64,000 nucleotides of DNA from Bradyrhizobium sp. CIAT3101 (GTDB lineage Bacteria; Pseudomonadota; Alphaproteobacteria; Rhizobiales; Xanthobacteraceae): positions 8,639,001-8,703,000 of the forward strand of contig NZ_CP121634.1 of NCBI RefSeq assembly GCF_029714945.1. The letters are read 5' to 3'. Below, piece by piece: positions 1-64,000 of this stretch (the stretch's first letter is position 1; each line of letters opens with the position of its first letter). Under the pieces are notes generated by a model. That model saw nothing but the letters and a program-made list of their open reading frames with translations. It ran no database searches and was not told the origin of the DNA. A program made the translations under genes and the position numbers.

Positions 1-1
1 A

Positions 2-556
2 TTTCCGCTGGTGAAGCTTGGAATCGTCGAACGATCGAGAAGCCAATTAGCAACCGCGCTCCGCAACGGCATGGTTGACCTCTATGTTGCAGCAGGAGAC
101 TCATTCCATATCAACAGCGCAATCAGTCGTCTCTGGAGCGAGCGGGTCTTTGTTGCTCTTCCTCACGATCATCCCCTGGCTCTGCAGGATGGCGTCTTAT
201 GGACCGATCTGAGCAACCAAGTCGTTTTGATTAGCCAATATGATTCGAGGCGCGAGCTCCAAGCGTTCCTGAATGCAGGTCTCATCGCCTCGACGGCGGG
301 CCCGCGGATCGAGCATCGCGATGTCAGTCGCGCAGAAATGCAGAATCTCGTTAGCATGGGGCTCGGCATCACCCTCGTGCTGGAATCCGACGTGGGCTCC
401 AATTCTTCTGGCTTGGTCTACCGGGAATTACGCGACAGCATGGGACCAAGCCGCGTCGGCTTTTTCGCGGTCTGGCGCCATGACAACGAAAGTCCAGCTC
501 TGGCCAATTTCCTCAACTTGCTGACAGAACGCTACCCTTCGTCATCTCTGGCGTGA
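2..556 (+). CDS. LysR-family regulator, 3' part
   Basis: The frame is open to the left edge, so the gene starts outside the window. The 181 residues readable from the GTG at 11 look like the effector-binding half of a LysR regulator, with alternating strands and helices and a late phrase 'MGLGITLVLESDV' typical of that domain. The DNA-binding helix-turn-helix should lie upstream. The 3' end overlaps the convergent DUF2274 gene by about 25 bases. The inducer and targets cannot be read from this part. A LysR gene beside a trb operon may be unrelated to transfer. Confidence 0.75.
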   Translation, partial: FPLVKLGIVERSRSQLATALRNGMVDLYVAAGDSFHINSAISRLWSERVFVALPHDHPLALQDGVLWTDLSNQVVLISQYDSRRELQAFLNAGLIASTAGPRIEHRDVSRAEMQNLVSMGLGITLVLESDVGSNSSGLVYRELRDSMGPSRVGFFAVWRHDNESPALANFLNLLTERYPSSSLA

Positions 557-771
557 AGCCGCTTTCGAGCCTTCGCAAACGCCCGGTCCGTTGCCATAAA
601 GCGTGCCACCATCGACGCGATCAGTTTGTTCGGATCGCTGATCTTCTGGCCGGTTTCACGGGAGAGAATTTCCGCGTAGGACATCAGATCGCGATGCACG
701 GCGGCGGGCAAGTCGATGGCGATGCGGACGGGCTTGTCATCTGCAATCGCTCCAATCTTCAGTTTGGTCAT
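532..771 (-). CDS. DUF2274 protein of the trb operon
   Basis: This small protein of 79 residues follows trbI with almost no gap, as DUF2274 genes commonly do in rhizobial trb operons. The ATG at 771 was chosen because GAGGA lies five bases upstream; the longer frame begins inside trbI. The sequence opens with 'MTKLKIGAIADDKPVRI' and has a middle segment ('HRDLMSYAEIL') resembling a ribbon-helix-helix fold. That could mean DNA or nucleoprotein binding, but no function is established. It is the last gene of the operon and overlaps the end of the LysR gene. Confidence 0.75.
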   Translation of the reverse strand: MTKLKIGAIADDKPVRIAIDLPAAVHRDLMSYAEILSRETGQKISDPNKLIASMVARFMATDRAFAKARKRLHARDDEG

Positions 772-772
772 T

Positions 773-1975
773 TCATCCTCTGTATGGCTCGAGCACGAGA
801 TCGCGGTTGACAATGACCCTCACCGGGAATCCCGGCCGAATGGTCAAGGTTGGCTGAATGTTGAGGTTGCGCCGAACAATCTGTTGTCCGGCCTGATTGA
901 CGGAGTCCCCTGCTCCACGGCGCAGCGCCGCAATGATGTCACTGTTGGAGCTATTGGCGTCTGCCCCGGAGTTGACCTCGGTCCCGACCGCGAGCAACGT
1001 CGATAATGCCGCGGCCCCCAAGAGTTCCTTCCAATGATTGTCCACCTCGTCCTCGAGGCCGGCGTAGCCAGCTGCATCCGCGCCTGGCTGGCGTTCGAGC
1101 ACGATGGAACGTCCATTGGGCATGATCAGACGCGTCCAGACGAGCAGCACGCGCGACTGCCCGAACGCGACCTGGCTATCGTAGATCCCGATCAGTCGCG
1201 CGCCTTGGGGGATCAGCCGAGCCCTGCCGGTCGGAGTATCGAAGACGCTTTCGGTCACTTGCGCTGTGATCTGGCCGGGTAGATCAGACCGGATACCGGT
1301 GATGAGAGCAGCCGGAATGACCGTTCCTGCTTGGACCACGAAGGGCGATGCTGGCTTGACCAGTCGATCGGGGCTTGTGGTACGCCGATCTATGGCCGCA
1401 TTGACGAAGGCAAGCTTGCGATCCTGCCCATTCTGCGCAAATGGTTCATCGGAAGACGCCGTCGGGCTCGCAGGCGTCTCGCTAAATGGTGTTGTAGCCG
1501 CCAATGCGCGCACGTTAGTCGTGGCAAACACCTTGCTGGTGCGCGCCGCCTCCGTTTCCTGATTGACGCGCTGCTGTTCAGCGTCGACTGCGAGCGAGCC
1601 GGATTGCGTTTGGGCTTGGGCTGCGAGGATCGGTCGCCCCAAATCGCCGGGCAAGGGCGGTCCGAGCTTTGGCACACCGTGAGGTATTCCGGCATAGTCC
1701 TTGGGCAAGGTCGAAAGTTGATCCGCAGTCGTGTGGTGGTCCGTCGAATAGAGCTCCTCAGGCGTGGGCTTAAGCTTTTCAGGTCTCTGCAGCGCCCATA
1801 GGGTCGCAACGGAGACCACGGCCAAAGCTAGACCAGTGCCAGCAAATAGTGCCTTTCGGGAGAGGCGCAATACGCGCGGCGGTTCGGGTCGCAGCCGCAG
1901 GGACCCGGCAATGTCCGCAGGTGCATCTGCGCGTGCCGCCTCATGCCCCCCGGCATCTCCGCTTGTGTTGCTCAC
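773..1975 (-). CDS. trbI: TrbI, VirB10-like T4SS protein
   Basis: TrbI (400 aa) is the VirB10-type protein that spans the periplasm and links inner and outer membrane parts of the conjugation channel. There is a short cytoplasmic N-terminus, one membrane segment near residues 44-62 ('LFAGTGLALAVVSVATLWAL'), a proline-rich stretch, then the conserved C-terminal barrel with phrases such as 'QVAFGQSRVLLVWTRLIMPNGRS'. The start overlaps the trbG stop (ATGA), indicating translational coupling. Length is normal for the family and the reading frame is intact. Confidence 0.95.
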   Translation of the reverse strand: MSNTSGDAGGHEAARADAPADIAGSLRLRPEPPRVLRLSRKALFAGTGLALAVVSVATLWALQRPEKLKPTPEELYSTDHHTTADQLSTLPKDYAGIPHGVPKLGPPLPGDLGRPILAAQAQTQSGSLAVDAEQQRVNQETEAARTSKVFATTNVRALAATTPFSETPASPTASSDEPFAQNGQDRKLAFVNAAIDRRTTSPDRLVKPASPFVVQAGTVIPAALITGIRSDLPGQITAQVTESVFDTPTGRARLIPQGARLIGIYDSQVAFGQSRVLLVWTRLIMPNGRSIVLERQPGADAAGYAGLEDEVDNHWKELLGAAALSTLLAVGTEVNSGADANSSNSDIIAALRRGAGDSVNQAGQQIVRRNLNIQPTLTIRPGFPVRVIVNRDLVLEPYRG

Positions 1976-2949
1976 ATCGACCTCCCATCGCTTCTTGCGA
2001 TACGCACTTTCTGCTGGCCATCACCGCCGAGCCGCAATTCGGCGGCCGCAAACAGCCGATCGACGATGAGGATATTGCCGTAGACGCGGTAGTTGACGAT
2101 CTCGGTCTTGCCGTCCGGTCCAATGACAAACAACGGCGGCATCTCGCCCTGAGTAATGCCTGCCGAGAATTCGACGTAGACCTTGCGTCCGTCGTCATAC
2201 ACGTTGACCGGCCGCCACGGCGGGCTGTCTCCTGAAATCGTATAACGATGGCGCCGCTCGGCCGGATCCGGAATGTACGGCGTCGCAGCCACCGCTTGAC
2301 CAGGAGCGGTACGGGCTTTCGGATAGAACCAGGCAACCGAGGGCATGTAGGGCTTTTCTCGGGAGCGAAGCTCAATCAGATAGGTCCTGCGGTCGGTGTT
2401 GACGACGAGATTGGTCGTAATCGCAGGACGCGTTGGCTTGACCATGATGTGAACGCGACGCTCATCACTGCTGCCGCTCTCGGTATCGCCCACCACCCAG
2501 CGCACGGTGTCGCCGGCAGCGACCGGACCTGAGCCGATCAGCTGCTCCCCCGGCTCAAGCGCGATATCGGTGATCTGTCCCGGCGCTGCGTAGATCTGGT
2601 AAAGCGCCCCGGGGCTATAGGGAAACACCTGCACCGCGTTGAAATACCCGTCCTTACGAGGTTCGACGCGCGCAGCGTCATTTGCGCTCTCAATCCGCTC
2701 GATCGGCTCCTTTGCCTCAAGCTTCTTGCCGCCGCGTCCCGGCGTCCACACGGGTGGAACGTGGAGCGGTTTTGGACGGTCATCGGCCAATGCCGGCAGA
2801 TCGGGAGGGGGCGCGATGTCGTCATCATAGCTGATCTTAGGCGGCTTTAAGGTGGTGCAGCCACCGAGCATACATAGGCTCATCAGGAGTGCGGACACGG
2901 CGCTTTGTCGGAGTTTCCGGGAGCTCGGCGCGAGTATCTGAGGCATCAC
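1972..2949 (-). CDS. trbG: TrbG, VirB9-like T4SS protein
   Basis: TrbG (325 aa) is the VirB9-type component of the conjugation channel and is expected in the periplasm and outer-membrane complex. The N-terminus has a lipoprotein-like signal ending in 'MLGGCTTL', so the cysteine is probably lipidated. The VirB9/CagX core follows, with 'ITTNLVVNTDRRTYLIELRS' and a C-terminal domain containing 'SPPWRPVNVYDDGRKVYVEF'. It overlaps both trbF upstream and trbI downstream by four bases. Confidence 0.95.
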   Translation of the reverse strand: MMPQILAPSSRKLRQSAVSALLMSLCMLGGCTTLKPPKISYDDDIAPPPDLPALADDRPKPLHVPPVWTPGRGGKKLEAKEPIERIESANDAARVEPRKDGYFNAVQVFPYSPGALYQIYAAPGQITDIALEPGEQLIGSGPVAAGDTVRWVVGDTESGSSDERRVHIMVKPTRPAITTNLVVNTDRRTYLIELRSREKPYMPSVAWFYPKARTAPGQAVAATPYIPDPAERRHRYTISGDSPPWRPVNVYDDGRKVYVEFSAGITQGEMPPLFVIGPDGKTEIVNYRVYGNILIVDRLFAAAELRLGGDGQQKVRIARSDGRSM

Positions 2950-3629
2950 GATCCGAACTCCTTCGACCAGTTGATCGCGTTGACATAAATGCCGAGCGGG
3001 TTCTTGCGCAGCCGCTCGATATCGCGGGGCGGTTCAACGACGATCGAGAGGATCGCACTCCACCGCTCGGTCGCCGCTAACTGTCCGTTCTCGTAATGCC
3101 GCTCGATCCAGGTTAAGCGGAAGCTGTCCATCGAGGCTCGTATAACGCTCGAGACCTCGACGGCAACTTGCGTTTTCCCGACCTTGGCGAAGGGATCGTT
3201 GTTGCGGGCGTAGTCATTCAGCGCGCCGGCGCCACGGTCGGTCGTGAAGTCGTATGCACGCAGCCAATCCTGGCGCAGCACGATGGCGTCCAACGGAAGC
3301 CCGCGCACATGCTCGACAAAACGCGCAAGATGGAAGGCAATCTGCGGATCGCTCGCCTCGTAGGCGGCATTTGCGGGAGCTATGGTTCTTGCCTCGCCCA
3401 GATGATCAACTTCGACAATCCAGGGCGTAACCGTTCCCTGCGCCGACTGCCAGATGAGGGCACTCGCAAATCCCGCGCTCAAGAACAGACAGCCAAACGC
3501 CATTAAGCGCCAATTCTTGGCCTGCAGGCGTGCCGAGCCAATACGATTGTCCCAGACCTGGGCTGCCCTCTGATAGGGGGTGATCGGCTCGGGCGTGCGG
3601 CCATAGTGGACAGACGATCGTTTGAACAT
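2946..3629 (-). CDS. trbF: TrbF, VirB8-like T4SS protein
   Basis: TrbF (227 aa) is a VirB8-type bitopic inner-membrane protein that nucleates assembly of the mating channel. After about 45 cytoplasmic residues there is one membrane helix ('LMAFGCLFLSAGFASALIW'), then a periplasmic NTF2-like domain with the family pattern 'WIVEVDHLGEA' and a C-terminal 'NPLGIYVNAINWSKE'. A strong ribosome site (AGGAG) precedes the ATG. An 81-base gap separates it from trbL and the stop overlaps trbG. Confidence 0.95.
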   Translation of the reverse strand: MFKRSSVHYGRTPEPITPYQRAAQVWDNRIGSARLQAKNWRLMAFGCLFLSAGFASALIWQSAQGTVTPWIVEVDHLGEARTIAPANAAYEASDPQIAFHLARFVEHVRGLPLDAIVLRQDWLRAYDFTTDRGAGALNDYARNNDPFAKVGKTQVAVEVSSVIRASMDSFRLTWIERHYENGQLAATERWSAILSIVVEPPRDIERLRKNPLGIYVNAINWSKEFGS

Positions 3630-3710
3630 GCGGGTAATCTCCTAAAAACTAACCTGCCGCCTTGAGCGCCGCCGGCCCGGAGGGAATGAAAGACGCCTCC
3701 AGTGGCATCG

Positions 3711-4949
3711 TTATTCTTGCTCCTTGAGATCGACCGATGCGCCACCACTTGCGTGATCGCCGGTACGAACGGCATTTGTTGCGGCTGTCGCGCCCTGGTG
3801 GATCGCTTGTGCGCGCTTTGCGCGGCGCGCCCAGGCAGGCACCTCCTGAGATGCCGCACCTGATGCATCTGACGTACTCACATCACGAGCCGCTGCGCCC
3901 CCGCCAAGACGAGCCGCAAGGATCCGCAAAGGACTTGCCGCGGCAGAGGCGCCCGCATCAGTGACACCGGAGAGGCCACCCGCCCGGAAAGCGCTAGAGG
4001 TTCCGCTCGCGATCGCCGAGGTGGCCCTTGCGCCAGTGCCGATTGCGCCGCTGGCCAGTCCAATTCCACCTGCAGCGAGACCTGCTCCAGCTGCAAGCAA
4101 TCCTCCCGCCGCAAGACCCGTGCCCACTGCTGCTCCAGCACCAAGCTGCGGTCCGCCGGAAACGATGCCGTTGGCGATACCGGGTCCGAAGATTCCGAGC
4201 CCCAGCAGCGACAATGCGGCAAGGACCAGAGCCATCGCGTCCTCCACCGTTGGCTGGTTGCCCCCGAAGCCGGCCGTGAACTGAGCAAATAGGGTCGATC
4301 CGATGCCGACGATGACCGCGAGCACCAGGACTTTGACCCCGGAGGAGATGACATTGCCGAGCACCCGCTCAGCGGCAAACGCGGTTTTTCCAAACAACCC
4401 AAATGGGATCAGCACAAAGCCAGCGAGCGTTGTCAGCTTGAACTCGATCAGGGTGACGAACAGCTGGATTGCCAGGATGAAGAAGGCGAGCAGCACCACG
4501 ATCCAGGCGAACAGCAGGACCGTGATCTGAACGAAGTTTTCGAAGAAGCTGACATAGCCCATGAGGCCCGAGATCGATTCAAGGATCGGTCGACCGGCAT
4601 CCAGACCGACCTGAGCGATCTTTCCTGGCCTGAAAAAGTCCACTGAGGAAAGGCCGGTTCCGGACGCTTTCAATCCAAGTCCGGCGAAGCTCTCGAATAC
4701 GATCCGTGCCAGGCTATTCCAGTTGCCGATGAGGTATGCGAACACACCGACGAACATGGTTTTTTTGACAAGTCGGGCGATGATCTCTTCATCCGCGCCC
4801 CAGGACCAGAATAGGCCGGCGAGCGCGATGTCGATCGCAGCTAACGTGGTCGCGAGGTATCCGACTTCGCCTCCGATCAGCCCGAAGCCGGAGTCGATAT
4901 ATCGGGTAAAGGTCTCCAGGAATTGGTCGATGACGCCAGTACCGCTCAT
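3711..4949 (-). CDS. trbL: TrbL, polytopic T4SS membrane protein
   Basis: TrbL (412 aa) is the VirB6-like polytopic inner-membrane subunit. The first 270 residues carry about six hydrophobic segments. They are followed by a glycine- and alanine-rich tail ('GAGLAAGGIGLASGAIGTG') and a more polar C-terminus, the typical TrbL layout. It lies directly after trbK (three bases). The low-complexity tail may be variable between strains. The frame is complete. Confidence 0.95.
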   Translation of the reverse strand: MSGTGVIDQFLETFTRYIDSGFGLIGGEVGYLATTLAAIDIALAGLFWSWGADEEIIARLVKKTMFVGVFAYLIGNWNSLARIVFESFAGLGLKASGTGLSSVDFFRPGKIAQVGLDAGRPILESISGLMGYVSFFENFVQITVLLFAWIVVLLAFFILAIQLFVTLIEFKLTTLAGFVLIPFGLFGKTAFAAERVLGNVISSGVKVLVLAVIVGIGSTLFAQFTAGFGGNQPTVEDAMALVLAALSLLGLGIFGPGIANGIVSGGPQLGAGAAVGTGLAAGGLLAAGAGLAAGGIGLASGAIGTGARATSAIASGTSSAFRAGGLSGVTDAGASAAASPLRILAARLGGGAAARDVSTSDASGAASQEVPAWARRAKRAQAIHQGATAATNAVRTGDHASGGASVDLKEQE

Positions 4950-4952
4950 CGT

Positions 4953-5330
4953 TCACTCGTCATTGTCGGGAATGGAAGGATAGGGGGACGGCAGACGGCT
5001 CTCATCCTTGCCGCGCACAGGCGAAGATGCGTCGGGATTAGTTTCGCTAATACCAGCCCCTGGGGATCCGCGGCGAGAGCCGAAGAAGTCGCGGCGGTTC
5101 TCGTCCCAGAGCTTCCGGCACGCGACCAGAGCATCTTTCTGCTCGTATTGGACGGACCGACATTGCTCAAGCTTTGCGGCAGTCGGGTCAGCCGACCCTT
5201 GCGCGATAGACGCTTCGGACAAAGCATCATCTTGGTCGCCGCGCAGCCTGATCGTGCAAGCCACAACAACCAGGACAGCAAGCGTCACCGCCAATATCAT
5301 CGGAATTCGTTCGAGTGTGTTCTTCGACAT
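4953..5330 (-). CDS. trbK: TrbK-like entry exclusion protein
   Basis: This small protein of 125 aa sits between trbJ and trbL, the position of the alternative TrbK (trbK-alt) in rhizobial trb operons. It has an N-terminal membrane segment ending in 'VLVVVAC', which may be a lipobox. The rest is charged and proline-rich, with a pattern of spaced cysteines around 'CRSVQYEQKDALVACRKLW'. TrbK-type proteins are linked to entry exclusion, which stops transfer between cells that already carry the element. That role is inferred from position. Confidence 0.8.
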   Translation of the reverse strand: MSKNTLERIPMILAVTLAVLVVVACTIRLRGDQDDALSEASIAQGSADPTAAKLEQCRSVQYEQKDALVACRKLWDENRRDFFGSRRGSPGAGISETNPDASSPVRGKDESRLPSPYPSIPDNDE

Positions 5331-6064
5331 CAGTGAAACATCTGCACAGTTGTGGACTGGTAGCCTTGTCCCTGCGTCAGGAACCGCCTGAGCTGCTCTC
5401 TGCCCTGATCCTGGGCGGCCGCTCGTTGTGCCTGCTCCAAAGTCTGAGCACGCCCTTGCGCGGCGATTGCCGCGGTGAGATCCGCGAGCTGCTGGTTTTG
5501 AAGCGCAAGCAACTGATTGCCGGCTTGGCTTGCCTGCAGCGCACCGCTGGCGCCCTGGCTCGCACTTACGAGCGCCGACATCTGGGCACGGTTGGCGTCG
5601 AGATTGCCGACCACGGTCGCCTGCACGCGCATGGCGTCCTGAAAGCCGGCCACAGCGTTCTGCCAGCGTGTTTGCGCATTTGCGATCAGCGCCTGGGCCG
5701 GCTGGCTCGAAGAAGCCGGTGCGTAGGTGGATGAGAACGCGTGGTCAATCTGCTGCACATCATAGGCGATGCGTTGCGCTTGGCCGAGCAACTGCTGGGT
5801 ACGCTGGATCGACTGCTCTAGCTGTTGCAACGAAGAATATGGCAGACTTGCCAGATTTTTGGCCTGGTTGATCAACATCAGCGCCTGGTTTTGCAGCGAT
5901 GTGATCTGGTTGTTGATCTGTTGCAATTCGCGGGCTGCCGTCAGCACATTTTGCGCGTAGTTGTTCGGATCGAATACGATCCACTGTGCCCTGGCCTCTC
6001 CTGACACTTGGAGAATGGCAGCAGCAAACAAGCCCGCCGTTAAGAGCTGAGTTAGACGTCGCAT
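5330..6064 (-). CDS. trbJ: TrbJ, VirB5-like T4SS protein
   Basis: TrbJ (244 aa) is the VirB5-like periplasmic, pilus-associated subunit. The ATG at 6064 overlaps the trbE stop as ATGA and is followed by a cleavable signal peptide ('MRRLTQLLTAGLFAAAILQV' ending in 'EARAQW'). The mature part is glutamine-rich and strongly helical with coiled-coil character ('LQQINNQITSLQNQALMLIN'), as usual for the family. A longer upstream frame reads into trbE and is not a credible start. Confidence 0.93.
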   Translation of the reverse strand: MRRLTQLLTAGLFAAAILQVSGEARAQWIVFDPNNYAQNVLTAARELQQINNQITSLQNQALMLINQAKNLASLPYSSLQQLEQSIQRTQQLLGQAQRIAYDVQQIDHAFSSTYAPASSSQPAQALIANAQTRWQNAVAGFQDAMRVQATVVGNLDANRAQMSALVSASQGASGALQASQAGNQLLALQNQQLADLTAAIAAQGRAQTLEQAQRAAAQDQGREQLRRFLTQGQGYQSTTVQMFH

Positions 6065-8502
6065 CAGAGGCTCCCTGCCGTTGCAAGTTGCGGAACAAGG
6101 TCGCAGACCCAGGCGAGCTCGCGCGCCTTGAGCCAACCCGTCACGAAATTCTCCCGGCCGTGCTCGGCTAGGACTTGGTCAATCATGGCTTGATCGGCCT
6201 TCGAGGAGCTGGCTGTGAAAGCGAGCGCAACCTCGCCGAGGCCCAGTTCGAACAGGCGATTGCCCCGCCGGGACTGGCAGTAGTAGTCGCGCTTCGGTGT
6301 TGCGCGAGCAAGAATCTCGATCTGCCGGTCATTGAGCCCAAAGCGACGATAAATTGCCGTTATCTGCGGCTCGATGGCGCGGTCGTTTGGCAGCAGGATT
6401 CGGGTCGGACAGCTTTCGATGATCGCGGGCGCAATGGGTGAGCCGTCAATGTCCGCAAGCGACTGGGTCGCAAAGACAACGGAGGCGTTCTTCTTGCGAA
6501 GTGTCTTCAGCCATTCGCGGAGTTGCCCGGCAAAATGGGCGTCATCGAGGGCGAGCCAACCCTCATCAATGATGAGCAGGGTCGGTCGGCCGTCAAAGCG
6601 GTCCTCAATGCGATGAAACAGATAGGAAAGGACGGCAGGGGCAGCAGCGGTCCCGATCAGCCCATCGGTCTCAAATACCTGGACGGAGGAGCCACCGAGG
6701 TGTTCGCTTTCAGCATCGAGCAAGCGATCATATGGACCGCCAAGGCAATAGGGCTGTAGCGCCCGCTTCACCATATTGGACTGAACGAGCACCGATAGTC
6801 CCGTGAGAGTGCGCTCAGGAGCGGGCGCCGAAGCGAGGGACGTGAGCGCGGACCAAATGTGCTCTCTGACCTCGGGCGTGACCTCGACCCGCTCGCGGGA
6901 CAGAATCGAGGCAATCCAGTCGGCCGCCCAACCGCGTTCGGAGACCTCATGGATTTTGGCGAGCGGTTGCAGCGCAACAGATTCGGACGATTCTCCGGCG
7001 ACCGCACCGCCAAGATCATGCCAGTCGCCGCCCATTGCGACGGCTGCCGCCCTGATCGAGGCGCCAAAGTCGAAGGCGAAGATCTGTGCCCCAGGATAGC
7101 GGCGGAACTGCAAGGCCATCATCGCCAGGAGAACGGACTTACCGGCGCCGGTCGGCCCTATAATAAGAGTGTGCCCGACGTCCCCGACATGCAGCGAAAA
7201 CCGAAACGGGGTTGATCCCTCAGCCTTCCCAAAGAACAGCGGCGGCGCCTTGAAGTGATGGTCCCTCACCTCCCCAGCCCATACGGCCGATAGCGGGACC
7301 ATATGAGCCAGATTAAGCGTCGAAATCGGCGGCTGGCGGACATTGGCGTAGACGTGTCCGGGCAGGCTGCCGAGCCAGGCCTCGACGGCATTGACGGTTT
7401 CCGTCATGCAGGTGAAATCGCGGCCCTGGATCACCTTTTCGACCAGACGCAGCTTTTCGTCGGCGGCGCGCGGATTGATATCCCAGACGGTAACGGTAGC
7501 GGTGACAAAGGCTTCTCCGATCTGATCCGAGCCCAATTCCTGAAGGGCCGCATCAGCATCGATCGCCTTATTGTTCGCATCGGTATCAAGAAGAGCCGAC
7601 GCCTCGTTGGTCATCACCTCTTTCAGGATCGCCGCGATCGACTTGCGCTTGGCAAACCACTGACGCCGGATTTTTGTGAGGAGCCTTGTCGCGTCGGCCT
7701 TATCGAGCATGATGGCCCGGGTCGACCAGCGATATGGGAACGTCAAGCGGTTCAGATCGTCAAGAATTCCAGGCGTCGTAGCGCTTGGAAATCCGACCAC
7801 GGTCAGAACGCGGATGTGGGCTTCGCCCAGCATCGGCCCGAGCCCGCCGGTTAGCGGCTGATCGGCGAGCAAGGCATCGAGATACATGGGAATCTCGGGC
7901 ACTCGGACCCGGTGCCGTTTAGTCGAGATGGTGGAATGCAGGTAGGTTAGGGTGGCCTCGTCATCGAGCCAGCCGCATTCCGGCATGAACCCTTCCACAA
8001 GCTTGAGAACGCGATCGGTGCGATCGAGAAATCCGCTCAGCGTCTCCCGCGAATCTTCGCCAACCGTCCGCTGGCCGCCCTCATAGAGCAGGCGTTCTGT
8101 GGCCGCGGTGCTCTCAGCTGGCGGCAGATAGAGGAAAGTCAGATAGTAGCTCGACTCGTAGTGAGCGCCCTCCTCTTCAAATTGTGCCTTTCGCTCGGCG
8201 TCGACCAGAGCGGATGCTACATCGGGAAAATTGTTCGGGGGGTACGCGCCCGCTGCATGGCGCTGCGCCTCCACAAACACCGCCCAGCCGGATCCGAGAC
8301 GGCGCAGAGCATTGTTCAACCTGCCGACAACCGCGACAAGTTCGGCCGGCACTGCACTTTCGAGATCTGGTCCCCGGAATCTCGCCGTACGTTGAAACGA
8401 GCCATCCTTGTTGAGGACGACCCCCTCATCGACGAGCGCCGCCCAGGGCAGAAAGTCGGCAAGACGAGTGTTTGAGCGCTGGTATTCAGCGAGATTCATC
8501 AT
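6064..8502 (-). CDS. trbE: TrbE, VirB4-like conjugation ATPase
   Basis: TrbE (812 aa) is the large VirB4-type ATPase that powers assembly of the conjugation channel at the inner membrane. The N-terminal CagE/VirB4 domain is followed by a Walker A loop 'IIGPTGAGKS' near residues 447-456 and a Walker B 'TLLIIDEGWLAL'. The ATG at 8502 opening 'MMNLAEYQ' is preferred; an in-frame GTG at 8514 would add four residues and touch trbD. The coding frame is intact and overlaps trbJ. Confidence 0.96.
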   Translation of the reverse strand: MMNLAEYQRSNTRLADFLPWAALVDEGVVLNKDGSFQRTARFRGPDLESAVPAELVAVVGRLNNALRRLGSGWAVFVEAQRHAAGAYPPNNFPDVASALVDAERKAQFEEEGAHYESSYYLTFLYLPPAESTAATERLLYEGGQRTVGEDSRETLSGFLDRTDRVLKLVEGFMPECGWLDDEATLTYLHSTISTKRHRVRVPEIPMYLDALLADQPLTGGLGPMLGEAHIRVLTVVGFPSATTPGILDDLNRLTFPYRWSTRAIMLDKADATRLLTKIRRQWFAKRKSIAAILKEVMTNEASALLDTDANNKAIDADAALQELGSDQIGEAFVTATVTVWDINPRAADEKLRLVEKVIQGRDFTCMTETVNAVEAWLGSLPGHVYANVRQPPISTLNLAHMVPLSAVWAGEVRDHHFKAPPLFFGKAEGSTPFRFSLHVGDVGHTLIIGPTGAGKSVLLAMMALQFRRYPGAQIFAFDFGASIRAAAVAMGGDWHDLGGAVAGESSESVALQPLAKIHEVSERGWAADWIASILSRERVEVTPEVREHIWSALTSLASAPAPERTLTGLSVLVQSNMVKRALQPYCLGGPYDRLLDAESEHLGGSSVQVFETDGLIGTAAAPAVLSYLFHRIEDRFDGRPTLLIIDEGWLALDDAHFAGQLREWLKTLRKKNASVVFATQSLADIDGSPIAPAIIESCPTRILLPNDRAIEPQITAIYRRFGLNDRQIEILARATPKRDYYCQSRRGNRLFELGLGEVALAFTASSSKADQAMIDQVLAEHGRENFVTGWLKARELAWVCDLVPQLATAGSL

Positions 8503-8510
8503 GGGACATT

Positions 8511-8771
8511 TCACGTGTTGAGGTGACCGGGAATGCGGACGTGTCGGCGCACGACTTCGACGAAATCTGGATCGCGCTTAGCGGCCCAGACGGCCGCAAT
8601 ATGGCCGATGAACCAGACGAGGAGACCTGCGATCCACAACCGCAAGCCCAATCCAAGTGCTGCCGCCAAGGTGCCGTTGAGGATTGCAACCGAACGCGGC
8701 GCCCCGCCCATCAGGATCGGTTCCGTCAAGGCGCGATGGACTGGTGCAACAAAACCTGGGACCTCATCCAT
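8511..8771 (-). CDS. trbD: TrbD, VirB3-like T4SS protein
   Basis: TrbD (86 aa) is the small VirB3-type inner-membrane protein that partners the VirB4-type ATPase. It has two adjacent hydrophobic segments around residues 28-62, flanked by 'PVHRALTEPILMGGAPR' and 'KRDPDFVEVVRRHVR', both typical of the family. The start overlaps the trbC stop by one base and trbE begins a few bases downstream, so the three are almost certainly translated from one message. Confidence 0.93.
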   Translation of the reverse strand: MDEVPGFVAPVHRALTEPILMGGAPRSVAILNGTLAAALGLGLRLWIAGLLVWFIGHIAAVWAAKRDPDFVEVVRRHVRIPGHLNT

Positions 8772-9097
8772 CAGATCAGCACTCCGCCGCCAAAGGAGAA
8801 GAACGAGAGAAAGAAGCTCGATGCGGCAAAGGCAATCGACAGGCCGAACACGATCTGCACGAGCCGCCGAAATCCGCCCGAGGTATCACCAAATGCCAGC
8901 GACAGCCCGGTCACGATGATGATGATGACCGCAAGGATCTTGGCGACGGGCCCCTCGACCGATTGCAGGATTTGGTTGAGCGGCTGCTCCCAGGGCATGT
9001 TCGAGCCAGCGGCCCAGGCGGGAAGCGCGCTCGACAACGCGAGGGTTAATGCCGCGATGGCGATGAGAGGCTTGTTGCGAGGCGATCTCAGGCTCAT
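8771..9097 (-). CDS. trbC: TrbC, VirB2-like pilin
   Basis: TrbC (108 aa) is the pilin precursor. It has a long signal peptide ending in 'ALPAWAAG', then two hydrophobic helices ('ILAVIIIIVTGLSLAFG' and 'IVFGLSIAFAASSFFLSFF') separated by a short polar loop. TrbC pilins are processed and often cyclised by the TraF peptidase. A traF gene is present in this window at 36.7 kb. The start overlaps the trbB stop by four bases. Confidence 0.93.
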   Translation of the reverse strand: MSLRSPRNKPLIAIAALTLALSSALPAWAAGSNMPWEQPLNQILQSVEGPVAKILAVIIIIVTGLSLAFGDTSGGFRRLVQIVFGLSIAFAASSFFLSFFSFGGGVLI

Positions 9098-10062
9098 GGT
9101 TGATCTCCTAATGGTAAAAAGCTGTAGTCGCCGGACGGTCCGAGCCCTGAAACGCGAGCAAGCTCGGCGAGGCGGCGATCGGCTCCGCGGCCAACAAGAA
9201 CGGCAATCACGTTGATCGTTTCGGCAATAAGCGCCCGCGGGACAGTGACCACTGCTTCCTGGATGAGCTGCTCAAGCCGGCGCAGTGCCCCGAGCGCAGT
9301 CCCGGCATGTATGGTTCCGATCCCGCCAGGATGGCCTGTCCCCCAGGCCTTCAGGAGGTCGAGAGCTTCGGCTCCGCGTACCTCCCCGATCGGAATACGA
9401 TCAGGCCGTAGTCGCAGCGAGGCGCGGACAAGATCTGATAGAGAGACCACGCCGTCCCGGGTGCGCAGCGCAACGAGGTTCGGCGCTTTACATTGAAGCT
9501 CTCTGGTATCTTCAATGAGAACCACGCGGTCTGCCGTCTTGGCGACCTCCGCAAGAAGCGCGTTTATCAGGGTGGTTTTCCCGGTGGAGGTCCCGCCCGC
9601 GACCAGGATGTTATGGCGAGAGGCGACGGCAGTTCGAAGAGCGCCGGCCTGCTCCATGGTCATGGTCCCGGCGACGACATAGTCCTCGAGAGAGAATACA
9701 GCCACGGCCGGCTTGCGGATCGCGAATGCGGGGGCGGCAACGACGGGCGGCAGCAGACCTTCAAATCGCTCCCCGGTCTCCGGTAGCTCGGCCGAGACAC
9801 GTGGCGCACCCGCATGAACCTCGGCGCCGACGTGGTGAGCGACCAGCCGTATGATCCGTTCTCCATCTGGAGCGGACAGGCTTTTGCCGGTCTCAGTCAG
9901 GCCACTGGACAGCCGATCGATCCACAACCGACCGTCTGGGTTGAGCATCACCTCGACAACCGTGGGATCTTCCAGAAAGCACGTAATCGCGGGGCCAAGC
10001 GCAGTGCGCAGCATGCGTGCTCCGCGCGAGATCACCTCCGGCTGAAACAATTGGATTGTCAT
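9094..10062 (-). CDS. trbB: TrbB, VirB11-like conjugation ATPase
   Basis: TrbB (322 aa) is the hexameric VirB11-type ATPase at the base of the mating channel. The Walker A loop 'GGTSTGKT' is at residues 156-163, followed by a Walker B-like '[11 protein letters not shown]' and the family's '[19 protein letters not shown]'. It is the first gene of the leftward trb operon. Its ATG stands nine bases after the U-run of a perfect terminator-like hairpin, and no strong ribosome site is visible, so its expression may be attenuated (see the separate entry). Confidence 0.96.
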
Positions 10063-10071
10063 TTATATCCC

Positions 10072-10101
10072 AAAAAACTGAGGCACCCCAAGCGGCCTCA
10101 G
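10072..10101 (-). terminator. hairpin and T-run immediately before trbB
   Basis: On the minus strand a seven-base-pair stem (CTGAGGC/GCCTCAG, 10078-10101) is followed by six T (10072-10077). This is the form of a Rho-independent terminator. The trbB ATG follows after only nine bases. It may end the transcript of the MFS gene on its right, and it also lies inside the probable trbB leader. Confidence 0.7.
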
Positions 10102-10260
10102 ATGGGTATGATTAGAAAAGCAGATCCTTCACCAGCTCAACGAGCGGAGCGGAGCGATCGCAGGCTGGCGTAGGAAAAGAAAGATCGAACCAGAAGGCGG
10201 CGCGCGGTGTTGTTGCTCTCAGGACCAGGCGAGCGAGCGGAGCTAGCCACACGGCTCGCA

Positions 10261-11565
10261 TCACCATTCCTCATCGTCCGGCTCGAGTACGCCATCTTCT
10301 GCTGACGTCGCGGATCCCTCGACCGGGCATGTCTTTGCTTCGGGATCGCCGAGGAAGAACTTGGCAATCCGTCTGCCCAAAAGACAAATCCATGGGATCA
10401 TAAACCAACCTAATGCTAGAACCTGCACCCCAACGGCGCATGCGAACGCAACCTGATAGGCAATGGTCGGGTAGCGGCCATCCTGAACGGCCCATTGGTC
10501 AAGGATGAGTCCTGTCCCGTATTGGACGATGAAACACCAGCCGAAGTGAAGAACGTTTAAGCCTGCATTTGCTCTGCCGGTGAGCTCCCTTGGAAAGTAT
10601 TCAGCTAAGAGCGCATAACTGACAACAGTGGCCGAGCCGACAATCGAGATGATCAGCCATGGCAGCAGTGATGGCAATGGCAGACGCAGAATCAATGCAA
10701 GCTCACCCCCTACAAACAACACTGTCACTGCTGCGAACAGAACTTCCGACCTTATCCCATGTCGGCGTAGTCGATCAGCCAACGTCCCAAGTAACATCGC
10801 CCCCGCGCTGATTCCGAGTGCCATGATAAAGAGCTGCCTAATCGAGGATTCGCGATTGAGCCCTTCGACGTTCGTCAGCCAAGATGCTGCCCACAAGGCC
10901 TGTAATGACCAGGCTGAGCCGATACAGCTTGCCGACAGCGGTGCTATCCGCCAAAAGCGCCGATCTGTGTAGATCGTACGCAGTTTTACGGCCGTCGACT
11001 GAGTTACCTGTGGCCGCGCCGCCTCAGGAACCGCCCAAAAAATCAGGAGGGCCGAAGCAAAGGTTGCAAGGGCTAAGAGTCCAAAAAGCCCACGCCACCC
11101 CGTACATTCCAACAGCCACTCGGTTGGCGTTGTTGCGGTCACCGCACCTAGTGCACCGAGCATGATCATGTAGCCATTGGCTAGGGCGACCCGTTCCCTC
11201 GGAAACCAAGTGACAATGGCCTTCAACCCAGACATGGCTGCAGCCGAGACACCGATGCCGATCATCGCACGTGCAACCAGAAGTTCCCCGAAGTCGTTGG
11301 CCGCGCCAAACAGAGCCGCTCCACCGCCGGCAACCAGCAGGAGCGCGCTCTGGACCCGACGTGGACCAAAACGATCCAGCAGTGTTCCGATTGGAATCTG
11401 GACGCCTGCGAAGACCAGGAAATAGACGGACGTCAGCAGGCCAAGGTTGCCAGCATCGAGGCCCAGATCAGCAGAGAGCTGACCCGAAATCAGCGTATTG
11501 ATAGTACGGAACAGATAGGAAAGGTAATAGCCGGCGACGAAAGGAAGAAAAACACAGCCGATCAA
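10261..11565 (-). CDS. MFS transporter
   Basis: This is a 434-residue major facilitator with about twelve hydrophobic segments. It carries the MFS signature between helices 2 and 3 ('GTLLDRFGPRRVQ') and a repeat-like counterpart in the second half ('GTLADRLRRHGIR'). The substrate cannot be read from sequence. It lies between trbB and a ribbon-helix-helix gene, all leftward, but is not part of the usual trb set and probably came in as cargo. The C-terminus is acidic ('VLEPDDEEW'). Confidence 0.85.
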   Translation of the reverse strand: MIGCVFLPFVAGYYLSYLFRTINTLISGQLSADLGLDAGNLGLLTSVYFLVFAGVQIPIGTLLDRFGPRRVQSALLLVAGGGAALFGAANDFGELLVARAMIGIGVSAAAMSGLKAIVTWFPRERVALANGYMIMLGALGAVTATTPTEWLLECTGWRGLFGLLALATFASALLIFWAVPEAARPQVTQSTAVKLRTIYTDRRFWRIAPLSASCIGSAWSLQALWAASWLTNVEGLNRESSIRQLFIMALGISAGAMLLGTLADRLRRHGIRSEVLFAAVTVLFVGGELALILRLPLPSLLPWLIISIVGSATVVSYALLAEYFPRELTGRANAGLNVLHFGWCFIVQYGTGLILDQWAVQDGRYPTIAYQVAFACAVGVQVLALGWFMIPWICLLGRRIAKFFLGDPEAKTCPVEGSATSAEDGVLEPDDEEW

Positions 11566-11662
11566 TCGCCAAGTCGAAAGTTGGCGCTTAGCGTCGGATT
11601 GCGAAGGATTGGATAGACCGTTCGCGGCGTCTTGCGTGCGGATCGCAAGGTCACCCGCTCGT

Positions 11663-12316
11663 TTAGCAGAACGCGTTTGGCAGATTTTGAAAGTTGCGGT
11701 TGCTGCCGCCCTCCTCGGCGGCAGCGCTCACGTCGGCAGTTGCGTCCAGAATAGTGGCGGAAGGGATTTCATGTGCAAAATCTGTAGAACTTAGCGAAAC
11801 ATCGTCGGCCGCATAACTGTAAGAATTCGGGGCATCGATTTGGTCGATCGCCTCACTCAGTAAGGATCGGTTAGAACGGACGCGCCGGTCGACCTGTTCG
11901 GCCAGCGCCTTGAATCGCTCCTGGCCGCGTTTACAGGCTTCAGGCTGCAGCGATTGCGGCATTGGAGGTGTGACGGTGAGGTGATAACGGGCGTGCAGCG
12001 CAACCATCTCAGCCACTATGCGGAAGTCGGTGTCCAGACGTTCAAGTTGCCTGCTCATCCGATCGAGCGCCTCATGAATGAGACCTTCGATTGGCGGCGC
12101 TCGATCAAGGAACCCCTCAAGAGCAGCCTCCACGACAATGCCGTTGCCGACTCCGGGCCGGCCCGTTGTAACTTCGAGACGGCGAAGAATCCGTTCGGAA
12201 AGCTCGACGTTAATTTTTCTCGTTACGGCAAGGCTTTGCTGCGCCGTCCCCTCGGTTGTATCGACTTGCTGTAAATTTGGCTCGTTCGGTTCGTCGAGCG
12301 CTGTTTCGAAGCTCAT
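11663..12316 (-). CDS. ribbon-helix-helix (CopG-like) mobilisation protein, long form
   Basis: This 217-residue protein has a ribbon-helix-helix-like N-terminal region ('INVELSERILRRLEVTT') followed by a helical middle. The middle closely parallels the smaller protein at 28.6 kb: both have a 'RQLERL' helix, a 'TPP.P' segment and a 'GQERF' or 'GRERY' block. In related elements one such CopG-like gene sits between traG and trbB. The ATG at 12316 follows GGAGGAG and is preferred to the upstream in-frame GTG. The C-terminal 70 residues have no recognisable domain. DNA binding is inferred. Confidence 0.7.
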   Translation of the reverse strand: MSFETALDEPNEPNLQQVDTTEGTAQQSLAVTRKINVELSERILRRLEVTTGRPGVGNGIVVEAALEGFLDRAPPIEGLIHEALDRMSRQLERLDTDFRIVAEMVALHARYHLTVTPPMPQSLQPEACKRGQERFKALAEQVDRRVRSNRSLLSEAIDQIDAPNSYSYAADDVSLSSTDFAHEIPSATILDATADVSAAAEEGGSNRNFQNLPNAFC

Positions 12317-12902
12317 ACCGGCTCCTCCCGGATACAGGAAATGTCCAGCGCCCATGGCTGAGCGCGGCGAAATCGGTTCGAAATGGCAGTGATTGCTCCA
12401 CCGATGATGGACGACACAAAGGGCAGGACGGCTGCTCGTTCAATCGCCGGAGCCTCGAAAGCGTAGCCTGGGGTAGCCAAAGAAAGGAACGGCGGCTTCG
12501 TCGGGTAGGAGTTGCCCCGACCTCTTCAGGCTGACGTCCTTCACCAAAGACTGCCGTGCGCGTGACGCCGACCAAAACTTCGATACCAATGCGCCGCCAC
12601 TCGCGCGTGGTTTCGCTCCCTCGCCCATTGCACCGTGTCCGCCATAGCCCTTCGCCATGAGCCAGAACCGGTCAGGAAAAAACACCACGCGATCGGAGGT
12701 TAGATATGCCGTTCGAGATTTAAGCGACTGGGTCACCCAGTCCATCCGCCGGCCGAGTATGCTTGCTCCCACTGGTCGGCAAAGCCGGCATCTCAGGCTG
12801 CGGCCGGATTCGCCGATCAACTAGTGCCGTTCTCGGAGTTCGCTCGACTAGGGCCGACGCGCACGTGGTTGAGGTGGGCCGGCGAGACTCAGTCGCGGTT
12901 TG

Positions 12903-12933
12903 AAAAAAAGGCCGCCCCAGATGTGGGGCGGCC
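12903..12933 (-). terminator. strong Rho-independent terminator
   Basis: A perfect ten-base-pair stem (GGCCGCCCCA/TGGGGCGGCC, 12910-12933) with a four-base loop is followed on the minus strand by seven T (12903-12909). It would end transcripts coming from the right, most directly the candidate small RNA. Confidence 0.85.
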
Positions 12934-13064
12934 AGTGAATGTTCGTCGCGGGAGGAAGAATACGACGAACGAATTCAGAACCTATCGCGTCAGCCTCCTA
13001 CCCAAGCGACCAGGCCGATCGCAGGCGCGGCTTTCTTATCGCCACAGCGACACATCGTCTCTAG
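12903..13064 (-). ncRNA. candidate small regulatory RNA with C-rich loop
   Basis: On the minus strand there is a stem-loop with eight-base arms (GTTCGTCG/CGACGAAC, 12941-12970). Its 14-base loop contains TTCCTCCC, which is complementary to a Shine-Dalgarno sequence. It is followed directly by a perfect ten-base-pair GC stem and a run of seven T. Rhizobial trans-acting sRNAs of the alpha-r type have this layout. The 5' end is not defined and 13064 is only the limit set by the preceding terminator. A 21-codon frame opening 'MCRCGDKK' lies in the 5' part and could instead be a leader peptide. Confidence 0.45.
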
Positions 13065-13067
13065 GCC

Positions 13068-13098
13068 AAAAAATACCCGCCGCGAAATCAACGCGGGT
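13068..13098 (-). terminator. Rho-independent terminator, minus strand
   Basis: A six-base-pair stem (ACCCGC/GCGGGT, 13075-13098) is followed on the minus strand by A and six T (13068-13074). It lies about 550 bases after the leftward ABC exporter gene. The 13.1-13.6 kb stretch between holds no convincing gene. Confidence 0.6.
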
Positions 13099-13647
13099 CC
13101 GTTTGCTGCTGCACAGTAGCCACTTGTTAGTATTGATTAATGCAATGGATGGGATATCGGCGCTGAATTCTAGCGCAGAATTCCTCTTTTGAGAGATTTT
13201 CCAGCCAAGCTAGCCGCTACCCTCCAACCCGTCCCATTTCTCAGCGCTTGGGCTGATGAGTTTAGAAGTCCCTTCTTTCGCGAAAACATATGTTCGGTCG
13301 CTTCATAACGGCGCGAGCGTCCGCGCCCAAATGCGCCATTGCAAAAGTAATGAGGAGAGAACTGCGCTCGGATACCAAACAATGCCTCTGATGTTCCATC
13401 CTGTGTTGCGCGATGATTAAAGCGCCGCGCTTTGTCTTCGCGCTCTCATTCCCGAAACACCTGAAGCCCATCAAATTAGTAGCTATCTCGCGGGTCCCTT
13501 ATCGTTCCTAGACCCTCGTCTTGCTTGCCGATCCACTCTGTTTGAGCTTCAGCGGAATCAGCCTCTCCTGGCTGTGTCTCTTCGATCGGGTGAACCTTCA
13601 ATTTGCCCCCAGCTCAACGATCCAACTGTCAGTACCATTCCTGTCTA

Positions 13648-15450
13648 TTAGACTGCCGCAGAGATCCGGCCAACCTCGGTGGCTTGGCTCTCCAACAGCC
13701 GCCGGTAGATTCCGCCGGCCCGCCTAGTCAGGGCAGCATGCGTGCCCTGCTCGGCGATGACGCCGCCATCAAACACCAGGATGCGGTCGAGGCCGCGCAC
13801 CGTCGAGAGTCGATGTGCGATCACAATCGAGGTGCGGCCCCTCATCAGCCGCTCCATCGCTTCTTGGATGAGGACTTCCGATTCGGAGTCGAGGCTTGAG
13901 GTTGCCTCGTCCAGGATCAGCACCGGCGCGTCAGCTAGAAAGGCGCGCGCCAGCGCGACGCGCTGCCGCTCACCGCCCGAGAGCTTGACACCGCGCTCAC
14001 CCACCAATGTGCCGTAGCCCTTGCGCAGGCGCAGGATGAACTCGTGCGCATTGGCGAGCCGCGCCGCCCGCTCGATTGCCCCCATATCAGCTCCGGGCCG
14101 ACCATAGGCGATGTTCTCAGCGAGGGAGCGGTGGAACAAGATCGGCTCCTGCTGCACGACGGCGATCTGGCTACGGAGTGATCGCTGTGTGGCTAGAGCG
14201 ATGTCCTGACCGTCGATCAGAATACGGCCGCCCGAAACATCATAGAGCCGCTGCACCAGCTTGACGAAGGTAGTTTTGCCGGAGCCGGAGCGACCAACCA
14301 GACCAACCCGCTCACCGGCGCTTATATCAACCGATAGTCTGTCATAGAGCTGGACGCAATCACGGCCATACCGGAAGGTAACGTCTTCGAATACAATCTC
14401 GCCACCTTCAATGGCGATCGGCTTTGCATCCGATACGTCGGCGATCTCGATCGGCTCGTCATGGATCGCGACGAGCTCCTCCATATCGTTGACCGAGCGC
14501 TGTAGGTTGTTAATGTACATGCCGACCTCGCGCAGATACGCGTGGATAACGTAGTAGCTGGTCAGCACATACGTGACGTCGCCAGGCGAGGCGAGCCCCT
14601 CCATCCACAGCAGCACCGAGCCGCCGATCACCGACATCCGCAGGCACAACAGGATGGAGAGCTGAGCCATGGCGGCGGAGTTGTAGCGCAGCCAGGTTCG
14701 CAGACACCGCACGCGCCAGCGGTTGATGGTGCGGGCGAGCCGCTCATCCTCGCGCTCTTCCGCGCCGAAAGATTTCACCACCGCATTGCAAGTCAGCGCA
14801 TCGGCCAGCGTGCCGCCGATCTTGGTGTCCCAAGCATTGGAGACTCGTGCGGAAGGCGCGATATAGCGGACCGCGAACATCATTGTCACAACGACATAGA
14901 TTGCCGCACCAATCGCGACCACGCCACCCAGTGCAGACCAGTGCAGCCCGAGCAAGATCATCGAACCGACCAGCACCGTCAGGGACGGCAACAGGGACAT
15001 CAGGATGGTAGTATTGAGCAGATCCAGGGCCCACATGCCGCGCGTGATCTTCCGAACGCTCGAACCGGCGAAAGAATTGGTGTGCCAATCGGTTGAGAAC
15101 CGCTGGACTCGCATGAAGGCCTCGCGGGCCACATCCGACATTGTCTTGAGCGTGAACGGAACGATTGCGTGCAGACCTATGAGGCGTAGGATCATCGAAA
15201 CCAGGCCTAGTGCGACGATACCGCCGAAGGCGGCCAGCGCCGCATGTCGCGCCGCGTTGTGGTAAGGACCTGAGGTCAACGCGTCGACGAGATGGCCCGA
15301 GTATATCGGCATGAACAGGTCGGCTGCTGTCGCACCGAGGAAGCCAACCAGCACAAAGGCAGCGCGGTAGGGCTGGAGCAGCCATTGGCGGAAAACGAAC
15401 GGAACCACCGCGCGGATGGCGATGGGACGCTTGTCAGCTTGAGCGGTCAT
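13648..15450 (-). CDS. MsbA-like ABC exporter (TMD-NBD half transporter)
   Basis: This is a 600-residue half transporter. Residues about 25-320 form a six-helix ABC exporter domain and residues about 345-590 an ATPase domain. All ATPase motifs are present: Walker A 'GRSGSGKTT', signature 'LSGGERQRVALARAF', Walker B 'VLILDEATSSLD' and the H-loop 'IVIAHRLSTV'. It should act as a homodimer exporting a lipid-like, peptide or small-molecule substrate. The substrate is unknown. It stands alone, transcribed away from the nod box and nodPQ region on its right. Confidence 0.9.
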   Translation of the reverse strand: MTAQADKRPIAIRAVVPFVFRQWLLQPYRAAFVLVGFLGATAADLFMPIYSGHLVDALTSGPYHNAARHAALAAFGGIVALGLVSMILRLIGLHAIVPFTLKTMSDVAREAFMRVQRFSTDWHTNSFAGSSVRKITRGMWALDLLNTTILMSLLPSLTVLVGSMILLGLHWSALGGVVAIGAAIYVVVTMMFAVRYIAPSARVSNAWDTKIGGTLADALTCNAVVKSFGAEEREDERLARTINRWRVRCLRTWLRYNSAAMAQLSILLCLRMSVIGGSVLLWMEGLASPGDVTYVLTSYYVIHAYLREVGMYINNLQRSVNDMEELVAIHDEPIEIADVSDAKPIAIEGGEIVFEDVTFRYGRDCVQLYDRLSVDISAGERVGLVGRSGSGKTTFVKLVQRLYDVSGGRILIDGQDIALATQRSLRSQIAVVQQEPILFHRSLAENIAYGRPGADMGAIERAARLANAHEFILRLRKGYGTLVGERGVKLSGGERQRVALARAFLADAPVLILDEATSSLDSESEVLIQEAMERLMRGRTSIVIAHRLSTVRGLDRILVFDGGVIAEQGTHAALTRRAGGIYRRLLESQATEVGRISAAV

Positions 15451-16241
15451 GCAGTAATCCGGTCATCCTTATCGCGCAGACCGGCTTCATCTGAACTGAG
15501 CTCCCCGTCGCAAAGGCGCGATCTGACACGGGCATTCGGTCGGCACTCTTCTTCAAGGGAAGCGCTCGGCGCCAACAGTCTAAGCCGCTCCGGACTGCCT
15601 CCATGGCTTTCTGCCGAATCCTTGCAGTCGCTTGCAACGGGCAACGATCTCCCTCATTCACATCTTCGGCGCATGTGAGCGTCTGCGAGCCCAAACAGAG
15701 TCCATCATGGTGTTTCAGGAAAGATCGCATTTCATGACTGCGGGCGAAAAGACCGCACACCCATCAGGTCCGACGTGGCAAGATCGATGTTGCACCCCGA
15801 CGAGACGCGGGGCGCTCATGAAGTGCCAGTGTCCCCCGCCTCAATCAATTGCCACGGCTAGTAGTTGACTTGGGGCCCACGCGTAACCAGACCGGACCCA
15901 TGGATAGACAGTTGCGCAAAGGCTGAGTGGGTGACAAAAACTTGGCCTCGCGACAGCCATTGTTTCGCGGCTAGAGATTTTGCGTGCGAGGCGATAGAGA
16001 TCGACAAATTTCGTGGCCTACAGACCTGAGAAGCAGATCGCTCACACGCCAATCTAGACTTTGAACCTCCAAAAGCCTGGTAACCGGGTCGAGATGGGTT
16101 AGCTGTTCCGGCAAAAAACGTCCGCCGCCCATGAGGCCCGTAAAAAGGCGGCGCGATGGTGATTAGAGCAACGAGTGCGAGCAGGAGATTGAGACCCAGA
16201 CCTCAGGAGATGCCGTCGCGATCCGCAATGTGAATGCATTC
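15451..16241. other. no gene recognised
   Basis: This is the stretch between the ABC exporter and the nod box. Only short, unconvincing frames occur on both strands, and I see no homology, repeat or hairpin that stands out. Confidence 0.5.
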
Positions 16242-16288
16242 CATCCAAAAAATCGATTTCACCAATTCCCTTGCTGCCAGGTAGGAAA
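16242..16288 (+). promoter_or_regulatory. nod box upstream of nodPQ
   Basis: The sequence begins CATCCAAAAAATCGATTTCA and continues CCAATTCCC. It keeps the LysR-type ATC-N9-GAT core and the downstream CCAAT of the NodD-binding nod box. The next rightward gene is nodP, about 500 bases downstream. This predicts flavonoid- and NodD-dependent transcription of nodPQ. The leader between holds no recognised gene. Confidence 0.85.
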
Positions 16289-16791
16289 ACCGTCAGCAAT
16301 TGAGCAACACGGTAGGTTTTCTGTCGGGAAAGCTACGAGGAACACATCATTGTGGTCGCGTCAGTCCGGTCATAGGCGGTTTTTTCCCGGCTCACTTGCT
16401 CTTGATTGGCGGCAAGGACGCCTGCAAGCGCGAAAGGCATGTAGATGATCATGCCTTCCCCTCCAGCAAGATGGACCGATCGCACTGCCCCGCCCGGGCG
16501 CAACGGCTTTGCGCCACGGTTAGCTCGTTTGATGTTGAGGCATCAACAAGAAATCGAACGATCGTCAGTCAGTCGGCGATCTCCAGTTCACGGCTCGTTC
16601 CCACAATTTTGTGCCATTTGGGGATGGCGCCGCCGACCTCTGTCCGCTTTGGATCGACCATCGATCACATCCCGCGGCGGAGCACACAATCCTGCTTCAT
16701 CGAGGCTAAGCGATCACTGACCTCGTACAAAAGCTCTGAAATATAGCGTGAACACCGGCAGGGCAACTTCGTTGCTGGGTATATCTCGAAC

Positions 16792-17736
16792 ATGTTCAAT
16801 ATGAACGCGAAGGTTATGATCAGATTGGAAACGCATACGCTGCCCCGCCATTTGCGTCGGCTCGAGGCCGAGACGATTGAAATCATGCGGGAAGTTGTCG
16901 CCGAGTTCAAAAACCCGGTGATGCTCTATTCAATTGGTAAAGATTCGAGCGTCATGCTCCACCTGGCGATGAAGGCGTTCTATCCGGCGAAGCTGCCTTT
17001 CCCGTTGATGCATATTGATACGACGTGGAAATTCCGCGAAATGATCGCCTTTCGCGACGAGACGGCAAAACGCATCGGGATCGATCTGATCGTCCACGTG
17101 AACAAGGACGGCATCGCGCGCGGCATCAATCCCATCGATTCCGGCTCCGCGCTGCATACGCAGGTTATGAAGACCGACGCGCTCAAGCAGGCCCTTGACC
17201 TGTACGGATTCGATGCGGCATTCGCCGGCGCGCGGCGGGACGAGGAGAAAAGCCGCGCCAAGGAGCGCATATTTTCGTTCCGCTCGGCAGGACACGTCTG
17301 GGATCCGCGTAACCAACGGCCCGAACTTTGGAACCTGTTCAACACCCGCATTCGTCAAGGCGAAACCATGAGAGTGTTCGCGATGTCGAATTGGACGGAG
17401 CTCGACGTCTGGGAATACATCATGTTCGAGAAGATTCCCGTCGTGCCTCTCTACTTCGCGAGATGGCGACCGGTAGTGCATCGGAACGGTACCTTGATCA
17501 TGGTGGACGACGAGCGGCTCCCGCTCTTGCAGAGCGAGACCCCGCAGATGCGGAGAATCCGCTTTCGTACACTTGGGTGCTACCCCCTGAGCGGCGCCAT
17601 CGAATCGGAGGCGACCACGATCGAGGACATTGTCGCCGAAATGCAGGTTGCGACAGTTTCGGAGCGCCAGGGGCGCCTCATCGACATGGATGAGACAGCT
17701 TCAATGGAGAAGAAGAAGCGAGAAGGATACTTTTGA
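16792..17736 (+). CDS. nodP: NodP, sulfate adenylyltransferase small subunit (CysD-like)
   Basis: NodP (314 aa) is the ATP-sulfurylase subunit that makes adenosine 5'-phosphosulfate from ATP and sulfate, together with the GTPase part of NodQ. The PP-loop 'SIGKDSS' is at residues 47-53 and is followed by '[11 protein letters not shown]' and '[11 protein letters not shown]', which are hallmarks of CysD/NodP. Length is normal. The ATG at 16792 has no clear ribosome site; 16801 is a possible alternative. The stop TGA shares a base with the nodQ ATG. The nod box upstream separates it from housekeeping cysD. Confidence 0.92.
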
Positions 17737-19622
17737 TGGATATGGAAGCCAGCCCTTGCGTCGGCGAGGCTGACAGCAAGGATCAATTGCGCTTCATCAC
17801 CTGTGGCTCGGTCGATGACGGAAAATCAACGTTGATTGGCCGACTCTTGCACGACAGCAAGATGATCTATGAGGACCAGCTGCATGCGCTTGCCCGGGAC
17901 AGCGCCAAGCACGGTACAACGGGCGGCGACATCGACTTTGCCCTGCTGGTCGACGGTCTCGAGGCTGAGCGCCAACAAGGTATTACCATCGACGTCGCCC
18001 ATCGGTTTTTCACCACGTCGCATCGATCATTCGTAGTCGCCGATACACCAGGCCACGAACAATATACACGCAATATGGCGACCGGCGCCTCCAACGCGCA
18101 GCTCGCCATCATCTTGATCGATGCGCGCAAAGGGGTCCTTGCGCAAACCAAGCGCCACTCCTTCATCTGCTCGCTGTTGGGTATCCGGCACGTCGTGCTC
18201 GCCGTGAACAAGATAGATCTCGTTGACTACCGAAAGGACATCTTCGACGGCATCGTGAACGACTATGTTGCCTTTGCTTCGGAGCTCGGCTTTACGTCGA
18301 TCACTCCACTTCCGATCTCCGCCAGGTACGGCGACAACATCACCAAGCGATCCCGCAACACCGATTGGTATCAGGGCCAGTCCCTGCTTGATCACCTCGA
18401 GACTGTCGACATAGAATCCGAGACGACCGATCTACCTTTCCGTTTTCCGGTACAGTGGGTGAACCGGCCAAATCTGGATTTCCGAGGGTATGCGGGCACG
18501 ATCGCCTCCGGAAGCATCTCGGTTGGTGATGAAATAATCGTCGCAGTCTCGGGGCTGAGCTCGCGCGTCAAGCGGATTGTGACCTACGATGGTGATCTTG
18601 CGGTCGCCGGAGCGGGCGAAGCCGTGACGATCACGCTCGAGGATGAGATCGACGTCAGCCGCGGCGATGTCCTGGCGAGCCCGACGCACCGGCCTGAAAT
18701 CGCCCATCAGTTTGCCGCTCATCTGATCTGGATGGACCAGGAGCCAATGGTGCCGGGTCGTTCCTATGCATTCCGGATTGGCACGCAATCGATCACTTCC
18801 GGCAGCATCAGCTGCATCAAATACAAGGTCGACGTCAACACACGCAAGCAGGTCGCGGCGACCACGTTGGGTCTTAATGAGATCGGCTTCTGCAATCTGG
18901 CCACTGTCCTGCCTGCAACGTTCGATCCCTACCGTATCAACCGGCGGACGGGATCGCTCATCGTAATCGACGTCTCTACCAACCGCACTGTTGGCGCGGG
19001 GATGATCGAATTCTCGCGCCGGCGCACGACCAACATCGTCCAGCAACCGCTGTCGATTGGGAAGCAGGAGCGTTCCGCGCTCATGCATCAGAAGCCGTGC
19101 GTCATCTGGTTCACCGGCCTTTCCGGCTCTGGCAAGTCGACGATTGCCAATATCGTCGACCAGAAGCTGTTCGCAATGTCGCATCACTCGATGCTGCTGG
19201 ATGGCGACAACCTGCGTCAGGGGCTCAACCGTGATCTCGAGTTCACCGAGGAAGATCGTTTTGAGAATATTCGCCGTGCTGGCGAGGCGGCACGATTGAT
19301 GCTCGAAGCCGGACTGATCGTCATCTGCTCGTTCATTTCTCCCTACAAGGCTGACCGGAACATGGTGCGCAATCTGGTCGGGAACCGCGAATTCGTCGAG
19401 GTCTTTGTGGACACACCGATAGAAGAATGCATCCGACGCGACCCAAAGGGTCTTTATTCCAAGGCAAAAGGCCAGATCAAGAACTTCACCGGCATCGATG
19501 CGCCGTACGAAGCGCCAAGCACGCCGGAACTCCATTTGAAGGCATCAGGCGAGCGGCCAGAACACTTGGCTGACAAGGTGCTAAATTGCCTCGCCGCACG
19601 AGGATTCATCATCCTGAGGTGA
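17736..19622 (+). CDS. nodQ: NodQ, bifunctional CysN/CysC (GTPase and APS kinase)
   Basis: NodQ (628 aa) fuses the regulatory GTPase of ATP sulfurylase (residues 1 to about 445) to an APS kinase (about 450-628), yielding PAPS, the sulfate donor for sulfotransferases. The GTPase part has 'GSVDDGKST' (24-32), 'DTPGHEQY' and 'NKIDLV'. The kinase part has a second P-loop 'GLSGSGKST' (461-469) and 'SFISPYKADR'. The ATG at 17736 overlaps the nodP stop; a TTG one codon earlier is possible. A purine-rich ribosome site (AGAAGGA) lies in the nodP end. Both halves look active. Confidence 0.95.
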   Translation: MDMEASPCVGEADSKDQLRFITCGSVDDGKSTLIGRLLHDSKMIYEDQLHALARDSAKHGTTGGDIDFALLVDGLEAERQQGITIDVAHRFFTTSHRSFVVADTPGHEQYTRNMATGASNAQLAIILIDARKGVLAQTKRHSFICSLLGIRHVVLAVNKIDLVDYRKDIFDGIVNDYVAFASELGFTSITPLPISARYGDNITKRSRNTDWYQGQSLLDHLETVDIESETTDLPFRFPVQWVNRPNLDFRGYAGTIASGSISVGDEIIVAVSGLSSRVKRIVTYDGDLAVAGAGEAVTITLEDEIDVSRGDVLASPTHRPEIAHQFAAHLIWMDQEPMVPGRSYAFRIGTQSITSGSISCIKYKVDVNTRKQVAATTLGLNEIGFCNLATVLPATFDPYRINRRTGSLIVIDVSTNRTVGAGMIEFSRRRTTNIVQQPLSIGKQERSALMHQKPCVIWFTGLSGSGKSTIANIVDQKLFAMSHHSMLLDGDNLRQGLNRDLEFTEEDRFENIRRAGEAARLMLEAGLIVICSFISPYKADRNMVRNLVGNREFVEVFVDTPIEECIRRDPKGLYSKAKGQIKNFTGIDAPYEAPSTPELHLKASGERPEHLADKVLNCLAARGFIILR

Positions 19623-20527
19623 TCGGAGGGAGAACTCACAAGGTCTGTTGACTCTACCAGATACTCTTTGACCCCGGGTCGGGTCTCCAACCCGCATGAA
19701 GCGCTTACCGGTTTGTAGTCGAGGACTACTTAGCGCCGTCTACCCGCCGCGGGCCCACTCGCGTGCGGTCGTCTGGGAAATCAGAATGATACCCGACATT
19801 GGTATCCAATGTGGGGCGCTCGCCGCGCGTCTCTCGACACTCCCAGCAACCAGCAGTGCGGCTCAAAATGAAGTGTGAGTAGTCCCCTTCACCCGCCCAC
19901 AGTGCGATGACGTTACGATTGTTGAGCAACGGTCGAGATAAGCTGGGCTGACGCTTGCCACCGCTAGGATAAGCCGCTTGATCCCGAATAAGCCCGCTTG
20001 CCAGCACGAGTATGAGCTGCCGGCGTGCTCGTGTGAATTTCTCAGTTGACGAATTTTTATTCCGGAATCCGGGGTTCTCGCCGGAATTGCGCGCGACCAA
20101 TGCCGATCGCCTCGCCCACCAGTAAAGCTTCGGCGGCTAAAGTCGCTCTTTCGGAACGCGATTGCATTCTGATCGTTCGAGGATGCTCGAATCGCACCTA
20201 GGGTCAGATTGCAAGATTTTGGTCGCGTAGCTCGGCCCTACATTGCGCAAGGGCCAAACATCCTTTTGGTCCCGTCGATTGATCGACAGTCGCCGTTACG
20301 CAGGATCAACGCTTGTTGCGGTGGATTAGACATTAACGGCCAATATCATCCATTGACGGGTCGTCGGCAAAAGAACCTCGCGTTATCAAACCGAGGCAAC
20401 CTAGATCAATTCTTCGGCACCCGCCTAGCTCTGCTTTGACTTCAATCAGGGCGGCGAAGGAAAGCAAGTGAATGTCTTTCGCGGTTGCGATTCCGCTCAG
20501 AGCGTCGCGCTTATGCCCCATTAGTTT
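19623..20527. other. no gene recognised
   Basis: This 900-base stretch lies between nodQ and the radical SAM gene. Frames are short and without recognisable domains, and no nod box or sigma-54 promoter was found. It may hold decayed mobile DNA, but I cannot name it. Confidence 0.4.
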
Positions 20528-21475
20528 GTGATGATGGTGAGTGACCCGCATGAGGGACGCAAATCGCGCGGCCTCCATCGAGATCTCGTGTTTTGGACAC
20601 CGAGGGCCGTGAAAGTGAACGATTCGACGAACATAGAAGATCCCGATTCGGCGATGCCCAACGGCAGGGTCCTGGAAGTAACGACGACCACGGGCTGCGT
20701 CATCGGATGTTCTTATTGTCCGCAGGACCGGTTTGCCGTTCGGCAACGTGCCGTGTCGCATGCAAAGCATCTTCGTCTTGAAGATTTCAAGAAATGTTTG
20801 GCGCGCGTACCACCAACTGTCGACATCAGCTTCGCCGGCTACTCGGAACCCTGGCTCAATCCAGCTTGCACCGATATGGTTGAGCATGCCTCCGCATCAG
20901 GCCACGGCATCAGGATCTCGACGACGCTTGTAGGCATGAACCGGCGGGATCTAAAACGGCTGCAAGCCCTACATTTCCAGGCTTTCTTAGTCCATGTCGT
21001 CGATGACGGCACTTACATGAACAGCCGTCTCGTCAGAAGCGAGTATGTCGATTTGGTGCGTCAACTTGTCGACGCAGACATTTCCTCGATGCTGTTCATG
21101 GTCGTGGGCGACGTCCATCCTGATCTCGTCGAGATAATCCCCGAGAAAGCGCTCGTTCGCTCCCGCCCCCGGAGCGTCAGGGCTGCAGAAGTTCATCCTG
21201 ACATCGTTGAAGCAGGGCAGCCAATCGCAGGCGCAGTGACATGTGCTGACGAACGATACCATCGCAATCTTCTTCTCCCTAACGGCGACGTTACTCTGTG
21301 CTGCATGGATTTTGAGCGACGCCACGTTTTAGGAAATCTTCTCCGCGACGAATATCAAGATCTCTTCGAAGGTCCAACTTTTTGCGAAATTGCCGAGCGC
21401 ATGGCCGGAAAAAAAGAAGGTTTTCTGCTTTGCCGGATGTGTGAATCTGCCGGATCGAAAGCAGTTAAGTGCTGA
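20528..21475 (+). CDS. radical SAM/SPASM-like enzyme
   Basis: This 315-residue protein has the radical SAM cluster motif CxxxCxxC at C57, C61 and C64 ('GCVIGCSYC') and a cysteine-rich C-terminal part of SPASM or twitch type (cysteines in 'VTCADERY', 'TLCCMDF' and 'LCRMCESAG'). Such enzymes modify peptides, sugars or cyclitols by radical chemistry. No precursor-peptide gene is visible next to it. The start is uncertain: GTG at 20528 is followed by two ATG codons, and no ribosome site is clear. It lies 1.07 kb upstream of the GMC-aminotransferase-sulfotransferase run, in the same orientation. Confidence 0.8.
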   Translation: MMMVSDPHEGRKSRGLHRDLVFWTPRAVKVNDSTNIEDPDSAMPNGRVLEVTTTTGCVIGCSYCPQDRFAVRQRAVSHAKHLRLEDFKKCLARVPPTVDISFAGYSEPWLNPACTDMVEHASASGHGIRISTTLVGMNRRDLKRLQALHFQAFLVHVVDDGTYMNSRLVRSEYVDLVRQLVDADISSMLFMVVGDVHPDLVEIIPEKALVRSRPRSVRAAEVHPDIVEAGQPIAGAVTCADERYHRNLLLPNGDVTLCCMDFERRHVLGNLLRDEYQDLFEGPTFCEIAERMAGKKEGFLLCRMCESAGSKAVKC

Positions 21476-22541
21476 TATGGAGGCATTTGGGCGAACCTGC
21501 GCGAAGCTAGGCGCGGATCATTGGCTGTATCGTGCTGAGCTGGCCCGCAATTCCTTGCCCGGCTCGGCGCATACCAATCACTATGTCGCAGATTCATCAG
21601 GCAATCGACTATTGAATCGGTGATTGCGAAACATCATTGTCCGTAAGACTTCACGTCATTTTGCAGAGTAACGGAAGACGCATCGCTTTGGGATGCTCAG
21701 GGACTTCCACCACGCAGAGCAGACATTCTATGCGAGCGATTTACATTGAAGCTTTCAGTCTCTTGGACGTCCTCCCCCTATTTGAAGGGGCAGTATGCGG
21801 CACGATCCTCACGCGGAGTTAGATCGGCCCTAATCGGAGCCCGGGAGTCGCAAGTTATCGACCTGACCCTGCTCTCACCCAATTGCCAAGGCCACAGCAG
21901 AGCCTGCGTGCTTTGCTCCAACGGCACCGCAGGAGAAGACGACCCATCGCCGCTTCCCGATCTTCGGGCAATAGACCTGAAGTCGGCTCGCCAAAGCCAA
22001 ACAAGGCCAGAAAAGGGCCACTGCAGTGCCGGGACGGCGTCGCAATGCAGCGCCAACGGCCATTCCCATTGCGAGCAGACGCTTCGCACCGGGGCACAGC
22101 TCACTTTTTTGCATGAGCTGGAATCGGGGCCGATCCGAAATCACCCGGCATCCTAGCCTCGTGGTAAGCGCGTCGCAGTCATCCGCGCTTGCGAGGTGTT
22201 GCCCTGCACCACTGTTTTGAGCTTCCATTCGATGAGAATGAGATGAGGGGTCGAAACGTCGCTGGAACAGACGGCGCTCATCAGCACACCACGCGCCAAG
22301 TGCTTCCGAGATACTGGTCTCTCAACGTTCATCCGGTCGCCCGCTTCAGAGGATCTTGAACATATTCATGCGATCGCGCGCAAAGGGCTTGAATCGTACG
22401 GAACGTCATATTGTACGAGTCGCAAGGTAGGTCGCGACGTCTGAGTCATGGTGGGTGGCAGTTTTCAAAGCCGTCTCGACCTATCCAAATGATGGACATC
22501 GTCGTGATGAATGGCTGATGTGCTTTGTCGTAGGTGGGACA
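21476..22541. other. no gene recognised; possible promoter region of the biosynthetic run
   Basis: No convincing gene lies in this kilobase. A small inverted repeat (CCCC-N8-GGGG, about 21775-21792) is present. Near 22482-22500 there is a weak dyad (ATCCA and TGGAC) that recalls, but does not match, a nod box. The promoter of the downstream genes probably lies in the right half. Confidence 0.4.
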
Positions 22542-24056
22542 ATGACGTCCAACGCCGTTGATGTGTGCGTAGTCGGCAGTGGTGCCAGTGGCTCGATAGT
22601 TGCCCACGAGTTGGCCCGAAATGGATTCCAGGTGCTCGTCCTTGAAGCAGGCCAGGAGCTTCCTGCGGGCGCTTCATTGAAGAGTGTCCAACGTGGTTTT
22701 GGTAACGCCCTGGTGCGCTCTCCGTCCGGGACATTGACCCCGCGAGGCCGTCCCTGGACGGTATCGGCACTGGGCGGCGGCATGACGCTGTACGCTGGCA
22801 TCGCGTTCCGGTGTCGCACCGTCGACTTCGATGCACGAGCCCATGTTGCCGCGGACGCACTCGATCCCGTCTGGCCTTTCGATTACGGGGAACTGCGCCC
22901 CTATTACGAGGAGCTTGAGCGGCGGATAGGGATTGCCCGATTGGCGGGCGCTGATCCACTCGAGCCGCCCAGCGATCCCGGCCTGCTGCCGCCGCACGAA
23001 TATAGCCTGCAGGGCACTCTGATGGCCAATGCGGGAGGACGCCTAGGCTGGTTGCCGTTCCCGACACCGCTCGCGATCAACTCGGTCCCCTACCGCGGTC
23101 AGGCGGCCTGTGACCGGTGTGGCCCGTGCAACGAACACCTCTGTCCGAGCGGCGCGCGCGCCGATGCGCGCTCGCCATTCACGGATCAGTCGCTGCCGCG
23201 CGGCGCCCTGACGGTTGCCTCAGGTAGCAAGGCTGTGCATATCGAGCTTGGCAGCGTCAGCCATGTCTCCTCAGTGGAGTGGCTTGACACTGTCATCCAA
23301 CAACGCGCTCGGGTCCGCGCCCGATGCGTAGTGCTCGCTGGCAACGCGATTCAATCTGCCGCCTTGCTGCTAAGATCTGCGCAGCCCACAGCACCCCGCG
23401 GTATCGGCAACTCCACGGGCATGGTCGGCCGCGGCATCTGCTTCAAAATCAGCGGCTACGTGTCTGGCACCATCATGGCGGATCGCTTGCCGTCGCATCC
23501 GCCCGGTGGTCCGTTCTCGACCGTTGCGATGACCGATCACTACCTCGACGCGGACGCACCATCCGGCTTAGGCGGACTTCTATATGAAGCCAGTCCGGCG
23601 GAGCGCGCGGTCAGCGGCCGGAAACTTAAGTTAAGGGTGCATTTCCTTGCGGCCGATCAGCCCATGCGCAGCAACGCCGTTCGATTGTCGAACAGGCGCG
23701 ATCGATTGGGTCTGCAGAAGATCGTTCTCGAATACAGGACTCATCCACTGGATAAGAGCCGATTGGACTATTTGTCGCGTCGCGCCTCGGACTTGCTGAC
23801 TGAGGCGGGCGCGAAAAAGATTAGTTACACGGCTTCCAACTATCAATTCGGTAGTGGTCATCTGCATGGCGGCTGTCGAGCAGGGACTGATCCAAAGGAA
23901 TCCGTGGTCGACCGGTGGGGTCGCGTGCACGATATCGACAATCTTTATGTCGCGGACGGTGGATTCTTCCCGTACCCCGGCGGCGTCAACCCCACCTTCA
24001 CCATTCAGGCAAACGCGCTGCGGATCGCTCGCAGAATCGTCACGCAGCTTGCCTGA
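22542..24056 (+). CDS. GMC-family FAD-dependent oxidoreductase
   Basis: This 504-residue flavoprotein probably oxidises an alcohol to an aldehyde or ketone. The FAD-binding 'VVGSGASGSIVAHELA' (G12, G14, G17) and 'VLVLEAG' are at the N-terminus. The GMC C-terminal block 'HLHGGCRAGTDP', then 'LYVADGGFFPYPGGVNPTFT', supplies the active-site region. A cysteine-rich insert 'ACDRCGPCNEHLCPSGA' near residue 190 resembles that of sugar and gluconate dehydrogenases. The ATG at 22542 opens directly on the FAD fold; the longer frame from 22455 adds an unrelated leader. Six bases separate it from the longest frame of the next gene. Confidence 0.88.
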   Translation: MTSNAVDVCVVGSGASGSIVAHELARNGFQVLVLEAGQELPAGASLKSVQRGFGNALVRSPSGTLTPRGRPWTVSALGGGMTLYAGIAFRCRTVDFDARAHVAADALDPVWPFDYGELRPYYEELERRIGIARLAGADPLEPPSDPGLLPPHEYSLQGTLMANAGGRLGWLPFPTPLAINSVPYRGQAACDRCGPCNEHLCPSGARADARSPFTDQSLPRGALTVASGSKAVHIELGSVSHVSSVEWLDTVIQQRARVRARCVVLAGNAIQSAALLLRSAQPTAPRGIGNSTGMVGRGICFKISGYVSGTIMADRLPSHPPGGPFSTVAMTDHYLDADAPSGLGGLLYEASPAERAVSGRKLKLRVHFLAADQPMRSNAVRLSNRRDRLGLQKIVLEYRTHPLDKSRLDYLSRRASDLLTEAGAKKISYTASNYQFGSGHLHGGCRAGTDPKESVVDRWGRVHDIDNLYVADGGFFPYPGGVNPTFTIQANALRIARRIVTQLA

Positions 24057-24080
24057 CAGGCCGTGACCGGAGGATTGTTG

Positions 24081-25391
24081 ATGTTCAATAGCACCCTCAA
24101 TGCCACATTGCCCGCGACGGAGACCCACAAATCCGCACTATGCCGGGCGTTGCGGGTCACTGCATCGGAAAAATGGGACCTCAATCGGCGTTTTCCCATC
24201 GTGATGAGCCGTGCCTGTGGTGCGTATGTCTGGGATGTTGAGGGAAGACAATACGTCGATCTCACCTCCTGTAGCGGGGCTGCGCCGCTCGGAGCCGGAT
24301 ATGAACCGGTCCTCGATCACGTGGCCTTAGAAATGCGCCGGACCGGCGGCATCGTGCCCGGGCCATTGTCGGAGCACCGGGTCGAGCTGGCCGAACGGCT
24401 CGCCAAGGTATTTCCGCTTGCGCAACGCTCGATATTTTTCCGCACCGGCTCCTGCGCCACGACCGCCGCGGTCCGCTTGGCTCGCGCATACACCGATGTG
24501 AACCTGGTGCTGACCAGCGGATACCACGGCTGGCACGACTGGCACTTGCAGGACCGTCCCACGATGGGCCTACCTGATCGGGACCGCGACAGTGTCGATT
24601 TCCAATATGACCTGGAGCTGCTTGAGAGGTTTGCCCGCGCGCGGCGTCTCGCCGCGGTGATCGTCACACCCGAAGTCAACTTCTTCCCACCCGAATATCA
24701 CCGGGAATTGCAGAATATGGTGCACCGCTACGGTGCCCTGCTCATCCTCGACGAAGTGATGACGGGGTTCCGCTACGGCCCCGGCGGCTATCATACCGCG
24801 ATCGGGCTTGCGCCCGACCTGATCACATTCAGCAAGGGGCTTGCCAATGGCATGGCACTATCGGCAGTGGCTGGCCGCGCCGACGTGCTCAACGCAGCCG
24901 AAAAGACGTACCTCGGCAACACCTATCAGCGCGAGATCACGCCATTCGCGGCCGCGCTGAGCACTATGGACGCGCTGCGCGATGGCACCGCGCTCGCCCG
25001 GATGCGCCGTGTTGGCGAGCAACTCATCAGCGGCCTTAATGAAGTGTTCGCGAGCCAAGAGGTTCAAGCGCGCGCGTTCGCATGGCCAACCATGTTCGAT
25101 GTCGTGTTTGCCAACCCTGACCTTGGTCACGCCTTCTTTCAGGAGATGTGGTCGCGCGGCTTCCTCATGCAGTACGGGGGCCGGTTCATGCCGTCCGCGG
25201 CGTTATCCGATGCCGACGTGCGGGCCGCGATCGAAGCCGTCGGTCACGCCCTGCTGGCCGCCAAAGGGCGCACGGAGAGCACAGGCGGCGATCCGGATCC
25301 GATCGCCGCCGCGGTGCGGTTTGCGGGTGATCACTTCGTTGCTACGCCGGATACCGTCCGGCGTTGGTTCAACGCGTCGAGCCGCCCATGA
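24081..25391 (+). CDS. class III PLP-dependent aminotransferase
   Basis: This 436-residue protein resembles glutamate-1-semialdehyde aminomutases and aminotransferases. The PLP lysine is in 'LITFSKGLANG' (K252) and the cofactor aspartate in 'LILDEVMTGFR' (D224). The 'FFRTGSCATTAAVRLAR' and 'GYHGWHDW' blocks are typical. The ATG at 24081 has GGAGG seven bases upstream and is preferred to the start at 24063. A dehydrogenase just upstream would supply a carbonyl group for transamination. The stop overlaps the sulfotransferase start (ATGA), so the genes are coupled. It is not expected to be the housekeeping hemL. Confidence 0.9.
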   Translation: MFNSTLNATLPATETHKSALCRALRVTASEKWDLNRRFPIVMSRACGAYVWDVEGRQYVDLTSCSGAAPLGAGYEPVLDHVALEMRRTGGIVPGPLSEHRVELAERLAKVFPLAQRSIFFRTGSCATTAAVRLARAYTDVNLVLTSGYHGWHDWHLQDRPTMGLPDRDRDSVDFQYDLELLERFARARRLAAVIVTPEVNFFPPEYHRELQNMVHRYGALLILDEVMTGFRYGPGGYHTAIGLAPDLITFSKGLANGMALSAVAGRADVLNAAEKTYLGNTYQREITPFAAALSTMDALRDGTALARMRRVGEQLISGLNEVFASQEVQARAFAWPTMFDVVFANPDLGHAFFQEMWSRGFLMQYGGRFMPSAALSDADVRAAIEAVGHALLAAKGRTESTGGDPDPIAAAVRFAGDHFVATPDTVRRWFNASSRP

Positions 25392-26362
25392 ACGCCAGCA
25401 GTCGAACGGGGGACACTCCTATGGCCGCGGCCGACGGGTTCTCTACCTCGCCAGTTCTGCTCGGCGGCGAAAACCGATCCGGTACCACATTGCTGAGCGT
25501 CGTTTTGGATTCTCATGCCGATCTGGTGGTGGGACCGGAGATCGACTTCCTGGAACCGTTGAACCTCGGCTCGCACATTCTGGAAGCGACCGATCTTCTC
25601 CACGCTAATGATCCCCGAGTCACGGGCGAGACCAAAAGCTTGATCGATCCGTTCTGGTATGATGGCGCGCACTTCGTCGTGCAATGCCAGCGGTTCGGCC
25701 TGTCCTTCGAGGACGTGCGCAAGCTCGTCACCAAGGTGATGGATGAGACAGCCGGGGACATCGTTTCATTCGCCGACAGATGCAGGCTGATTAATGAGAT
25801 CGGTGAGTTCCGAAGGGGACAAGCAGCGGCAAGGCGCTGGGGACTGAAGCTGCAACGCAAGATCACCCAAATCGACGTCTTCGCGCAGTTGTGGCCGCAT
25901 GCGCATTTCGTCCACATTGTACGGGACGGGCGCGACCTTGCCGCCTCGCATTTGAAAACGGTACCGGACTGGGGTTACCAGACCGTGGCAGACGCTGCGC
26001 AAGGATGGCTTGAAGTCGTATCGCGGCCTCATCTCCTCGCGCCACCGGAGCGTTATCTTGAGGTGCGCTATGAGGATCTGGTCACTCACCCCCGCCCCAG
26101 CCTTAAGCAGATTTTGGATCACCTGCAGCTCCCCTGGGATGAAGCCGTTCTACGGCACGCCGAACACGAGCACGCACTGTTCGAGCGTCCGAACGGCCAC
26201 CCGGCAGCGGAGTCCGCGAGCAAACCGCTGCACGGGGGCCGCCTTGGTCGCTTCAGGCAGGATCTGACGCTCACGGAAGTCGCGGAATTCGAGCGGATCG
26301 CCGGCGGCGAATTGGCGCGGTTGGGCTATCTATCGGCCTCGACCCCGGCGATCGAGGCATGA
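25388..26362 (+). CDS. PAPS-dependent sulfotransferase
   Basis: This 324-residue enzyme has the 5'-phosphosulfate-binding loop 'GGENRSGTTLL' (residues 26-36) and the 3'-phosphate-binding segment 'FVHIVRDGRDLAASHLK', the two hallmarks of sulfotransferases. It probably transfers sulfate from PAPS to a hydroxyl or amine of a small molecule. It is coupled by ATGA overlaps to the aminotransferase before it and the MFS exporter after it. PAPS would come from nodPQ, 6 kb upstream. It does not look like NodH at the N-terminus, so I infer that the substrate is not necessarily the Nod factor. Confidence 0.9.
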   Translation: MNASSRTGDTPMAAADGFSTSPVLLGGENRSGTTLLSVVLDSHADLVVGPEIDFLEPLNLGSHILEATDLLHANDPRVTGETKSLIDPFWYDGAHFVVQCQRFGLSFEDVRKLVTKVMDETAGDIVSFADRCRLINEIGEFRRGQAAARRWGLKLQRKITQIDVFAQLWPHAHFVHIVRDGRDLAASHLKTVPDWGYQTVADAAQGWLEVVSRPHLLAPPERYLEVRYEDLVTHPRPSLKQILDHLQLPWDEAVLRHAEHEHALFERPNGHPAAESASKPLHGGRLGRFRQDLTLTEVAEFERIAGGELARLGYLSASTPAIEA

Positions 26363-27606
26363 ATCCCACCGATATCTCTACCCCGCCTCGCGGATTGCCG
26401 CGCGGATACTTAGCGCTGCTCGTTGGACGTACGGTGTCGGAATTAGGATCCGAAGTGACCGTTATGGCGCTGCCGCTGACGGCGATCACCCTACTGGGAG
26501 CGGGTCCTGCGCAGACGGGGTTGCTGCTCGCCTGCGGTCGGGCGCCTTACCTCATCATTGGCCTGCTTGCCGGGGTGATCGTGGATCGCCTCCCACACCG
26601 ATGCATTCTTTTGACCGCCAATTTAGTGATGGCAGTAACGCTCGCAATGATACCGCTGCTCGCCAGCCTTGGCCAGCTTGGAATGGTCCAACTGTATATG
26701 GCAACCACGCTTGTCGGAACGGCTGCGGTGATCGGCGAGGTCGCCTATCTGGCGTGCGTGCCAACGGTCGTGGATCGTGCTCGACTCGTCAGAGCGCAGA
26801 GTTCTTGGCAACTCAGCAGATCTTGCGTGGTGACCGTCGGTCCTTTCCTGGCAGGCTGGCTGGTCAGCGCGTTCTCTGCGCCGACCGCAATTCTAGTCGA
26901 CTCGGCCTCCTTCGTAGTGGCCGCCGTCTTGCTGCCGCTGCTGCCGGCACGCGCGGCCGAACGGTCCGCAACTGGATCGAGCTCGGTCGTCGGCCAGATC
27001 GCGGAAGGACTGACGGCTGTATTTGGCAACCCGATCCTTCGGGCGGTTACGTTGGCGACTGGCAGCTTCATCTTCTGCTACAACGCCTACTCTGCGGTTT
27101 TTCTGCTTTACCTAACCCAACATATTGGTTTGGACGGCTGGACGACGGGCTTGGTTCTCAGCATCGGCGCGATGGGTGGCATCCTGGGCGCAGTCACCGC
27201 AGCCTGGGCCGGCCGTGCCATTGGCCTTGGGCCGGTCTTGATGGCCACCTTGGCGCTTAGCGCCGCAGGCATGACCCTATCTGCGCTGTTCACAGAGCCG
27301 CGATCGGTGGCACTCGTTTGCGTGGCCCTGTCCCAGTTCGTGCTGTCGTTTGGTCAAGAGATCTACAACGTGCATCAAGTCTCCGTTCGATACGCGCTAG
27401 CTCCGCCTCGGGTGCTGGGCCGCGTCAACGCGAGCATTCGGAGCTTGGTGTGGGGACTTGCGCCGATGGGCGCGCTACTTGGCGGTGCGGTCGGCGCCGG
27501 ACCTGGACTGCGCACTGCGCTATTGGCCAGCAGCTTGCTCGGCGTCGCCTCCGTGCTGTGGCTCTGGCTATCGCCCCTGCGCCGCACTCACAGCTTGCAT
27601 CTGTGA
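26359..27606 (+). CDS. MFS exporter (EntS/MFS_3 type)
   Basis: This 415-residue protein has about twelve hydrophobic segments and the MFS_3-like start 'LALLVGRTVSELGSEVTVMA', found in exporters of siderophores and antibiotics. 'GVIVDRLPHRCILL' is the helix 2-3 motif. It overlaps the sulfotransferase by four bases and is the last gene of the run, as expected for export of the pathway's product. The substrate is inferred only from context. Confidence 0.88.
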   Translation: MNPTDISTPPRGLPRGYLALLVGRTVSELGSEVTVMALPLTAITLLGAGPAQTGLLLACGRAPYLIIGLLAGVIVDRLPHRCILLTANLVMAVTLAMIPLLASLGQLGMVQLYMATTLVGTAAVIGEVAYLACVPTVVDRARLVRAQSSWQLSRSCVVTVGPFLAGWLVSAFSAPTAILVDSASFVVAAVLLPLLPARAAERSATGSSSVVGQIAEGLTAVFGNPILRAVTLATGSFIFCYNAYSAVFLLYLTQHIGLDGWTTGLVLSIGAMGGILGAVTAAWAGRAIGLGPVLMATLALSAAGMTLSALFTEPRSVALVCVALSQFVLSFGQEIYNVHQVSVRYALAPPRVLGRVNASIRSLVWGLAPMGALLGGAVGAGPGLRTALLASSLLGVASVLWLWLSPLRRTHSLHL

Positions 27607-27746
27607 TGCCAGGGATTGAGCGGCGACTGCGTGTGAAGTCAACGCGCTCGGGGCCTCGAGCTACGGGCATACTCCCGAGAATGTTGGATTGTCGGCGGAA
27701 CTGACCTGGTCCCAATCCACCATAGGAGTTGGCCAATAAAGGCGAG

Positions 27747-28256
27747 TCACTTCCGCTGAGCAGCTTCCGGCCAACCTGTGAACTCCATCTCAAATCGGCG
27801 AGAACCGACGGGCTTGGTCGTGAATTTCACTGTCTTTCCCGACAGAGCCGCCAAAGAGCCGGATGCGAACTTAAACACGGTCTTACCGGAAGCGGCGATG
27901 CCGACGGCCCTGTTGTCTTCCATGACCGAGGAGCCGTCCCCCTCCAAGAGCTGACCAACCGCATATCCTCCGAGCGCGCGGTGAACGTCGAGAGAGGCCA
28001 AGTACGTGCCCTTCTCACTGTCCCACTCGCTGACCGATATCGCCGTGATGCCAGCGTCCCTCAACAGCCCATCTGCGACGCGGCAGGTGTATTGAAGGCT
28101 GACAATGACGTGCCCATTCCGATCACCTACCGGCTCTCGATCGGTTCCGTCTATGGTGCAGTCGTAGCGCCGGACTGGGTCTGTGGGCGTAACTTCGGTC
28201 AGCCCGAGCAAACCGAAAGTAGAACATAGTACAATAATGCGAAACGGTGGCTTCAT
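27747..28256 (-). CDS. secreted hypothetical protein
   Basis: This 169-residue protein is not recognised. It begins with a probable signal peptide ('MKPPFRIIVLCSTFGLLGL'). The mature part has two cysteines ('YDCTIDG' and 'YTCRVADG') and looks beta-rich, as in small periplasmic or lipid-binding proteins. The start at 28256 was chosen because the signal peptide begins there; the longer frame has an unlikely arginine-rich leader. It is convergent with the MFS exporter. No known domain could be named. Confidence 0.6.
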   Translation of the reverse strand: MKPPFRIIVLCSTFGLLGLTEVTPTDPVRRYDCTIDGTDREPVGDRNGHVIVSLQYTCRVADGLLRDAGITAISVSEWDSEKGTYLASLDVHRALGGYAVGQLLEGDGSSVMEDNRAVGIAASGKTVFKFASGSLAALSGKTVKFTTKPVGSRRFEMEFTGWPEAAQRK

Positions 28257-28471
28257 TTGCCGTGCTCTCGCGGACATGCCTTCGCAGACCTGTACAACTT
28301 GACGCAACGACCGATTCAAGCTTCTTCGATGTCTCGCCGCGTGGGTGCTACCCACGCCGGCCTCGGTCATTTTTGGCGATAGGGCGGCCGAGACGCACGG
28401 AGATTGCTAGCTGCAGCGAAAGTTTGATGCTGCAACCAGCAGGAGAACCTCGATCAAAGGATTTGCGCAGA

Positions 28472-28599
28472 CTAGAGCGCGATGAGATTGGTAGGAATCG
28501 TCATCGCGCTTTGGCTTGTTGTTTGAGCATAATCTCCGCTCAAACGCCGTCCCCGTTTGTCGCGAGGGAAACGCTCTGCTTTTCAGGATCACGCTCTAG
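28472..28599. repeat. Bradyrhizobium-type palindromic intergenic repeat
   Basis: A 128-base element is bounded by the inverted ends CTAGAGCG and CGCTCTAG. Inside are the blocks GCGATGAGATT, GTCATCGCGCTTTGGC and TTGTTTGAGCAT, which I recognise from a repeat scattered between Bradyrhizobium genes. It lies between the secreted protein and the traG-linked regulator gene. The rest of 28257-28622 holds no gene. Confidence 0.6.
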
Positions 28600-28622
28600 A
28601 AAGGAAAGAAAGGAGCCCGAAC

Positions 28623-29060
28623 TTAGGCGGGATCGGACTTCTCCAGCCCCTCTTCGCGCGGCTCTACGTCCGAGCTAACCTCCTTTGCCAGGCTGTGTCC
28701 CTTCGCCAGGCGACGGCCCAATGCTTCAACAAACGAATCATAGCGCTCGCGTCCTTTCGCCTGGGCTGCTGGTTGCGCCGTGTCAGGCAAAGGCGGGGTC
28801 GCGGTGAGCCAAAACCGGACAAACAGGGCGAGCGCTTCGTTCGAAATCGTAGCGTGGCGCTCGAGCCGCTCGAGCTGGCGGGTCAGGCGGTCCAAACGCC
28901 GGCTGAGCGCTGCCTCCATTCGCTCCGAATTGTCTGGCGATAGGAACGTAGATAGCGCCGTCTCCACAACGAGCGCCTGAGCCACCCGCTTGCGGTTGGC
29001 ATAGTCAGCAAGCTGAACAGCGAGGTCCGGCGGCAGACGAAACGTATGTTTGGTGCGCAT
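28623..29060 (-). CDS. ribbon-helix-helix (CopG-like) protein next to traG
   Basis: This 145-residue protein opens with a classical ribbon-helix-helix ('HTFRLPPDLAVQLADYANRK') and continues with a helical region ending in an acidic tail. In related rhizobial elements such a gene follows traG and precedes trbB; here trbB is 18.5 kb away. The start follows the traG stop by about ten bases, so they probably share a transcript. It may bind near oriT or regulate transfer genes. It is a paralogue of the longer protein at 11.7-12.3 kb. Confidence 0.8.
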   Translation of the reverse strand: MRTKHTFRLPPDLAVQLADYANRKRVAQALVVETALSTFLSPDNSERMEAALSRRLDRLTRQLERLERHATISNEALALFVRFWLTATPPLPDTAQPAAQAKGRERYDSFVEALGRRLAKGHSLAKEVSSDVEPREEGLEKSDPA

Positions 29061-29069
29061 GCCCTCAGC

Positions 29070-31076
29070 TCAGAGATCGAGACCGTCACCGGGATCCATT
29101 GCGGCTTGACGCGCAAGACTAGAAGCATGTTTGCGAAGAATGCCGGCGCGCTGGACCTCATCGTCACCTTCCTCATCGGCAAAATCGAACTCTGCCCTTT
29201 CCGTGCTGCGGTCCACCTCCACCTCTTCGTGCTGGCCGAGCTCCGGTTCGCGCCTAATGCCGCCATTAGCAGGATCACTGCTGGACGTCGTGGGCTGGTT
29301 GTCAGCGGACCGCTCCTGTTTGGCCGGCGGGGCGACAGGCAAAGGCAGCTTGCTCCAATCGTCGTGAGGAGATTTCATGCCATCTTCACTGTTACCGGGC
29401 CGAGCTGGAGGGAGTACCCGTTCACGCAGTCGGGGATCTTCGTAATAGCGCGCCTTCTTGGCTCGGATCGGCGGACAGCCCGAGACCAATACGAGTTCAT
29501 CGTCCGACGGCAACTGCATGACCTCACCGGGTGTTAGAAGGGGTCGCGCCGTTTCTTGCCTGGACACCATCAGGTGCCCCAGCCAGGGGCTTAACCTGTG
29601 ACCAGCATAATTTTTCATGGCGCGCAGTTCGGTTGCCATTCCGAGGGCCTCTGAGACCCGTCTTGCGGTTCGCTCGTCGTTCGTTGCGAATGCGACGCGG
29701 ACATGGCAGTTATCGAGAATGGAATTATTTGGGCCGTACGCCTTTTCGACCTGATTTAGGGATTGGGCGATTAAGAAGCTCTTCAGGCCATACCCCGCCA
29801 TGAACGCTAGCGCCGATTCGAAGAAGTCGAGCCGGCCCAAAGCAGGGAACTCGTCAAGCATCAGCAGCACGCGATGCCGGCGCGCCTCCGCGTGGAGATC
29901 TTCCGTGAGCCGCCGTCCGATCTGGTTGAGAATCAACCGCACAAGCGGCTTGGTTCGGCTGATATCCGAGGGCGGCACGACGAGATAGAGCGTTGTCGGT
30001 CGCTTCGCCTCCACGAGATCGCGAATACGCCAATCACTGCAGCGCGTGACCCGCGCCACCACGGGATCGCGGTACAGCCCGAGGAAAGACATGGCCGTCG
30101 AAAGCACTCCGGAGCGCTCATTTTCGCTCTTGTTCAGGAGCTCGCGCGCTGCGGACGCAATAACGGGATGCGGACCGGCATCGCCGAGGTGCGGCGTTGT
30201 CATCATCGCGCGCAGCGTCGCCTCGATGGGACGCTTGGGGTCCGAAAGGAAGTTGGCGACGCCCGCCAAGGTCTTGTCCGGCTCGGCGTAAAGCACGTGC
30301 AGGATGCCGCCGACCAGCAGCGAGTGGCTTGTCTTTTCCCAGTGACTGCGTCGTTCGAGTGCTCCTTCCGGGTCCACCAGGACGTCCGCGATGTTCTGGA
30401 CATCTCGAACCTCCCATTCTCCCCGACGGACCTCAAGCAGTGGGTTGTAAGCCGCAGAGTTTCGGTTCGTCGGGTCGAATAGCAGCACGCGTCCATGCGC
30501 AGAGCGAAAACCGGACGTCAGGGTCCAGTTCTCGCCCTTGATGTCGTGGACAACGCAACTACCCGGCCAAGTCAGGAGGGTGGGAACGACCAGGCCAACG
30601 CCCTTACCCGACCGCGTCGGCGCAAAGCAGAGTACGTGCTCGGGCCCATTGTGCCTGAGATACTTGTGATCAGACCGCCCGAGTATGACGCCATCCGGCC
30701 CAGTAAGCTGCGCTGATCGAAGTTCGGTAGCAAGCGCCCAGCGCGCAGAGCCGTAGGTTGCGGCGGTCTTCGCCTCTTGGGCTCGCCAGACCGACATGCC
30801 AAATGCAACTATGATCGAAATGAAGCCGCCCGATGCCGCGATGCAGGCTCCCTCAATAAATATTGTGGGCGCATAGGCATCGTAGGCGTACCACCACCAG
30901 AAAAACGCCGGCGGCAGGTAGACGGGCTTCCCACGCCCGAGCTCAAACCAGGGGTGCCCGAGCTGGGCCTGGAATCCGAGTTTCCAAGCAACCCACTCCG
31001 TCGCCGCCCAGGTGGTCATGAGCACGATGGCAAGGACAAGCGTGATTTGGCCCCAAAGGACCTTCGTCGAAGACAT
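29070..31076 (-). CDS. traG: TraG/VirD4 coupling protein
   Basis: TraG (668 aa) is the type IV coupling ATPase that delivers the relaxase-DNA complex to the channel. Two N-terminal membrane segments (about 8-25 and 72-96) are followed by Walker A 'APTRSGKGV' (152-160), 'VHDIKGENW' and Walker B 'VLLMLDEFPALG'. The C-terminal 110 residues are polar and acidic, as in many VirD4-type proteins. The gene is complete and is followed by the CopG-like gene. Confidence 0.96.
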   Translation of the reverse strand: MSSTKVLWGQITLVLAIVLMTTWAATEWVAWKLGFQAQLGHPWFELGRGKPVYLPPAFFWWWYAYDAYAPTIFIEGACIAASGGFISIIVAFGMSVWRAQEAKTAATYGSARWALATELRSAQLTGPDGVILGRSDHKYLRHNGPEHVLCFAPTRSGKGVGLVVPTLLTWPGSCVVHDIKGENWTLTSGFRSAHGRVLLFDPTNRNSAAYNPLLEVRRGEWEVRDVQNIADVLVDPEGALERRSHWEKTSHSLLVGGILHVLYAEPDKTLAGVANFLSDPKRPIEATLRAMMTTPHLGDAGPHPVIASAARELLNKSENERSGVLSTAMSFLGLYRDPVVARVTRCSDWRIRDLVEAKRPTTLYLVVPPSDISRTKPLVRLILNQIGRRLTEDLHAEARRHRVLLMLDEFPALGRLDFFESALAFMAGYGLKSFLIAQSLNQVEKAYGPNNSILDNCHVRVAFATNDERTARRVSEALGMATELRAMKNYAGHRLSPWLGHLMVSRQETARPLLTPGEVMQLPSDDELVLVSGCPPIRAKKARYYEDPRLRERVLPPARPGNSEDGMKSPHDDWSKLPLPVAPPAKQERSADNQPTTSSSDPANGGIRREPELGQHEEVEVDRSTERAEFDFADEEGDDEVQRAGILRKHASSLARQAAMDPGDGLDL

Positions 31077-31503
31077 GATAAGCGTCGATCAAGCCCTGCC
31101 AGGCCTGACCCACAACGTTAAAGTTGCACAAGCGTAGAAATGGCGGATCTAGCGTAAGTGCAGTACGATCTTGACTACCTGGAGAGACGTAACGGAGCAA
31201 GCGACGCGCGACACCGCGGTTGCTACCGCTAATATATAGTCGAGCGGCATCTTATAAGACCGGCTTATGAGGCCGACATGCATTGAGGATGCAGCGGAGC
31301 GCAATGCAGGATGGCCAAAGCACATCATTCAGGCCGCCCGCAGCGTCCCGTCTTCCGTCGAAGGCCGAGGCAAGCTTTCGAGTTTGACTGACCCAAAAGC
31401 TTGCAGCTTGCGACCTCCCAATGACCCGAACCACGGAACATGCGCTTTCGCCGTTCATGGTCGCCCTACAGTCGGCTCAATGCCCAGGGAAGAGCGAATA
31501 GTT
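31077..31503. other. no gene recognised; traG promoter region
   Basis: No convincing gene is present. The traG promoter is expected here because nothing upstream is transcribed into traG except the outer-membrane gene's far end. A short AT-rich stretch with the palindrome CTTATAAG is found near 31250. I could not identify an oriT. Confidence 0.4.
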
Positions 31504-33225
31504 TCAGTGAAACTTATAGGAAGCCTGCAAGAACGTGCCCCATCGTTCCATGTGAAAGCTTGCAGGAAAGGGCCCAGAGGTCACAGGACGGCTGCGCGCC
31601 TGCTCGGCTTGGGTGGCGAATTGCTCACTATCTCTCGGACTCCACATCGCCCAGTAACGGCCGCCGACGCCGACGCTGAAATTGCTCGTTATGAAGTACG
31701 ATAAGATGCCTTCTATTTGTACCCCATGGCCGCCGCTCCCGCGATGATCGATGAAGGTCGTGAAGTCTCGCAGGAGATGGTTATCGCGCCCTTGGAAATC
31801 CGTCCAGGGCAGGTATGCGACATCGGCGCTCAAGCGCCAGCGATCGAGCAACATGGTCTCAGCGTTAAGGCCGATACGCACTGCATTCCAGTTGGTGTCT
31901 TGGCTGCCCATCGTCCTTTTATCGTCCGGCGCGAGACATGGAAGCGAAGCGATCGTAACGCATCCTATCGAGTCAGACTTTTGGCCGTAATAGGTCCAGC
32001 CGGCGAATCCACCGATCTTGTATGTGCTGCCCCGCAGGAAATCATGACCGGCATCGACCGTGTAGTACATGAACCTTCCGTTCGCCTGACCCGATCTCGT
32101 GTTGGTATAGGCCATGGAATGGCCAAAGCCGGCCAAGCCCCAATCCTCATCATTCATAATCCCGCTACTAAAGCGCCCCAAACCGATATTGCCCTTCAGG
32201 AAGATTCCCCAGGGGCTGTCAAGTCGTTCGAACAACTCACCGGAAATCCCATCCAGCTTGTGATAGGTCAGCCTCGACACTAGACGATCGGGCGGACCAT
32301 TTTCCCATTGAAATTTTCCCCGACTCAGCCAGAGCCGTGTGCCGCTTTCTAGCGACCAGCCGGTCGTGAAGGGAATTTCCGGCGCGCCAAAGGTCGGCTC
32401 TATCGGGTAAAGCGGCGTATCGGACCATCGCGCCGCCCCTGGGGCGGCATCAAAATGGTAGTTCAGAGCGACCTTGCCGATGTGATAGCCACTGGACAGG
32501 TTAGTGACGCTAGCTGGGACCGTTGCAAAGGGCGGATATTGTAGCGTCGGAGGGGTTGCCACGCTTGGTCCGCCGAACCTCAGATAATCATATCCGATAT
32601 TGACCGACCATGCGGGCGTGAGCGCGTGCTCGACACCTGCGCCGATGAGACCCCCGATACGATTATAGTCGAAATGGGTTGCATTCTGTGGCGCCCATCC
32701 AGACGGGTAAGTCTCGCTATAAAATTCGTTACCGTTGGCTATATCGCCGCGATTGTGTTGCCAGGCCACACCTGCTCTGAGATAGGCAAGCGTGTGACCC
32801 TGCGGGCCAAACGTATAACCCAGCCGGCCGGTCCCGGTGACGAAGACGTCCGGACCTGCGTTGCAGTTTGCACTCACAACAATACCGGAGGCGGCAAGAC
32901 AGGTGTTTGCGCCGTCCGAGATGACGCCGCTGGCATTCAGTTCAAGGCCAAAAACCCAGCGATCCCTCTGCCAATTGTAGCCGATCTGCCCTCCTGCGAG
33001 GAATAACGGAGTATCGACCACGTCGCCATAGATCGAGGGACCGTAGGGATTACTAAATGATGTCCGGCCGTACCCCCCGCCGACGTGCCCACCAAAATAG
33101 CCTCCGGTCCAGCTCCATACTGCAGGCGGGACCTTTACTGCCGGCTTAAAATCTGCCGAATTGACGACCCCGTTTGCAACGAGCGCAGCTGTTGCGATCC
33201 CCCAAAACAAAAACTCAGATCTCAT
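31504..33225 (-). CDS. outer-membrane protein: porin-like barrel fused to an omptin-like protease barrel
   Basis: This protein has 573 residues. A signal peptide (1-23) is followed by an Omp25/Omp31-like barrel (about 35-258, opening 'WTGGYFGGHVGGGYGRT' and ending 'KVALNYHF'). A second barrel (about 285-573) resembles omptins. It keeps the paired acids D359-x-D361 in 'NDEDW' and the D481-x-H483 pair in 'GRDNHL', which line up in order and spacing with the catalytic D83/D85 and D210/H212 of OmpT. It ends in 'SYKFH', close to the usual terminal aromatic. The ATG at 33225 follows AGAGGTG and opens the signal peptide. Upstream frame extension is ignored. Confidence 0.75.
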   Translation of the reverse strand: MRSEFLFWGIATAALVANGVVNSADFKPAVKVPPAVWSWTGGYFGGHVGGGYGRTSFSNPYGPSIYGDVVDTPLFLAGGQIGYNWQRDRWVFGLELNASGVISDGANTCLAASGIVVSANCNAGPDVFVTGTGRLGYTFGPQGHTLAYLRAGVAWQHNRGDIANGNEFYSETYPSGWAPQNATHFDYNRIGGLIGAGVEHALTPAWSVNIGYDYLRFGGPSVATPPTLQYPPFATVPASVTNLSSGYHIGKVALNYHFDAAPGAARWSDTPLYPIEPTFGAPEIPFTTGWSLESGTRLWLSRGKFQWENGPPDRLVSRLTYHKLDGISGELFERLDSPWGIFLKGNIGLGRFSSGIMNDEDWGLAGFGHSMAYTNTRSGQANGRFMYYTVDAGHDFLRGSTYKIGGFAGWTYYGQKSDSIGCVTIASLPCLAPDDKRTMGSQDTNWNAVRIGLNAETMLLDRWRLSADVAYLPWTDFQGRDNHLLRDFTTFIDHRGSGGHGVQIEGILSYFITSNFSVGVGGRYWAMWSPRDSEQFATQAEQARSRPVTSGPFPASFHMERWGTFLQASYKFH

Positions 33226-33774
33226 ATCACCTCTCGAACACACGAGCATGCGCCATCTTGCAACGAAGGCCGAATGACCGACGTTGTCGCGCTGCTTCCA
33301 CGCGGCGTGTATTTGTGCAGGATCTAGGCCATCGGACGTGGCGCGCATTCCCTGCAGTTGCTCGTTAGTGATGTCGCATTCGCAACAAGACCGATGATCT
33401 TTGAAAGACGCCCGTGTCTGATGTCGGTCATGACGTCCACGCTTCACGCTTGACATACAGCGGATGGATAAGTGACGCTCGTTTGGGGCTGCGTCGTCCT
33501 TCCCCGCTCTCACGAACGAGCTGTGAACGCATTGGGTAATCTCAGAGCGGCACCACCGACAGTTCGGGGATTGGTTAAAGTACGGTCCCGGAAAGTGACT
33601 TCTGCCGAAGTTTCTGTCGTCCGGTTTTCGGCGTCAGCCGTCACAGCGCTTGTACCATCGATCTCTTCCGGAGCCACGACTTTGGCTGAAAGGCATACCA
33701 GCAAAGGAGCAGACGGGACTATGATCTGTCTATCGGGCATTGCTCTTTCCTTAGACCAAGCCCGCCTCTTCAGG
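33226..33774. other. no gene recognised
   Basis: This stretch lies between the start of the outer-membrane gene and the end of the relaxase gene, both leftward. It should contain the promoter of the former. I see no hairpin or motif of note, and the long rightward frame from 33472 runs antisense into the relaxase and is not credible. Confidence 0.4.
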
Positions 33775-35526
33775 CTATATTCCCAATCCTCGCTTACGGC
33801 CGACATTCCAATCGACTCTGCCGCCAGGCATCACAATGCCAGATACCTGCTTTCCGAGATGCTGTTCCAAAGCCGGCCGCCAAGGCACCAGCTCAAAACC
33901 GAGCCCATCGTCGATCATAGCGAAACGCCCGGAGGCAAGCGTTACGCGCTGACGGTAGATGCCGGTCACTTGATCGCCCTCAGTTACGGGCTGATAGATA
34001 AGTCCTGAGTCGGTAGAAAGCTTTGCAGTAGCGGCTTGCAGCTCGCGCTGCTGCAAGGCAGCGAGCAAGTCGCGCGCAAACACAATGCGCCGTCCGGACC
34101 GCTGCACAAGGCCTTGGCCAGCGAGGTGATCGAGGCGCGCATCCATTGCGGACCGGACCTCGGCCCCGAAGCCGCCCCCGCTGAGCGACGGATTTTTGGC
34201 GAGAAGCTGGCGGTCGAGCCAGGTCGCACCGTTCGCGCTCACCTGCTCCTCGATCGAGAGGTCTGAGCGAACCGCGAGCGACATTCGCGGCTTTCCACTC
34301 GCATCAGTATAGGTGCGCAACTCGACGATAGCGCCGGCCGGCGCATCGCCAGTAAATTCGAGGTCGCCGAACCGCAGATGATGGGTTCGACCATCGAGGC
34401 CCGCGACGATCGCATAAGCGGTCCCCTTCAGCTCATCATCCAGACCACGTTGAACCAGGCGGCCAAGGACCGGATCGGTGGGTTCTTCTCCGTGCAGGGC
34501 AAAGGTGGCGATGTCCGGCTCCCGCCCCCCAGCACTCATCGCCCGATGCATGGTCTTGATGATGTCGCCGCGCATGCCGAGCTGACGAAGGGTCTGCTCC
34601 AGCCCTGGTTTTAAGGTCCAGCAGGCGGGACCTGTGGATTCGGCAAGGCCGAGGCGTTCAAGCTTGGCCGCCCTGCCGAGCAGCAGGGGGCGCAGTTCAG
34701 GATCCTCACCCTTCCCTTCCGGCCTGAGGTCCGCCACACCGGCGCAGTCATCACAGATCTCACGCAGCGCTCGGTCAAGGCTGGTCCAGCGCTCAGCCTC
34801 GACCTCCCGTTCGAGGCCGGTGCGAACCTCCTGTTCGCTCCGGGGTCCAAGCTCAAGGGTGATGCGGTGGGCGGCACGATCGCGCAAACCGCGGCTGATG
34901 TACTCGCGGCTGATCACAAGATCCTGTCCGTCATCGGCACGGCCGCGAATTAACAGATGGACATGCGGGTTGTCCGTATTCCAGTGATCGACTGCAATCC
35001 AGTCGAGCTTGGTCGCGAGATCTTTTTCGACATCGCGCAGAAGCTCGCGCGTAAATGCCTTCAGGTCACCAAGCGCCGCGCCGTCCTCAGGCGAGATAAT
35101 GAACCGGAAATGGTGACGGTCACTCTCGCAGCGCTCGGCAAAACCCCGCTCGTCGGCTGCGTCAGAGGTGGCGTCAAACATCAAGGCGTTCCGGCCATCC
35201 CGCGTAACGCCCTCACGCTTAAGATAAGCGACATGCTTAGATAGCGGCGCAGAGCGGAATCGCGCTCCCCGATGGCGCACCACACGCGCCTTTGTGACCA
35301 CGCGCCGGGCATTCGAGCGCAAGCGGATCGCGATTGCCGCACGCCGGCCCCGGCCGAAGCGGGAGCGGCTGCGGTCCGGGCCTGAGCGGAAGCTGTTGCC
35401 AACGTGCCCCGCTCTCTTAGCGGCACGCATGACCTGCCCGACGAATGTCTGTGGCCGCCTTGCAACACGGTTACCGTGGTCAATGCGCCCGGGCCTGACG
35501 CGTATGTCATCGTCCCGCATTGTCAT
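33775..35526 (-). CDS. rlxS: RlxS-like relaxase (MobP/VirD2 type, DUF3363)
   Basis: This relaxase (583 aa) would nick at oriT and lead the strand into the recipient. An arginine-rich N-terminus precedes the catalytic core, where the metal-binding histidines appear as H181 and the pair 'HVH' (188-190) in 'DNPHVHLLIRG'. The long C-terminal part is the DUF3363 region usual for this rhizobial relaxase. The ATG at 35526 ('MTMRDDD') was chosen, since upstream codons are low-quality and overlap the transglycosylase. In ICEMlSymR7A the equivalent gene is rlxS, in the same neighbourhood as traF and rdfS. Confidence 0.88.
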   Translation of the reverse strand: MTMRDDDIRVRPGRIDHGNRVARRPQTFVGQVMRAAKRAGHVGNSFRSGPDRSRSRFGRGRRAAIAIRLRSNARRVVTKARVVRHRGARFRSAPLSKHVAYLKREGVTRDGRNALMFDATSDAADERGFAERCESDRHHFRFIISPEDGAALGDLKAFTRELLRDVEKDLATKLDWIAVDHWNTDNPHVHLLIRGRADDGQDLVISREYISRGLRDRAAHRITLELGPRSEQEVRTGLEREVEAERWTSLDRALREICDDCAGVADLRPEGKGEDPELRPLLLGRAAKLERLGLAESTGPACWTLKPGLEQTLRQLGMRGDIIKTMHRAMSAGGREPDIATFALHGEEPTDPVLGRLVQRGLDDELKGTAYAIVAGLDGRTHHLRFGDLEFTGDAPAGAIVELRTYTDASGKPRMSLAVRSDLSIEEQVSANGATWLDRQLLAKNPSLSGGGFGAEVRSAMDARLDHLAGQGLVQRSGRRIVFARDLLAALQQRELQAATAKLSTDSGLIYQPVTEGDQVTGIYRQRVTLASGRFAMIDDGLGFELVPWRPALEQHLGKQVSGIVMPGGRVDWNVGRKRGLGI

Positions 35527-35773
35527 GGCGCAAAAGAGCCTCGTGCGGCTGAGAGATGGCGCAGTCGAGGTTGATTTCGTTCGGGTAATTTGCAGAAGCG
35601 ATGGCAGGAGCAGTTGCGCTGACAGCAAATTGCCCAATCCATCCAACCACCAACGGTCGGACCGACGGCCGGCCTTTTCCCTTGCCATCCGCGGTCGGCT
35701 AGTCCCTGCAAGTTCCCTAGCGCCCTCCAACTCACGACAAACTTCGACAACGCGCGACGAAATGCGATTGCGA

Positions 35774-36502
35774 TCATCGGGACTCCGTTTGCGCCGATCG
35801 CTCCACAAAAAGCTGGGCCGCGCCTGGTACGAGCGCGAGCCCGCCACTGTTCGGGAATTCTTTCGGACTGTTCATTGGACGCCGAGCGGGTGTCGATCTG
35901 GCATGAGCCGACGAGCCAGAGCGGTCAAAGAATAATGCTGCCTGCCGCCACGGAACGGCACTTGGGATCGCCAAAGTCGTGGGCTCGGGCTGTTTGATGC
36001 CGATCAACTCTACGAGCCTGGCAACGTAGATTTTTGTCTCGTCAGGCAGTGGCCGCCCCGTTGCCAGATAGGCCTCGTAGCGCTTTGGACCCGCGTTGTA
36101 AGCTGCGAGAAAACCCTGCGATCCAAACCGGTCGAGCATCTCGCGAAGGTAGGCCGTGCCTGCGAGAATGTTGTCGTGGGGGTCAAAGGGGTCGACACCG
36201 AGATTGTAGCGAGTACTTAGCTCGACCCAAGTCTGGGGCATGATTTGCATCAGGCCCAAGGCGCCCCGGGAGGAAATGGCGCCCACATTGCCGCCGCTCT
36301 CGACTTGCAACACAGCCCGAATCCAGTGTTCTGGGACCGCAAATCGGCGAGAGGCTTCAGTCAAGGATGCAGTGTATAAGTCCGCATGTGGAGAGCTCGG
36401 CGAGTGCAGGCTGACAGCCGGTATTACCGTCTCAGCCGAAGTGTACGACGGCAATTGGAGAACCAGCACAGCTCCAATCAGGCGGGCCGCCATTGCATAC
36501 AT
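35774..36502 (-). CDS. lytic transglycosylase (SLT domain)
   Basis: This 242-residue periplasmic enzyme of the VirB1 type cleaves peptidoglycan to make room for the conjugation channel. A signal peptide is followed by the SLT domain, with the catalytic glutamate E68 in 'VLQVESGGNVGAISSRGA', then 'GLMQIMPQTW' and 'LAAYNAGPKRYE'. The ATG at 36502 was chosen for the signal peptide; ATG 36493 is equally possible. The C-terminal tail (about 175-242) is proline- and serine-rich. It lies between traF and rlxS, the gene order of ICEMlSym-type elements. Confidence 0.88.
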   Translation of the reverse strand: MYAMAARLIGAVLVLQLPSYTSAETVIPAVSLHSPSSPHADLYTASLTEASRRFAVPEHWIRAVLQVESGGNVGAISSRGALGLMQIMPQTWVELSTRYNLGVDPFDPHDNILAGTAYLREMLDRFGSQGFLAAYNAGPKRYEAYLATGRPLPDETKIYVARLVELIGIKQPEPTTLAIPSAVPWRQAALFFDRSGSSAHARSTPARRPMNSPKEFPNSGGLALVPGAAQLFVERSAQTESR

Positions 36503-36681
36503 TATAGCGCAGGTGCTTGCGCTCGAGCTCACTGTGGGTAGCTGGTTCCGCCGCTGAATGTGAGGCGATCGCCGACACGCGCTGGGCATGATTGTCTTTA
36601 GAAATCTCGCCGTGATGAAGCAGGAGGACTGCGATCTATCGACCTGCGAAACTGCGTATCGACGAACCCGGCCGAGCAAGA

Positions 36682-37188
36682 TCAGTCCCTCTCTGTCCAC
36701 ACGGGCAGGGCTTCTCCGATGACGGCGGATGCCGGAAGTGGCCCGAAGTACCGCCCATCGAGCGAACCGGCCGACTGCCGGTTCATGAGAAAGACTTCAT
36801 CCGGCGCTATGAGGCGGCATCCGCGCCAGACCGGCAGCGGCCGGCCACGTGTGTCGCGTTCCCGCGCCAGCCCCATCTCAATGTTATCGACGGAAAGGGC
36901 GAAGCCATTTCTGCAAACGGTTTGTCCGGGCAACGCCAGGACGCGCTTGAGCATGGGAACACCGGTCGGCAGATAGCCGTTCAAGTCCAGGAAGCTCGAA
37001 AGTGGTTCGGGCGGCCGAACGGCCACAAGCTCAGCGACAGTCAATCCTTGCGTTGGCTGTAGACGATAGAGGCCAATCGGGACGCTCTCAGAAGCGTTCC
37101 AGATGTAGCATGGCACGGCTTCTGTGCCGGACCTTGATGCGAGAGCTACCGATCCGCAGATCGCCAGAATAATCGTCAGCCGGCCCAT
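36682..37188 (-). CDS. traF: TraF, S26 signal-peptidase-like pilin processing protease
   Basis: TraF (168 aa) belongs to the S26 peptidases that mature and cyclise TrbC-type pilins. After an N-terminal membrane segment come the serine box 'NASESVPIGLY' (catalytic S35) and the lysine box 'PMLKRVLALPGQ' (K81). The ATG at 37188 overlaps the stop of the DUF2840 gene (ATGA). The substrate TrbC is encoded in the trb operon in this window. The longer frame upstream lies inside the DUF2840 gene. Confidence 0.92.
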   Translation of the reverse strand: MGRLTIILAICGSVALASRSGTEAVPCYIWNASESVPIGLYRLQPTQGLTVAELVAVRPPEPLSSFLDLNGYLPTGVPMLKRVLALPGQTVCRNGFALSVDNIEMGLARERDTRGRPLPVWRGCRLIAPDEVFLMNRQSAGSLDGRYFGPLPASAVIGEALPVWTERD

Positions 37189-37652
37189 CAGAGCCCTCGC
37201 TTTCGACGGCGGAGCCACGCCTGATGGCGCGCCTGAGTGTAGGCCCGCGGGTTTTCGCTGACAGAGAGACGGTTGTGAACATGATGCCAGTAATCCGGCG
37301 CAGCATCTGCAGGATTGATGCCAAGTGCCTCCACCGCGTCGACCAATTGCAGCGCGCGCTCGACTTTCGTCCATCCGGACAATCGCAGCAGGCTCTCTCC
37401 GCCGGGCATGACCCAGGGGATAGTTGAATATCGCTGCCGTGATGACGCGGCGCGTAAAATGTCGATGCGGGACAGAACTGTTCCAAACTCATTAGATGTC
37501 CAACGCACGAAAGCGAAAATGCTACCGCTCTCGAACGAAAGAACGCGGCGGTGACGGTCAATGATCTTTTCAGATACCGGCCGGCCGAAGCGAATGCGAT
37601 TCTCGATCCGTCCCTTCACCCACAAGAGTTCAACGGTTGTGAGCTCGCTCAT
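37188..37652 (-). CDS. DUF2840 protein
   Basis: This 154-residue protein of unknown function belongs to the conserved rdfS-to-rlxS operon of symbiosis elements. It opens 'MSELTTVELLWVKGRIENR' and has a central 'FAFVRWTSNEFGT' block characteristic of DUF2840. The ATG at 37652 overlaps the stop of the RepA-like gene by four bases, and its own stop overlaps traF, so the set is translationally coupled. No catalytic motif is visible. Confidence 0.85.
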   Translation of the reverse strand: MSELTTVELLWVKGRIENRIRFGRPVSEKIIDRHRRVLSFESGSIFAFVRWTSNEFGTVLSRIDILRAASSRQRYSTIPWVMPGGESLLRLSGWTKVERALQLVDAVEALGINPADAAPDYWHHVHNRLSVSENPRAYTQARHQAWLRRRKRGL

Positions 37653-38890
37653 ATGACGGCTCCTCTGTTCAGAGACGTCTCTTGACCGCCCCAAACGCCG
37701 CTTAGCCTTCGCAAAACGGTAGCAACGAGATTGGCAGCGGCGAAACGGTTTTGATGAAAGGTCGAAAGGGGCCGTTGAGCAGGCGTTGCGACGGTCGCGT
37801 TGCCGATCGGAGACGAAAAGCCCTGATCCGTTAGCAGGAATCCGAAGAATTCAAATTTGGCAGATTTACGGGCGCGAAAAGCGATTGCACGATAGAACGT
37901 CAATGGTGAATTTTGTCCGCGATGGCACGAGGCTCCGGTGACCGACCGCACGAGAGCTCTCGGGCCTGATAGCGCGATGCGATTCAAGCCGCTTTGCCCT
38001 AACTGAGAGATGCGACCGCGCCTTCGCGGCCGTTCTGCATTGGGCCGGACCTGAATTGGCGCGAAACCCAATCGTTCCACACCGTGATTATCACGGATGA
38101 TGACAAGCTCATATCGCGGCAGAGTCTGACGATGAACGATCTGGCGCCGCCGGTCATAAGCAAAGTGCTTGAGCTGGGATAGACTGCCCGACATGTCCTG
38201 AAGGTGGACGAAATCACAGCCCGAGCCACCTGCTTGACGGCGGCCATGTTTGCGCACCAGACGGTAAAGCCGGCGCTCAATTCCACCCGTCAGATCGAAA
38301 TGGGTGCAGTCGATCGTCAACACGAGCCCTTCATCCAGAACACCCGTGTAGTACGGGTCCGGCAAGATCAGCTCGATTCCGTAGGCACAGCCGTGCAAAT
38401 CGACCGTCTCGGGCCATTGGTCCATCCAGGAGAAACGATGCCGTCGGAGCTCAGTCGGCGGGCGACTCGAGGTCAAGACCGTTGTCGAGTGCAGAGGGTC
38501 GACTGCGGCGTCGAGGCGCTCGCAGTTTCGCACGTTGGTGCCACAGCCCCCAAAGGTTAGGATTGCGTAAGCAGTAGCCGCCATCAACATGGACGTTTTC
38601 GAGACGCCATCGCGAGCCACAACAATCTGCGAAGCGGACCAAATCAAAACGTCCGCATTCCAGGCCGTCGCCATGCCATGTTCCGGCACAGCCTCCACAC
38701 GAATCGTGATTGTCCCGGCGCGAAAGTCGAACGGGACAACCTGTTTCGACTTTGCCAGCGAGAACAACGCATCTGCGACCACATCTTGCGCATCGCGCGG
38801 TGTTAAATCGCCGCGCAACGAGCGAAACAAATCGAGTTGACCGCGCTCCGAATGACGCCGTTCATGAGCGGAGGATTTGCCGTGCGACAT
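37649..38890 (-). CDS. repA: replication initiator RepA-like protein
   Basis: This 413-residue protein resembles the plasmid-type replication initiator A found in rhizobial integrative elements. Conserved stretches include 'QLDLFRSLRGDLTPRDAQDV', 'VEAVPEHGMATAWNADVLIW' and 'RRLYRLVRKHGRRQAGG'. A variable C-terminus carries 'ALSGPRALV' and 'GASCHRGQNS'. It may allow limited replication of the excised circle, which is an inference from the family name. It follows the rdfS-like gene by three bases and overlaps the DUF2840 gene. Confidence 0.85.
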   Translation of the reverse strand: MSHGKSSAHERRHSERGQLDLFRSLRGDLTPRDAQDVVADALFSLAKSKQVVPFDFRAGTITIRVEAVPEHGMATAWNADVLIWSASQIVVARDGVSKTSMLMAATAYAILTFGGCGTNVRNCERLDAAVDPLHSTTVLTSSRPPTELRRHRFSWMDQWPETVDLHGCAYGIELILPDPYYTGVLDEGLVLTIDCTHFDLTGGIERRLYRLVRKHGRRQAGGSGCDFVHLQDMSGSLSQLKHFAYDRRRQIVHRQTLPRYELVIIRDNHGVERLGFAPIQVRPNAERPRRRGRISQLGQSGLNRIALSGPRALVRSVTGASCHRGQNSPLTFYRAIAFRARKSAKFEFFGFLLTDQGFSSPIGNATVATPAQRPLSTFHQNRFAAANLVATVLRRLSGVWGGQETSLNRGAVI

Positions 38891-38893
38891 GGG

Positions 38894-39172
38894 TCAGCGC
38901 CTCTCCTTGCCCGCATAAGGAATGGGTGTGTGGCGCTTGGCGGGCAAGACCGTACCTATGCCTGGATCGCTGGTTGATTTCTTAGCACCGCGATCAGCCC
39001 AGGCTTTCAGGTCTTCGAGCGCATAAACAACGCGACCGCCAAGCTTGCGATAGATCGGGCCCGTGCCATAGGTACGATGCTTTTCCAGAGTTCGGCCGGA
39101 CAGTCCGAGAAATCGCGCCGCTTCAGGGGTACGCAATAATCGCGGCGGCAGGCCGGCGGTCGGATCGGGCAT
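38894..39172 (-). CDS. rdfS: RdfS-like excisionase / recombination directionality factor
   Basis: This 92-residue winged-helix protein of the MerR/AlpA excisionase type has a DNA-binding helix-turn-helix in 'LLRTPEAARFLGLSGRTLEK' and a wing ('YRKLGGRVVYALEDLKAW'). In ICEMlSymR7A the RdfS protein stimulates excision and heads the operon containing traF; the gene order here agrees. The ATG at 39172 begins the conserved domain; the longer frame upstream is not supported. The cognate integrase is not in this window. Confidence 0.85.
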   Translation of the reverse strand: MPDPTAGLPPRLLRTPEAARFLGLSGRTLEKHRTYGTGPIYRKLGGRVVYALEDLKAWADRGAKKSTSDPGIGTVLPAKRHTPIPYAGKERR

Positions 39173-39673
39173 TTGGAAAGCTCCGTGCTCGTCTGGAGAG
39201 CGAGCGGGGTTGGTCGCGCGCCCACGAGCATCATGGAGGAGTAAACGCTCATAGGGGGATGCCGAAGATGCAGAGATGATTTTCGGCACCCCTGCTTCGT
39301 TCGGTGCCAGATGACAGGCAGAGCGCCGTTGGTTGGCCGTCGCCCATCGGCGCGGAATAGATTGCGCGAAGCGCGCATGCCCTGCAAAATCTGTTTGTTT
39401 TAGAGCCGCGCGCTAGGATCGTTCGAGACCGAATGACACTTGCGGACGACGTGGTGCCCGTCGATCTTTCCATCGAAGGCACGCATCACCAACACCAATC
39501 ATTCGCGACGCACGAAACTGGGGACATAGGTTTTGGTTGATGGCCGTTACTGAGTGCCAGAGACGGGCCGAGATCGCCTGCGCGCATCGAAGTGCGCAAC
39601 GAGCGGCGGTTTGACTAAATAAATGGCACGGAATTGCCGTTCTAGGTGACATCTATCCGGTCTGTGAATGCAA
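39173..39673. other. rdfS upstream region, no gene
   Basis: No convincing gene is present. The right part near rdfS should hold its promoter, which in the related element is activated by FseA. A sigma-54-like sequence near 39624 has the wrong spacing and was rejected. Confidence 0.4.
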
Positions 39674-39715
39674 TGATCCAAACTATCGATTTTTCCCAAT
39701 CTTAGGAATGGCAGA
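39674..39715 (+). promoter_or_regulatory. nod box upstream of the noeE-like gene
   Basis: The site reads GATCCAAACTATCGATTTTT then CCCAATCTTAGGAATG. It matches the nod box core ATCCAAAC-ATCGATTTT-CCAATCTT closely, including ATC-N9-GAT. The first credible rightward gene is the sulfotransferase at 40422, about 700 bases on. The leader between contains only a possible relic. Confidence 0.88.
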
Positions 39716-39749
39716 TATTAAGCACGCTTCGTAGAATCCAGGCGTTCAG

Positions 39750-39990
39750 ATGAGCTGGCATCTTCGCCCAGGCCCTGAGAAGAACTCTAGAGTTTGCAGC
39801 GAGCATCAGCCGAGACGCAGACTCATTGCAGTCGTCTTACCTGGGAAGGACGCGTGAGCTTGATCGTGCAAGATCCATTCGACAGCTCCTCTGGGTAGCG
39901 TCAGCAACTATTTCCGATAAACTATTGTATAGCTTTGCTACGGCTCTCCATGTCGATATCGCTCAGCTGCTTGCGAGTGAGCGAGCATTA
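39750..39990 (+). pseudogene. possible relic of an XRE-type helix-turn-helix regulator
   Basis: A frame here ends in 'LLYSFATALHVDIAQLLASE', which reads like the last helix of an XRE DNA-binding domain. The preceding part is poorly conserved and has no clear start. It may be a decayed gene inside the leader of the nod box transcript, or chance similarity. Confidence 0.3.
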
Positions 39991-40421
39991 AGCAGCTCTG
40001 GCCCCACAAGAAAATGGTCGCGGCCCAATTGCTGCGCTCTAACAGGATCGAATTCATGTCAGCTAAATGGTGCGAAGCATGCATGCGCTCATTCTAACGA
40101 TCGGGCCCGAATGGGCGACAAACGCCGAAGCAAATCTGCCCCGCAACGACACTGAACAACCGCATTTTGTACGCGTATTGGGTTTGGTGCGCCCGCGTCT
40201 GAGTCCATCGGAAATATGCCTTCGGCAGTCACGGAGTGCAGAGGCCAAAGCGCGAGGACATGTCGTCGGATTTTATCGCTGGATGACGTCATCGTTCCGG
40301 ATGAGAGACATCTGTTGATGCGAAGCGCTGAAACCAACTGAAGCGCGTCGCTCGTGCTGTTTCTTTCTACCATATGAAGGAGCCAGGACGGCCGCTCGGT
40401 CCATCCAAGGAGATACGTTGA

Positions 40422-41627
40422 ATGATGAATCAGGATGCAAACCATTTGCCTGCGGTATGTTTTCTTCTGGGGCTTCCCCGCTCGGGGACAACGTTGCTGG
40501 CCCATTTGCTTCAGTCGCACCCGGATATTTTGGCTCCGCCTGAGCCCTGGCTGATGTTGGCACTTGAGGCTTTTGGTCGGGTCGACCACCGTCACCCCGC
40601 CGGGACCTCAATGGTTCAGGCCGCAACCTCCGAATTCTTGGGCCGAATAGATCGAACGGGCGTCACGCGCGCTTTTGCTGATGCAGCCTACGGGCAGTAT
40701 TTGGCAGCTGCCGGCAAGCGCACCCTGATAGACAAGACCCCGCGGTATTGGACCGTGCTCGACTTTTTGGATTTGCTCTATCCGGAGGCGCCGCGGATCG
40801 TTCTGATGCGCAATCCTTACGCCATTGCCGCATCACTGAAATCGACGTGGGCCGTTCCGCTTCTGGCGGCCAGTTCCCCGCCGGCGATCGCATCGTGCGT
40901 AGCCGATATCGTGCTGGGTCGGCCTACGCCCGCGATTGCATCTTCGCTCGCCGACCTTGTTCTGGGTCTGCCCGCGCTTGCGGCGTACCGTAGTGAACTC
41001 CACACACAAGTGGTGCAGTATGAAGTACTTGTGACGCGTCCCGACGAGGAAATCCGGCGCGTGATTGCTGGCCTTGGACACGCCCCGATGGACATGTCAT
41101 CGGCGCCATTGGCGCAAACGGAATATCTCCGGTCTAGCACGTTCGGCGATCGAAAGATCCTCGAGAAAAAGACCGTTGACGATCGCTCAGTCCAGGCCTG
41201 GCAAACCGAATTGTGCATCGAAGAGATGCAGGTCGTGACAGATCTTGTTGGCGCGCAGCTTTTGATAGAGCTCGGTTATGAGCAGGATCTTCGGTTTGCA
41301 GAACAAGCTGGCGTAGTGGATAAGGGCCCGGAAGTCACCGAAGGCTACCGTCAGCTATTTCGAAGCTGCTGGAACTTCCTGGAAGGTAAGACAGGAGGAT
41401 CATTTGACATCGCAGCTAGCGAAGCCGAGCTGAACAGTATTGGCCAGCAAGCTCAAGAGAACTCCTTGTTGGCTTTCGGCCCCTCGATACTCCTGCAAGC
41501 ACAACGTTTAGCCGCATCCAAGAGCGAGGAGAATTTGCGGATCGGAAATTCAATCGCAGCGGAGCTGACTGAGGCGCTCATGGCAGCGAAGGCCGCTCAA
41601 GATGCGCTGGGCCAAGGCCCGTCGTAA
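40422..41627 (+). CDS. noeE: NoeE-like sulfotransferase (candidate Nod-factor sulfotransferase)
   Basis: This 401-residue PAPS-dependent sulfotransferase has the 5'-phosphosulfate loop 'LGLPRSGTTLL' (residues 16-26) and 'PRIVLMRNPYAIAASLKSTW' for the 3' phosphate. Size and N-terminus fit NoeE, which sulfates the fucose of Nod factors in Sinorhizobium fredii NGR234; I rely on memory for this. The upstream nod box and the nodPQ genes in the same window support a Nod-factor role. A 48-base in-frame tandem duplication (40881-40976) repeats 16 residues in the middle. ATG at 40422 or 40425; no strong ribosome site. Confidence 0.75.
   Translation: MMNQDANHLPAVCFLLGLPRSGTTLLAHLLQSHPDILAPPEPWLMLALEAFGRVDHRHPAGTSMVQAATSEFLGRIDRTGVTRAFADAAYGQYLAAAGKRTLIDKTPRYWTVLDFLDLLYPEAPRIVLMRNPYAIAASLKSTWAVPLLAASSPPAIASCVADIVLGRPTPAIASSLADLVLGLPALAAYRSELHTQVVQYEVLVTRPDEEIRRVIAGLGHAPMDMSSAPLAQTEYLRSSTFGDRKILEKKTVDDRSVQAWQTELCIEEMQVVTDLVGAQLLIELGYEQDLRFAEQAGVVDKGPEVTEGYRQLFRSCWNFLEGKTGGSFDIAASEAELNSIGQQAQENSLLAFGPSILLQAQRLAASKSEENLRIGNSIAAELTEALMAAKAAQDALGQGPS
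40881..40976 (+). repeat. 48-base in-frame tandem duplication in the sulfotransferase gene
   Basis: Two 48-base units (40881-40928 and 40929-40976) encode 16-residue copies following the pattern PAIAS-x2-AD-x-VLG-x-P. The DNA copies have diverged at several mostly synonymous positions, so the duplication is not brand new. It lengthens the protein without breaking the frame. Confidence 0.85.
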
Positions 41628-42115
41628 TGGTATGCGTGCGTACCGTGAAGGCAACATCGTGTCGCTCGGCACACCCTCTTTATTTCAGGGGCTGCTCGAG
41701 CCGCAGCTTCCGATGTCATCCGCAGACCAACGTGAGAGTTGAAAAACACCGGTTGCGGCATTTGAGGCATGGTTGGCCAAGGTATCCGGCACAGATCAGA
41801 ACAATTGCCAAGTTGCTCTCGGCGAAGATCTGACGGTCTCGGCCGTCCCAAGCCGCCGCCCGTAGCCCGCCCTAGCACACTTGATTCCGCCAATTCGGGG
41901 AACAGCCGCCGCGACGCCATCGAGGATCCGAACGGACGACTCGGTCTGCGTTCAGCAGCCCAATCGTGGTCTGGCGTCAGAGGTGACGTTTTGATCTCCG
42001 TGCCAAACAAACCCGCCGGCGTGGCTGCAGGCCGACAACGTCTCTGCAGCGTTCCCAAGACTTGTGGCGTACGCCCACGATGGCGCGATGGAGTGCTTCC
42101 GGGGCCGACGAACGA
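41628..42115. other. no gene recognised
   Basis: This stretch lies between the convergent sulfotransferase and DUF2285 genes. Overlapping frames on both strands look like noise. I see no terminator with a clear T-run and no relic I can name. Confidence 0.4.
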
Positions 42116-42899
42116 TCATCGACGCCCCTTTTTCTTAGCAGATGAAGGACGCAGCAATGCACGATAGCCACCGCGCATGAGTGCTAAACCGACCTTAAGC
42201 AGGCGGATAATTCGGCTACGCAGCGCATGGGTTTTCCAGGCCTGCTCAGAGATGCGCCTTGGACCAAACAGGACCTCGGCGATGACACGATAGGAGGCGC
42301 CGTCCATGTGGCCGTCCAGGGCACGGAGGCTCAGAGCCAATCGTTTACGCCGTTGTGCCGAAAGTAGAGCGATAGGAGGTCCTGGCGGACGGCCATTGAT
42401 CGCACGCCACAATCGAAGTGAGGCGTGCGCGCGGATCTCGAAGTCCGCGTCGTGTATCAGTAGCTCGATTGAATAAGCGACACCAAAACGTGGCGCCTGC
42501 TTCAGACGCAGGTGATGTCGGCTTCCGTGAATATGCAATACAGCATGCCAACCATCAGCTGCCTCTCGGACGCTGTCCGATGGAAGCTCGGCAAGCTTGA
42601 CCGTCGCGGCAACGCCATGTGGATCGCAAGCGCTTTCAACGAGCGATACCACGGCTGGCAGAGCCTCCGGCGCCCAGAAGATGGCCTGCTCGTGAAAACA
42701 CCTCTGCGGGTCATGAGCGAAAGCAGAGCCCCCATTTCCTCCGAAACTCAGTGGTCACTTGCCCGTGTTTTGAGAGCGTGTCGCGGTAATCAGCTTGATA
42801 TTCGGGATTGCGACGGAGGCTTTCCCAAGCGAAATCGGACGACTCGCCTGCTGTAACGCTCTGATAGGACTCCGGTGAGCGCCAGTCGAATTTCGACAC
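42116..42899 (-). CDS. fseA: FseA-like excision activator, split by a +1 frameshift (DUF6499 then DUF2285)
   Basis: Two frames read as one protein. The first (42711-42899, 62 aa, 'MSKFDWRSPESYQ') is the DUF6499 domain and ends in 'WGLCFRS' then TGA. One base later the next frame continues the family consensus 'DPQRCFHEQAIFWAPEALP' into the DUF2285 domain (to 42116). In ICEMlSymR7A, msi172 and msi171 are joined by programmed +1 frameshifting to give FseA, the activator of rdfS. The TTT-C just before the stop would let tRNA-Phe re-pair after slipping. A simple inactivating mutation cannot be excluded. An internal GTG at 42652 could start the second part alone. Confidence 0.8.
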
Positions 42900-43058
42900 T
42901 GCTTGATCTCCCCCAAAGAAAAATTGCGGCGCAGTGTCTATAAAGCGCTGGGTTGTTGGGGAAGTCCCTTATTGTGCATCACCGGTGATGCGCGCAGGCG
43001 ATCACCCCATCACTGGGAGAGATCTTTTCCAAGGGGGCAGCTCAGACGACATATTTTG

Positions 43059-43334
43059 CTATTTGGGTCCATCAGAGCGGAGCAAGTGGCGGTAACCGCG
43101 CTCAGCCATCCATTTTGCGCGCGCCAGATGGCTGTCGAATGCATTGCGAGCGCGCTCGGGTTCGCGCTCGGGGTCAAGGTGCAACACGATCCGGGAAACC
43201 TCTTTCCAATCGGCGCCATCGGCCTCGGCATCGAGGAGTCGCCAATACGTCACCAGATGCTGCTCGTCATAGGAGGTCAACGCCGCATCTGTGGGGGCCA
43301 AGTCTGCGAGATCGGGGGCAAGCGGTGTTTGCAT
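43059..43334 (-). CDS. qseM: QseM-like antiactivator (small DUF2285 protein), copy 1
   Basis: This 91-residue protein contains the short DUF2285-type domain 'SYDEQHLVTYWRLLDAEADG', then 'REPERARNAFDSHLARAKWM'. In ICEMlSymR7A the antiactivator QseM binds TraR and FseA and so blocks excision and transfer. The gene is divergent from an XRE regulator, exactly as qseM is from qseC, and lies beside the fseA-like pair that it would control. The ATG at 43334 is the first in frame after the control region. Confidence 0.82.
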   Translation of the reverse strand: MQTPLAPDLADLAPTDAALTSYDEQHLVTYWRLLDAEADGADWKEVSRIVLHLDPEREPERARNAFDSHLARAKWMAERGYRHLLRSDGPK

Positions 43335-43416
43335 GAGAATTCCGCAAAAATCCCTACTTGGGAATACACATTATAGGAGATAAACCTCATAGTATGTAAA
43401 GACGCAACTTGCGCCG
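43335..43416. promoter_or_regulatory. divergent qseM/qseC control region, copy 1
   Basis: This 82-base gap between the divergent genes holds two dyads: TCCC-TACTT-GGGA (43351-43363) and an imperfect TATAGG-N7-CCTCATA (about 43373-43392). In the related element QseC binds operators in this position and switches the two promoters. The assignment of these dyads as operators is inference. Confidence 0.55.
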
Positions 43417-43668
43417 ATGGACATGCGCAAGTTGGTGGGCCGGAATTTCCTAAAGCTGCGGAAGCGGAAAGGCTTCACGCAGGAGAAATTCGCCGAGGCT
43501 TCCGGCTTTACTCAACAATACATCAGCGGGTTGGAGACTGGTCGGCGCAATCCGACTGTGGTGACGCTGTTCGAGCTCGCAGAGGTCCTCGGCGTCAGCC
43601 ACGTGGATCTTGTCTTGCCTGATGAAGAATTTTGCAGACCGCGTCCCACCTCCGGGAGGCGAAACTGA
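43417..43668 (+). CDS. qseC: QseC-like XRE regulator, copy 1
   Basis: This 83-residue protein is almost entirely an XRE helix-turn-helix: 'LRKRKGFTQEKFAEASGFTQ', then 'YISGLETGRRNPTVVTLFEL' and 'LGVSHVDLV'. It is divergent from the QseM-like gene, the arrangement in which QseC sets a bistable switch in ICEMlSymR7A. The start may be the ATG at 43417 or the one at 43423. The C-terminal tail is short and basic. Confidence 0.82.
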   Translation: MDMRKLVGRNFLKLRKRKGFTQEKFAEASGFTQQYISGLETGRRNPTVVTLFELAEVLGVSHVDLVLPDEEFCRPRPTSGRRN

Positions 43669-43881
43669 TAAGAATGAGGCCGGTCCGGAGGGATCGCACC
43701 TCAGTGACGCTTACTGCCGGCCTTGAAGAGTGCCGCGCCCGATTGGATCGGACGGGGCATTGGCGGAGCCAGGCTTAGGCAGTGTGGACATCTATCGCAT
43801 CCATAAGGCGACGGCAGCGAGAGTGATGACGGCTCGGTTATCACCGGCGCTAAACATCCGGTCGAGGGCTACTGCAACGTC

Positions 43882-44652
43882 TTACTCAGTCCGTACCCTT
43901 TGGGTAGTGATGCTCAACAATTCCAATCCATTGGGATTTCTGTAACGATTGGCGAGGTTTTCGAACAACTCACCGATCTGCTGTGGTGGAACAGCAAATT
44001 CTCCATAGTTAGGATCGAACAGCGTGACCATTCCGCCCGACGCTGATGTCGCAACCAGGTGCCTTTCGCGTCGTCCGCCCCGCTCGAAACATAGGCTGAG
44101 CGAATACGCTCTCCCATCGGCGGTGATTTTGCCCGCCAATTCCGAGAAGCTCGTCGCATTGCCAAATGTGTATGTGTTCCCTGCTTCAGACGGATTTAGG
44201 CCAGCGTCCCTCAACACGGTAGCCCTTGCACGAAAACCCGCCTCAGACCTTTCTATGTCCTCGCCCCGCAAAGATCGCACAAGCCCCTCATAGTTCCGCT
44301 GGCACACAGCCGCTGAACGGTGCCCGTCCGAGCCGGGTAGCAGCGCAGCCATTCGGGATCTCGGGCTGTTCGGAAGATTGCTGAGCCATCCTGCAGTGAG
44401 TCCAACGCAGATGTTAACCCTGTTCGCGTCCTGCAATTCGGCCGTCATGTGTTGGGACAGGGAGATGCTCATCCTAGGTGGAGAGGATGCGCCGGGGCTG
44501 GCTGGATCCGCGGCATCTGCCTTACTGGTGCAGCACCCCATTCTTTCGGGCAGACCCGCAAGAGCTTGATCAAACCTGTCACTGTTTGCCGACTTACTTA
44601 GCTCTTCAGATTGGCCAGCGAGTGTTGATGAGTGGCTGATTCGATTGAGCAT
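43882..44652 (-). CDS. nopT: NopT-type effector, YopT/AvrPphB cysteine protease (C58)
   Basis: This 256-residue type III effector candidate has the catalytic triad C82 ('NICVGLTAGWL'), H198 ('RERHLVATS') and D213 ('TLFDPNYGEF'). A predicted self-cleavage point lies between M38 and G39 in 'LPERMGCCTS', exposing a G-C-C terminus for myristoylation and palmitoylation. The 43-residue distance from that glycine to the cysteine and the 15 residues from H to D are as I recall for NopT of NGR234. A tts-box-like site is 42 bases upstream. The gene lies between the two qse modules. Confidence 0.9.
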   Translation of the reverse strand: MLNRISHSSTLAGQSEELSKSANSDRFDQALAGLPERMGCCTSKADAADPASPGASSPPRMSISLSQHMTAELQDANRVNICVGLTAGWLSNLPNSPRSRMAALLPGSDGHRSAAVCQRNYEGLVRSLRGEDIERSEAGFRARATVLRDAGLNPSEAGNTYTFGNATSFSELAGKITADGRAYSLSLCFERGGRRERHLVATSASGGMVTLFDPNYGEFAVPPQQIGELFENLANRYRNPNGLELLSITTQRVRTE

Positions 44653-44693
44653 ATCGATTTACCTTTGCTAAGGTTGTCGCTCCCTCGCTGCGA

Positions 44694-44713
44694 GCGTACT
44701 TGGTCAAGCTGAC
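44694..44713 (-). promoter_or_regulatory. degenerate tts box upstream of nopT
   Basis: On the minus strand the site reads GTCAGCTTGACCAAGTACGC. It keeps the first half of the TtsI-binding tts box (GTCAGCTT) and part of the second half. It is 42 bases before the nopT start, similar to the distances seen for the other effector genes here. Confidence 0.6.
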
Positions 44714-44939
44714 GGCAAGCTGTCTCACCCGTGTTGCCGAACTCCGAGAAAGAGCTTTGGAGGGTCGCTAGCGATGCGCAGGCAACCGGAGACGAGCAGC
44801 AGGATCTCGTTCATCCAGTTCTCCCTTTCTCCGTGCTCTCGTTCAACGTGAAGGGAGTGAACTGGTGCATGGCGTTAGCTCGCACCGAGTTCGTGCGGCC
44901 TATGATGCAGGCTGTGATATGCAAGCTCTAGGCGGCCCG

Positions 44940-45437
44940 GACTCTAGGGACTCCCATTTGAGAGCACGTCAGATTCAAGTTTTCTTTTTGGAAGCGGCGT
45001 TGTGTGTGATGGATCTTTTGGTGCTGAGCGACGCGGCCCGGGAGCGAAGGCGCCGCTGATCATAGTCCGGTCGAACCAGAAGGGCTCGGCAGTGCGGATG
45101 TTTGTGAAAGGTGTGCTTGGAATGTGCGGGCTCTCCCTAGCGCGTGATCTTCCGGAGGCATTCGGGGAAGGGGGCAGCGTATTCCCGCGCTTCAGCGGGC
45201 GGAGCATCAAGGCTGTTTGGAGGTGGATCTTCGATGTCCGATGATCCAGACCCAAAATATTTGATCGTCGATACTACCCTCGTCCGAATGCATCAGTATG
45301 CCCCCAGGGGGCACAAAAGGAGGGGGTCTGAAGATCAGGCGCTTGGCCGCTCGCGCGGTGGAGTGAGTGCGACTTCGATGCGCCAGTTCCCGATTCTTGG
45401 TCGCGACCGGTCAATGCGCGCCGGACCCACGAATTGA
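44940..45437 (+). pseudogene. IS5-family (IS427-like) transposase relic
   Basis: Pieces of an IS5-type transposase can be read in different frames. 'RDLPEAFGEGGSVFPRFSGR' corresponds to the 'WRDLPE.FG..NSV..RF' block, and a shifted frame gives 'DDPDPKYLIVDTTLVRMHQY' then 'ALGRSRGGVS', the DDE-domain region. A frameshift near 45237 separates them, and the 3' half is missing. It lies between nopT and the second qseM-like gene. Confidence 0.7.
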
Positions 45438-45515
45438 GCATCACGTGATACACTTAGGCGATCACGGCAACGAGGGAATTTTTTTCCGAGGCGCGATCCA
45501 TAGGATAGATTTTTG

Positions 45516-45794
45516 CTATTTGCGGGCGCCAATGCGGAGCAAGTGGCTGTAGCCCTGCTTAGCCATCCATTTTGCGCGAGCCAAATGCCCGTCGTATGCA
45601 CTGCGAGCGCGGGCCTGATCGCAATCAGGATCAAGATGCAACACGATCCGCGCAACTTCTTTCCAGTCGGCGCCGGCGGCCTCAGCATCGAGGAGACGCC
45701 AATACGTCACCAGATGCTGCTCGTCATAGCTCGTCAACACCGATGCATTCGGCACGACATCCGCGATTTCTGGATCCAGCTCCAGCTTTTTCAT
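45516..45794 (-). CDS. QseM-like antiactivator (small DUF2285 protein), copy 2
   Basis: This 92-residue protein is a close paralogue of the copy at 43.1 kb, sharing 'SYDEQHLVTYWRLLDAEA', 'GADWKEV.RIVLHLDP' and the C-terminal 'HLARAKWM'. The similarity continues a little past the stop codon at the DNA level. The N-terminal 20 residues differ ('MKKLELDPEIADVV'). It is divergent from a second XRE gene. The ATG at 45794 was chosen; the longer frame crosses the control region. Confidence 0.8.
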   Translation of the reverse strand: MKKLELDPEIADVVPNASVLTSYDEQHLVTYWRLLDAEAAGADWKEVARIVLHLDPDCDQARARSAYDGHLARAKWMAKQGYSHLLRIGARK

Positions 45795-45897
45795 GTAAGC
45801 CCACGCGCCGGGTTCGCTACCTGCATTCGGTGAACTTAGTGCAATAGGACGGCTATAGCCAGTGGTTTGATGACCCACCAAATGGCTGCTTTCGCGC
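45795..45897. promoter_or_regulatory. divergent control region, copy 2, with palindrome
   Basis: This region between the second qseM-like and qseC-like genes contains a perfect ten-base palindrome GGCTATAGCC (45851-45860), a likely operator for the XRE protein. It differs from the dyads in copy 1, so the two regulators may bind different sites. Confidence 0.55.
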
Positions 45898-46176
45898 ATG
45901 AAAGCTCGTGCGCTTGTGGCCTGGAATGTGCGCCGGATTCGCGTGGATCTCGGCATTCCGCAGGAGCAATTGGCTTACGATGCGGGCATTGACCGCTCAT
46001 ATATGGGCGGCCTTGAGCGACAAGCAGAGAACCCAACCATCGATCTTCTCGACAGGCTCGCTAAAAGACTCGGTGTTCATCTATCCGAGTTCTTCGTCCA
46101 ACCGCCCAAAGGAGCGAGCCCACCTAAGACGTTGCGCAAAGGTCGTAAGCCGGCGCGCTCACGTTACAGGAAATGA
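45898..46176 (+). CDS. QseC-like XRE regulator, copy 2
   Basis: This 92-residue XRE protein has a helix-turn-helix 'LGIPQEQLAYDAGIDRSYMG', then 'ERQAENPTIDLLDRLAKRLG', and a basic tail ('KTLRKGRKPARSRYRK'). It differs clearly from the copy at 43.4 kb in the recognition helix. It is divergent from the second QseM-like gene and is followed by the hairpin shared with DUF736. It may be the regulator of a separate, perhaps older, element. Confidence 0.8.
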   Translation: MKARALVAWNVRRIRVDLGIPQEQLAYDAGIDRSYMGGLERQAENPTIDLLDRLAKRLGVHLSEFFVQPPKGASPPKTLRKGRKPARSRYRK

Positions 46177-46207
46177 CGCGCTGCTCGGATTGGGCTCGCT
46201 AGATAAA

Positions 46208-46234
46208 GCCCCGCCCGATGAGATCGGGCGGGGC
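46208..46234. terminator. hairpin between XRE and DUF736 genes
   Basis: A perfect twelve-base-pair stem (GCCCCGCCCGAT/ATCGGGCGGGGC) has a three-base loop. On the minus strand it is followed by TTTATC, so it mainly terminates the leftward DUF736 gene; it also faces the end of the rightward XRE gene. The same hairpin is found at 63741-63767. Confidence 0.75.
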
Positions 46235-46467
46235 GTTGGCGTCGCGAGCGCTTACTCGCCGGTCTTGCGGGGGCGGGACCAGAGGAGCGTGTAGCCGTCG
46301 CCGGCTTCGTCGTCGAACAGGTTCGCGTAAATCGGCGCGTTGAACGAGGGGTCATCGAGCTTGAGCGAGAGGTAGTCGCGGCCTTCCTCGGAGCGCTTCG
46401 ACCAGGCTGCCCCGATTTCCGCCCGGCCCACATAGACGCGGTGGCTGGGAGCGTTCTCGTTTGAGCG
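46208..46467. repeat. left copy of a near-identical direct repeat (260+ bases)
   Basis: This stretch, with the terminator and most of the DUF736 coding sequence, is repeated in the same orientation at 63741-64000. One difference was noted by eye (about 46309 versus 63842). The second copy runs off the right edge, so the full repeat length is unknown. Confidence 0.95.
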
Positions 46468-46572
46468 GTTGGCCTCGGCGACGATGCGGACGCCCCTGGC
46501 CTGCAGACTCAGCGTGACGATCTCGCCCTGGAAGTCGTTGCCGACCTTTTTGAAAGTTCCGATGCTAGCCAT
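46252..46572 (-). CDS. DUF736 protein
   Basis: This 106-residue DUF736 protein is a common accessory gene of rhizobial integrative elements, with no established biochemical role. Conserved blocks are 'MASIGTFKKVGNDFQGEIVT', '[20 protein letters not shown]', 'ELGAAW'-like '[10 protein letters not shown]' and '[19 protein letters not shown]'. A ribosome site (AAGGAG) precedes the ATG. It is terminated by the hairpin on its left. A second copy lies at the right edge of the window. Confidence 0.92.
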   Translation of the reverse strand: MASIGTFKKVGNDFQGEIVTLSLQARGVRIVAEANRSNENAPSHRVYVGRAEIGAAWSKRSEEGRDYLSLKLDDPSFNAPIYANLFDDEAGDGYTLLWSRPRKTGE

Positions 46573-47775
46573 GTTACTTCTCCTTGAGTTGTTTCGAGCT
46601 CCGCGACCACCGCGGCCTCGATGGCGATCTGACGGCCGAAGACGATCGGCGACGCACCCACTCTTTCGCGGGCCGGAGCGGAGCGGAGGACGCCGGCGGG
46701 GAGACTTTCTTGCCTCGCGAGGAATGGGCGTAGCCCAGGGGAAGAAAGTCTCAACCGGCGGCGTTGCGGCTCAGACGATCGAGGCGCAGCCGGTCTTCGG
46801 CCAGATCAAGCCAACGAGGCAAAGGTGCGTCCGAGCGCTGAACACAGACTTAAGCGGAAAAAGACCTGGCAGAGGCGGCTTCGCAACACAAGAAGCAGGC
46901 CGGTTTCGAGGTAGAGAAAGAAAGAGGATGCGGGAAACGGCGGCATTGTGGCTGAGGCAAATGCGAGACCGCACCTCTCCCACAGAACACTGACAGGATC
47001 AAACGAGACCGGCACAGCCTGATCCAGCCAACGAAAGGACGCCGCTTTCTCAGGAGCTTTATCGATGAGAGCGTGGACACCTTGGTAAAGGAAACAAGCC
47101 CAGACATTGCGGCAGAGGGTGTTTCTCACGTCGCTCGACCGTCGGAGCCGGTCGAGGCAGACTGCTCGCCCGCACCTTCGGCGATTGCGGCGAGCCGCAC
47201 TTCGTTCTGTGACCCTATGACACTCCGCTCACGTTTGATACCACAGATACAAATCAAAAAGCGCGATTTCGGCGTCCGAGGAATGGCGCCAGTCTTCATT
47301 AGCTCGATGACATCGCGGGCGCTGGATTCTTTCAATGGCAGCCGTCGGACTGGCCCGGCGGCTGAGCCTACCCATCACCGCCCCCAGCGTTCAATAATGC
47401 TGTGGTGTGGTTGGACGCCAGCACACCGTGACACCGCTTCTGAAACGGCGAATCCAGCGTGCTCACCAGAGCAGGCAGTGTTTCGATCGGTCGCCAATGC
47501 TGTACCATTAGTTAGCAGTTCACTCCGTAAGCTTGGATGCGAATCGTCACCAGAGGACCAAGGTACGGTAATGACAAGCGTCATTGACCCTTTGCACATT
47601 TCGCGCTTCCTTCGAGCGTTGATGATGTCGCTGTCCAGAAAGGCATCCAGCTTTCGATGGGATTCAATTTACATGAGTATGTCTCGATTACACGGACTCT
47701 TGCAGCAAAGAAGCCGACATCTCAACCCGGCGCGTGCCGCTGTGCGTGACTGGAGCGGCCTGGCTCTTTCGTATT
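46573..47775. other. no intact gene; remnant DNA upstream of DUF736
   Basis: Long but unconvincing frames occur on both strands. The part next to DUF736 is the probable promoter of that gene. Nothing here could be identified with confidence; the right end leads into an aminotransferase fragment. Confidence 0.4.
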
Positions 47776-48015
47776 CATCCGATGGAACTCATCCCCAGCG
47801 ACTATCGTGAGGCCTATCCTGGACTGAGCGCAGCAGCTTTAAAGAAGCAGCTCTCGCGTTTCTTTGCGGAAAACGCGATCATCCTGCCGCATAGCGCTGC
47901 CGCTTCGATCTCGACACCAATGACCCGCTCCGACATCCAATTCTTCATCGATGTGTTCGCAGGGTTTCTCGACAGCCATCAAGAGATGCTGGACACCATA
48001 GAGGCGAGCAGGTGA
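47776..48015 (+). pseudogene. C-terminal fragment of a class III aminotransferase (possible)
   Basis: The frame opening 'MELIPSDYREAYPG' ends with 'FFAENAIILPHSAAASISTP' and 'MTRSDIQFFIDVFAGFLDS', which resembles the last helix-strand unit of glutamate-1-semialdehyde-type aminotransferases. About 80 residues are present and the rest is missing. It is unrelated to the intact aminotransferase at 24 kb as far as I can see. Confidence 0.4.
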
Positions 48016-48406
48016 CTGGGCAACCGTTGCGCAAACGTTGCTGCCGTTGCAGCGCTTTTCAGCTAGGCAAGTTCGCAATCATAGATTCGCAGTAGATTCG
48101 CGTCGCTGTGCCAAGGATGGGGCAAACAGCGACGGAGTCTCCGATAGCGGTCCAGCAACTTGCTCCCCTGATATTGAGCGATGATGAGCATCCCGAACTA
48201 AGGTCGCTGACGATGCGGCGGAAAGGCGCAGGCGCTGGCTCTGAGAACCCGGACTGTGCTGACCTGTGCGGAGGATGGTCAGAACACGGAAGTGGCGCTT
48301 GCGAAGAGAACGCGTGTCTGCAAGGCGGAAAAACACACGCCATCTTTCATGGAAGTGGAAGCCCCGCAATTCTGATTTCCTTAGTGCATCCGCGGCAACG
48401 CCGTTC
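48016..48406. other. no gene recognised upstream of the tts box
   Basis: Frames on both strands are short or of poor quality. The effector promoter begins at the right end with the tts box at 48407. Confidence 0.4.
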
Positions 48407-48430
48407 GTCAGCTAATCGTCAGCCAGGCGG
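48407..48430 (+). promoter_or_regulatory. tts box upstream of candidate effector gene
   Basis: GTCAGCTAATCGTCAGCCAG matches the tts-box pattern GTCAGCTT-N-TCG-NN-AGC. It lies 46-69 bases upstream of the ATG at 48476. It predicts TtsI-dependent, flavonoid-induced expression of the gene. Confidence 0.78.
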
Positions 48431-48475
48431 TCTATCTAAATTCGCTTCGCATTCTCCCTGGATCGGAGGTGGAAT

Positions 48476-50752
48476 ATGACGGGCATTGGCCGACCTGGTA
48501 AAGCGCACGTTGAGGCTACTGGAGCTGACAGCACGTGGAGATCGAGCAGTTCGCGCTCGGAATCAAGTCTCGCCCATGCTGAGGGCAGCCAATTGTTCAA
48601 TTCCGTCGTGGAGCGGATGCGCTCTGGGGCTCAAGATGGAGCGGGGCCGGTCGCAAGCCAGCTGCAAACTTCCGATGTGGCGGGCCCCATTCCTTGGACC
48701 GGCGACGAGATCAAGGCAGCGAAGCGCCAAATGGACAGCCTGCTGGCAGAACTTGATACTTGCCGCAATGCGGCCGTGCAGCCGGCGCCGAACGCGTTGG
48801 TGGCACAAGAGCTGATTGACCAGCTCATCAAGGCAGGCTCAAACGTTCTGGAGTACTACGCGAGGCTACCCCAGCATGAGGCGCCTAGCATCCTCTCCGA
48901 CGATCAGGCTCGCCGTCTCCGAGACGAGGTGCTCCATGCGGGGAACCAATGCAACCTACTAGCAACCCCGACCATCTACGCCCTGGAGCAGAGCAGGAAG
49001 AGTGCGGCCACTGTGCTCGATCGGATGGTCCAATCGAGCGCTCCCTTCGACCAGCTGAGTCGAGCGATCTCCAGCGTAGCAAACCGTTATACGGCCTGTA
49101 TGGAGTGGTGGGGAAAGAAGGCATTGCGCTTGGAAAGAATGCAGTCCGTCTGCACCGCCACTTACAATTTACCAAGTACCACGGCTGAGATGCGGCAAGC
49201 CGAAGAGGCCGACCTGCGGCTGCACACCGGCTGGGCACTGAATATGAAGTGCCTGCATTTGCAATCGCAGATCGCGCTCTTGCGAATCATGATTGAGCCG
49301 CAGATGAGCACATTCGAGCCAGCCACGAGGGAAGCCCTCATGGATGAGAACGGGCGGGTGCGTCTGCTAGGAACGTTCATCGATGACGTTTTCCCGGCAT
49401 TCAACTCTACGAGCGATGCTGTTCTAAACAGCAACGGACGTGCACTCGACGCAGCGCACTGCGCCGTTTTGAAAGGAGTTATGGAGCGCCTTTCGGAACT
49501 TGGGCTGGCGTGGCACAACATCGTTGCAAACCTAAGCGATACTGGGACAGCCAACCTCCCATTGGAACTGTCAGGCCAGATAGTGGAAGGTGCGTGGGTT
49601 ACTGCGCAGGAGGTCATGCGCTTCCTGTCACTGCAGCCGAAAGCGTCAGCGGTCATTGTGCCGCCGACCGACCCTCGGGCTGCGATGCCCGCCAGCACTA
49701 TCGGCGAGGCTGTAGCCGCCGAAGGCGCTAGACCGCGGAGAAAGGGGAAAGGCAAGAGCACGCGGTCCGCTGGCGCTGGGAGCTCGGCGCCTGGGCAGAC
49801 CCAGGCGCATGTCGCTATGGACGCCAACGCCGCGGCGCCAGCAGCCAAAGTTGTCGTGCTCTCGGAATTCGGTACGAAGAGGCTCGTGACCGCGGAGGAG
49901 GCGCATGCGAGGGCGTCATCGTCGGAGACGGCGCACTTGGCGATCTGGCAGGCCCCGCCGTCGATGGAAGCACTGACGGGGCTCCTCAAGCGGTTGGACG
50001 AACTTTTGCAATTCGATCTGCCTGGTCAGCAAAGGGCCGCCTCGCAAGCCCGCCACATGAAGCCCGAGGACGCCGAACACGTCGTGGATACTGCGATCGG
50101 GCGCCTGAAGACCCAGGTAGCCGAGATGCAGGCCTGTGTAGCTGCGTTGGAGGAGCCTCGTCGACGTGTCCTACTCACGCCTGCACAAGTGCGCGAAGTG
50201 CACGACAAAATCGTCCGGCTCAAGATGCTGCGGTCCGAGGCGCAGGGGCTGGGGACGGCTTTGAACGAGCGAAGGGGCACGATGGCGGTCGATTGCATGA
50301 AGACGTATGCCTATCCGTCGCAGAACTACCTTGAACAGTTGCGCGCGGCCGAGGAGTTGACGCCTGCCGGTTTACCGCGCGCGTTAAAGGGTGAGCCAGG
50401 GGTGCTGTTCGAGGTCAAGCTGCAACCCAAGGCGCTGCGCAATGGTGCAATGCCGAGCCCGATGTGGGTGCACATCCATACGAAGCGGCCGGTACATGTG
50501 TGGCAGTTGACGACGCTGGATGACGCCGAATTCGCCGCTTGCCACGTCAAGTCAAATGCACAACGCGGCTACAATCGACAGTGGCAGAACGCCCGGGCTG
50601 CGACAGGTCGCGAAGACGTCGTGGTTCACCGCGGCAAGCTCACGCCTGCATTCTGCAAGTCCTTGTTGAGCACAGTGCATAGCGACGTCCTACACTATCG
50701 GCTTGCCGAGGCGGACCAACTGTCGACGCAGGCCGCTCGACTTGAGCTCTAG
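48476..50752 (+). CDS. candidate type III effector of unknown family
   Basis: This 758-residue protein is not recognised. The N-terminal 80 residues are rich in serine and polar residues, as in secreted effectors. The rest is mostly helical, with a basic, low-complexity hinge ('PRRKGKGKSTRSAGAGSS') near residues 420-440. A C-terminal domain contains 'MWVHIHTKRPVHVWQLTTLD', then 'CHVKSNAQRGYNRQW'. There is no membrane segment. GGAGG lies six bases before the ATG and a tts box about 50 bases upstream, which is the main evidence that it is secreted. Similarity to the large helical XopP/HLK effectors of plant pathogens is only a guess. Confidence 0.75.
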   Translation: MTGIGRPGKAHVEATGADSTWRSSSSRSESSLAHAEGSQLFNSVVERMRSGAQDGAGPVASQLQTSDVAGPIPWTGDEIKAAKRQMDSLLAELDTCRNAAVQPAPNALVAQELIDQLIKAGSNVLEYYARLPQHEAPSILSDDQARRLRDEVLHAGNQCNLLATPTIYALEQSRKSAATVLDRMVQSSAPFDQLSRAISSVANRYTACMEWWGKKALRLERMQSVCTATYNLPSTTAEMRQAEEADLRLHTGWALNMKCLHLQSQIALLRIMIEPQMSTFEPATREALMDENGRVRLLGTFIDDVFPAFNSTSDAVLNSNGRALDAAHCAVLKGVMERLSELGLAWHNIVANLSDTGTANLPLELSGQIVEGAWVTAQEVMRFLSLQPKASAVIVPPTDPRAAMPASTIGEAVAAEGARPRRKGKGKSTRSAGAGSSAPGQTQAHVAMDANAAAPAAKVVVLSEFGTKRLVTAEEAHARASSSETAHLAIWQAPPSMEALTGLLKRLDELLQFDLPGQQRAASQARHMKPEDAEHVVDTAIGRLKTQVAEMQACVAALEEPRRRVLLTPAQVREVHDKIVRLKMLRSEAQGLGTALNERRGTMAVDCMKTYAYPSQNYLEQLRAAEELTPAGLPRALKGEPGVLFEVKLQPKALRNGAMPSPMWVHIHTKRPVHVWQLTTLDDAEFAACHVKSNAQRGYNRQWQNARAATGREDVVVHRGKLTPAFCKSLLSTVHSDVLHYRLAEADQLSTQAARLEL

Positions 50753-51113
50753 GGGCACGCGATCGAGTATTGAAATGTGGTGACACCATTAGTCAGGCCG
50801 ACGAAATCGGGAGCCAGCGGGCGTAGTCAGGGTCATACAGCAGTCGGTATCCCGAAAGCTTCAGAGAGGAAGTACTTTCGCGGCTCGTAAATCATGGCCA
50901 GGTCTCGCGGGACAGCTCCAGAACCAGCTTCAACCCGGGTGCCGAAGCCAAGCGGCCAATAACGTTGCCGGAATCGCCAATCACGCGCGCGGCTTCGTTC
51001 GATCTGGCGGGACCCGGTCGGGACGAGGGAAATCGCCGTCGCCTGTGCCTTGCCGATATGACGAGGAGCCTCTCACGGCCCGCGTAGCCCGGGCCGGTGC
51101 TGATCGAGCAGGG
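50753..51113. other. no gene recognised
   Basis: This lies between the convergent effector and reductase genes. No terminator with a clear T-run and no named relic was found. Confidence 0.4.
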
Positions 51114-52160
51114 TTACTCGCGGATCTTATGTAGCCCTCCGGCCTGCACCGAGAGACGTTGGGAAAGACGCTGGTTTGGCGTTCGATCAGGTGTATCGAT
51201 GGTTAGAAAGCCGCTCGCCGCGCGCGACACGCAGGTGCAGATTCTGCTGATCATCGCCCGCTCTTCAATACCGAAAAACACGTCACGATGATCGACCTCA
51301 GCCGACGCCTCCAAGATCGGCAGCACGCAAAGACCGCATTCTCCGCGCCGACAGCCAAAGATCATGTCGACGCCGGCATCTTCAAGCGCCTCCAGCATGG
51401 AGCGATTTACAGGGACGTCAATTTCCAGGCCCAATCGGGGAACCCTGATCTTGAACGGGGCGCCCGCGAGGCGACCGGCATTGCCGAACGTCTCGTAGCG
51501 GAGGTGCGCAGCGGGCCTGCCCGATTGGCTCCAAAGCTGTTTGGCCGCCTCCAACATGCCGAACGGGCCACACACATAGAGCTCACCGCGCGCGTCTAGT
51601 TGGGCTATCTCGCCGCCGATGTCGATCCGCTGTCCCTCTTCACTGACGAAGAGCTGAAGGCGTTCCCCGATGGAAGTGGCAAGCTCGTCCGCGAAGGCGA
51701 GGTCGCGACGGCTCCGTGCGGCATAGAGCAGGCGGAAGTTCGCTCCCGCTTGCTTCAGCGCCAGCGCCATCGTGTAGATCGGTGTGATGCCGATCCCGCC
51801 GGCCAGCAGCAGGTAGTCCGGCCGATCGTAGCTCAATTCGAAGCTATTTTTTGGCTTAAAAATCGTGAGCCGTTCGCCCGCCTTGAGGCGCCACATGCCG
51901 ATAGACCCGCCCCGACTCGACGCGAGCCTCTTGACGGCGATGCGATAGAGTCCGTCCGCACAAGATCCTGCCAATGAATAGCTACGAAGCTGCGGTCGCC
52001 CGTCGGTCGGCACGAGGGCGTCAATGTGACTGCCAGGCCCTACATTGACTAATGGGCTGTCCGGCTCAATCTCAAAGAGACGGACGTCAGGAGTGAGATC
52101 GCGCGTGGCGCGAAGGCATGCGCTAATCGGTTCGGTCGGCTTGGCCATGACTTCACTCAC
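51114..52160 (-). CDS. vanB: VanB-like reductase of a Rieske oxygenase
   Basis: This 348-residue electron-transfer partner has an N-terminal FAD/FMN-binding barrel ('PQLRSYSLAG'), an NAD-binding domain ('LLLAGGIGITPIYTMALALK') and a C-terminal plant-type [2Fe-2S] ferredoxin. Cluster cysteines are in 'FGCRRGECGLCVLP' (C-x4-C-x2-C) and the later 'RICTCVSRA'. It passes electrons from NADH to the oxygenase encoded just upstream, with which it overlaps by four bases. The tail beyond 'LTIDTP' is about 25 residues longer than usual. Confidence 0.88.
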   Translation of the reverse strand: MSEVMAKPTEPISACLRATRDLTPDVRLFEIEPDSPLVNVGPGSHIDALVPTDGRPQLRSYSLAGSCADGLYRIAVKRLASSRGGSIGMWRLKAGERLTIFKPKNSFELSYDRPDYLLLAGGIGITPIYTMALALKQAGANFRLLYAARSRRDLAFADELATSIGERLQLFVSEEGQRIDIGGEIAQLDARGELYVCGPFGMLEAAKQLWSQSGRPAAHLRYETFGNAGRLAGAPFKIRVPRLGLEIDVPVNRSMLEALEDAGVDMIFGCRRGECGLCVLPILEASAEVDHRDVFFGIEERAMISRICTCVSRAASGFLTIDTPDRTPNQRLSQRLSVQAGGLHKIRE

Positions 52161-53230
52161 TCGGCCGCAGCGTCAGCGATCACGGGAGCATGCTCGTTAG
52201 CCATCACCCGGTCGATCAGCCGCCGTGCCCAGAGCGCGCCTGCATCGATGTTGAGATCGTAAAAGGGAGAACGCGGGTTCTTGTCGATAGCAGCCTGCTG
52301 CGCCTCCAAGACTCGATGATCCTGATCGTAGACCCCTGCCCCGCCATTAACGTGGGCAAGCTGGAGCTCGCTCGTCAGCTGCGCGTCATCCTTGCGATAA
52401 TTCCTGACAAAGTTCCAGAAGTAGTGGCAGGTCGTCTCCGTTTCGGGCGAGATCGCCGCTAAGAATGCGCCGCTGACCCCGTGCGAGCGGTCGCCTTGCG
52501 GCGCGCCTGTATTTGTCAGCGCCACGCCGACGTCGCCGACGACGATCGAAGGCGCCTGGAAAGTCACGATCTGCCAGCGATCAACACGGCCCGGGCGTGC
52601 AAGCTGGCGGCCCCAGAAAGGGGGCGGATCGATGTCGATCATCCAGCGTGTCATTGTCGCTGTGTTATCGGTGTGGGTCACATCGAAGGGCGCGGCCGTG
52701 ATGGCCTCGTCGCCGATGCTGCCGGCATGCACATAGGTCTCGTGCGTGAGGTCCATCAGGTTGTCCACAACCAGGCGATAGTCGCATTTCAGCTGATAGA
52801 ACGTGCCGCCGTCGCCGACCCATTCTGTGCCATCGTTCCAATGAAAATCTGGAATTTTGGCGGGGTCCGCCAGCGCTGGATCGCCAGGCCACAGCCAGAC
52901 CAGACGATGCCGCTCAGCCACCGGATAGGTACGCACGCAGGCTGACGGATTGATCGTTTTCTGCGCGGGCATGTAGGAGCAGCGGCCGGCCGAATTGAAC
53001 ACCAGCCCGTGATAGCCACACATGACGTCGTCGCCCTTGAGATGTCCGAGCGATAGCGGCAGCAGCCGGTGCCAACAGGCATCCTCCAAAGCCGCGACAA
53101 GGCCATCAGTGCGGCGGTAAAGCACGACGTCCTTGCCGCAAATTTTGCGGGCGGACAGCTCGGGGGCGATCTCATGTGACCATGCAGCCGCGTACCAGGC
53201 ATTGAGCGGAAAGGTTTTGGGTGCGTTCAT
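52157..53230 (-). CDS. vanA: VanA-like Rieske oxygenase (aromatic O-demethylase type)
   Basis: This 357-residue oxygenase has the Rieske cluster ligands C52-x-H54 and C71-x2-H74 ('CWHRLLPLS' and 'CGYHGL') and the mononuclear iron motif in 'DNLMDLTHETYVHAGSIG'. It resembles vanillate O-demethylase, which turns vanillate to protocatechuate. Other methoxylated plant phenolics are possible substrates. The ATG at 53230 follows GGAG and is preferred to 53242. It is divergent from a LysR gene. Confidence 0.88.
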   Translation of the reverse strand: MNAPKTFPLNAWYAAAWSHEIAPELSARKICGKDVVLYRRTDGLVAALEDACWHRLLPLSLGHLKGDDVMCGYHGLVFNSAGRCSYMPAQKTINPSACVRTYPVAERHRLVWLWPGDPALADPAKIPDFHWNDGTEWVGDGGTFYQLKCDYRLVVDNLMDLTHETYVHAGSIGDEAITAAPFDVTHTDNTATMTRWMIDIDPPPFWGRQLARPGRVDRWQIVTFQAPSIVVGDVGVALTNTGAPQGDRSHGVSGAFLAAISPETETTCHYFWNFVRNYRKDDAQLTSELQLAHVNGGAGVYDQDHRVLEAQQAAIDKNPRSPFYDLNIDAGALWARRLIDRVMANEHAPVIADAAAE

Positions 53231-53332
53231 AGGCTTCTCCATGGTTGAGGCGATGGTCGCGGGCCCGCCGCTTTAACTCCCATTTTCGAGCAGATTACGT
53301 TGGCAATAGTGATCGGACAATCGGACAGAGTT

Positions 53333-53345
53333 GATAACCGTTATC
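53333..53345. promoter_or_regulatory. palindrome between vanA and its LysR regulator
   Basis: A perfect 13-base odd palindrome GATAAC-C-GTTATC lies in the 163-base gap between the divergent genes, about 50 bases before the LysR start. It is a likely binding site for that regulator. Confidence 0.6.
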
Positions 53346-53393
53346 TACTCTTTCGATAGGGTGGTGTGATTTCGCGACGAGGGACTTAAGGCG

Positions 53394-54359
53394 ATGGCAA
53401 AGGATTGGGATCCACTTGCGATTGATTTTGCTGCGATCCGCACTTTGCGCCTGGTCTCGGAACTGGGCTCGTTTTCGAAGGCCGCTGAAGTGCTCGGTAC
53501 GAACCAATCGACGATTAGCTATACGATGGACCGGCTGCGCGCGGCGTTTCACGACAAGCTGTTCGTGCGCCAGCATGGCGGGATCGCACCAACGCCTCGA
53601 TGTGTCGAGATCGTTGAGTGTGCCAGCCGCCTGCTTGAAGGCTTCGAGGGCCTAATGCGGCCGACGGATTTCGATCCCGCAAGCGCGTCCGGGCAAATCA
53701 CGATCGCCTGCAACTATTACGAACGCTCAATCATTCTGCCGCGTACCATCGCAGAAATCAGACGCCGGGCGCCGCGCCTGCTGCTGGAGATCAAGACGGC
53801 GCGCGCGAAAGGGATGGCGTATCTCAAACGCGGCGAAGCCGATCTTCTCATTGGCCCCTACGAGGTGCAGGAGGAAAACTTCTATCATCGCCATCTGCTG
53901 GATGACCATTATGTGTGCGTTATGCACAAGGGCCATCTGTTCGCCGGCCGGAAGTTGCGCGTCGACGACTATGTCAAAACGAACCACGCCGTCGTAACCT
54001 ATGGAGGAACCTGGCGCTCAGGCTACCTCAGAAGGCTCGATGAACGCGGCCTGTCGCTCAACCAGGTGGTCACGGTGCCGAGCATCTCCGATCTAACCCA
54101 CATTCTCCCCGGCACGGATCTGGTCTCGACCGTGCCCAGCCGCATCGGTTCGAACATCGCCAAATCCGTCGTGGCAACGCCGTGTCCTTTCCCCGAACCG
54201 TTTCAAATCGGCATGACCTGGACGTCCCGGACGCATCATTCCGCTGCCCATCAGTGGCTGCGGCAACTTATGGCCCGAATTGCCGGCACTCTGCCGTACA
54301 AAACCGCACCCACCGCGCCTTCCGGGCGCAGCCGGGGCAACGTCAATGCCCGAGTTTGA
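53394..54359 (+). CDS. LysR-family regulator of the vanAB-like operon
   Basis: This 321-residue LysR regulator has an N-terminal winged helix-turn-helix ('LVSELGSFSKAAEVLGTNQS', 'LFVRQHGGIAPTPRC') and a full effector-binding domain ('GQITIACNYYERSIILPRTI'). It lacks the features of NodD at the N-terminus. By position, divergent from vanA, it probably responds to an aromatic compound and controls the Rieske genes and itself. The C-terminus is slightly long and basic ('SGRSRGNVNARV'). Confidence 0.9.
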   Translation: MAKDWDPLAIDFAAIRTLRLVSELGSFSKAAEVLGTNQSTISYTMDRLRAAFHDKLFVRQHGGIAPTPRCVEIVECASRLLEGFEGLMRPTDFDPASASGQITIACNYYERSIILPRTIAEIRRRAPRLLLEIKTARAKGMAYLKRGEADLLIGPYEVQEENFYHRHLLDDHYVCVMHKGHLFAGRKLRVDDYVKTNHAVVTYGGTWRSGYLRRLDERGLSLNQVVTVPSISDLTHILPGTDLVSTVPSRIGSNIAKSVVATPCPFPEPFQIGMTWTSRTHHSAAHQWLRQLMARIAGTLPYKTAPTAPSGRSRGNVNARV

Positions 54360-54594
54360 ATCTCCGGACCGTCGGCATGCATTTTCTCTTCTCCGGCTGG
54401 ATTTCGCACGGACCTTCCCGTTTTCTTTTAGCTCCGCCGGCTTCGACGATCGGCACGACGGAGCCATTTCTGGCGGCCGTCCTATAAAAGGAGGCGGAGG
54501 CATGAAACTCATCGGGTCGATCCTCCGGTGGTTTGCATCGACGCGCGACATCCGCACGCGGCTTTGTCTGCAGGCGTGAACAAAAGCGATCAGA

Positions 54595-55096
54595 TTGGCG
54601 CGAGGGCTCGCCGAGCTGGTCCGTGACGGTCCGTATTGTGAGGTCAAGGTCAAGAGCGAGGAAAATGAGAGTATCCGAGCTATGCTGTCGCGAGATTCGG
54701 CTCGTGACCATTCGTCGATCTATCGAGAACCAAGTCCGAAAGCTCGATCAAATGGCTTGCTGTTTCCAGGCAAGATAGGACTACAGTTTCGCAATCTGTT
54801 ACGCGAGCTTTGGGTGAGGATCATCAGCTTCTCAGTGTGATCGAGCCTATTCTGTGGATCTATGAGCAGATCTGCAAGCAACAACGCAGGTTCGACAACG
54901 AAGTCCGCCAGTTGGCGAAGTCGGATGAGACCACACATCGCTTGACGACCGCCTCTGGTGCCGGCGTGGTGATCATTTTGACGTTCTGCCGTAAGATCGA
55001 TGACGCATGGCGCTTCCGATCGGCATCAAGCGTCGGCGCCGTCTCGTCTAAAATTTCTCCGAGAAAATCGTGCTCGAACAACAACGACATCCGAAT
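54595..55096 (+). pseudogene. IS110-family transposase relic
   Basis: Fragments in several frames correspond to an IS110/IS116-type transposase: 'IENQVRKLDQMACCF', then 'VIEPILWIYEQICKQQRRFD' and 'RLTTASGAGVVIILTF'. The last is the 'PGVG.I.ALTF' block of the C-terminal domain. Frameshifts and the missing N-terminal catalytic part show that it is dead. It lies between the LysR gene and the first NEL effector. Confidence 0.75.
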
Positions 55097-55372
55097 CTAA
55101 GCGCGCTTTAGACTCCCCAACTGAGGACACAGGTGAGGCAGAAGCACTATAGCCAAGCCAATGCGAACGGGGAATAAAATCCCGCGTGACAAAATCAGGG
55201 TGGCGGGAGTGCTCGACGCAAACGCTGAGGACTCAACGCCATCGCGCATCGCCTCTTAGAGTGGGTCCAGAAAAGAAGGGTTTTCCGGAAAGATCGTGCG
55301 CAAACAATCTAAAAGGCGATGGCGAGCCCTCATTCAAGCTTTTTGGCGGTCCCTCACAAAGGAATGGCTGCT

Positions 55373-57076
55373 TCATAGCTCAACGCCATGGTCCCTGAGC
55401 ACTTGGCGCATCAGCTCGCCCTTAATCTCGCAGGCGATCTCGTCGCGGATCTTTGCTCCGAACTGCAACTCGGCATCGCTGTTTCCGGTCAGGTCATGAT
55501 CGGCGAGCCGTTGCTTAAGGCGATTCTGGAAATCCTCGTCCATCGCCTCGATCAGCCGGTCCTGCATTTGTGCATGGGCTTCGGGGGCGATCCGCCTCAC
55601 GACCGTCTCCCAAGGTTGCCAGCGGGTTGCCAGATAGTCGGCGAAATCCGCCGCCTCCTCATTCCGCACCTGCTTCTCCGCTGTGGTGAGGTCGTGCTCA
55701 GTGACGTAGGAGACATCAAAGAACCGCATCTTCGGAGCCATCAGCCGCAGATCCAGGCGCTCGCGTAGCTTGACCTGATAGGCGAGATAGACTTCGACCT
55801 CATCGACGAATTGGAGCGAGCCGGCCTTCTGACGAGCAATCCGCTCGAGTGCGCCCAGCCGGAACATGACCCGCGCCCGGTGGACGAGGTCGCCCAGACG
55901 ATGGTCATAGGCCCCCTCCTCGACATCAGCGTTCATGCGTGCGATTTGCATGCCGTTCCAGGTCAGCGTGATGCGATCTTCGCAGGTCTCGCTCGCCCCA
56001 AACGCCAGCTGGAAATACTGCTGGCGCAACCCCGGCCTGATCGCTGCTTGCCGCAAATCATCCAATACCGTGTTTCGGAATTCTAGATGCTTATAACTCA
56101 CAGTCTCTCGCAGCCTGTTGAGGAAACGCATATATTCCCGCGCCCCCGGCTCTTTGGCGAATTTCTGCAAGGCGGCGATCGCCTCCGGCTCGCCCTCCAT
56201 CCTGTTTGCTGCTACCTCCGTCAGGGGTCGTGCTGGACCGCTCGCGGTTCCCTCATTCATCGAGAAGAAGACCCGGGGACCGCTATAACCCGGGGCATTC
56301 AGGGTTGCCGCCAGATTCGTCCGTCCCCCCTCGGATAACGGGTTACCCGCCAGTTCAATCCTACACGCAGAGCCTAGCTGGGTTAGCAGCGTCTCCGGCA
56401 GGCTTGTCAGCCCGTTGCCTTCGACCCGGAGTTGCCGGAGCCCTGCCGGAAGGGCATCAGGCAGACGGGTCAGATGGTTGTTGGCGACGTAGAGCCGCAG
56501 CAGCCCAGCCGGGAGCGTATTGGGCAGATGAGTCAGCAGATTGACGCTCGCGTAGAGCCGCAGGAGCCTAGGCGGGAGTGTATCAGGCAGGGCCGTTAGT
56601 AGATTGCCGGTGACGCTGAGCTGCTGCAGTCCAGCCGGGAGTGTTTCGGGAAGGTTGGTCAGCCGGTTCTCGTCGGCGTTCAGATCCCAGAGCGCAGGCG
56701 GAAGAGCCGCGGGCAAATGGGTCAACTGGTTGCCGCTGGCGTCCAGCTGCTGGACCTGCACCGGAAGGGCGGGCAAGGTTGTTAGGGACAGCGACGACAG
56801 ATTCAGCGGCAGCGGCGTAGAGGCATTGGCGTTATGTCGCCAAGCTCGCACTCGCCTTACCGCCTCTTGCCGGTTCTCGTTCAGCCCCTGATTCACATCG
56901 CCAGCCCAAGCGTCCAGGATTTGATCCTGCGACTCCTGCGAACGAGCGGACTCCCGCGCTCCAGTCAAGGCTTGGACCCACTCAGCCGCCGCCTGAGTGA
57001 GACCGCACAGGCAACCTTGCCGGTGGCTTTGTTCTGAAGGAGTACCAGCGCTCGACTCGGCCCGCCCTGTGTTCAT
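55373..57076 (-). CDS. nopM: NopM/IpaH-type effector, LRR plus NEL E3 ubiquitin ligase (short form)
   Basis: This effector of 567 residues has about seven leucine-rich repeats of 20-21 residues (about 95-245, units such as 'LPAGLRQLRVEGNGLTSLPE') and a C-terminal NEL ubiquitin ligase domain (about 285-567). The catalytic cysteine is C365 in 'GASETCEDRITLTWNG', the motif conserved with IpaH and SspH. The ATG at 57076 has AAGGAG 11 bases upstream; a TTG at 57100 would add eight residues. A perfect tts box lies 71 bases upstream. Its NEL domain is very close to that of the neighbouring larger paralogue. Confidence 0.93.
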   Translation of the reverse strand: MNTGRAESSAGTPSEQSHRQGCLCGLTQAAAEWVQALTGARESARSQESQDQILDAWAGDVNQGLNENRQEAVRRVRAWRHNANASTPLPLNLSSLSLTTLPALPVQVQQLDASGNQLTHLPAALPPALWDLNADENRLTNLPETLPAGLQQLSVTGNLLTALPDTLPPRLLRLYASVNLLTHLPNTLPAGLLRLYVANNHLTRLPDALPAGLRQLRVEGNGLTSLPETLLTQLGSACRIELAGNPLSEGGRTNLAATLNAPGYSGPRVFFSMNEGTASGPARPLTEVAANRMEGEPEAIAALQKFAKEPGAREYMRFLNRLRETVSYKHLEFRNTVLDDLRQAAIRPGLRQQYFQLAFGASETCEDRITLTWNGMQIARMNADVEEGAYDHRLGDLVHRARVMFRLGALERIARQKAGSLQFVDEVEVYLAYQVKLRERLDLRLMAPKMRFFDVSYVTEHDLTTAEKQVRNEEAADFADYLATRWQPWETVVRRIAPEAHAQMQDRLIEAMDEDFQNRLKQRLADHDLTGNSDAELQFGAKIRDEIACEIKGELMRQVLRDHGVEL

Positions 57077-57146
57077 CAATGCTCGTTCTCCTTCGGTCAA
57101 ATCAGCGTGTCAGTTTCGGTAGACAGTCTCTCCTGTTCTGAGGGGT

Positions 57147-57166
57147 TTAGCTTTCGACGAGCTGAC
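57147..57166 (-). promoter_or_regulatory. perfect tts box upstream of the short NEL effector
   Basis: On the minus strand the site reads GTCAGCTCGTCGAAAGCTAA, an essentially perfect TtsI-binding tts box, 71 bases before the ATG at 57076. Confidence 0.93.
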
Positions 57167-58187
57167 GGGAGTCGCTAGTGATACGGCGATGGAAACCATA
57201 TTGGTCCTTCGAAGCTGCGGCGTCATGCCCAACTAAAGCCAAGCCACCGTCAAAGGAAGGTTCGAACCGCCAGTTTAGTTGGCAGCGCATGCCCGCAGCC
57301 GACGCTCGGCGAATGTGGTGCGCGTCGAAGGCAAGGTGGCGTATAGCTTCCCTGCTCGTCAGGACTCGGGCAGGAAGTCTCAACGTCACGCTTTGCTCGT
57401 GCCCTGCGCGGGGCCTGAGCTCGGCATTGATCGGTCGAACGGCTTGTTTCAGCATGCTATGGCAAACCTAGAGTGTTATACAAAGTCGGCCCGATCATCG
57501 CCAACTGATCCATTCAATGCCGGCCTACCTTTTAGGCTTGATGATCTTACGCGGTGACACGATGCCATTGTAGTTTGCGATCGGCATCGATGCGAAGAAG
57601 TTCGCTGGGGCGCATCTTGCGGCCGCTTGTTGGCGTCGCAGCGCGATATCAACTGCGAGTAGCTTGGGATCGGCGCCGGCCAACTCGACAATGCCCGCGG
57701 AACTTCAGGTGAAGGGTCACCTCAGTTCGACTTTATTCGTCGAAGATCGGTCCGCTGCGGTTGCTGAGATTTTTGCCGTCGAATGCGACGCTCGGCCGGA
57801 CTGCCCATCCTCAAAACGATAGCATTTTCCGACTTCTGAATCGACACCCTGAGGTGCTCGTCATGATGCACAAGGCAGATACACCTCTTGAGTCATGCGC
57901 CAGTCAATCGGTCCGCGTCTTTGGCCAATATGGATAGCTTAATTGCCAAGGGGCAATTTGCGCAGCAAAAGTATCGGTCGCGGCGAGAGCGATGGATTGC
58001 AGTTGCTCTGCTGCTGCGAATGGTCCGTTGCAATCCCTCGAGAAGATCGATCGAGCCCCTGCACTTAGATCCTGCCGCCGAGTCTTTAACAAACGTTCCA
58101 TTTGCGCGCCGACATATCGAAAACCACCATGGCGTAGCGAGGGCTGAGTGGGAAGAGATTGACGTCCCTCGCAATAGGATAGCTGCT
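57167..58187. other. spacer between the two NEL effector genes, no gene
   Basis: No convincing gene was found. The long rightward frame from 57888 is antisense to the larger effector and is rejected. The last 20-30 bases before the larger effector's stop match the equivalent positions of the shorter one, marking the edge of the duplication. Confidence 0.5.
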
Positions 58188-60659
58188 TCACAGCTCAACG
58201 CCGTGGTCCCTGAGCACCTCGCGCATCAGCTCGCCTTTAATCTCGCAAGCGATCTCGTCGCGGATCTTTGCTCCGAACTGCAACTCGGCATCGCTGTTTC
58301 CGGTCAGGTCGTGATCGGCGAGCCGTTGCTCGAGCCGACTCTGGAAATCCTCGTCCATCGCCGCGATCAGCCGGTCCTGCATCTGTGCGTGGGCTTCGGG
58401 GGCGATCCGGCTCACCACCGTCTCCCATGGTTGCCAGCGAGTTGCCAGATAATCGGCGAATCCTGCCGCCTCCTCATTCCGAACCTGGGTCTCGGCCGCG
58501 GTGAGGTCGTGCTCAGTGACGTAGGAGACATCAAAGAACCGCATGTCCGGAGCGATGAGCTGCAGGTCCAGCCGCTCGCGTAGCTTGACCTGATAGGCAA
58601 GATAGACCTCTATCTCGTCGACGAATTGGAGTGAACCGACCTTCTGACGAGCGATGGGCTCGAGCGCGCCCAGGCGGAACAGGACCCGCGCCTGGCCGAC
58701 GAGCTCGCCTAGACGGTTGTCATAGGTCCCCTCCTCGACATCAGCGTTCATGCGTGCGATTTGCATGCCGTTCCAGGTCAGCGTGATGCGATCTTCGCAG
58801 GTCTCGCTCGCCCCAAACGCCAGCTGGAAATATTGCTGACGCAACTTCGGCCTGGACGCTGCTTGCCGCAGATCATCGGCTACTGCTTTTCTAAATTCCG
58901 GATTGCCGCTATTCACGGTGCTACGCAGCCTGTCGAGGAAAAGCGCATATTCCGACGCGCCCGCTTCGCCGGCGAAGTTCCGCCATGCAGCGATCACCTC
59001 CGGCTCGCCCTCCATCCAGTCCGCTACCGCCTCGCTCAGGGGTCGCGCTGAATCGCCCGCCGTTCCCTCACTCATCGAGAAGAACACTCGCGGACCGCTA
59101 TAGCCGAGGGCATTCAGGGCTGTTGCCAAATTCGTCCGCACCCGCGCGGACAGCGGGTTATCCTCTACATACACGATGCACTCAGAACCCAGCTGGGTTA
59201 GCAGCGTCTCCGGCAGGCTAGTCAGCCGGTTGCCCCGTACCTCGAGCACCTGGAGCTCGGCCGGAAGGTTCTCAGGCAAGCTCGTCAGCCGGTTGCCTCC
59301 GACGTGGAGTCTCTGAAGCTCAGGCGGGAGGCTGTCGGGCAGGCTGGTCAGGTCGTTGTCGCGGGCGAAGAGCAACGGGAGATCGCCGGGAAGGGCGTTG
59401 GGCAGGCTGGTCAGCCGGTTGCCGTCGGCTTCGAGCTCCTGAAGGTCGGGCGGCAGACTCTCGGGTAGGCTAGTCAGCTGGTTGCCGCCAACGGCAAGTG
59501 TCTGAAGTCCGGTCGGGAGTGTGTTGGGCAGGCTGGTCAGCAGGTTGCCGCGGACGTCAAGGTTCTGGAGCCCCGCCGGCAGTGTGTCCGGCAGGTTGGT
59601 CAGCCGGCAGCTGCAGACACCGAGCGTCCAGAGATTCTCCGGAAGAGTTTCGGGCAGTCTGCTCAGCAGATTGCCGCCGATTTCCAGTGACTGGAGTCCG
59701 ATCGGAAGCATATCAGGCAGGCTGGTCAAGCGGTTGTCGCTGGCGCCGAGCGCCCGGAGTCCGGCCGGGAGCGTGTCGGGCAGGTGCACCAAGTCGTTGT
59801 CGCTCACATCAAGCGACTGGAGGCCGGGCGGAAATGCGGCGGGCAATGTCGTCAGGCCCAGGCGTGGCAGCTCCAGCCGTGCATAGACGTCTCCGGCTTC
59901 TACCCAGGCTCTTATTCGTCTTGCGGCCTCGTGCCGGTTCTCGTTTTCCGTCTGCCCCGGTTCGCCAGCCCAATTGTCCAGGATCTGCTCAAGCCGCCCT
60001 TCCCTGAGGACGGGGACTTCAAGGTTCGTCAGATTGCTGGCAGAGCTAGATGTGGAAGCGCCCGTGCCGTGCAAGCCGCCGGTCCACTGCGCCGGGACCG
60101 GCGCGAGGGGGAACCGGCCGCCTCCTGTTGAAGTATTGCCATCGTCCGGCCGGGGCTGTCGGCTAAGGGTCGATGCCTCGAGGCTGTGCCCCCAAGCAAT
60201 TGCGGGTGTCGTTGGCCACTCCGACACCACATCATCGGCCTCAGCCCACGAATACTCCTCCTGACCGACACTATCCGTCGGCCAATCGGCAGCTGCATCC
60301 ATGCCCTGCCGGCAATCTGTCAGGCTGCAACTGCCACGCAAATGGCGACCGCGATCCGCGGCCGCAAAACGCACATTCTGATCACCCCCTTGCTCAGAGG
60401 GTGGATCAGACCGCGACCGCGAGGTGCTTTGTCCGACGCGATCCTCGTGCGGCATGCTCAACTGCTCTGCATCTCTGTTCGACACACCATAGGGCTGGCC
60501 GGGGCTATGTGAATCGGAGGGTTGGCGTTCGTGCGGATGCAACTCGTTCAGGTGCTGCTGAAAACCCGCTTGATTCGCCCGCTGCGTTTGCAGTCCGTCG
60601 TCATGCGACCGCTCTATGTCCGAGGCCTCGAATGGATTGAGGTTTTTAAACGGATCCAT
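58188..60659 (-). CDS. nopM: NopM/IpaH-type effector, LRR plus NEL E3 ubiquitin ligase (long form)
   Basis: This effector of 823 residues has a long polar N-terminus (1 to about 255), about eleven leucine-rich repeats (about 260-500) and a NEL ligase domain (about 540-823). The catalytic cysteine is C621 in 'GASETCEDRITLTWNG'. Repeats follow the pattern LP-x-LP-x2-LQ-x-L-x-V-x-GN-x-LTS. The ATG at 60659 has AGGAG seven bases upstream, and a perfect tts box lies 55 bases upstream. It should be delivered by the type III system and ubiquitinate host proteins chosen by the repeats. It is a tandem paralogue of the 567-residue effector. Confidence 0.95.
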   Translation of the reverse strand: MDPFKNLNPFEASDIERSHDDGLQTQRANQAGFQQHLNELHPHERQPSDSHSPGQPYGVSNRDAEQLSMPHEDRVGQSTSRSRSDPPSEQGGDQNVRFAAADRGRHLRGSCSLTDCRQGMDAAADWPTDSVGQEEYSWAEADDVVSEWPTTPAIAWGHSLEASTLSRQPRPDDGNTSTGGGRFPLAPVPAQWTGGLHGTGASTSSSASNLTNLEVPVLREGRLEQILDNWAGEPGQTENENRHEAARRIRAWVEAGDVYARLELPRLGLTTLPAAFPPGLQSLDVSDNDLVHLPDTLPAGLRALGASDNRLTSLPDMLPIGLQSLEIGGNLLSRLPETLPENLWTLGVCSCRLTNLPDTLPAGLQNLDVRGNLLTSLPNTLPTGLQTLAVGGNQLTSLPESLPPDLQELEADGNRLTSLPNALPGDLPLLFARDNDLTSLPDSLPPELQRLHVGGNRLTSLPENLPAELQVLEVRGNRLTSLPETLLTQLGSECIVYVEDNPLSARVRTNLATALNALGYSGPRVFFSMSEGTAGDSARPLSEAVADWMEGEPEVIAAWRNFAGEAGASEYALFLDRLRSTVNSGNPEFRKAVADDLRQAASRPKLRQQYFQLAFGASETCEDRITLTWNGMQIARMNADVEEGTYDNRLGELVGQARVLFRLGALEPIARQKVGSLQFVDEIEVYLAYQVKLRERLDLQLIAPDMRFFDVSYVTEHDLTAAETQVRNEEAAGFADYLATRWQPWETVVSRIAPEAHAQMQDRLIAAMDEDFQSRLEQRLADHDLTGNSDAELQFGAKIRDEIACEIKGELMREVLRDHGVEL

Positions 60660-60713
60660 CCCATTCTCCTGGCAGATCGAAAGCCCTGGATAACCACGTT
60701 CTCGCTAAGAGAT

Positions 60714-60733
60714 TTAGCTTTCGAGAAGCTGAC
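60714..60733 (-). promoter_or_regulatory. perfect tts box upstream of the long NEL effector
   Basis: On the minus strand the site reads GTCAGCTTCTCGAAAGCTAA, a perfect TtsI-binding tts box, 55 bases before the ATG at 60659. Confidence 0.95.
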
Positions 60734-61456
60734 GCGGAATGAGAATAATCGGATCTGTCCTCTAAGATCTCCCGAGATCGTTACCGCCTAACTGCCCCTA
60801 GCTGCAGTTCGACTTGCCGAGGCCGGACCATACGGCGGTGAGGCTGATTTCTGAGCCTCTCTTCAGAACCTCCGCGCTTCTGGGCGCCGGCAAAAGTCAT
60901 GCTGGGAAATATCGCAATGTCGTTTTCTTGCCCCGTTCACGGAACGTAACGCCCGCAATGCCCGCCTCTGCATGCCCATATCTTCCGACGAGGCCTCAAA
61001 AGCGAACTTCTCCAGCTCGACTTTGTTGCACATCGACCAATAGCTCCGATGCAAGAGCCATGACCCAAGCGCATTCTTTTGCGGGGGGTAAGCATCCAGA
61101 GTCTCGCACATTGAGCCTGTCGTAACCGAGATGCCTCATATTGCGCTGCTCGACCGGCAGACGGATCACTGCGACATCGTCGAGACCGGAAAATCACAGC
61201 TGAGGATTCAAAGCCGCGACGATCACGCAAACTGCGCTCGCCTTTTGTCCGCAAACCTGGCCAGTTGCGACGAGTCGAGCGCTAGCGCCTATCCAAGCCG
61301 CGCTAAATGGTCAATTCGCCCACCTATGAGGATTAAATTTGCACGCCAACTGACAAGCAGCTTATGCGAATCTGTCAAATATCATGTTTTTCGGAGATTT
61401 GACGCGAGGTTATAGCGCGCTTAAGCAACGGGCATGTTTCCGAGCGGAGGCGAGCA
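60734..61456. other. no gene recognised
   Basis: This is the region between the divergent NEL effector and the Mpo1-like gene. Frames are short. The right 100 bases are AT-rich and probably carry the promoter of the Mpo1-like gene, but no motif was identified. Confidence 0.45.
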
Positions 61457-62032
61457 TTGCGTTTGCTAGACGATAAAATGTGCCGTGGTCGCGAACACAA
61501 CGGGCGAGGCGAGCGCCGCTTGAACTCATATTTCCGGCGACTGCTCGCGGATTACGCGGAGTATCATCGCGCCCCCTGGAATTGCGCGATGCACGTCTTG
61601 GGCATCCTGTCCTTGTTCCTGGCCAGTAATCTTCCGCTCGGTCTATGGTTCGTAACGGTATTGGGAGTTCAAGTCAGCATGGCGACCATGGCGCTCACGC
61701 CAGCGCTGATTTTTTGGCTGGCGCTCGATTTCGAACTTGGCGCCGTGATCGTAGGCGTCGCGATCGCATTGCTTGCAGTCGCGACGATGATCCTCAATCA
61801 TCTGACGACTGTCGGGATGTGGTCGCTTACTGCAGTCCTGATTCTGATCGGCGTCTCATCGTTGATCATTGGACATTTGGTATTTGAGCGCCGCAGACCG
61901 GCAGCGGTCGACCATCCCAGCCATCTGTTGGTCGGACCGATGTTTGTCACGGCCAAGTTGGTTGTCGCGCTCGGCTTTCGGCCCGATCTCCGCATCATCA
62001 TCGGCAAGCCCCGTCAAGCATCTCCCCGGTGA
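61457..62032 (+). CDS. Mpo1-like (DUF962) membrane protein
   Basis: This 191-residue membrane protein belongs to the Mpo1/YGL010w family, whose yeast member is a dioxygenase acting on 2-hydroxy fatty acids. It has about four membrane segments. Histidines expected to bind iron are in 'EYHRAPWNCAMHVLGI' and 'IGHLVFERRRPAAVDHPSH'. The TTG start at 61457 is supported by GGAGG six bases upstream; an ATG at 61478 is the alternative. The role in symbiosis is unknown. Confidence 0.78.
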   Translation: MRLLDDKMCRGREHNGRGERRLNSYFRRLLADYAEYHRAPWNCAMHVLGILSLFLASNLPLGLWFVTVLGVQVSMATMALTPALIFWLALDFELGAVIVGVAIALLAVATMILNHLTTVGMWSLTAVLILIGVSSLIIGHLVFERRRPAAVDHPSHLLVGPMFVTAKLVVALGFRPDLRIIIGKPRQASPR

Positions 62033-62167
62033 CGGGCTTTGTCACGTCGCTCCGCGAGCCGTCGACCGTCCCGGCCGATTCACTGACTGAAGCGAAGTCT
62101 ATATAGTCGGTTTGCCTCCATTTGCCGGCTACGCTTAAGGCGGCGAAGTCTCTCCAGCGTGAAAGTC

Positions 62168-62893
62168 TTATCTTGTCGGAAAGGCGATAAGCTGGATAGC
62201 GGCGGCCCCGAGTATAACGACAAGCACGTAGCGCGTTGTCTTCTCCGATAGCCAACGAAGACCAACGGTAGTTCCGATCATTGCTCCGACAAGAGCACCT
62301 AGCGCATATTGCCAGGTCTGCGGTGAAGGCAATTGTCCGACATAAACTGCGCCGACGAGCCCAATTGCGGAATTCACCCAAATAAAGGGAGCGGATAACG
62401 CTGCGGCCTGTTTGGGCGACGCCCACCGCAACGCGATTAGGATGGGGGCGAGAAAAACGCCACCGCCGACACCTGTAACGCCTGAAACGAAGCCGACGCC
62501 AGCCCCTGTTGCCATCGTTCCCAAAAGTGGCGCGTCGCAATCTGAAACGTCTTTCTTGGCTCGACCGAGCAACAAGACGGCAGCCGCGATTAGAAGGACG
62601 ACACCGGTAATAGCATTATAAACCCGCGGGGATAGGACCGTGAAACCTCCAATTAAGGCGGTTGGCACCGAAGCGATTACAAGAGGTTTCAGCTTTTTCC
62701 AATCAACATAGGCGCCGCGATTGAAGAGCCACGTTGAATACGTCGCAGCAACGATGTTGAGCAACAATGCCGTCGGCCGCATCTGAGTTGATGGAAATGA
62801 TGAGAACGCCATTAGCGCCAGAAAGGCTGTACCTCCCGCCTGGCCGACTGTTGCGTAAAGAAGCGAAACGGTAGCAAAGAAGATTGTGAGCAT
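62168..62893 (-). CDS. TSUP-family (TauE/SafE) transporter
   Basis: This 241-residue protein has seven or eight membrane helices and the two-fold TSUP repeat: 'YATVGQAGGTAFLALMAFSS' in the first half and 'GFVSGVTGVGGGVFLAPILI' in the second. Members export sulfite, sulfoacetate or related anions. A link with the sulfation genes at 16-27 kb is possible but purely speculative. It is convergent with the Mpo1-like gene. Confidence 0.88.
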   Translation of the reverse strand: MLTIFFATVSLLYATVGQAGGTAFLALMAFSSFPSTQMRPTALLLNIVAATYSTWLFNRGAYVDWKKLKPLVIASVPTALIGGFTVLSPRVYNAITGVVLLIAAAVLLLGRAKKDVSDCDAPLLGTMATGAGVGFVSGVTGVGGGVFLAPILIALRWASPKQAAALSAPFIWVNSAIGLVGAVYVGQLPSPQTWQYALGALVGAMIGTTVGLRWLSEKTTRYVLVVILGAAAIQLIAFPTR

Positions 62894-63740
62894 TGTAATC
62901 GCGCTTCAAAGTGTCCGGAATAGGCGGATGCGGGATGCTCCCACATACTGATGCATTCGCCGGTGTGTCGGAGGGCTTGTCTCAAGGAAGGTGCAAGGCC
63001 AACTTAGCGCCGAAAAGCAATCGAAATGATCCGAGTTGCTTTGCGCCCTACCTCTAACGCGCCCGGAGCCGGGTCGAGCGTTGCTTCAATCCGATAAAGC
63101 AAGGTCGCCTCGTCGCCACGCGCTACGATAAACTTGCAGCCGATTACTTTGCCTTCGTTCAGCTTGCATCTATCGGGCTCTGACTGCCGCCACATCAATC
63201 CGGTCCACGCCCTGGTTTCGAGAAACGTCAGAACATCATGCTGTCAGCGTGTCGGCATTGCACCCCATCAGAAATGATAGGTTCCAGCATCTCAGGCTTC
63301 TAAGGCTATCCTCCTCCTGGGGTATTCATGCGAGTGCTTAATAGTTCGCGCAGATTGCGCGAAAGGCAACCAAAACGGAGGCATGATGCCGTCTTCGCGG
63401 CGTCTGCCTATGGGCACAACAGCCACATGCCTATCCATCTTGGCACCCCACCCGCCCGGCGGCGCATCATGTCCCCTGCACAGTCTTGTTAAAAAAGGAT
63501 CTACCGATGTCCTTCTCGCCAAACCTACTTCCCGCCGCATAGCCGAGAGGGACTCCTCGACATTATCTCCCGCAAGACCCCGCTTACAGCGGTCCTCGAA
63601 GCAGCCGGGTTCGGCGTGTGGGCTTCGGCTTCAAGCAAATCGTCTTCATCACGGAAAAAAGGTAGCAGCATCGGTGCGGCTTTCCTCTGGGCACAAGTCT
63701 CCTAGTCTCATTTTTAGCCCCCCGGGGGGCGAATAAAGCG
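62894..63740. other. no gene recognised
   Basis: A leftward frame of 64 codons at 63004-63198 and others on both strands show no recognisable domain. No terminator or motif stands out until the repeat that begins at 63741. Confidence 0.4.
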
Positions 63741-64000
63741 GCCCCGCCCGATGAGATCGGGCGGGGCGTTGGCGTCGCGAGCGCTTACTCGCCGGTCTTG
63801 CGGGGGCGGGACCAGAGGAGCGTGTAGCCGTCGCCGGCTTCATCGTCGAACAGGTTCGCGTAAATCGGCGCGTTGAACGAGGGGTCATCGAGCTTGAGCG
63901 AGAGGTAGTCGCGGCCTTCCTCGGAGCGCTTCGACCAGGCTGCCCCGATTTCCGCCCGGCCCACATAGACGCGGTGGCTGGGAGCGTTCTCGTTTGAGCG
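63741..64000. repeat. right copy of the near-identical direct repeat
   Basis: It matches 46208-46467 over its whole visible length, in direct orientation, with one difference noted by eye. It begins with the 27-base terminator hairpin (63741-63767) and continues through DUF736 to the edge of the window. Confidence 0.95.
63785..64000 (-). CDS. DUF736 protein, 3' part (second copy)
   Basis: The visible 71 codons encode the C-terminal two thirds of a DUF736 protein that is nearly identical to the one at 46.3 kb ('[20 protein letters not shown]' onward). The 5' end lies outside the window. The hairpin on its left is the same terminator as in the first copy. Such closeness implies a recent duplication or gene conversion. 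Confidence 0.9.

Follow-up and report, generated by a model that had tools for sequence, protein, structure and literature searches.

A predicted four-gene pathway for a secreted sulfated amino-trehalose in the symbiosis region of Bradyrhizobium sp. CIAT3101

A compact operon of four co-oriented genes (22542-27606), encoding a GMC flavoprotein oxidoreductase, a class III PLP aminotransferase (AT), a sulfotransferase (ST) and an MFS transporter, is located in the symbiosis region of the root-nodule bacterium Bradyrhizobium sp. CIAT3101, within the 64,000-nucleotide stretch of DNA analyzed here (the window). The balance of the comparative evidence leans slightly towards a sulfated amino-trehalose as the compound that this operon makes and exports. 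Trehalose supplied by OtsA and OtsB would be oxidized by the GMC flavoprotein at one hydroxyl, perhaps that of C6, to a carbonyl, which the AT would convert into an amine; the ST would then add sulfate from PAPS to the amino-trehalose, and the MFS protein would export the sulfated product. Many relatives also encode a PapA2-like acyltransferase that may acylate it, giving a sulfolipid-like amphiphile. That the window version acts on trehalose, at C6 and through these steps in this order, that its product is exported and that it plays a part in the plant association is inferred from gene families, motifs, gene order, conservation, the neighbours of related clusters and the restriction to nodA genomes within Bradyrhizobium. 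Such a pathway is best read as resembling a cross of neomycin-type amination and tubercular sulfolipid assembly, while probably being a member of neither.

Table 1. Features of the operon and its surroundings in the window
Feature	Position	Strand	Predicted role or remark	Basis
CysD/NodP-like sulfate adenylyltransferase small subunit	16792..17736	+		NF009214, 534 bits (cut-off 413)
CysN-CysC/NodQ-like sulfate adenylyltransferase large subunit + APS kinase	17733..19622	+		NF004035, 978.8 bits (cut-off 715)
Radical SAM/SPASM protein	20528..21475	+	Start uncertain	PF13186, PF04055
30-bp conserved element	22389..22418	+	Inverted repeat TCGTAC-N13-GTACGA, ~120 bases before GMC start	Alignment
GMC flavoprotein oxidoreductase	22542..24056	+	Predicted oxidation of sugar alcohol	PF05199, PF00732
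Class III PLP aminotransferase (AT)	24081..25391	+	Predicted amination of oxidized sugar	PF00202
Sulfotransferase (ST)	25388..26362	+	Predicted PAPS-dependent	PF13469
MFS transporter	26359..27606	+	Predicted exporter	PF07690
Site of missing PapA2-like condensation-fold gene	27607..27746	.	Gene present in L026, L027 and L033	Flank alignment
NoeE	40422..41627			707.6 bits (cut-off 500)

The four genes are real and intact, and their arrangement is more than chance, since the order is kept in 28 other loci and dN/dS values are low (0.12-0.20 against six relatives, 24 comparisons in all; 0.06-0.39 against the near-identical locus L025, four comparisons that rest on few changes). The GMC start codon ATG at 22542 is kept in the alignment with the 28 relatives, and 24 bases separate GMC from AT, with GGAGG ahead of the ATG at 24081. 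The tetranucleotide ATGA combines the AT stop with the ST start at 25388-25391, and the ST stop with the MFS start at 26359-26362. Pfam scores were 84.9 (PF05199) and 31.4 bits (PF00732) for GMC, 146.4 for AT, 95.0 for ST (which matches PF13469 and PF00685 only) and 90.6 for MFS. Both the Pfam matches and the coordinates confirmed the initial annotation of the four families in one orientation with the last three genes overlapping by ATGA; the transporter, described there as an EntS-like MFS exporter, does belong to MFS by PF07690, but the EntS label is loose, as scores stay below the cut-offs (EntS model, 72.4 bits against 324; TIGR00900, 167.6 against 319.6).

In neomycin/gentamicin-type pathways, 6' dehydrogenation and transamination are carried out by a GMC flavoprotein and a class III aminotransferase, and the same two families stand side by side in this operon. 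The motifs GSGASG, HLHGG and NPTFT, which we take to be the FAD and active-site motifs of GMC enzymes, are all intact, and the best solved match of AT (7lld/7lm0, 236 bits) is named a C-6' aminotransferase, 7lld presumably being an enzyme of the gentamicin pathway; glutamate-1-semialdehyde enzymes reached 110 bits. A literature search found no paper on PDB entry 7lld. The column of the PLP lysine contains K in all 62 rows of the AT alignment, and the decisive fork of the AT tree, dividing the C-6' aminotransferases from the other rows, was weakly supported (86/62), with long branches. Unlike the aminoglycoside pathways, however, the operon adds an ST, a Pfam scan of 28 window proteins found no aminocyclitol (2-deoxystreptamine) gene, and its GMC has fructose and glucose dehydrogenases rather than C6 enzymes as closest solved relatives. 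The motifs RSGTT and RDGRD of ST occur in all 57 alignment rows, its closest solved relatives being protein-tyrosine sulfotransferases, and the MFS protein is 52% identical to that of a C. taiwanensis cluster.

Of 265 Bradyrhizobium genomes, 29 have a close AT; all 29 carry nodA, and the order GMC-AT-ST-MFS is kept in every one of the 28 other Bradyrhizobium loci, with a damaged core gene in six. The gene set is not limited to rhizobia: related clusters are present on Sinorhizobium and Cupriavidus plasmids and in Paraburkholderia, Pseudomonas, Lonsdalea, Pectobacterium and actinobacteria, including Streptomyces. A lack of co-occurrence in other genomes had been named beforehand as a refutation, and the genes do co-occur, so that the initial annotation was not overturned by its own test; that annotation knew of no described rhizobial cluster with this set, and our literature search turned up no description of such an operon. 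Most Sinorhizobium/Ensifer clusters gave no MFS match, which counts against the sulfated amino-trehalose reading. Downstream of two clusters, those of S. fredii GR64 and S. americanum CCGM7, the annotation shows an RND adaptor and permease pair.

The element upstream of GMC was recognized by eye in the alignment in 20 of the 28 relatives and has diverged in L029 and L030. With up to two mismatches allowed, its pattern occurred in 121 of the 265 genomes, all among the 139 with strong NodA, and the reversed pattern used as control was found in none of the 265. It was rejected as a tts box, as it differs from GTCAGCTTCTCGAAAGCTAAA and GTCAGCTCGTCGAAAGCTAAA, the boxes upstream of two NEL-type effector genes in the window, which we assume to be tts boxes. 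It is possible, though rather doubtful, that the product serves as an antibiotic that acts on bacterial competitors instead of signalling to the host, a role that would fit the patchy occurrence in Bradyrhizobium, the sharing of the genes by Streptomyces-like strains and soft-rot relatives, and the antibacterial activity of a trehalosamine reported in an excerpt of PMC6960277. Both the limitation of the cluster to nodA genomes within Bradyrhizobium and an upstream element found in most relatives and only in nodA genomes argue against such a role.

Assembly of sulfolipid-1 in Mycobacterium tuberculosis involves Stf0, PapA2, PapA1, Pks2 and MmpL8, and many relatives of the operon likewise pair the ST with a condensation-fold acyltransferase (C protein), whose best solved match in the two tested is the trehalose-2-sulfate acyltransferase PapA2 (115.5 bits in Bradyrhizobium L034, where the second-best match has 48.6; 90.7 against 27.9 in S. 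fredii). A shared acceptor does not follow from this similarity. The ST differs from Stf0 in being a PF13469 protein and not one of PF09037, a family with no match in this genome or in the control genomes; moreover, the operon adds GMC and AT, and the window copy is without a PapA2-type acyltransferase.

Trehalose is suggested as substrate by such PapA2-like neighbours together with TreT plus HAD and OtsA plus OtsB in relatives. A TreT-type trehalose synthase (best solved match a trehalose synthase, E 2e-40) and a HAD phosphatase follow AT in 12 of 34 non-Bradyrhizobium loci, and OtsA and OtsB are present in 5 of the 34, bringing the loci with trehalose-forming genes beside the cluster to 17; the actinobacterial loci gave no match for TreT, OtsA or OtsB. 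No trehalose synthase was found within the Bradyrhizobium clusters, the only neighbours of this kind being OtsA matches ~6 kb (G198) and ~7 kb (G197) upstream of GMC, with no OtsB match beside them. At least two OtsA matches were detected in 21 of 29 cluster genomes versus 57 of 110 other nodA genomes, an excess that is not significant (P 0.059), and a dedicated second OtsA was not counted as support. The initial annotation had proposed a secreted, sulfated amino sugar or cyclitol and left the sugar open: an amino sugar fits the GMC/AT pair, the relatives point to trehalose, and the product itself remains a prediction.

It seems unlikely, though worth considering, that the Bradyrhizobium and actinobacterial version acts on some sugar other than trehalose, on a glycoside or on a cyclitol; it would then share only the ST, exporter and acyltransferase with the trehalose version. 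GMC and AT are only ~39-40% identical between the Bradyrhizobium and trehalose-synthase versions, versus 64% for ST, and the position or sugar on which they act may differ between the two; in addition, the trees indicate mosaic descent for GMC and ST, and the cluster itself is without a trehalose synthase. However, the C protein of Bradyrhizobium itself matches PapA2 best, and both OtsA and OtsB are encoded elsewhere on the chromosome of this genome, so that a dedicated synthase is not needed.

The C gene is whole in 15 of the 28 Bradyrhizobium relatives and was not seen in 11, some of which have all four genes whole. The window matches L026 on both flanks, the matching blocks being 1762 bases apart in L026 compared with 86 bases in the window, and a search of the whole genome, run without a positive control, gave no C gene match. 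The four-gene set stands as first described, but in a copy without the acyltransferase that many relatives carry, and the product here should therefore be unacylated. Decay of the operon to a relic in this strain, as the missing C gene and the damaged core genes of six relatives might suggest, is improbable, because all four genes are open, with low dN/dS against six relatives and catalytic motifs kept, and no C gene was seen in some relatives whose four genes are whole.

The CysD-CysNC pair 3-6 kb upstream is a possible source of PAPS for the operon, and NoeE is another possible client of it; the pair is near the cluster in only one of the 28 relatives (L025). Two Pseudomonas clusters and one from C. 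taiwanensis have an APS kinase gene directly beside them. Six of the 28 Bradyrhizobium loci, and also S. terangae L022, have a relative of the radical SAM protein near the cluster; in L025, one of the six, it is split into two pieces. That the ST serves Nod factor or surface polysaccharide, with the operon belonging to that machinery, is highly improbable: NodPQ-like genes are nearby and NoeE is in the same window, and S. meliloti nodPQ are dedicated to Nod-factor sulfation according to an excerpt of PMC4053727, but NoeE is a separate gene, Nod-factor sulfation by the operon ST was rejected on its score of 20.6 bits against the NCBIfam NoeE cut-off of 500, the CysD-CysNC pair is rarely near the cluster, and relatives occur in Streptomyces, Lonsdalea and Pectobacterium.

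The wording of a paper (PMC3879358) had pointed to the same gene set in the avrD-linked, HrpL-regulated operon PSPPH_A0112-A0106 of P. savastanoi pv. phaseolicola 1448A, in which a sulfotransferase, an aminotransferase and an oxidoreductase occur together and deletion of PSPPH_A0107 led to less growth on bean. The oxidoreductase there carries the annotation of a 2OG-Fe(II) oxygenase and does not match the window GMC significantly; nor does the sulfotransferase match the window ST significantly (best E 0.03), and the aminotransferase is 23-27% identical. This operon was rejected as a relative because the oxidoreductase family differs and the sulfotransferase match is not significant.

The trehalose-6-phosphate/SnRK1 system is a sugar-signalling switch of plants. 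It is conceivable, as a long shot, that a sulfated amino-trehalose mimics trehalose-6-phosphate or blocks plant trehalase, by which nodule bacteria, and plant pathogens that have these genes, would steer host sugar signalling while colonizing; if so, the acylated form would be a plant-side counterpart of tubercular sulfolipid-1. If the sulfated amino-trehalose reading is right, the operon would offer a defined four-gene target, with enzymes that are simple to assay and a product predicted to be of the class C12H23NO13S, about 421 Da. Aminoglycoside chemistry would then be joined here to tubercular sulfolipid chemistry in an unrecognized family of secreted sulfated amino sugars common to nodule symbionts, plant pathogens and actinobacteria, and it would become testable whether rhizobia, in addition to using Nod factors and secreted effectors, signal legumes by molecules that resemble trehalose.

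The four-gene operon at window positions 22542-27606 (window, bases 8639001-8703000 of the 9.37-Mb single-contig genome) is predicted to make and export a sulfated amino-trehalose. Its genes encode a GMC flavoprotein (GMC), a class III aminotransferase (AT), a sulfotransferase (ST), and an MFS transporter (MFS), which lie head to tail in the single orientation described by the initial annotation, and the ATGA overlaps reported there for the last three genes were seen at both the AT/ST and ST/MFS junctions. The GMC protein keeps the FAD motif and has HLHGG and NPTFT motifs, all 62 aligned aminotransferases have K at the PLP lysine position, and RSGTT and RDGRD were found in all 57 aligned sulfotransferase rows. 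Comparison with six relatives gave dN/dS values of 0.12-0.20 for all four genes (0.06-0.39 against the near-identical locus L025, based on few changes). These genes are real and under selection.

Features of the window (positions as window coordinates)
Feature	Position	Strand	Remark
Trb-type conjugation genes	773-10062	-	TrbI, G, F, L, J, E, B
CysD-CysNC pair (NodPQ-like)	16792-19622		3-6 kb upstream of operon
Radical SAM/SPASM protein	20528-21475	+
30-bp element	22389-22418		inverted repeat, ~120 bases before GMC
GMC	22542-24056	+	first operon gene
AT	24081-25391	+	second operon gene
ST	25388-26362	+	third operon gene
MFS	26359-27606	+	fourth operon gene
TraG-like protein	29070-31076	-	identified by reading
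RlxS-like relaxase and TraF-like peptidase matches	33775-37374	-
NoeE nodulation sulfotransferase	40422-41627	+	707.6 bits (cut-off 500)
Peptidase C58 protein	43882-44652	-	137 bits
Rieske/VanA-type oxygenase, 2Fe-2S reductase, divergent LysR regulator	51114-54359		aromatic demethylase-like set
LRR/NEL-domain protein (E3 ligase type)	55373-57100	-	upstream box at 57166
LRR/NEL-domain protein (E3 ligase type)	58188-60659	-	upstream box at 60733

A close AT (at least 76% identity; next best 37%) was detected in 29 of 265 Bradyrhizobium genomes, the source genome included, and is partial or in pieces in three (G257, G163, and G109; G and L numbers denote genomes of this set and mapped loci). A search for the four-gene neighbourhood, proposed by the initial annotation, recovered the same order in all 28 other Bradyrhizobium loci and related sets in other rhizobia; six of the 28 (L035, L048, L049, L050, L051, and L052) have one or more of these genes fragmented or interrupted by a stop. 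These counts rest on the 265-genome scan and the 28 loci; only L109 was mapped among the 14 Bradyrhizobium loci of the collection scan described below. Strong NodA matches were present in all 29 cluster genomes versus 139 of 265 overall (hypergeometric P 1.6e-9, with kinship ignored, as in all counts across genomes). The cluster lies 62-67 kb from nodA in G038, G239, G253, G256, and G259, about 266 kb in the source genome, and megabases away in G194. The AT of G198, listed as the same species, is 82% identical to that of the window, whereas that of G251 is 99% identical, which would fit movement of the cluster with the symbiosis island. In addition, the conjugation-type genes of the window (Trb-type, TraG-like, RlxS-like, and TraF-like) are consistent with a mobile symbiosis island.

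The element upstream of GMC was recognized by eye in 20 of the 28 relatives and is diverged in L029 and L030. When up to two mismatches were allowed, the pattern was found in 121 of the 265 genomes, each of them one of the 139 that have a strong NodA match, and a reversed-pattern control gave 0 in the 265. The source genome has further copies at G000:C1:8369650 and 8356031, and some other copies precede hemN-like, acetyl-CoA-carboxylase-like, AMP-ligase, secretin, radical SAM/SPASM, and transposase genes. The radical SAM/SPASM protein of the window has no solved relative at E 0.1; it is in two pieces in L025, and relatives occur near the cluster in six of the 28 loci and in S. terangae. Both LRR/NEL genes are preceded by a GTCAGCT..TCGAAAGCTAAA box, which is typical of type III effectors, and the Peptidase C58 family has rhizobial type III effectors among its members.

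Outside Bradyrhizobium, related ST proteins (57-67%) were found in seven annotated plasmid records (five from Sinorhizobium and two from Cupriavidus); a legume is given as host or source in six of them, and the seventh gives neither. A genome-collection scan with a five-row sulfotransferase alignment, via two short peptide patterns, gave 42 ST loci, a lower bound since relatives will have escaped these patterns; 14 are Bradyrhizobium, and among the rest are Ensifer/Sinorhizobium, Mesorhizobium alhagi, Paraburkholderia atlantica, Cupriavidus, two Pseudomonas, Lonsdalea, Pectobacterium betavasculorum, two Streptomyces, actinobacterium OK074, and Actinoallomurus. In both Streptomyces loci and in that of OK074, GMC-AT-ST-MFS-C follows the Bradyrhizobium order (C, a condensation-domain gene), with 60-63% (GMC) and 66-67% (AT) identity to the window and a second, oppositely directed C gene; C was not seen in the mapped Actinoallomurus locus. 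Streptomyces groups with Bradyrhizobium in the GMC tree (98/97; 29 selected rows) and with the Sinorhizobium group in the ST tree (100/99; 31 selected rows), and these trees show a mosaic descent of the cluster genes. The exporter is not a fixed part of the cluster, as none of a set of 12 Sinorhizobium/Ensifer/Mesorhizobium loci gave an MFS match, 11 of them in one mapping and the twelfth (L070) in another.

The substrate is suggested by neighbouring genes in 34 mapped non-Bradyrhizobium loci (28 from the collection scan and six from plasmids), some of which are near-identical strains and thus not independent cases. An HAD phosphatase and a TreT_GT1-type glycosyltransferase follow AT in 12, and the S. 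fredii enzyme best matches the trehalose synthase TreT among solved structures (E 2e-40). Five (Pectobacterium and four Lonsdalea loci) have the trehalose-forming OtsA and OtsB instead, with OtsA in two pieces in L104, and Cupriavidus necator retains the HAD/TreT pair as remnants. Neither set was found in the remaining 16; four of these represent the second part (ST-MFS-C) of a Lonsdalea cluster, and another three are contigs shorter than 7 kb. As two different trehalose routes lie beside the same tailoring genes, the pattern is most simply explained if the substrate is trehalose. The source genome gave no TreT match, but it has one OtsA next to which an OtsB match lies and is thus equipped to make trehalose. 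G198 and G197 each have a second OtsA match at a distance of 6-7 kb from the cluster (L027 17659-19026; L130 7321-8679), in neither case with an adjacent OtsB match. Three Lonsdalea contigs (L092/L105, L104/L108, and L106/L111) carry two ST genes each, one in an OtsB-OtsA-GMC-AT-ST part that also holds two additional glycosyltransferases and the other in a separate ST-MFS-C part, and their product is possibly a doubly sulfated, longer saccharide.

The C protein would independently point to trehalose. The best solved match of C from Bradyrhizobium L034 is the trehalose-2-sulfate acyltransferase PapA2 (115.5 bits; next, a peptide-synthetase C domain, 48.6 bits), and PapA2 is also best for S. fredii C (90.7 vs 27.9). 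PapA2 has a condensation fold with catalytic His166 (PMC6996325), which pairs with His148 of S. fredii C, counted along the alignment; DHxxxD is present in all 40 C rows. Among the 28 Bradyrhizobium loci, C lies 3' of MFS whole in 15 and in pieces in two, and was not seen in 11. It is also missing in the window, where both flanks match L026 around a gap of 86 bases versus 1762 in L026; the window's product should therefore be predicted as unacylated. A search of the source genome, run without a positive control, gave no match to L034 C, and its 17 condensation-domain matches all lie within open frames of at least 1389 aa. One such frame, of 7661 aa, encodes a very large peptide synthetase (G000:C1 8841330-8861513), in which identical scores of some condensation matches suggest duplicated modules.

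With regard to the supply of sulfate, two Pseudomonas clusters have an APS kinase gene that abuts or overlaps TreT, and in one C. taiwanensis cluster AT has an APS kinase-like gene as its neighbour. The CysD-CysNC pair of the window hints weakly at a supply for the operon, since only L025 among the 28 relatives has it nearby and NoeE would be an equally good client.

Alcohols are the substrates of GMC enzymes, and terminal aldehydes are mostly those of class III aminotransferases; this family knowledge suggests that amination may occur at C6. The best solved matches of AT (236 bits) are named C-6' aminotransferase, and the fork parting these and the cluster AT from other rows has weak support (86/62; 39 selected rows); the closest solved relatives of GMC, however, are fructose and glucose dehydrogenases, a point against C6. 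The operon chemistry resembles sulfolipid-1 assembly in Mycobacterium tuberculosis and neomycin-type 6' amination, but the tested defining features fail for both. A full-text literature search, reaching few subscription journals or preprints, found no paper on this cluster, and the main text of a 2024 P. betavasculorum genome paper does not contain the word sulfotransferase (PMC10991766). Judging from the protein families, GMC would oxidise an alcohol to a carbonyl that AT would then aminate, the ST, a PF13469 enzyme, would add sulfate, and the MFS protein would export the product.
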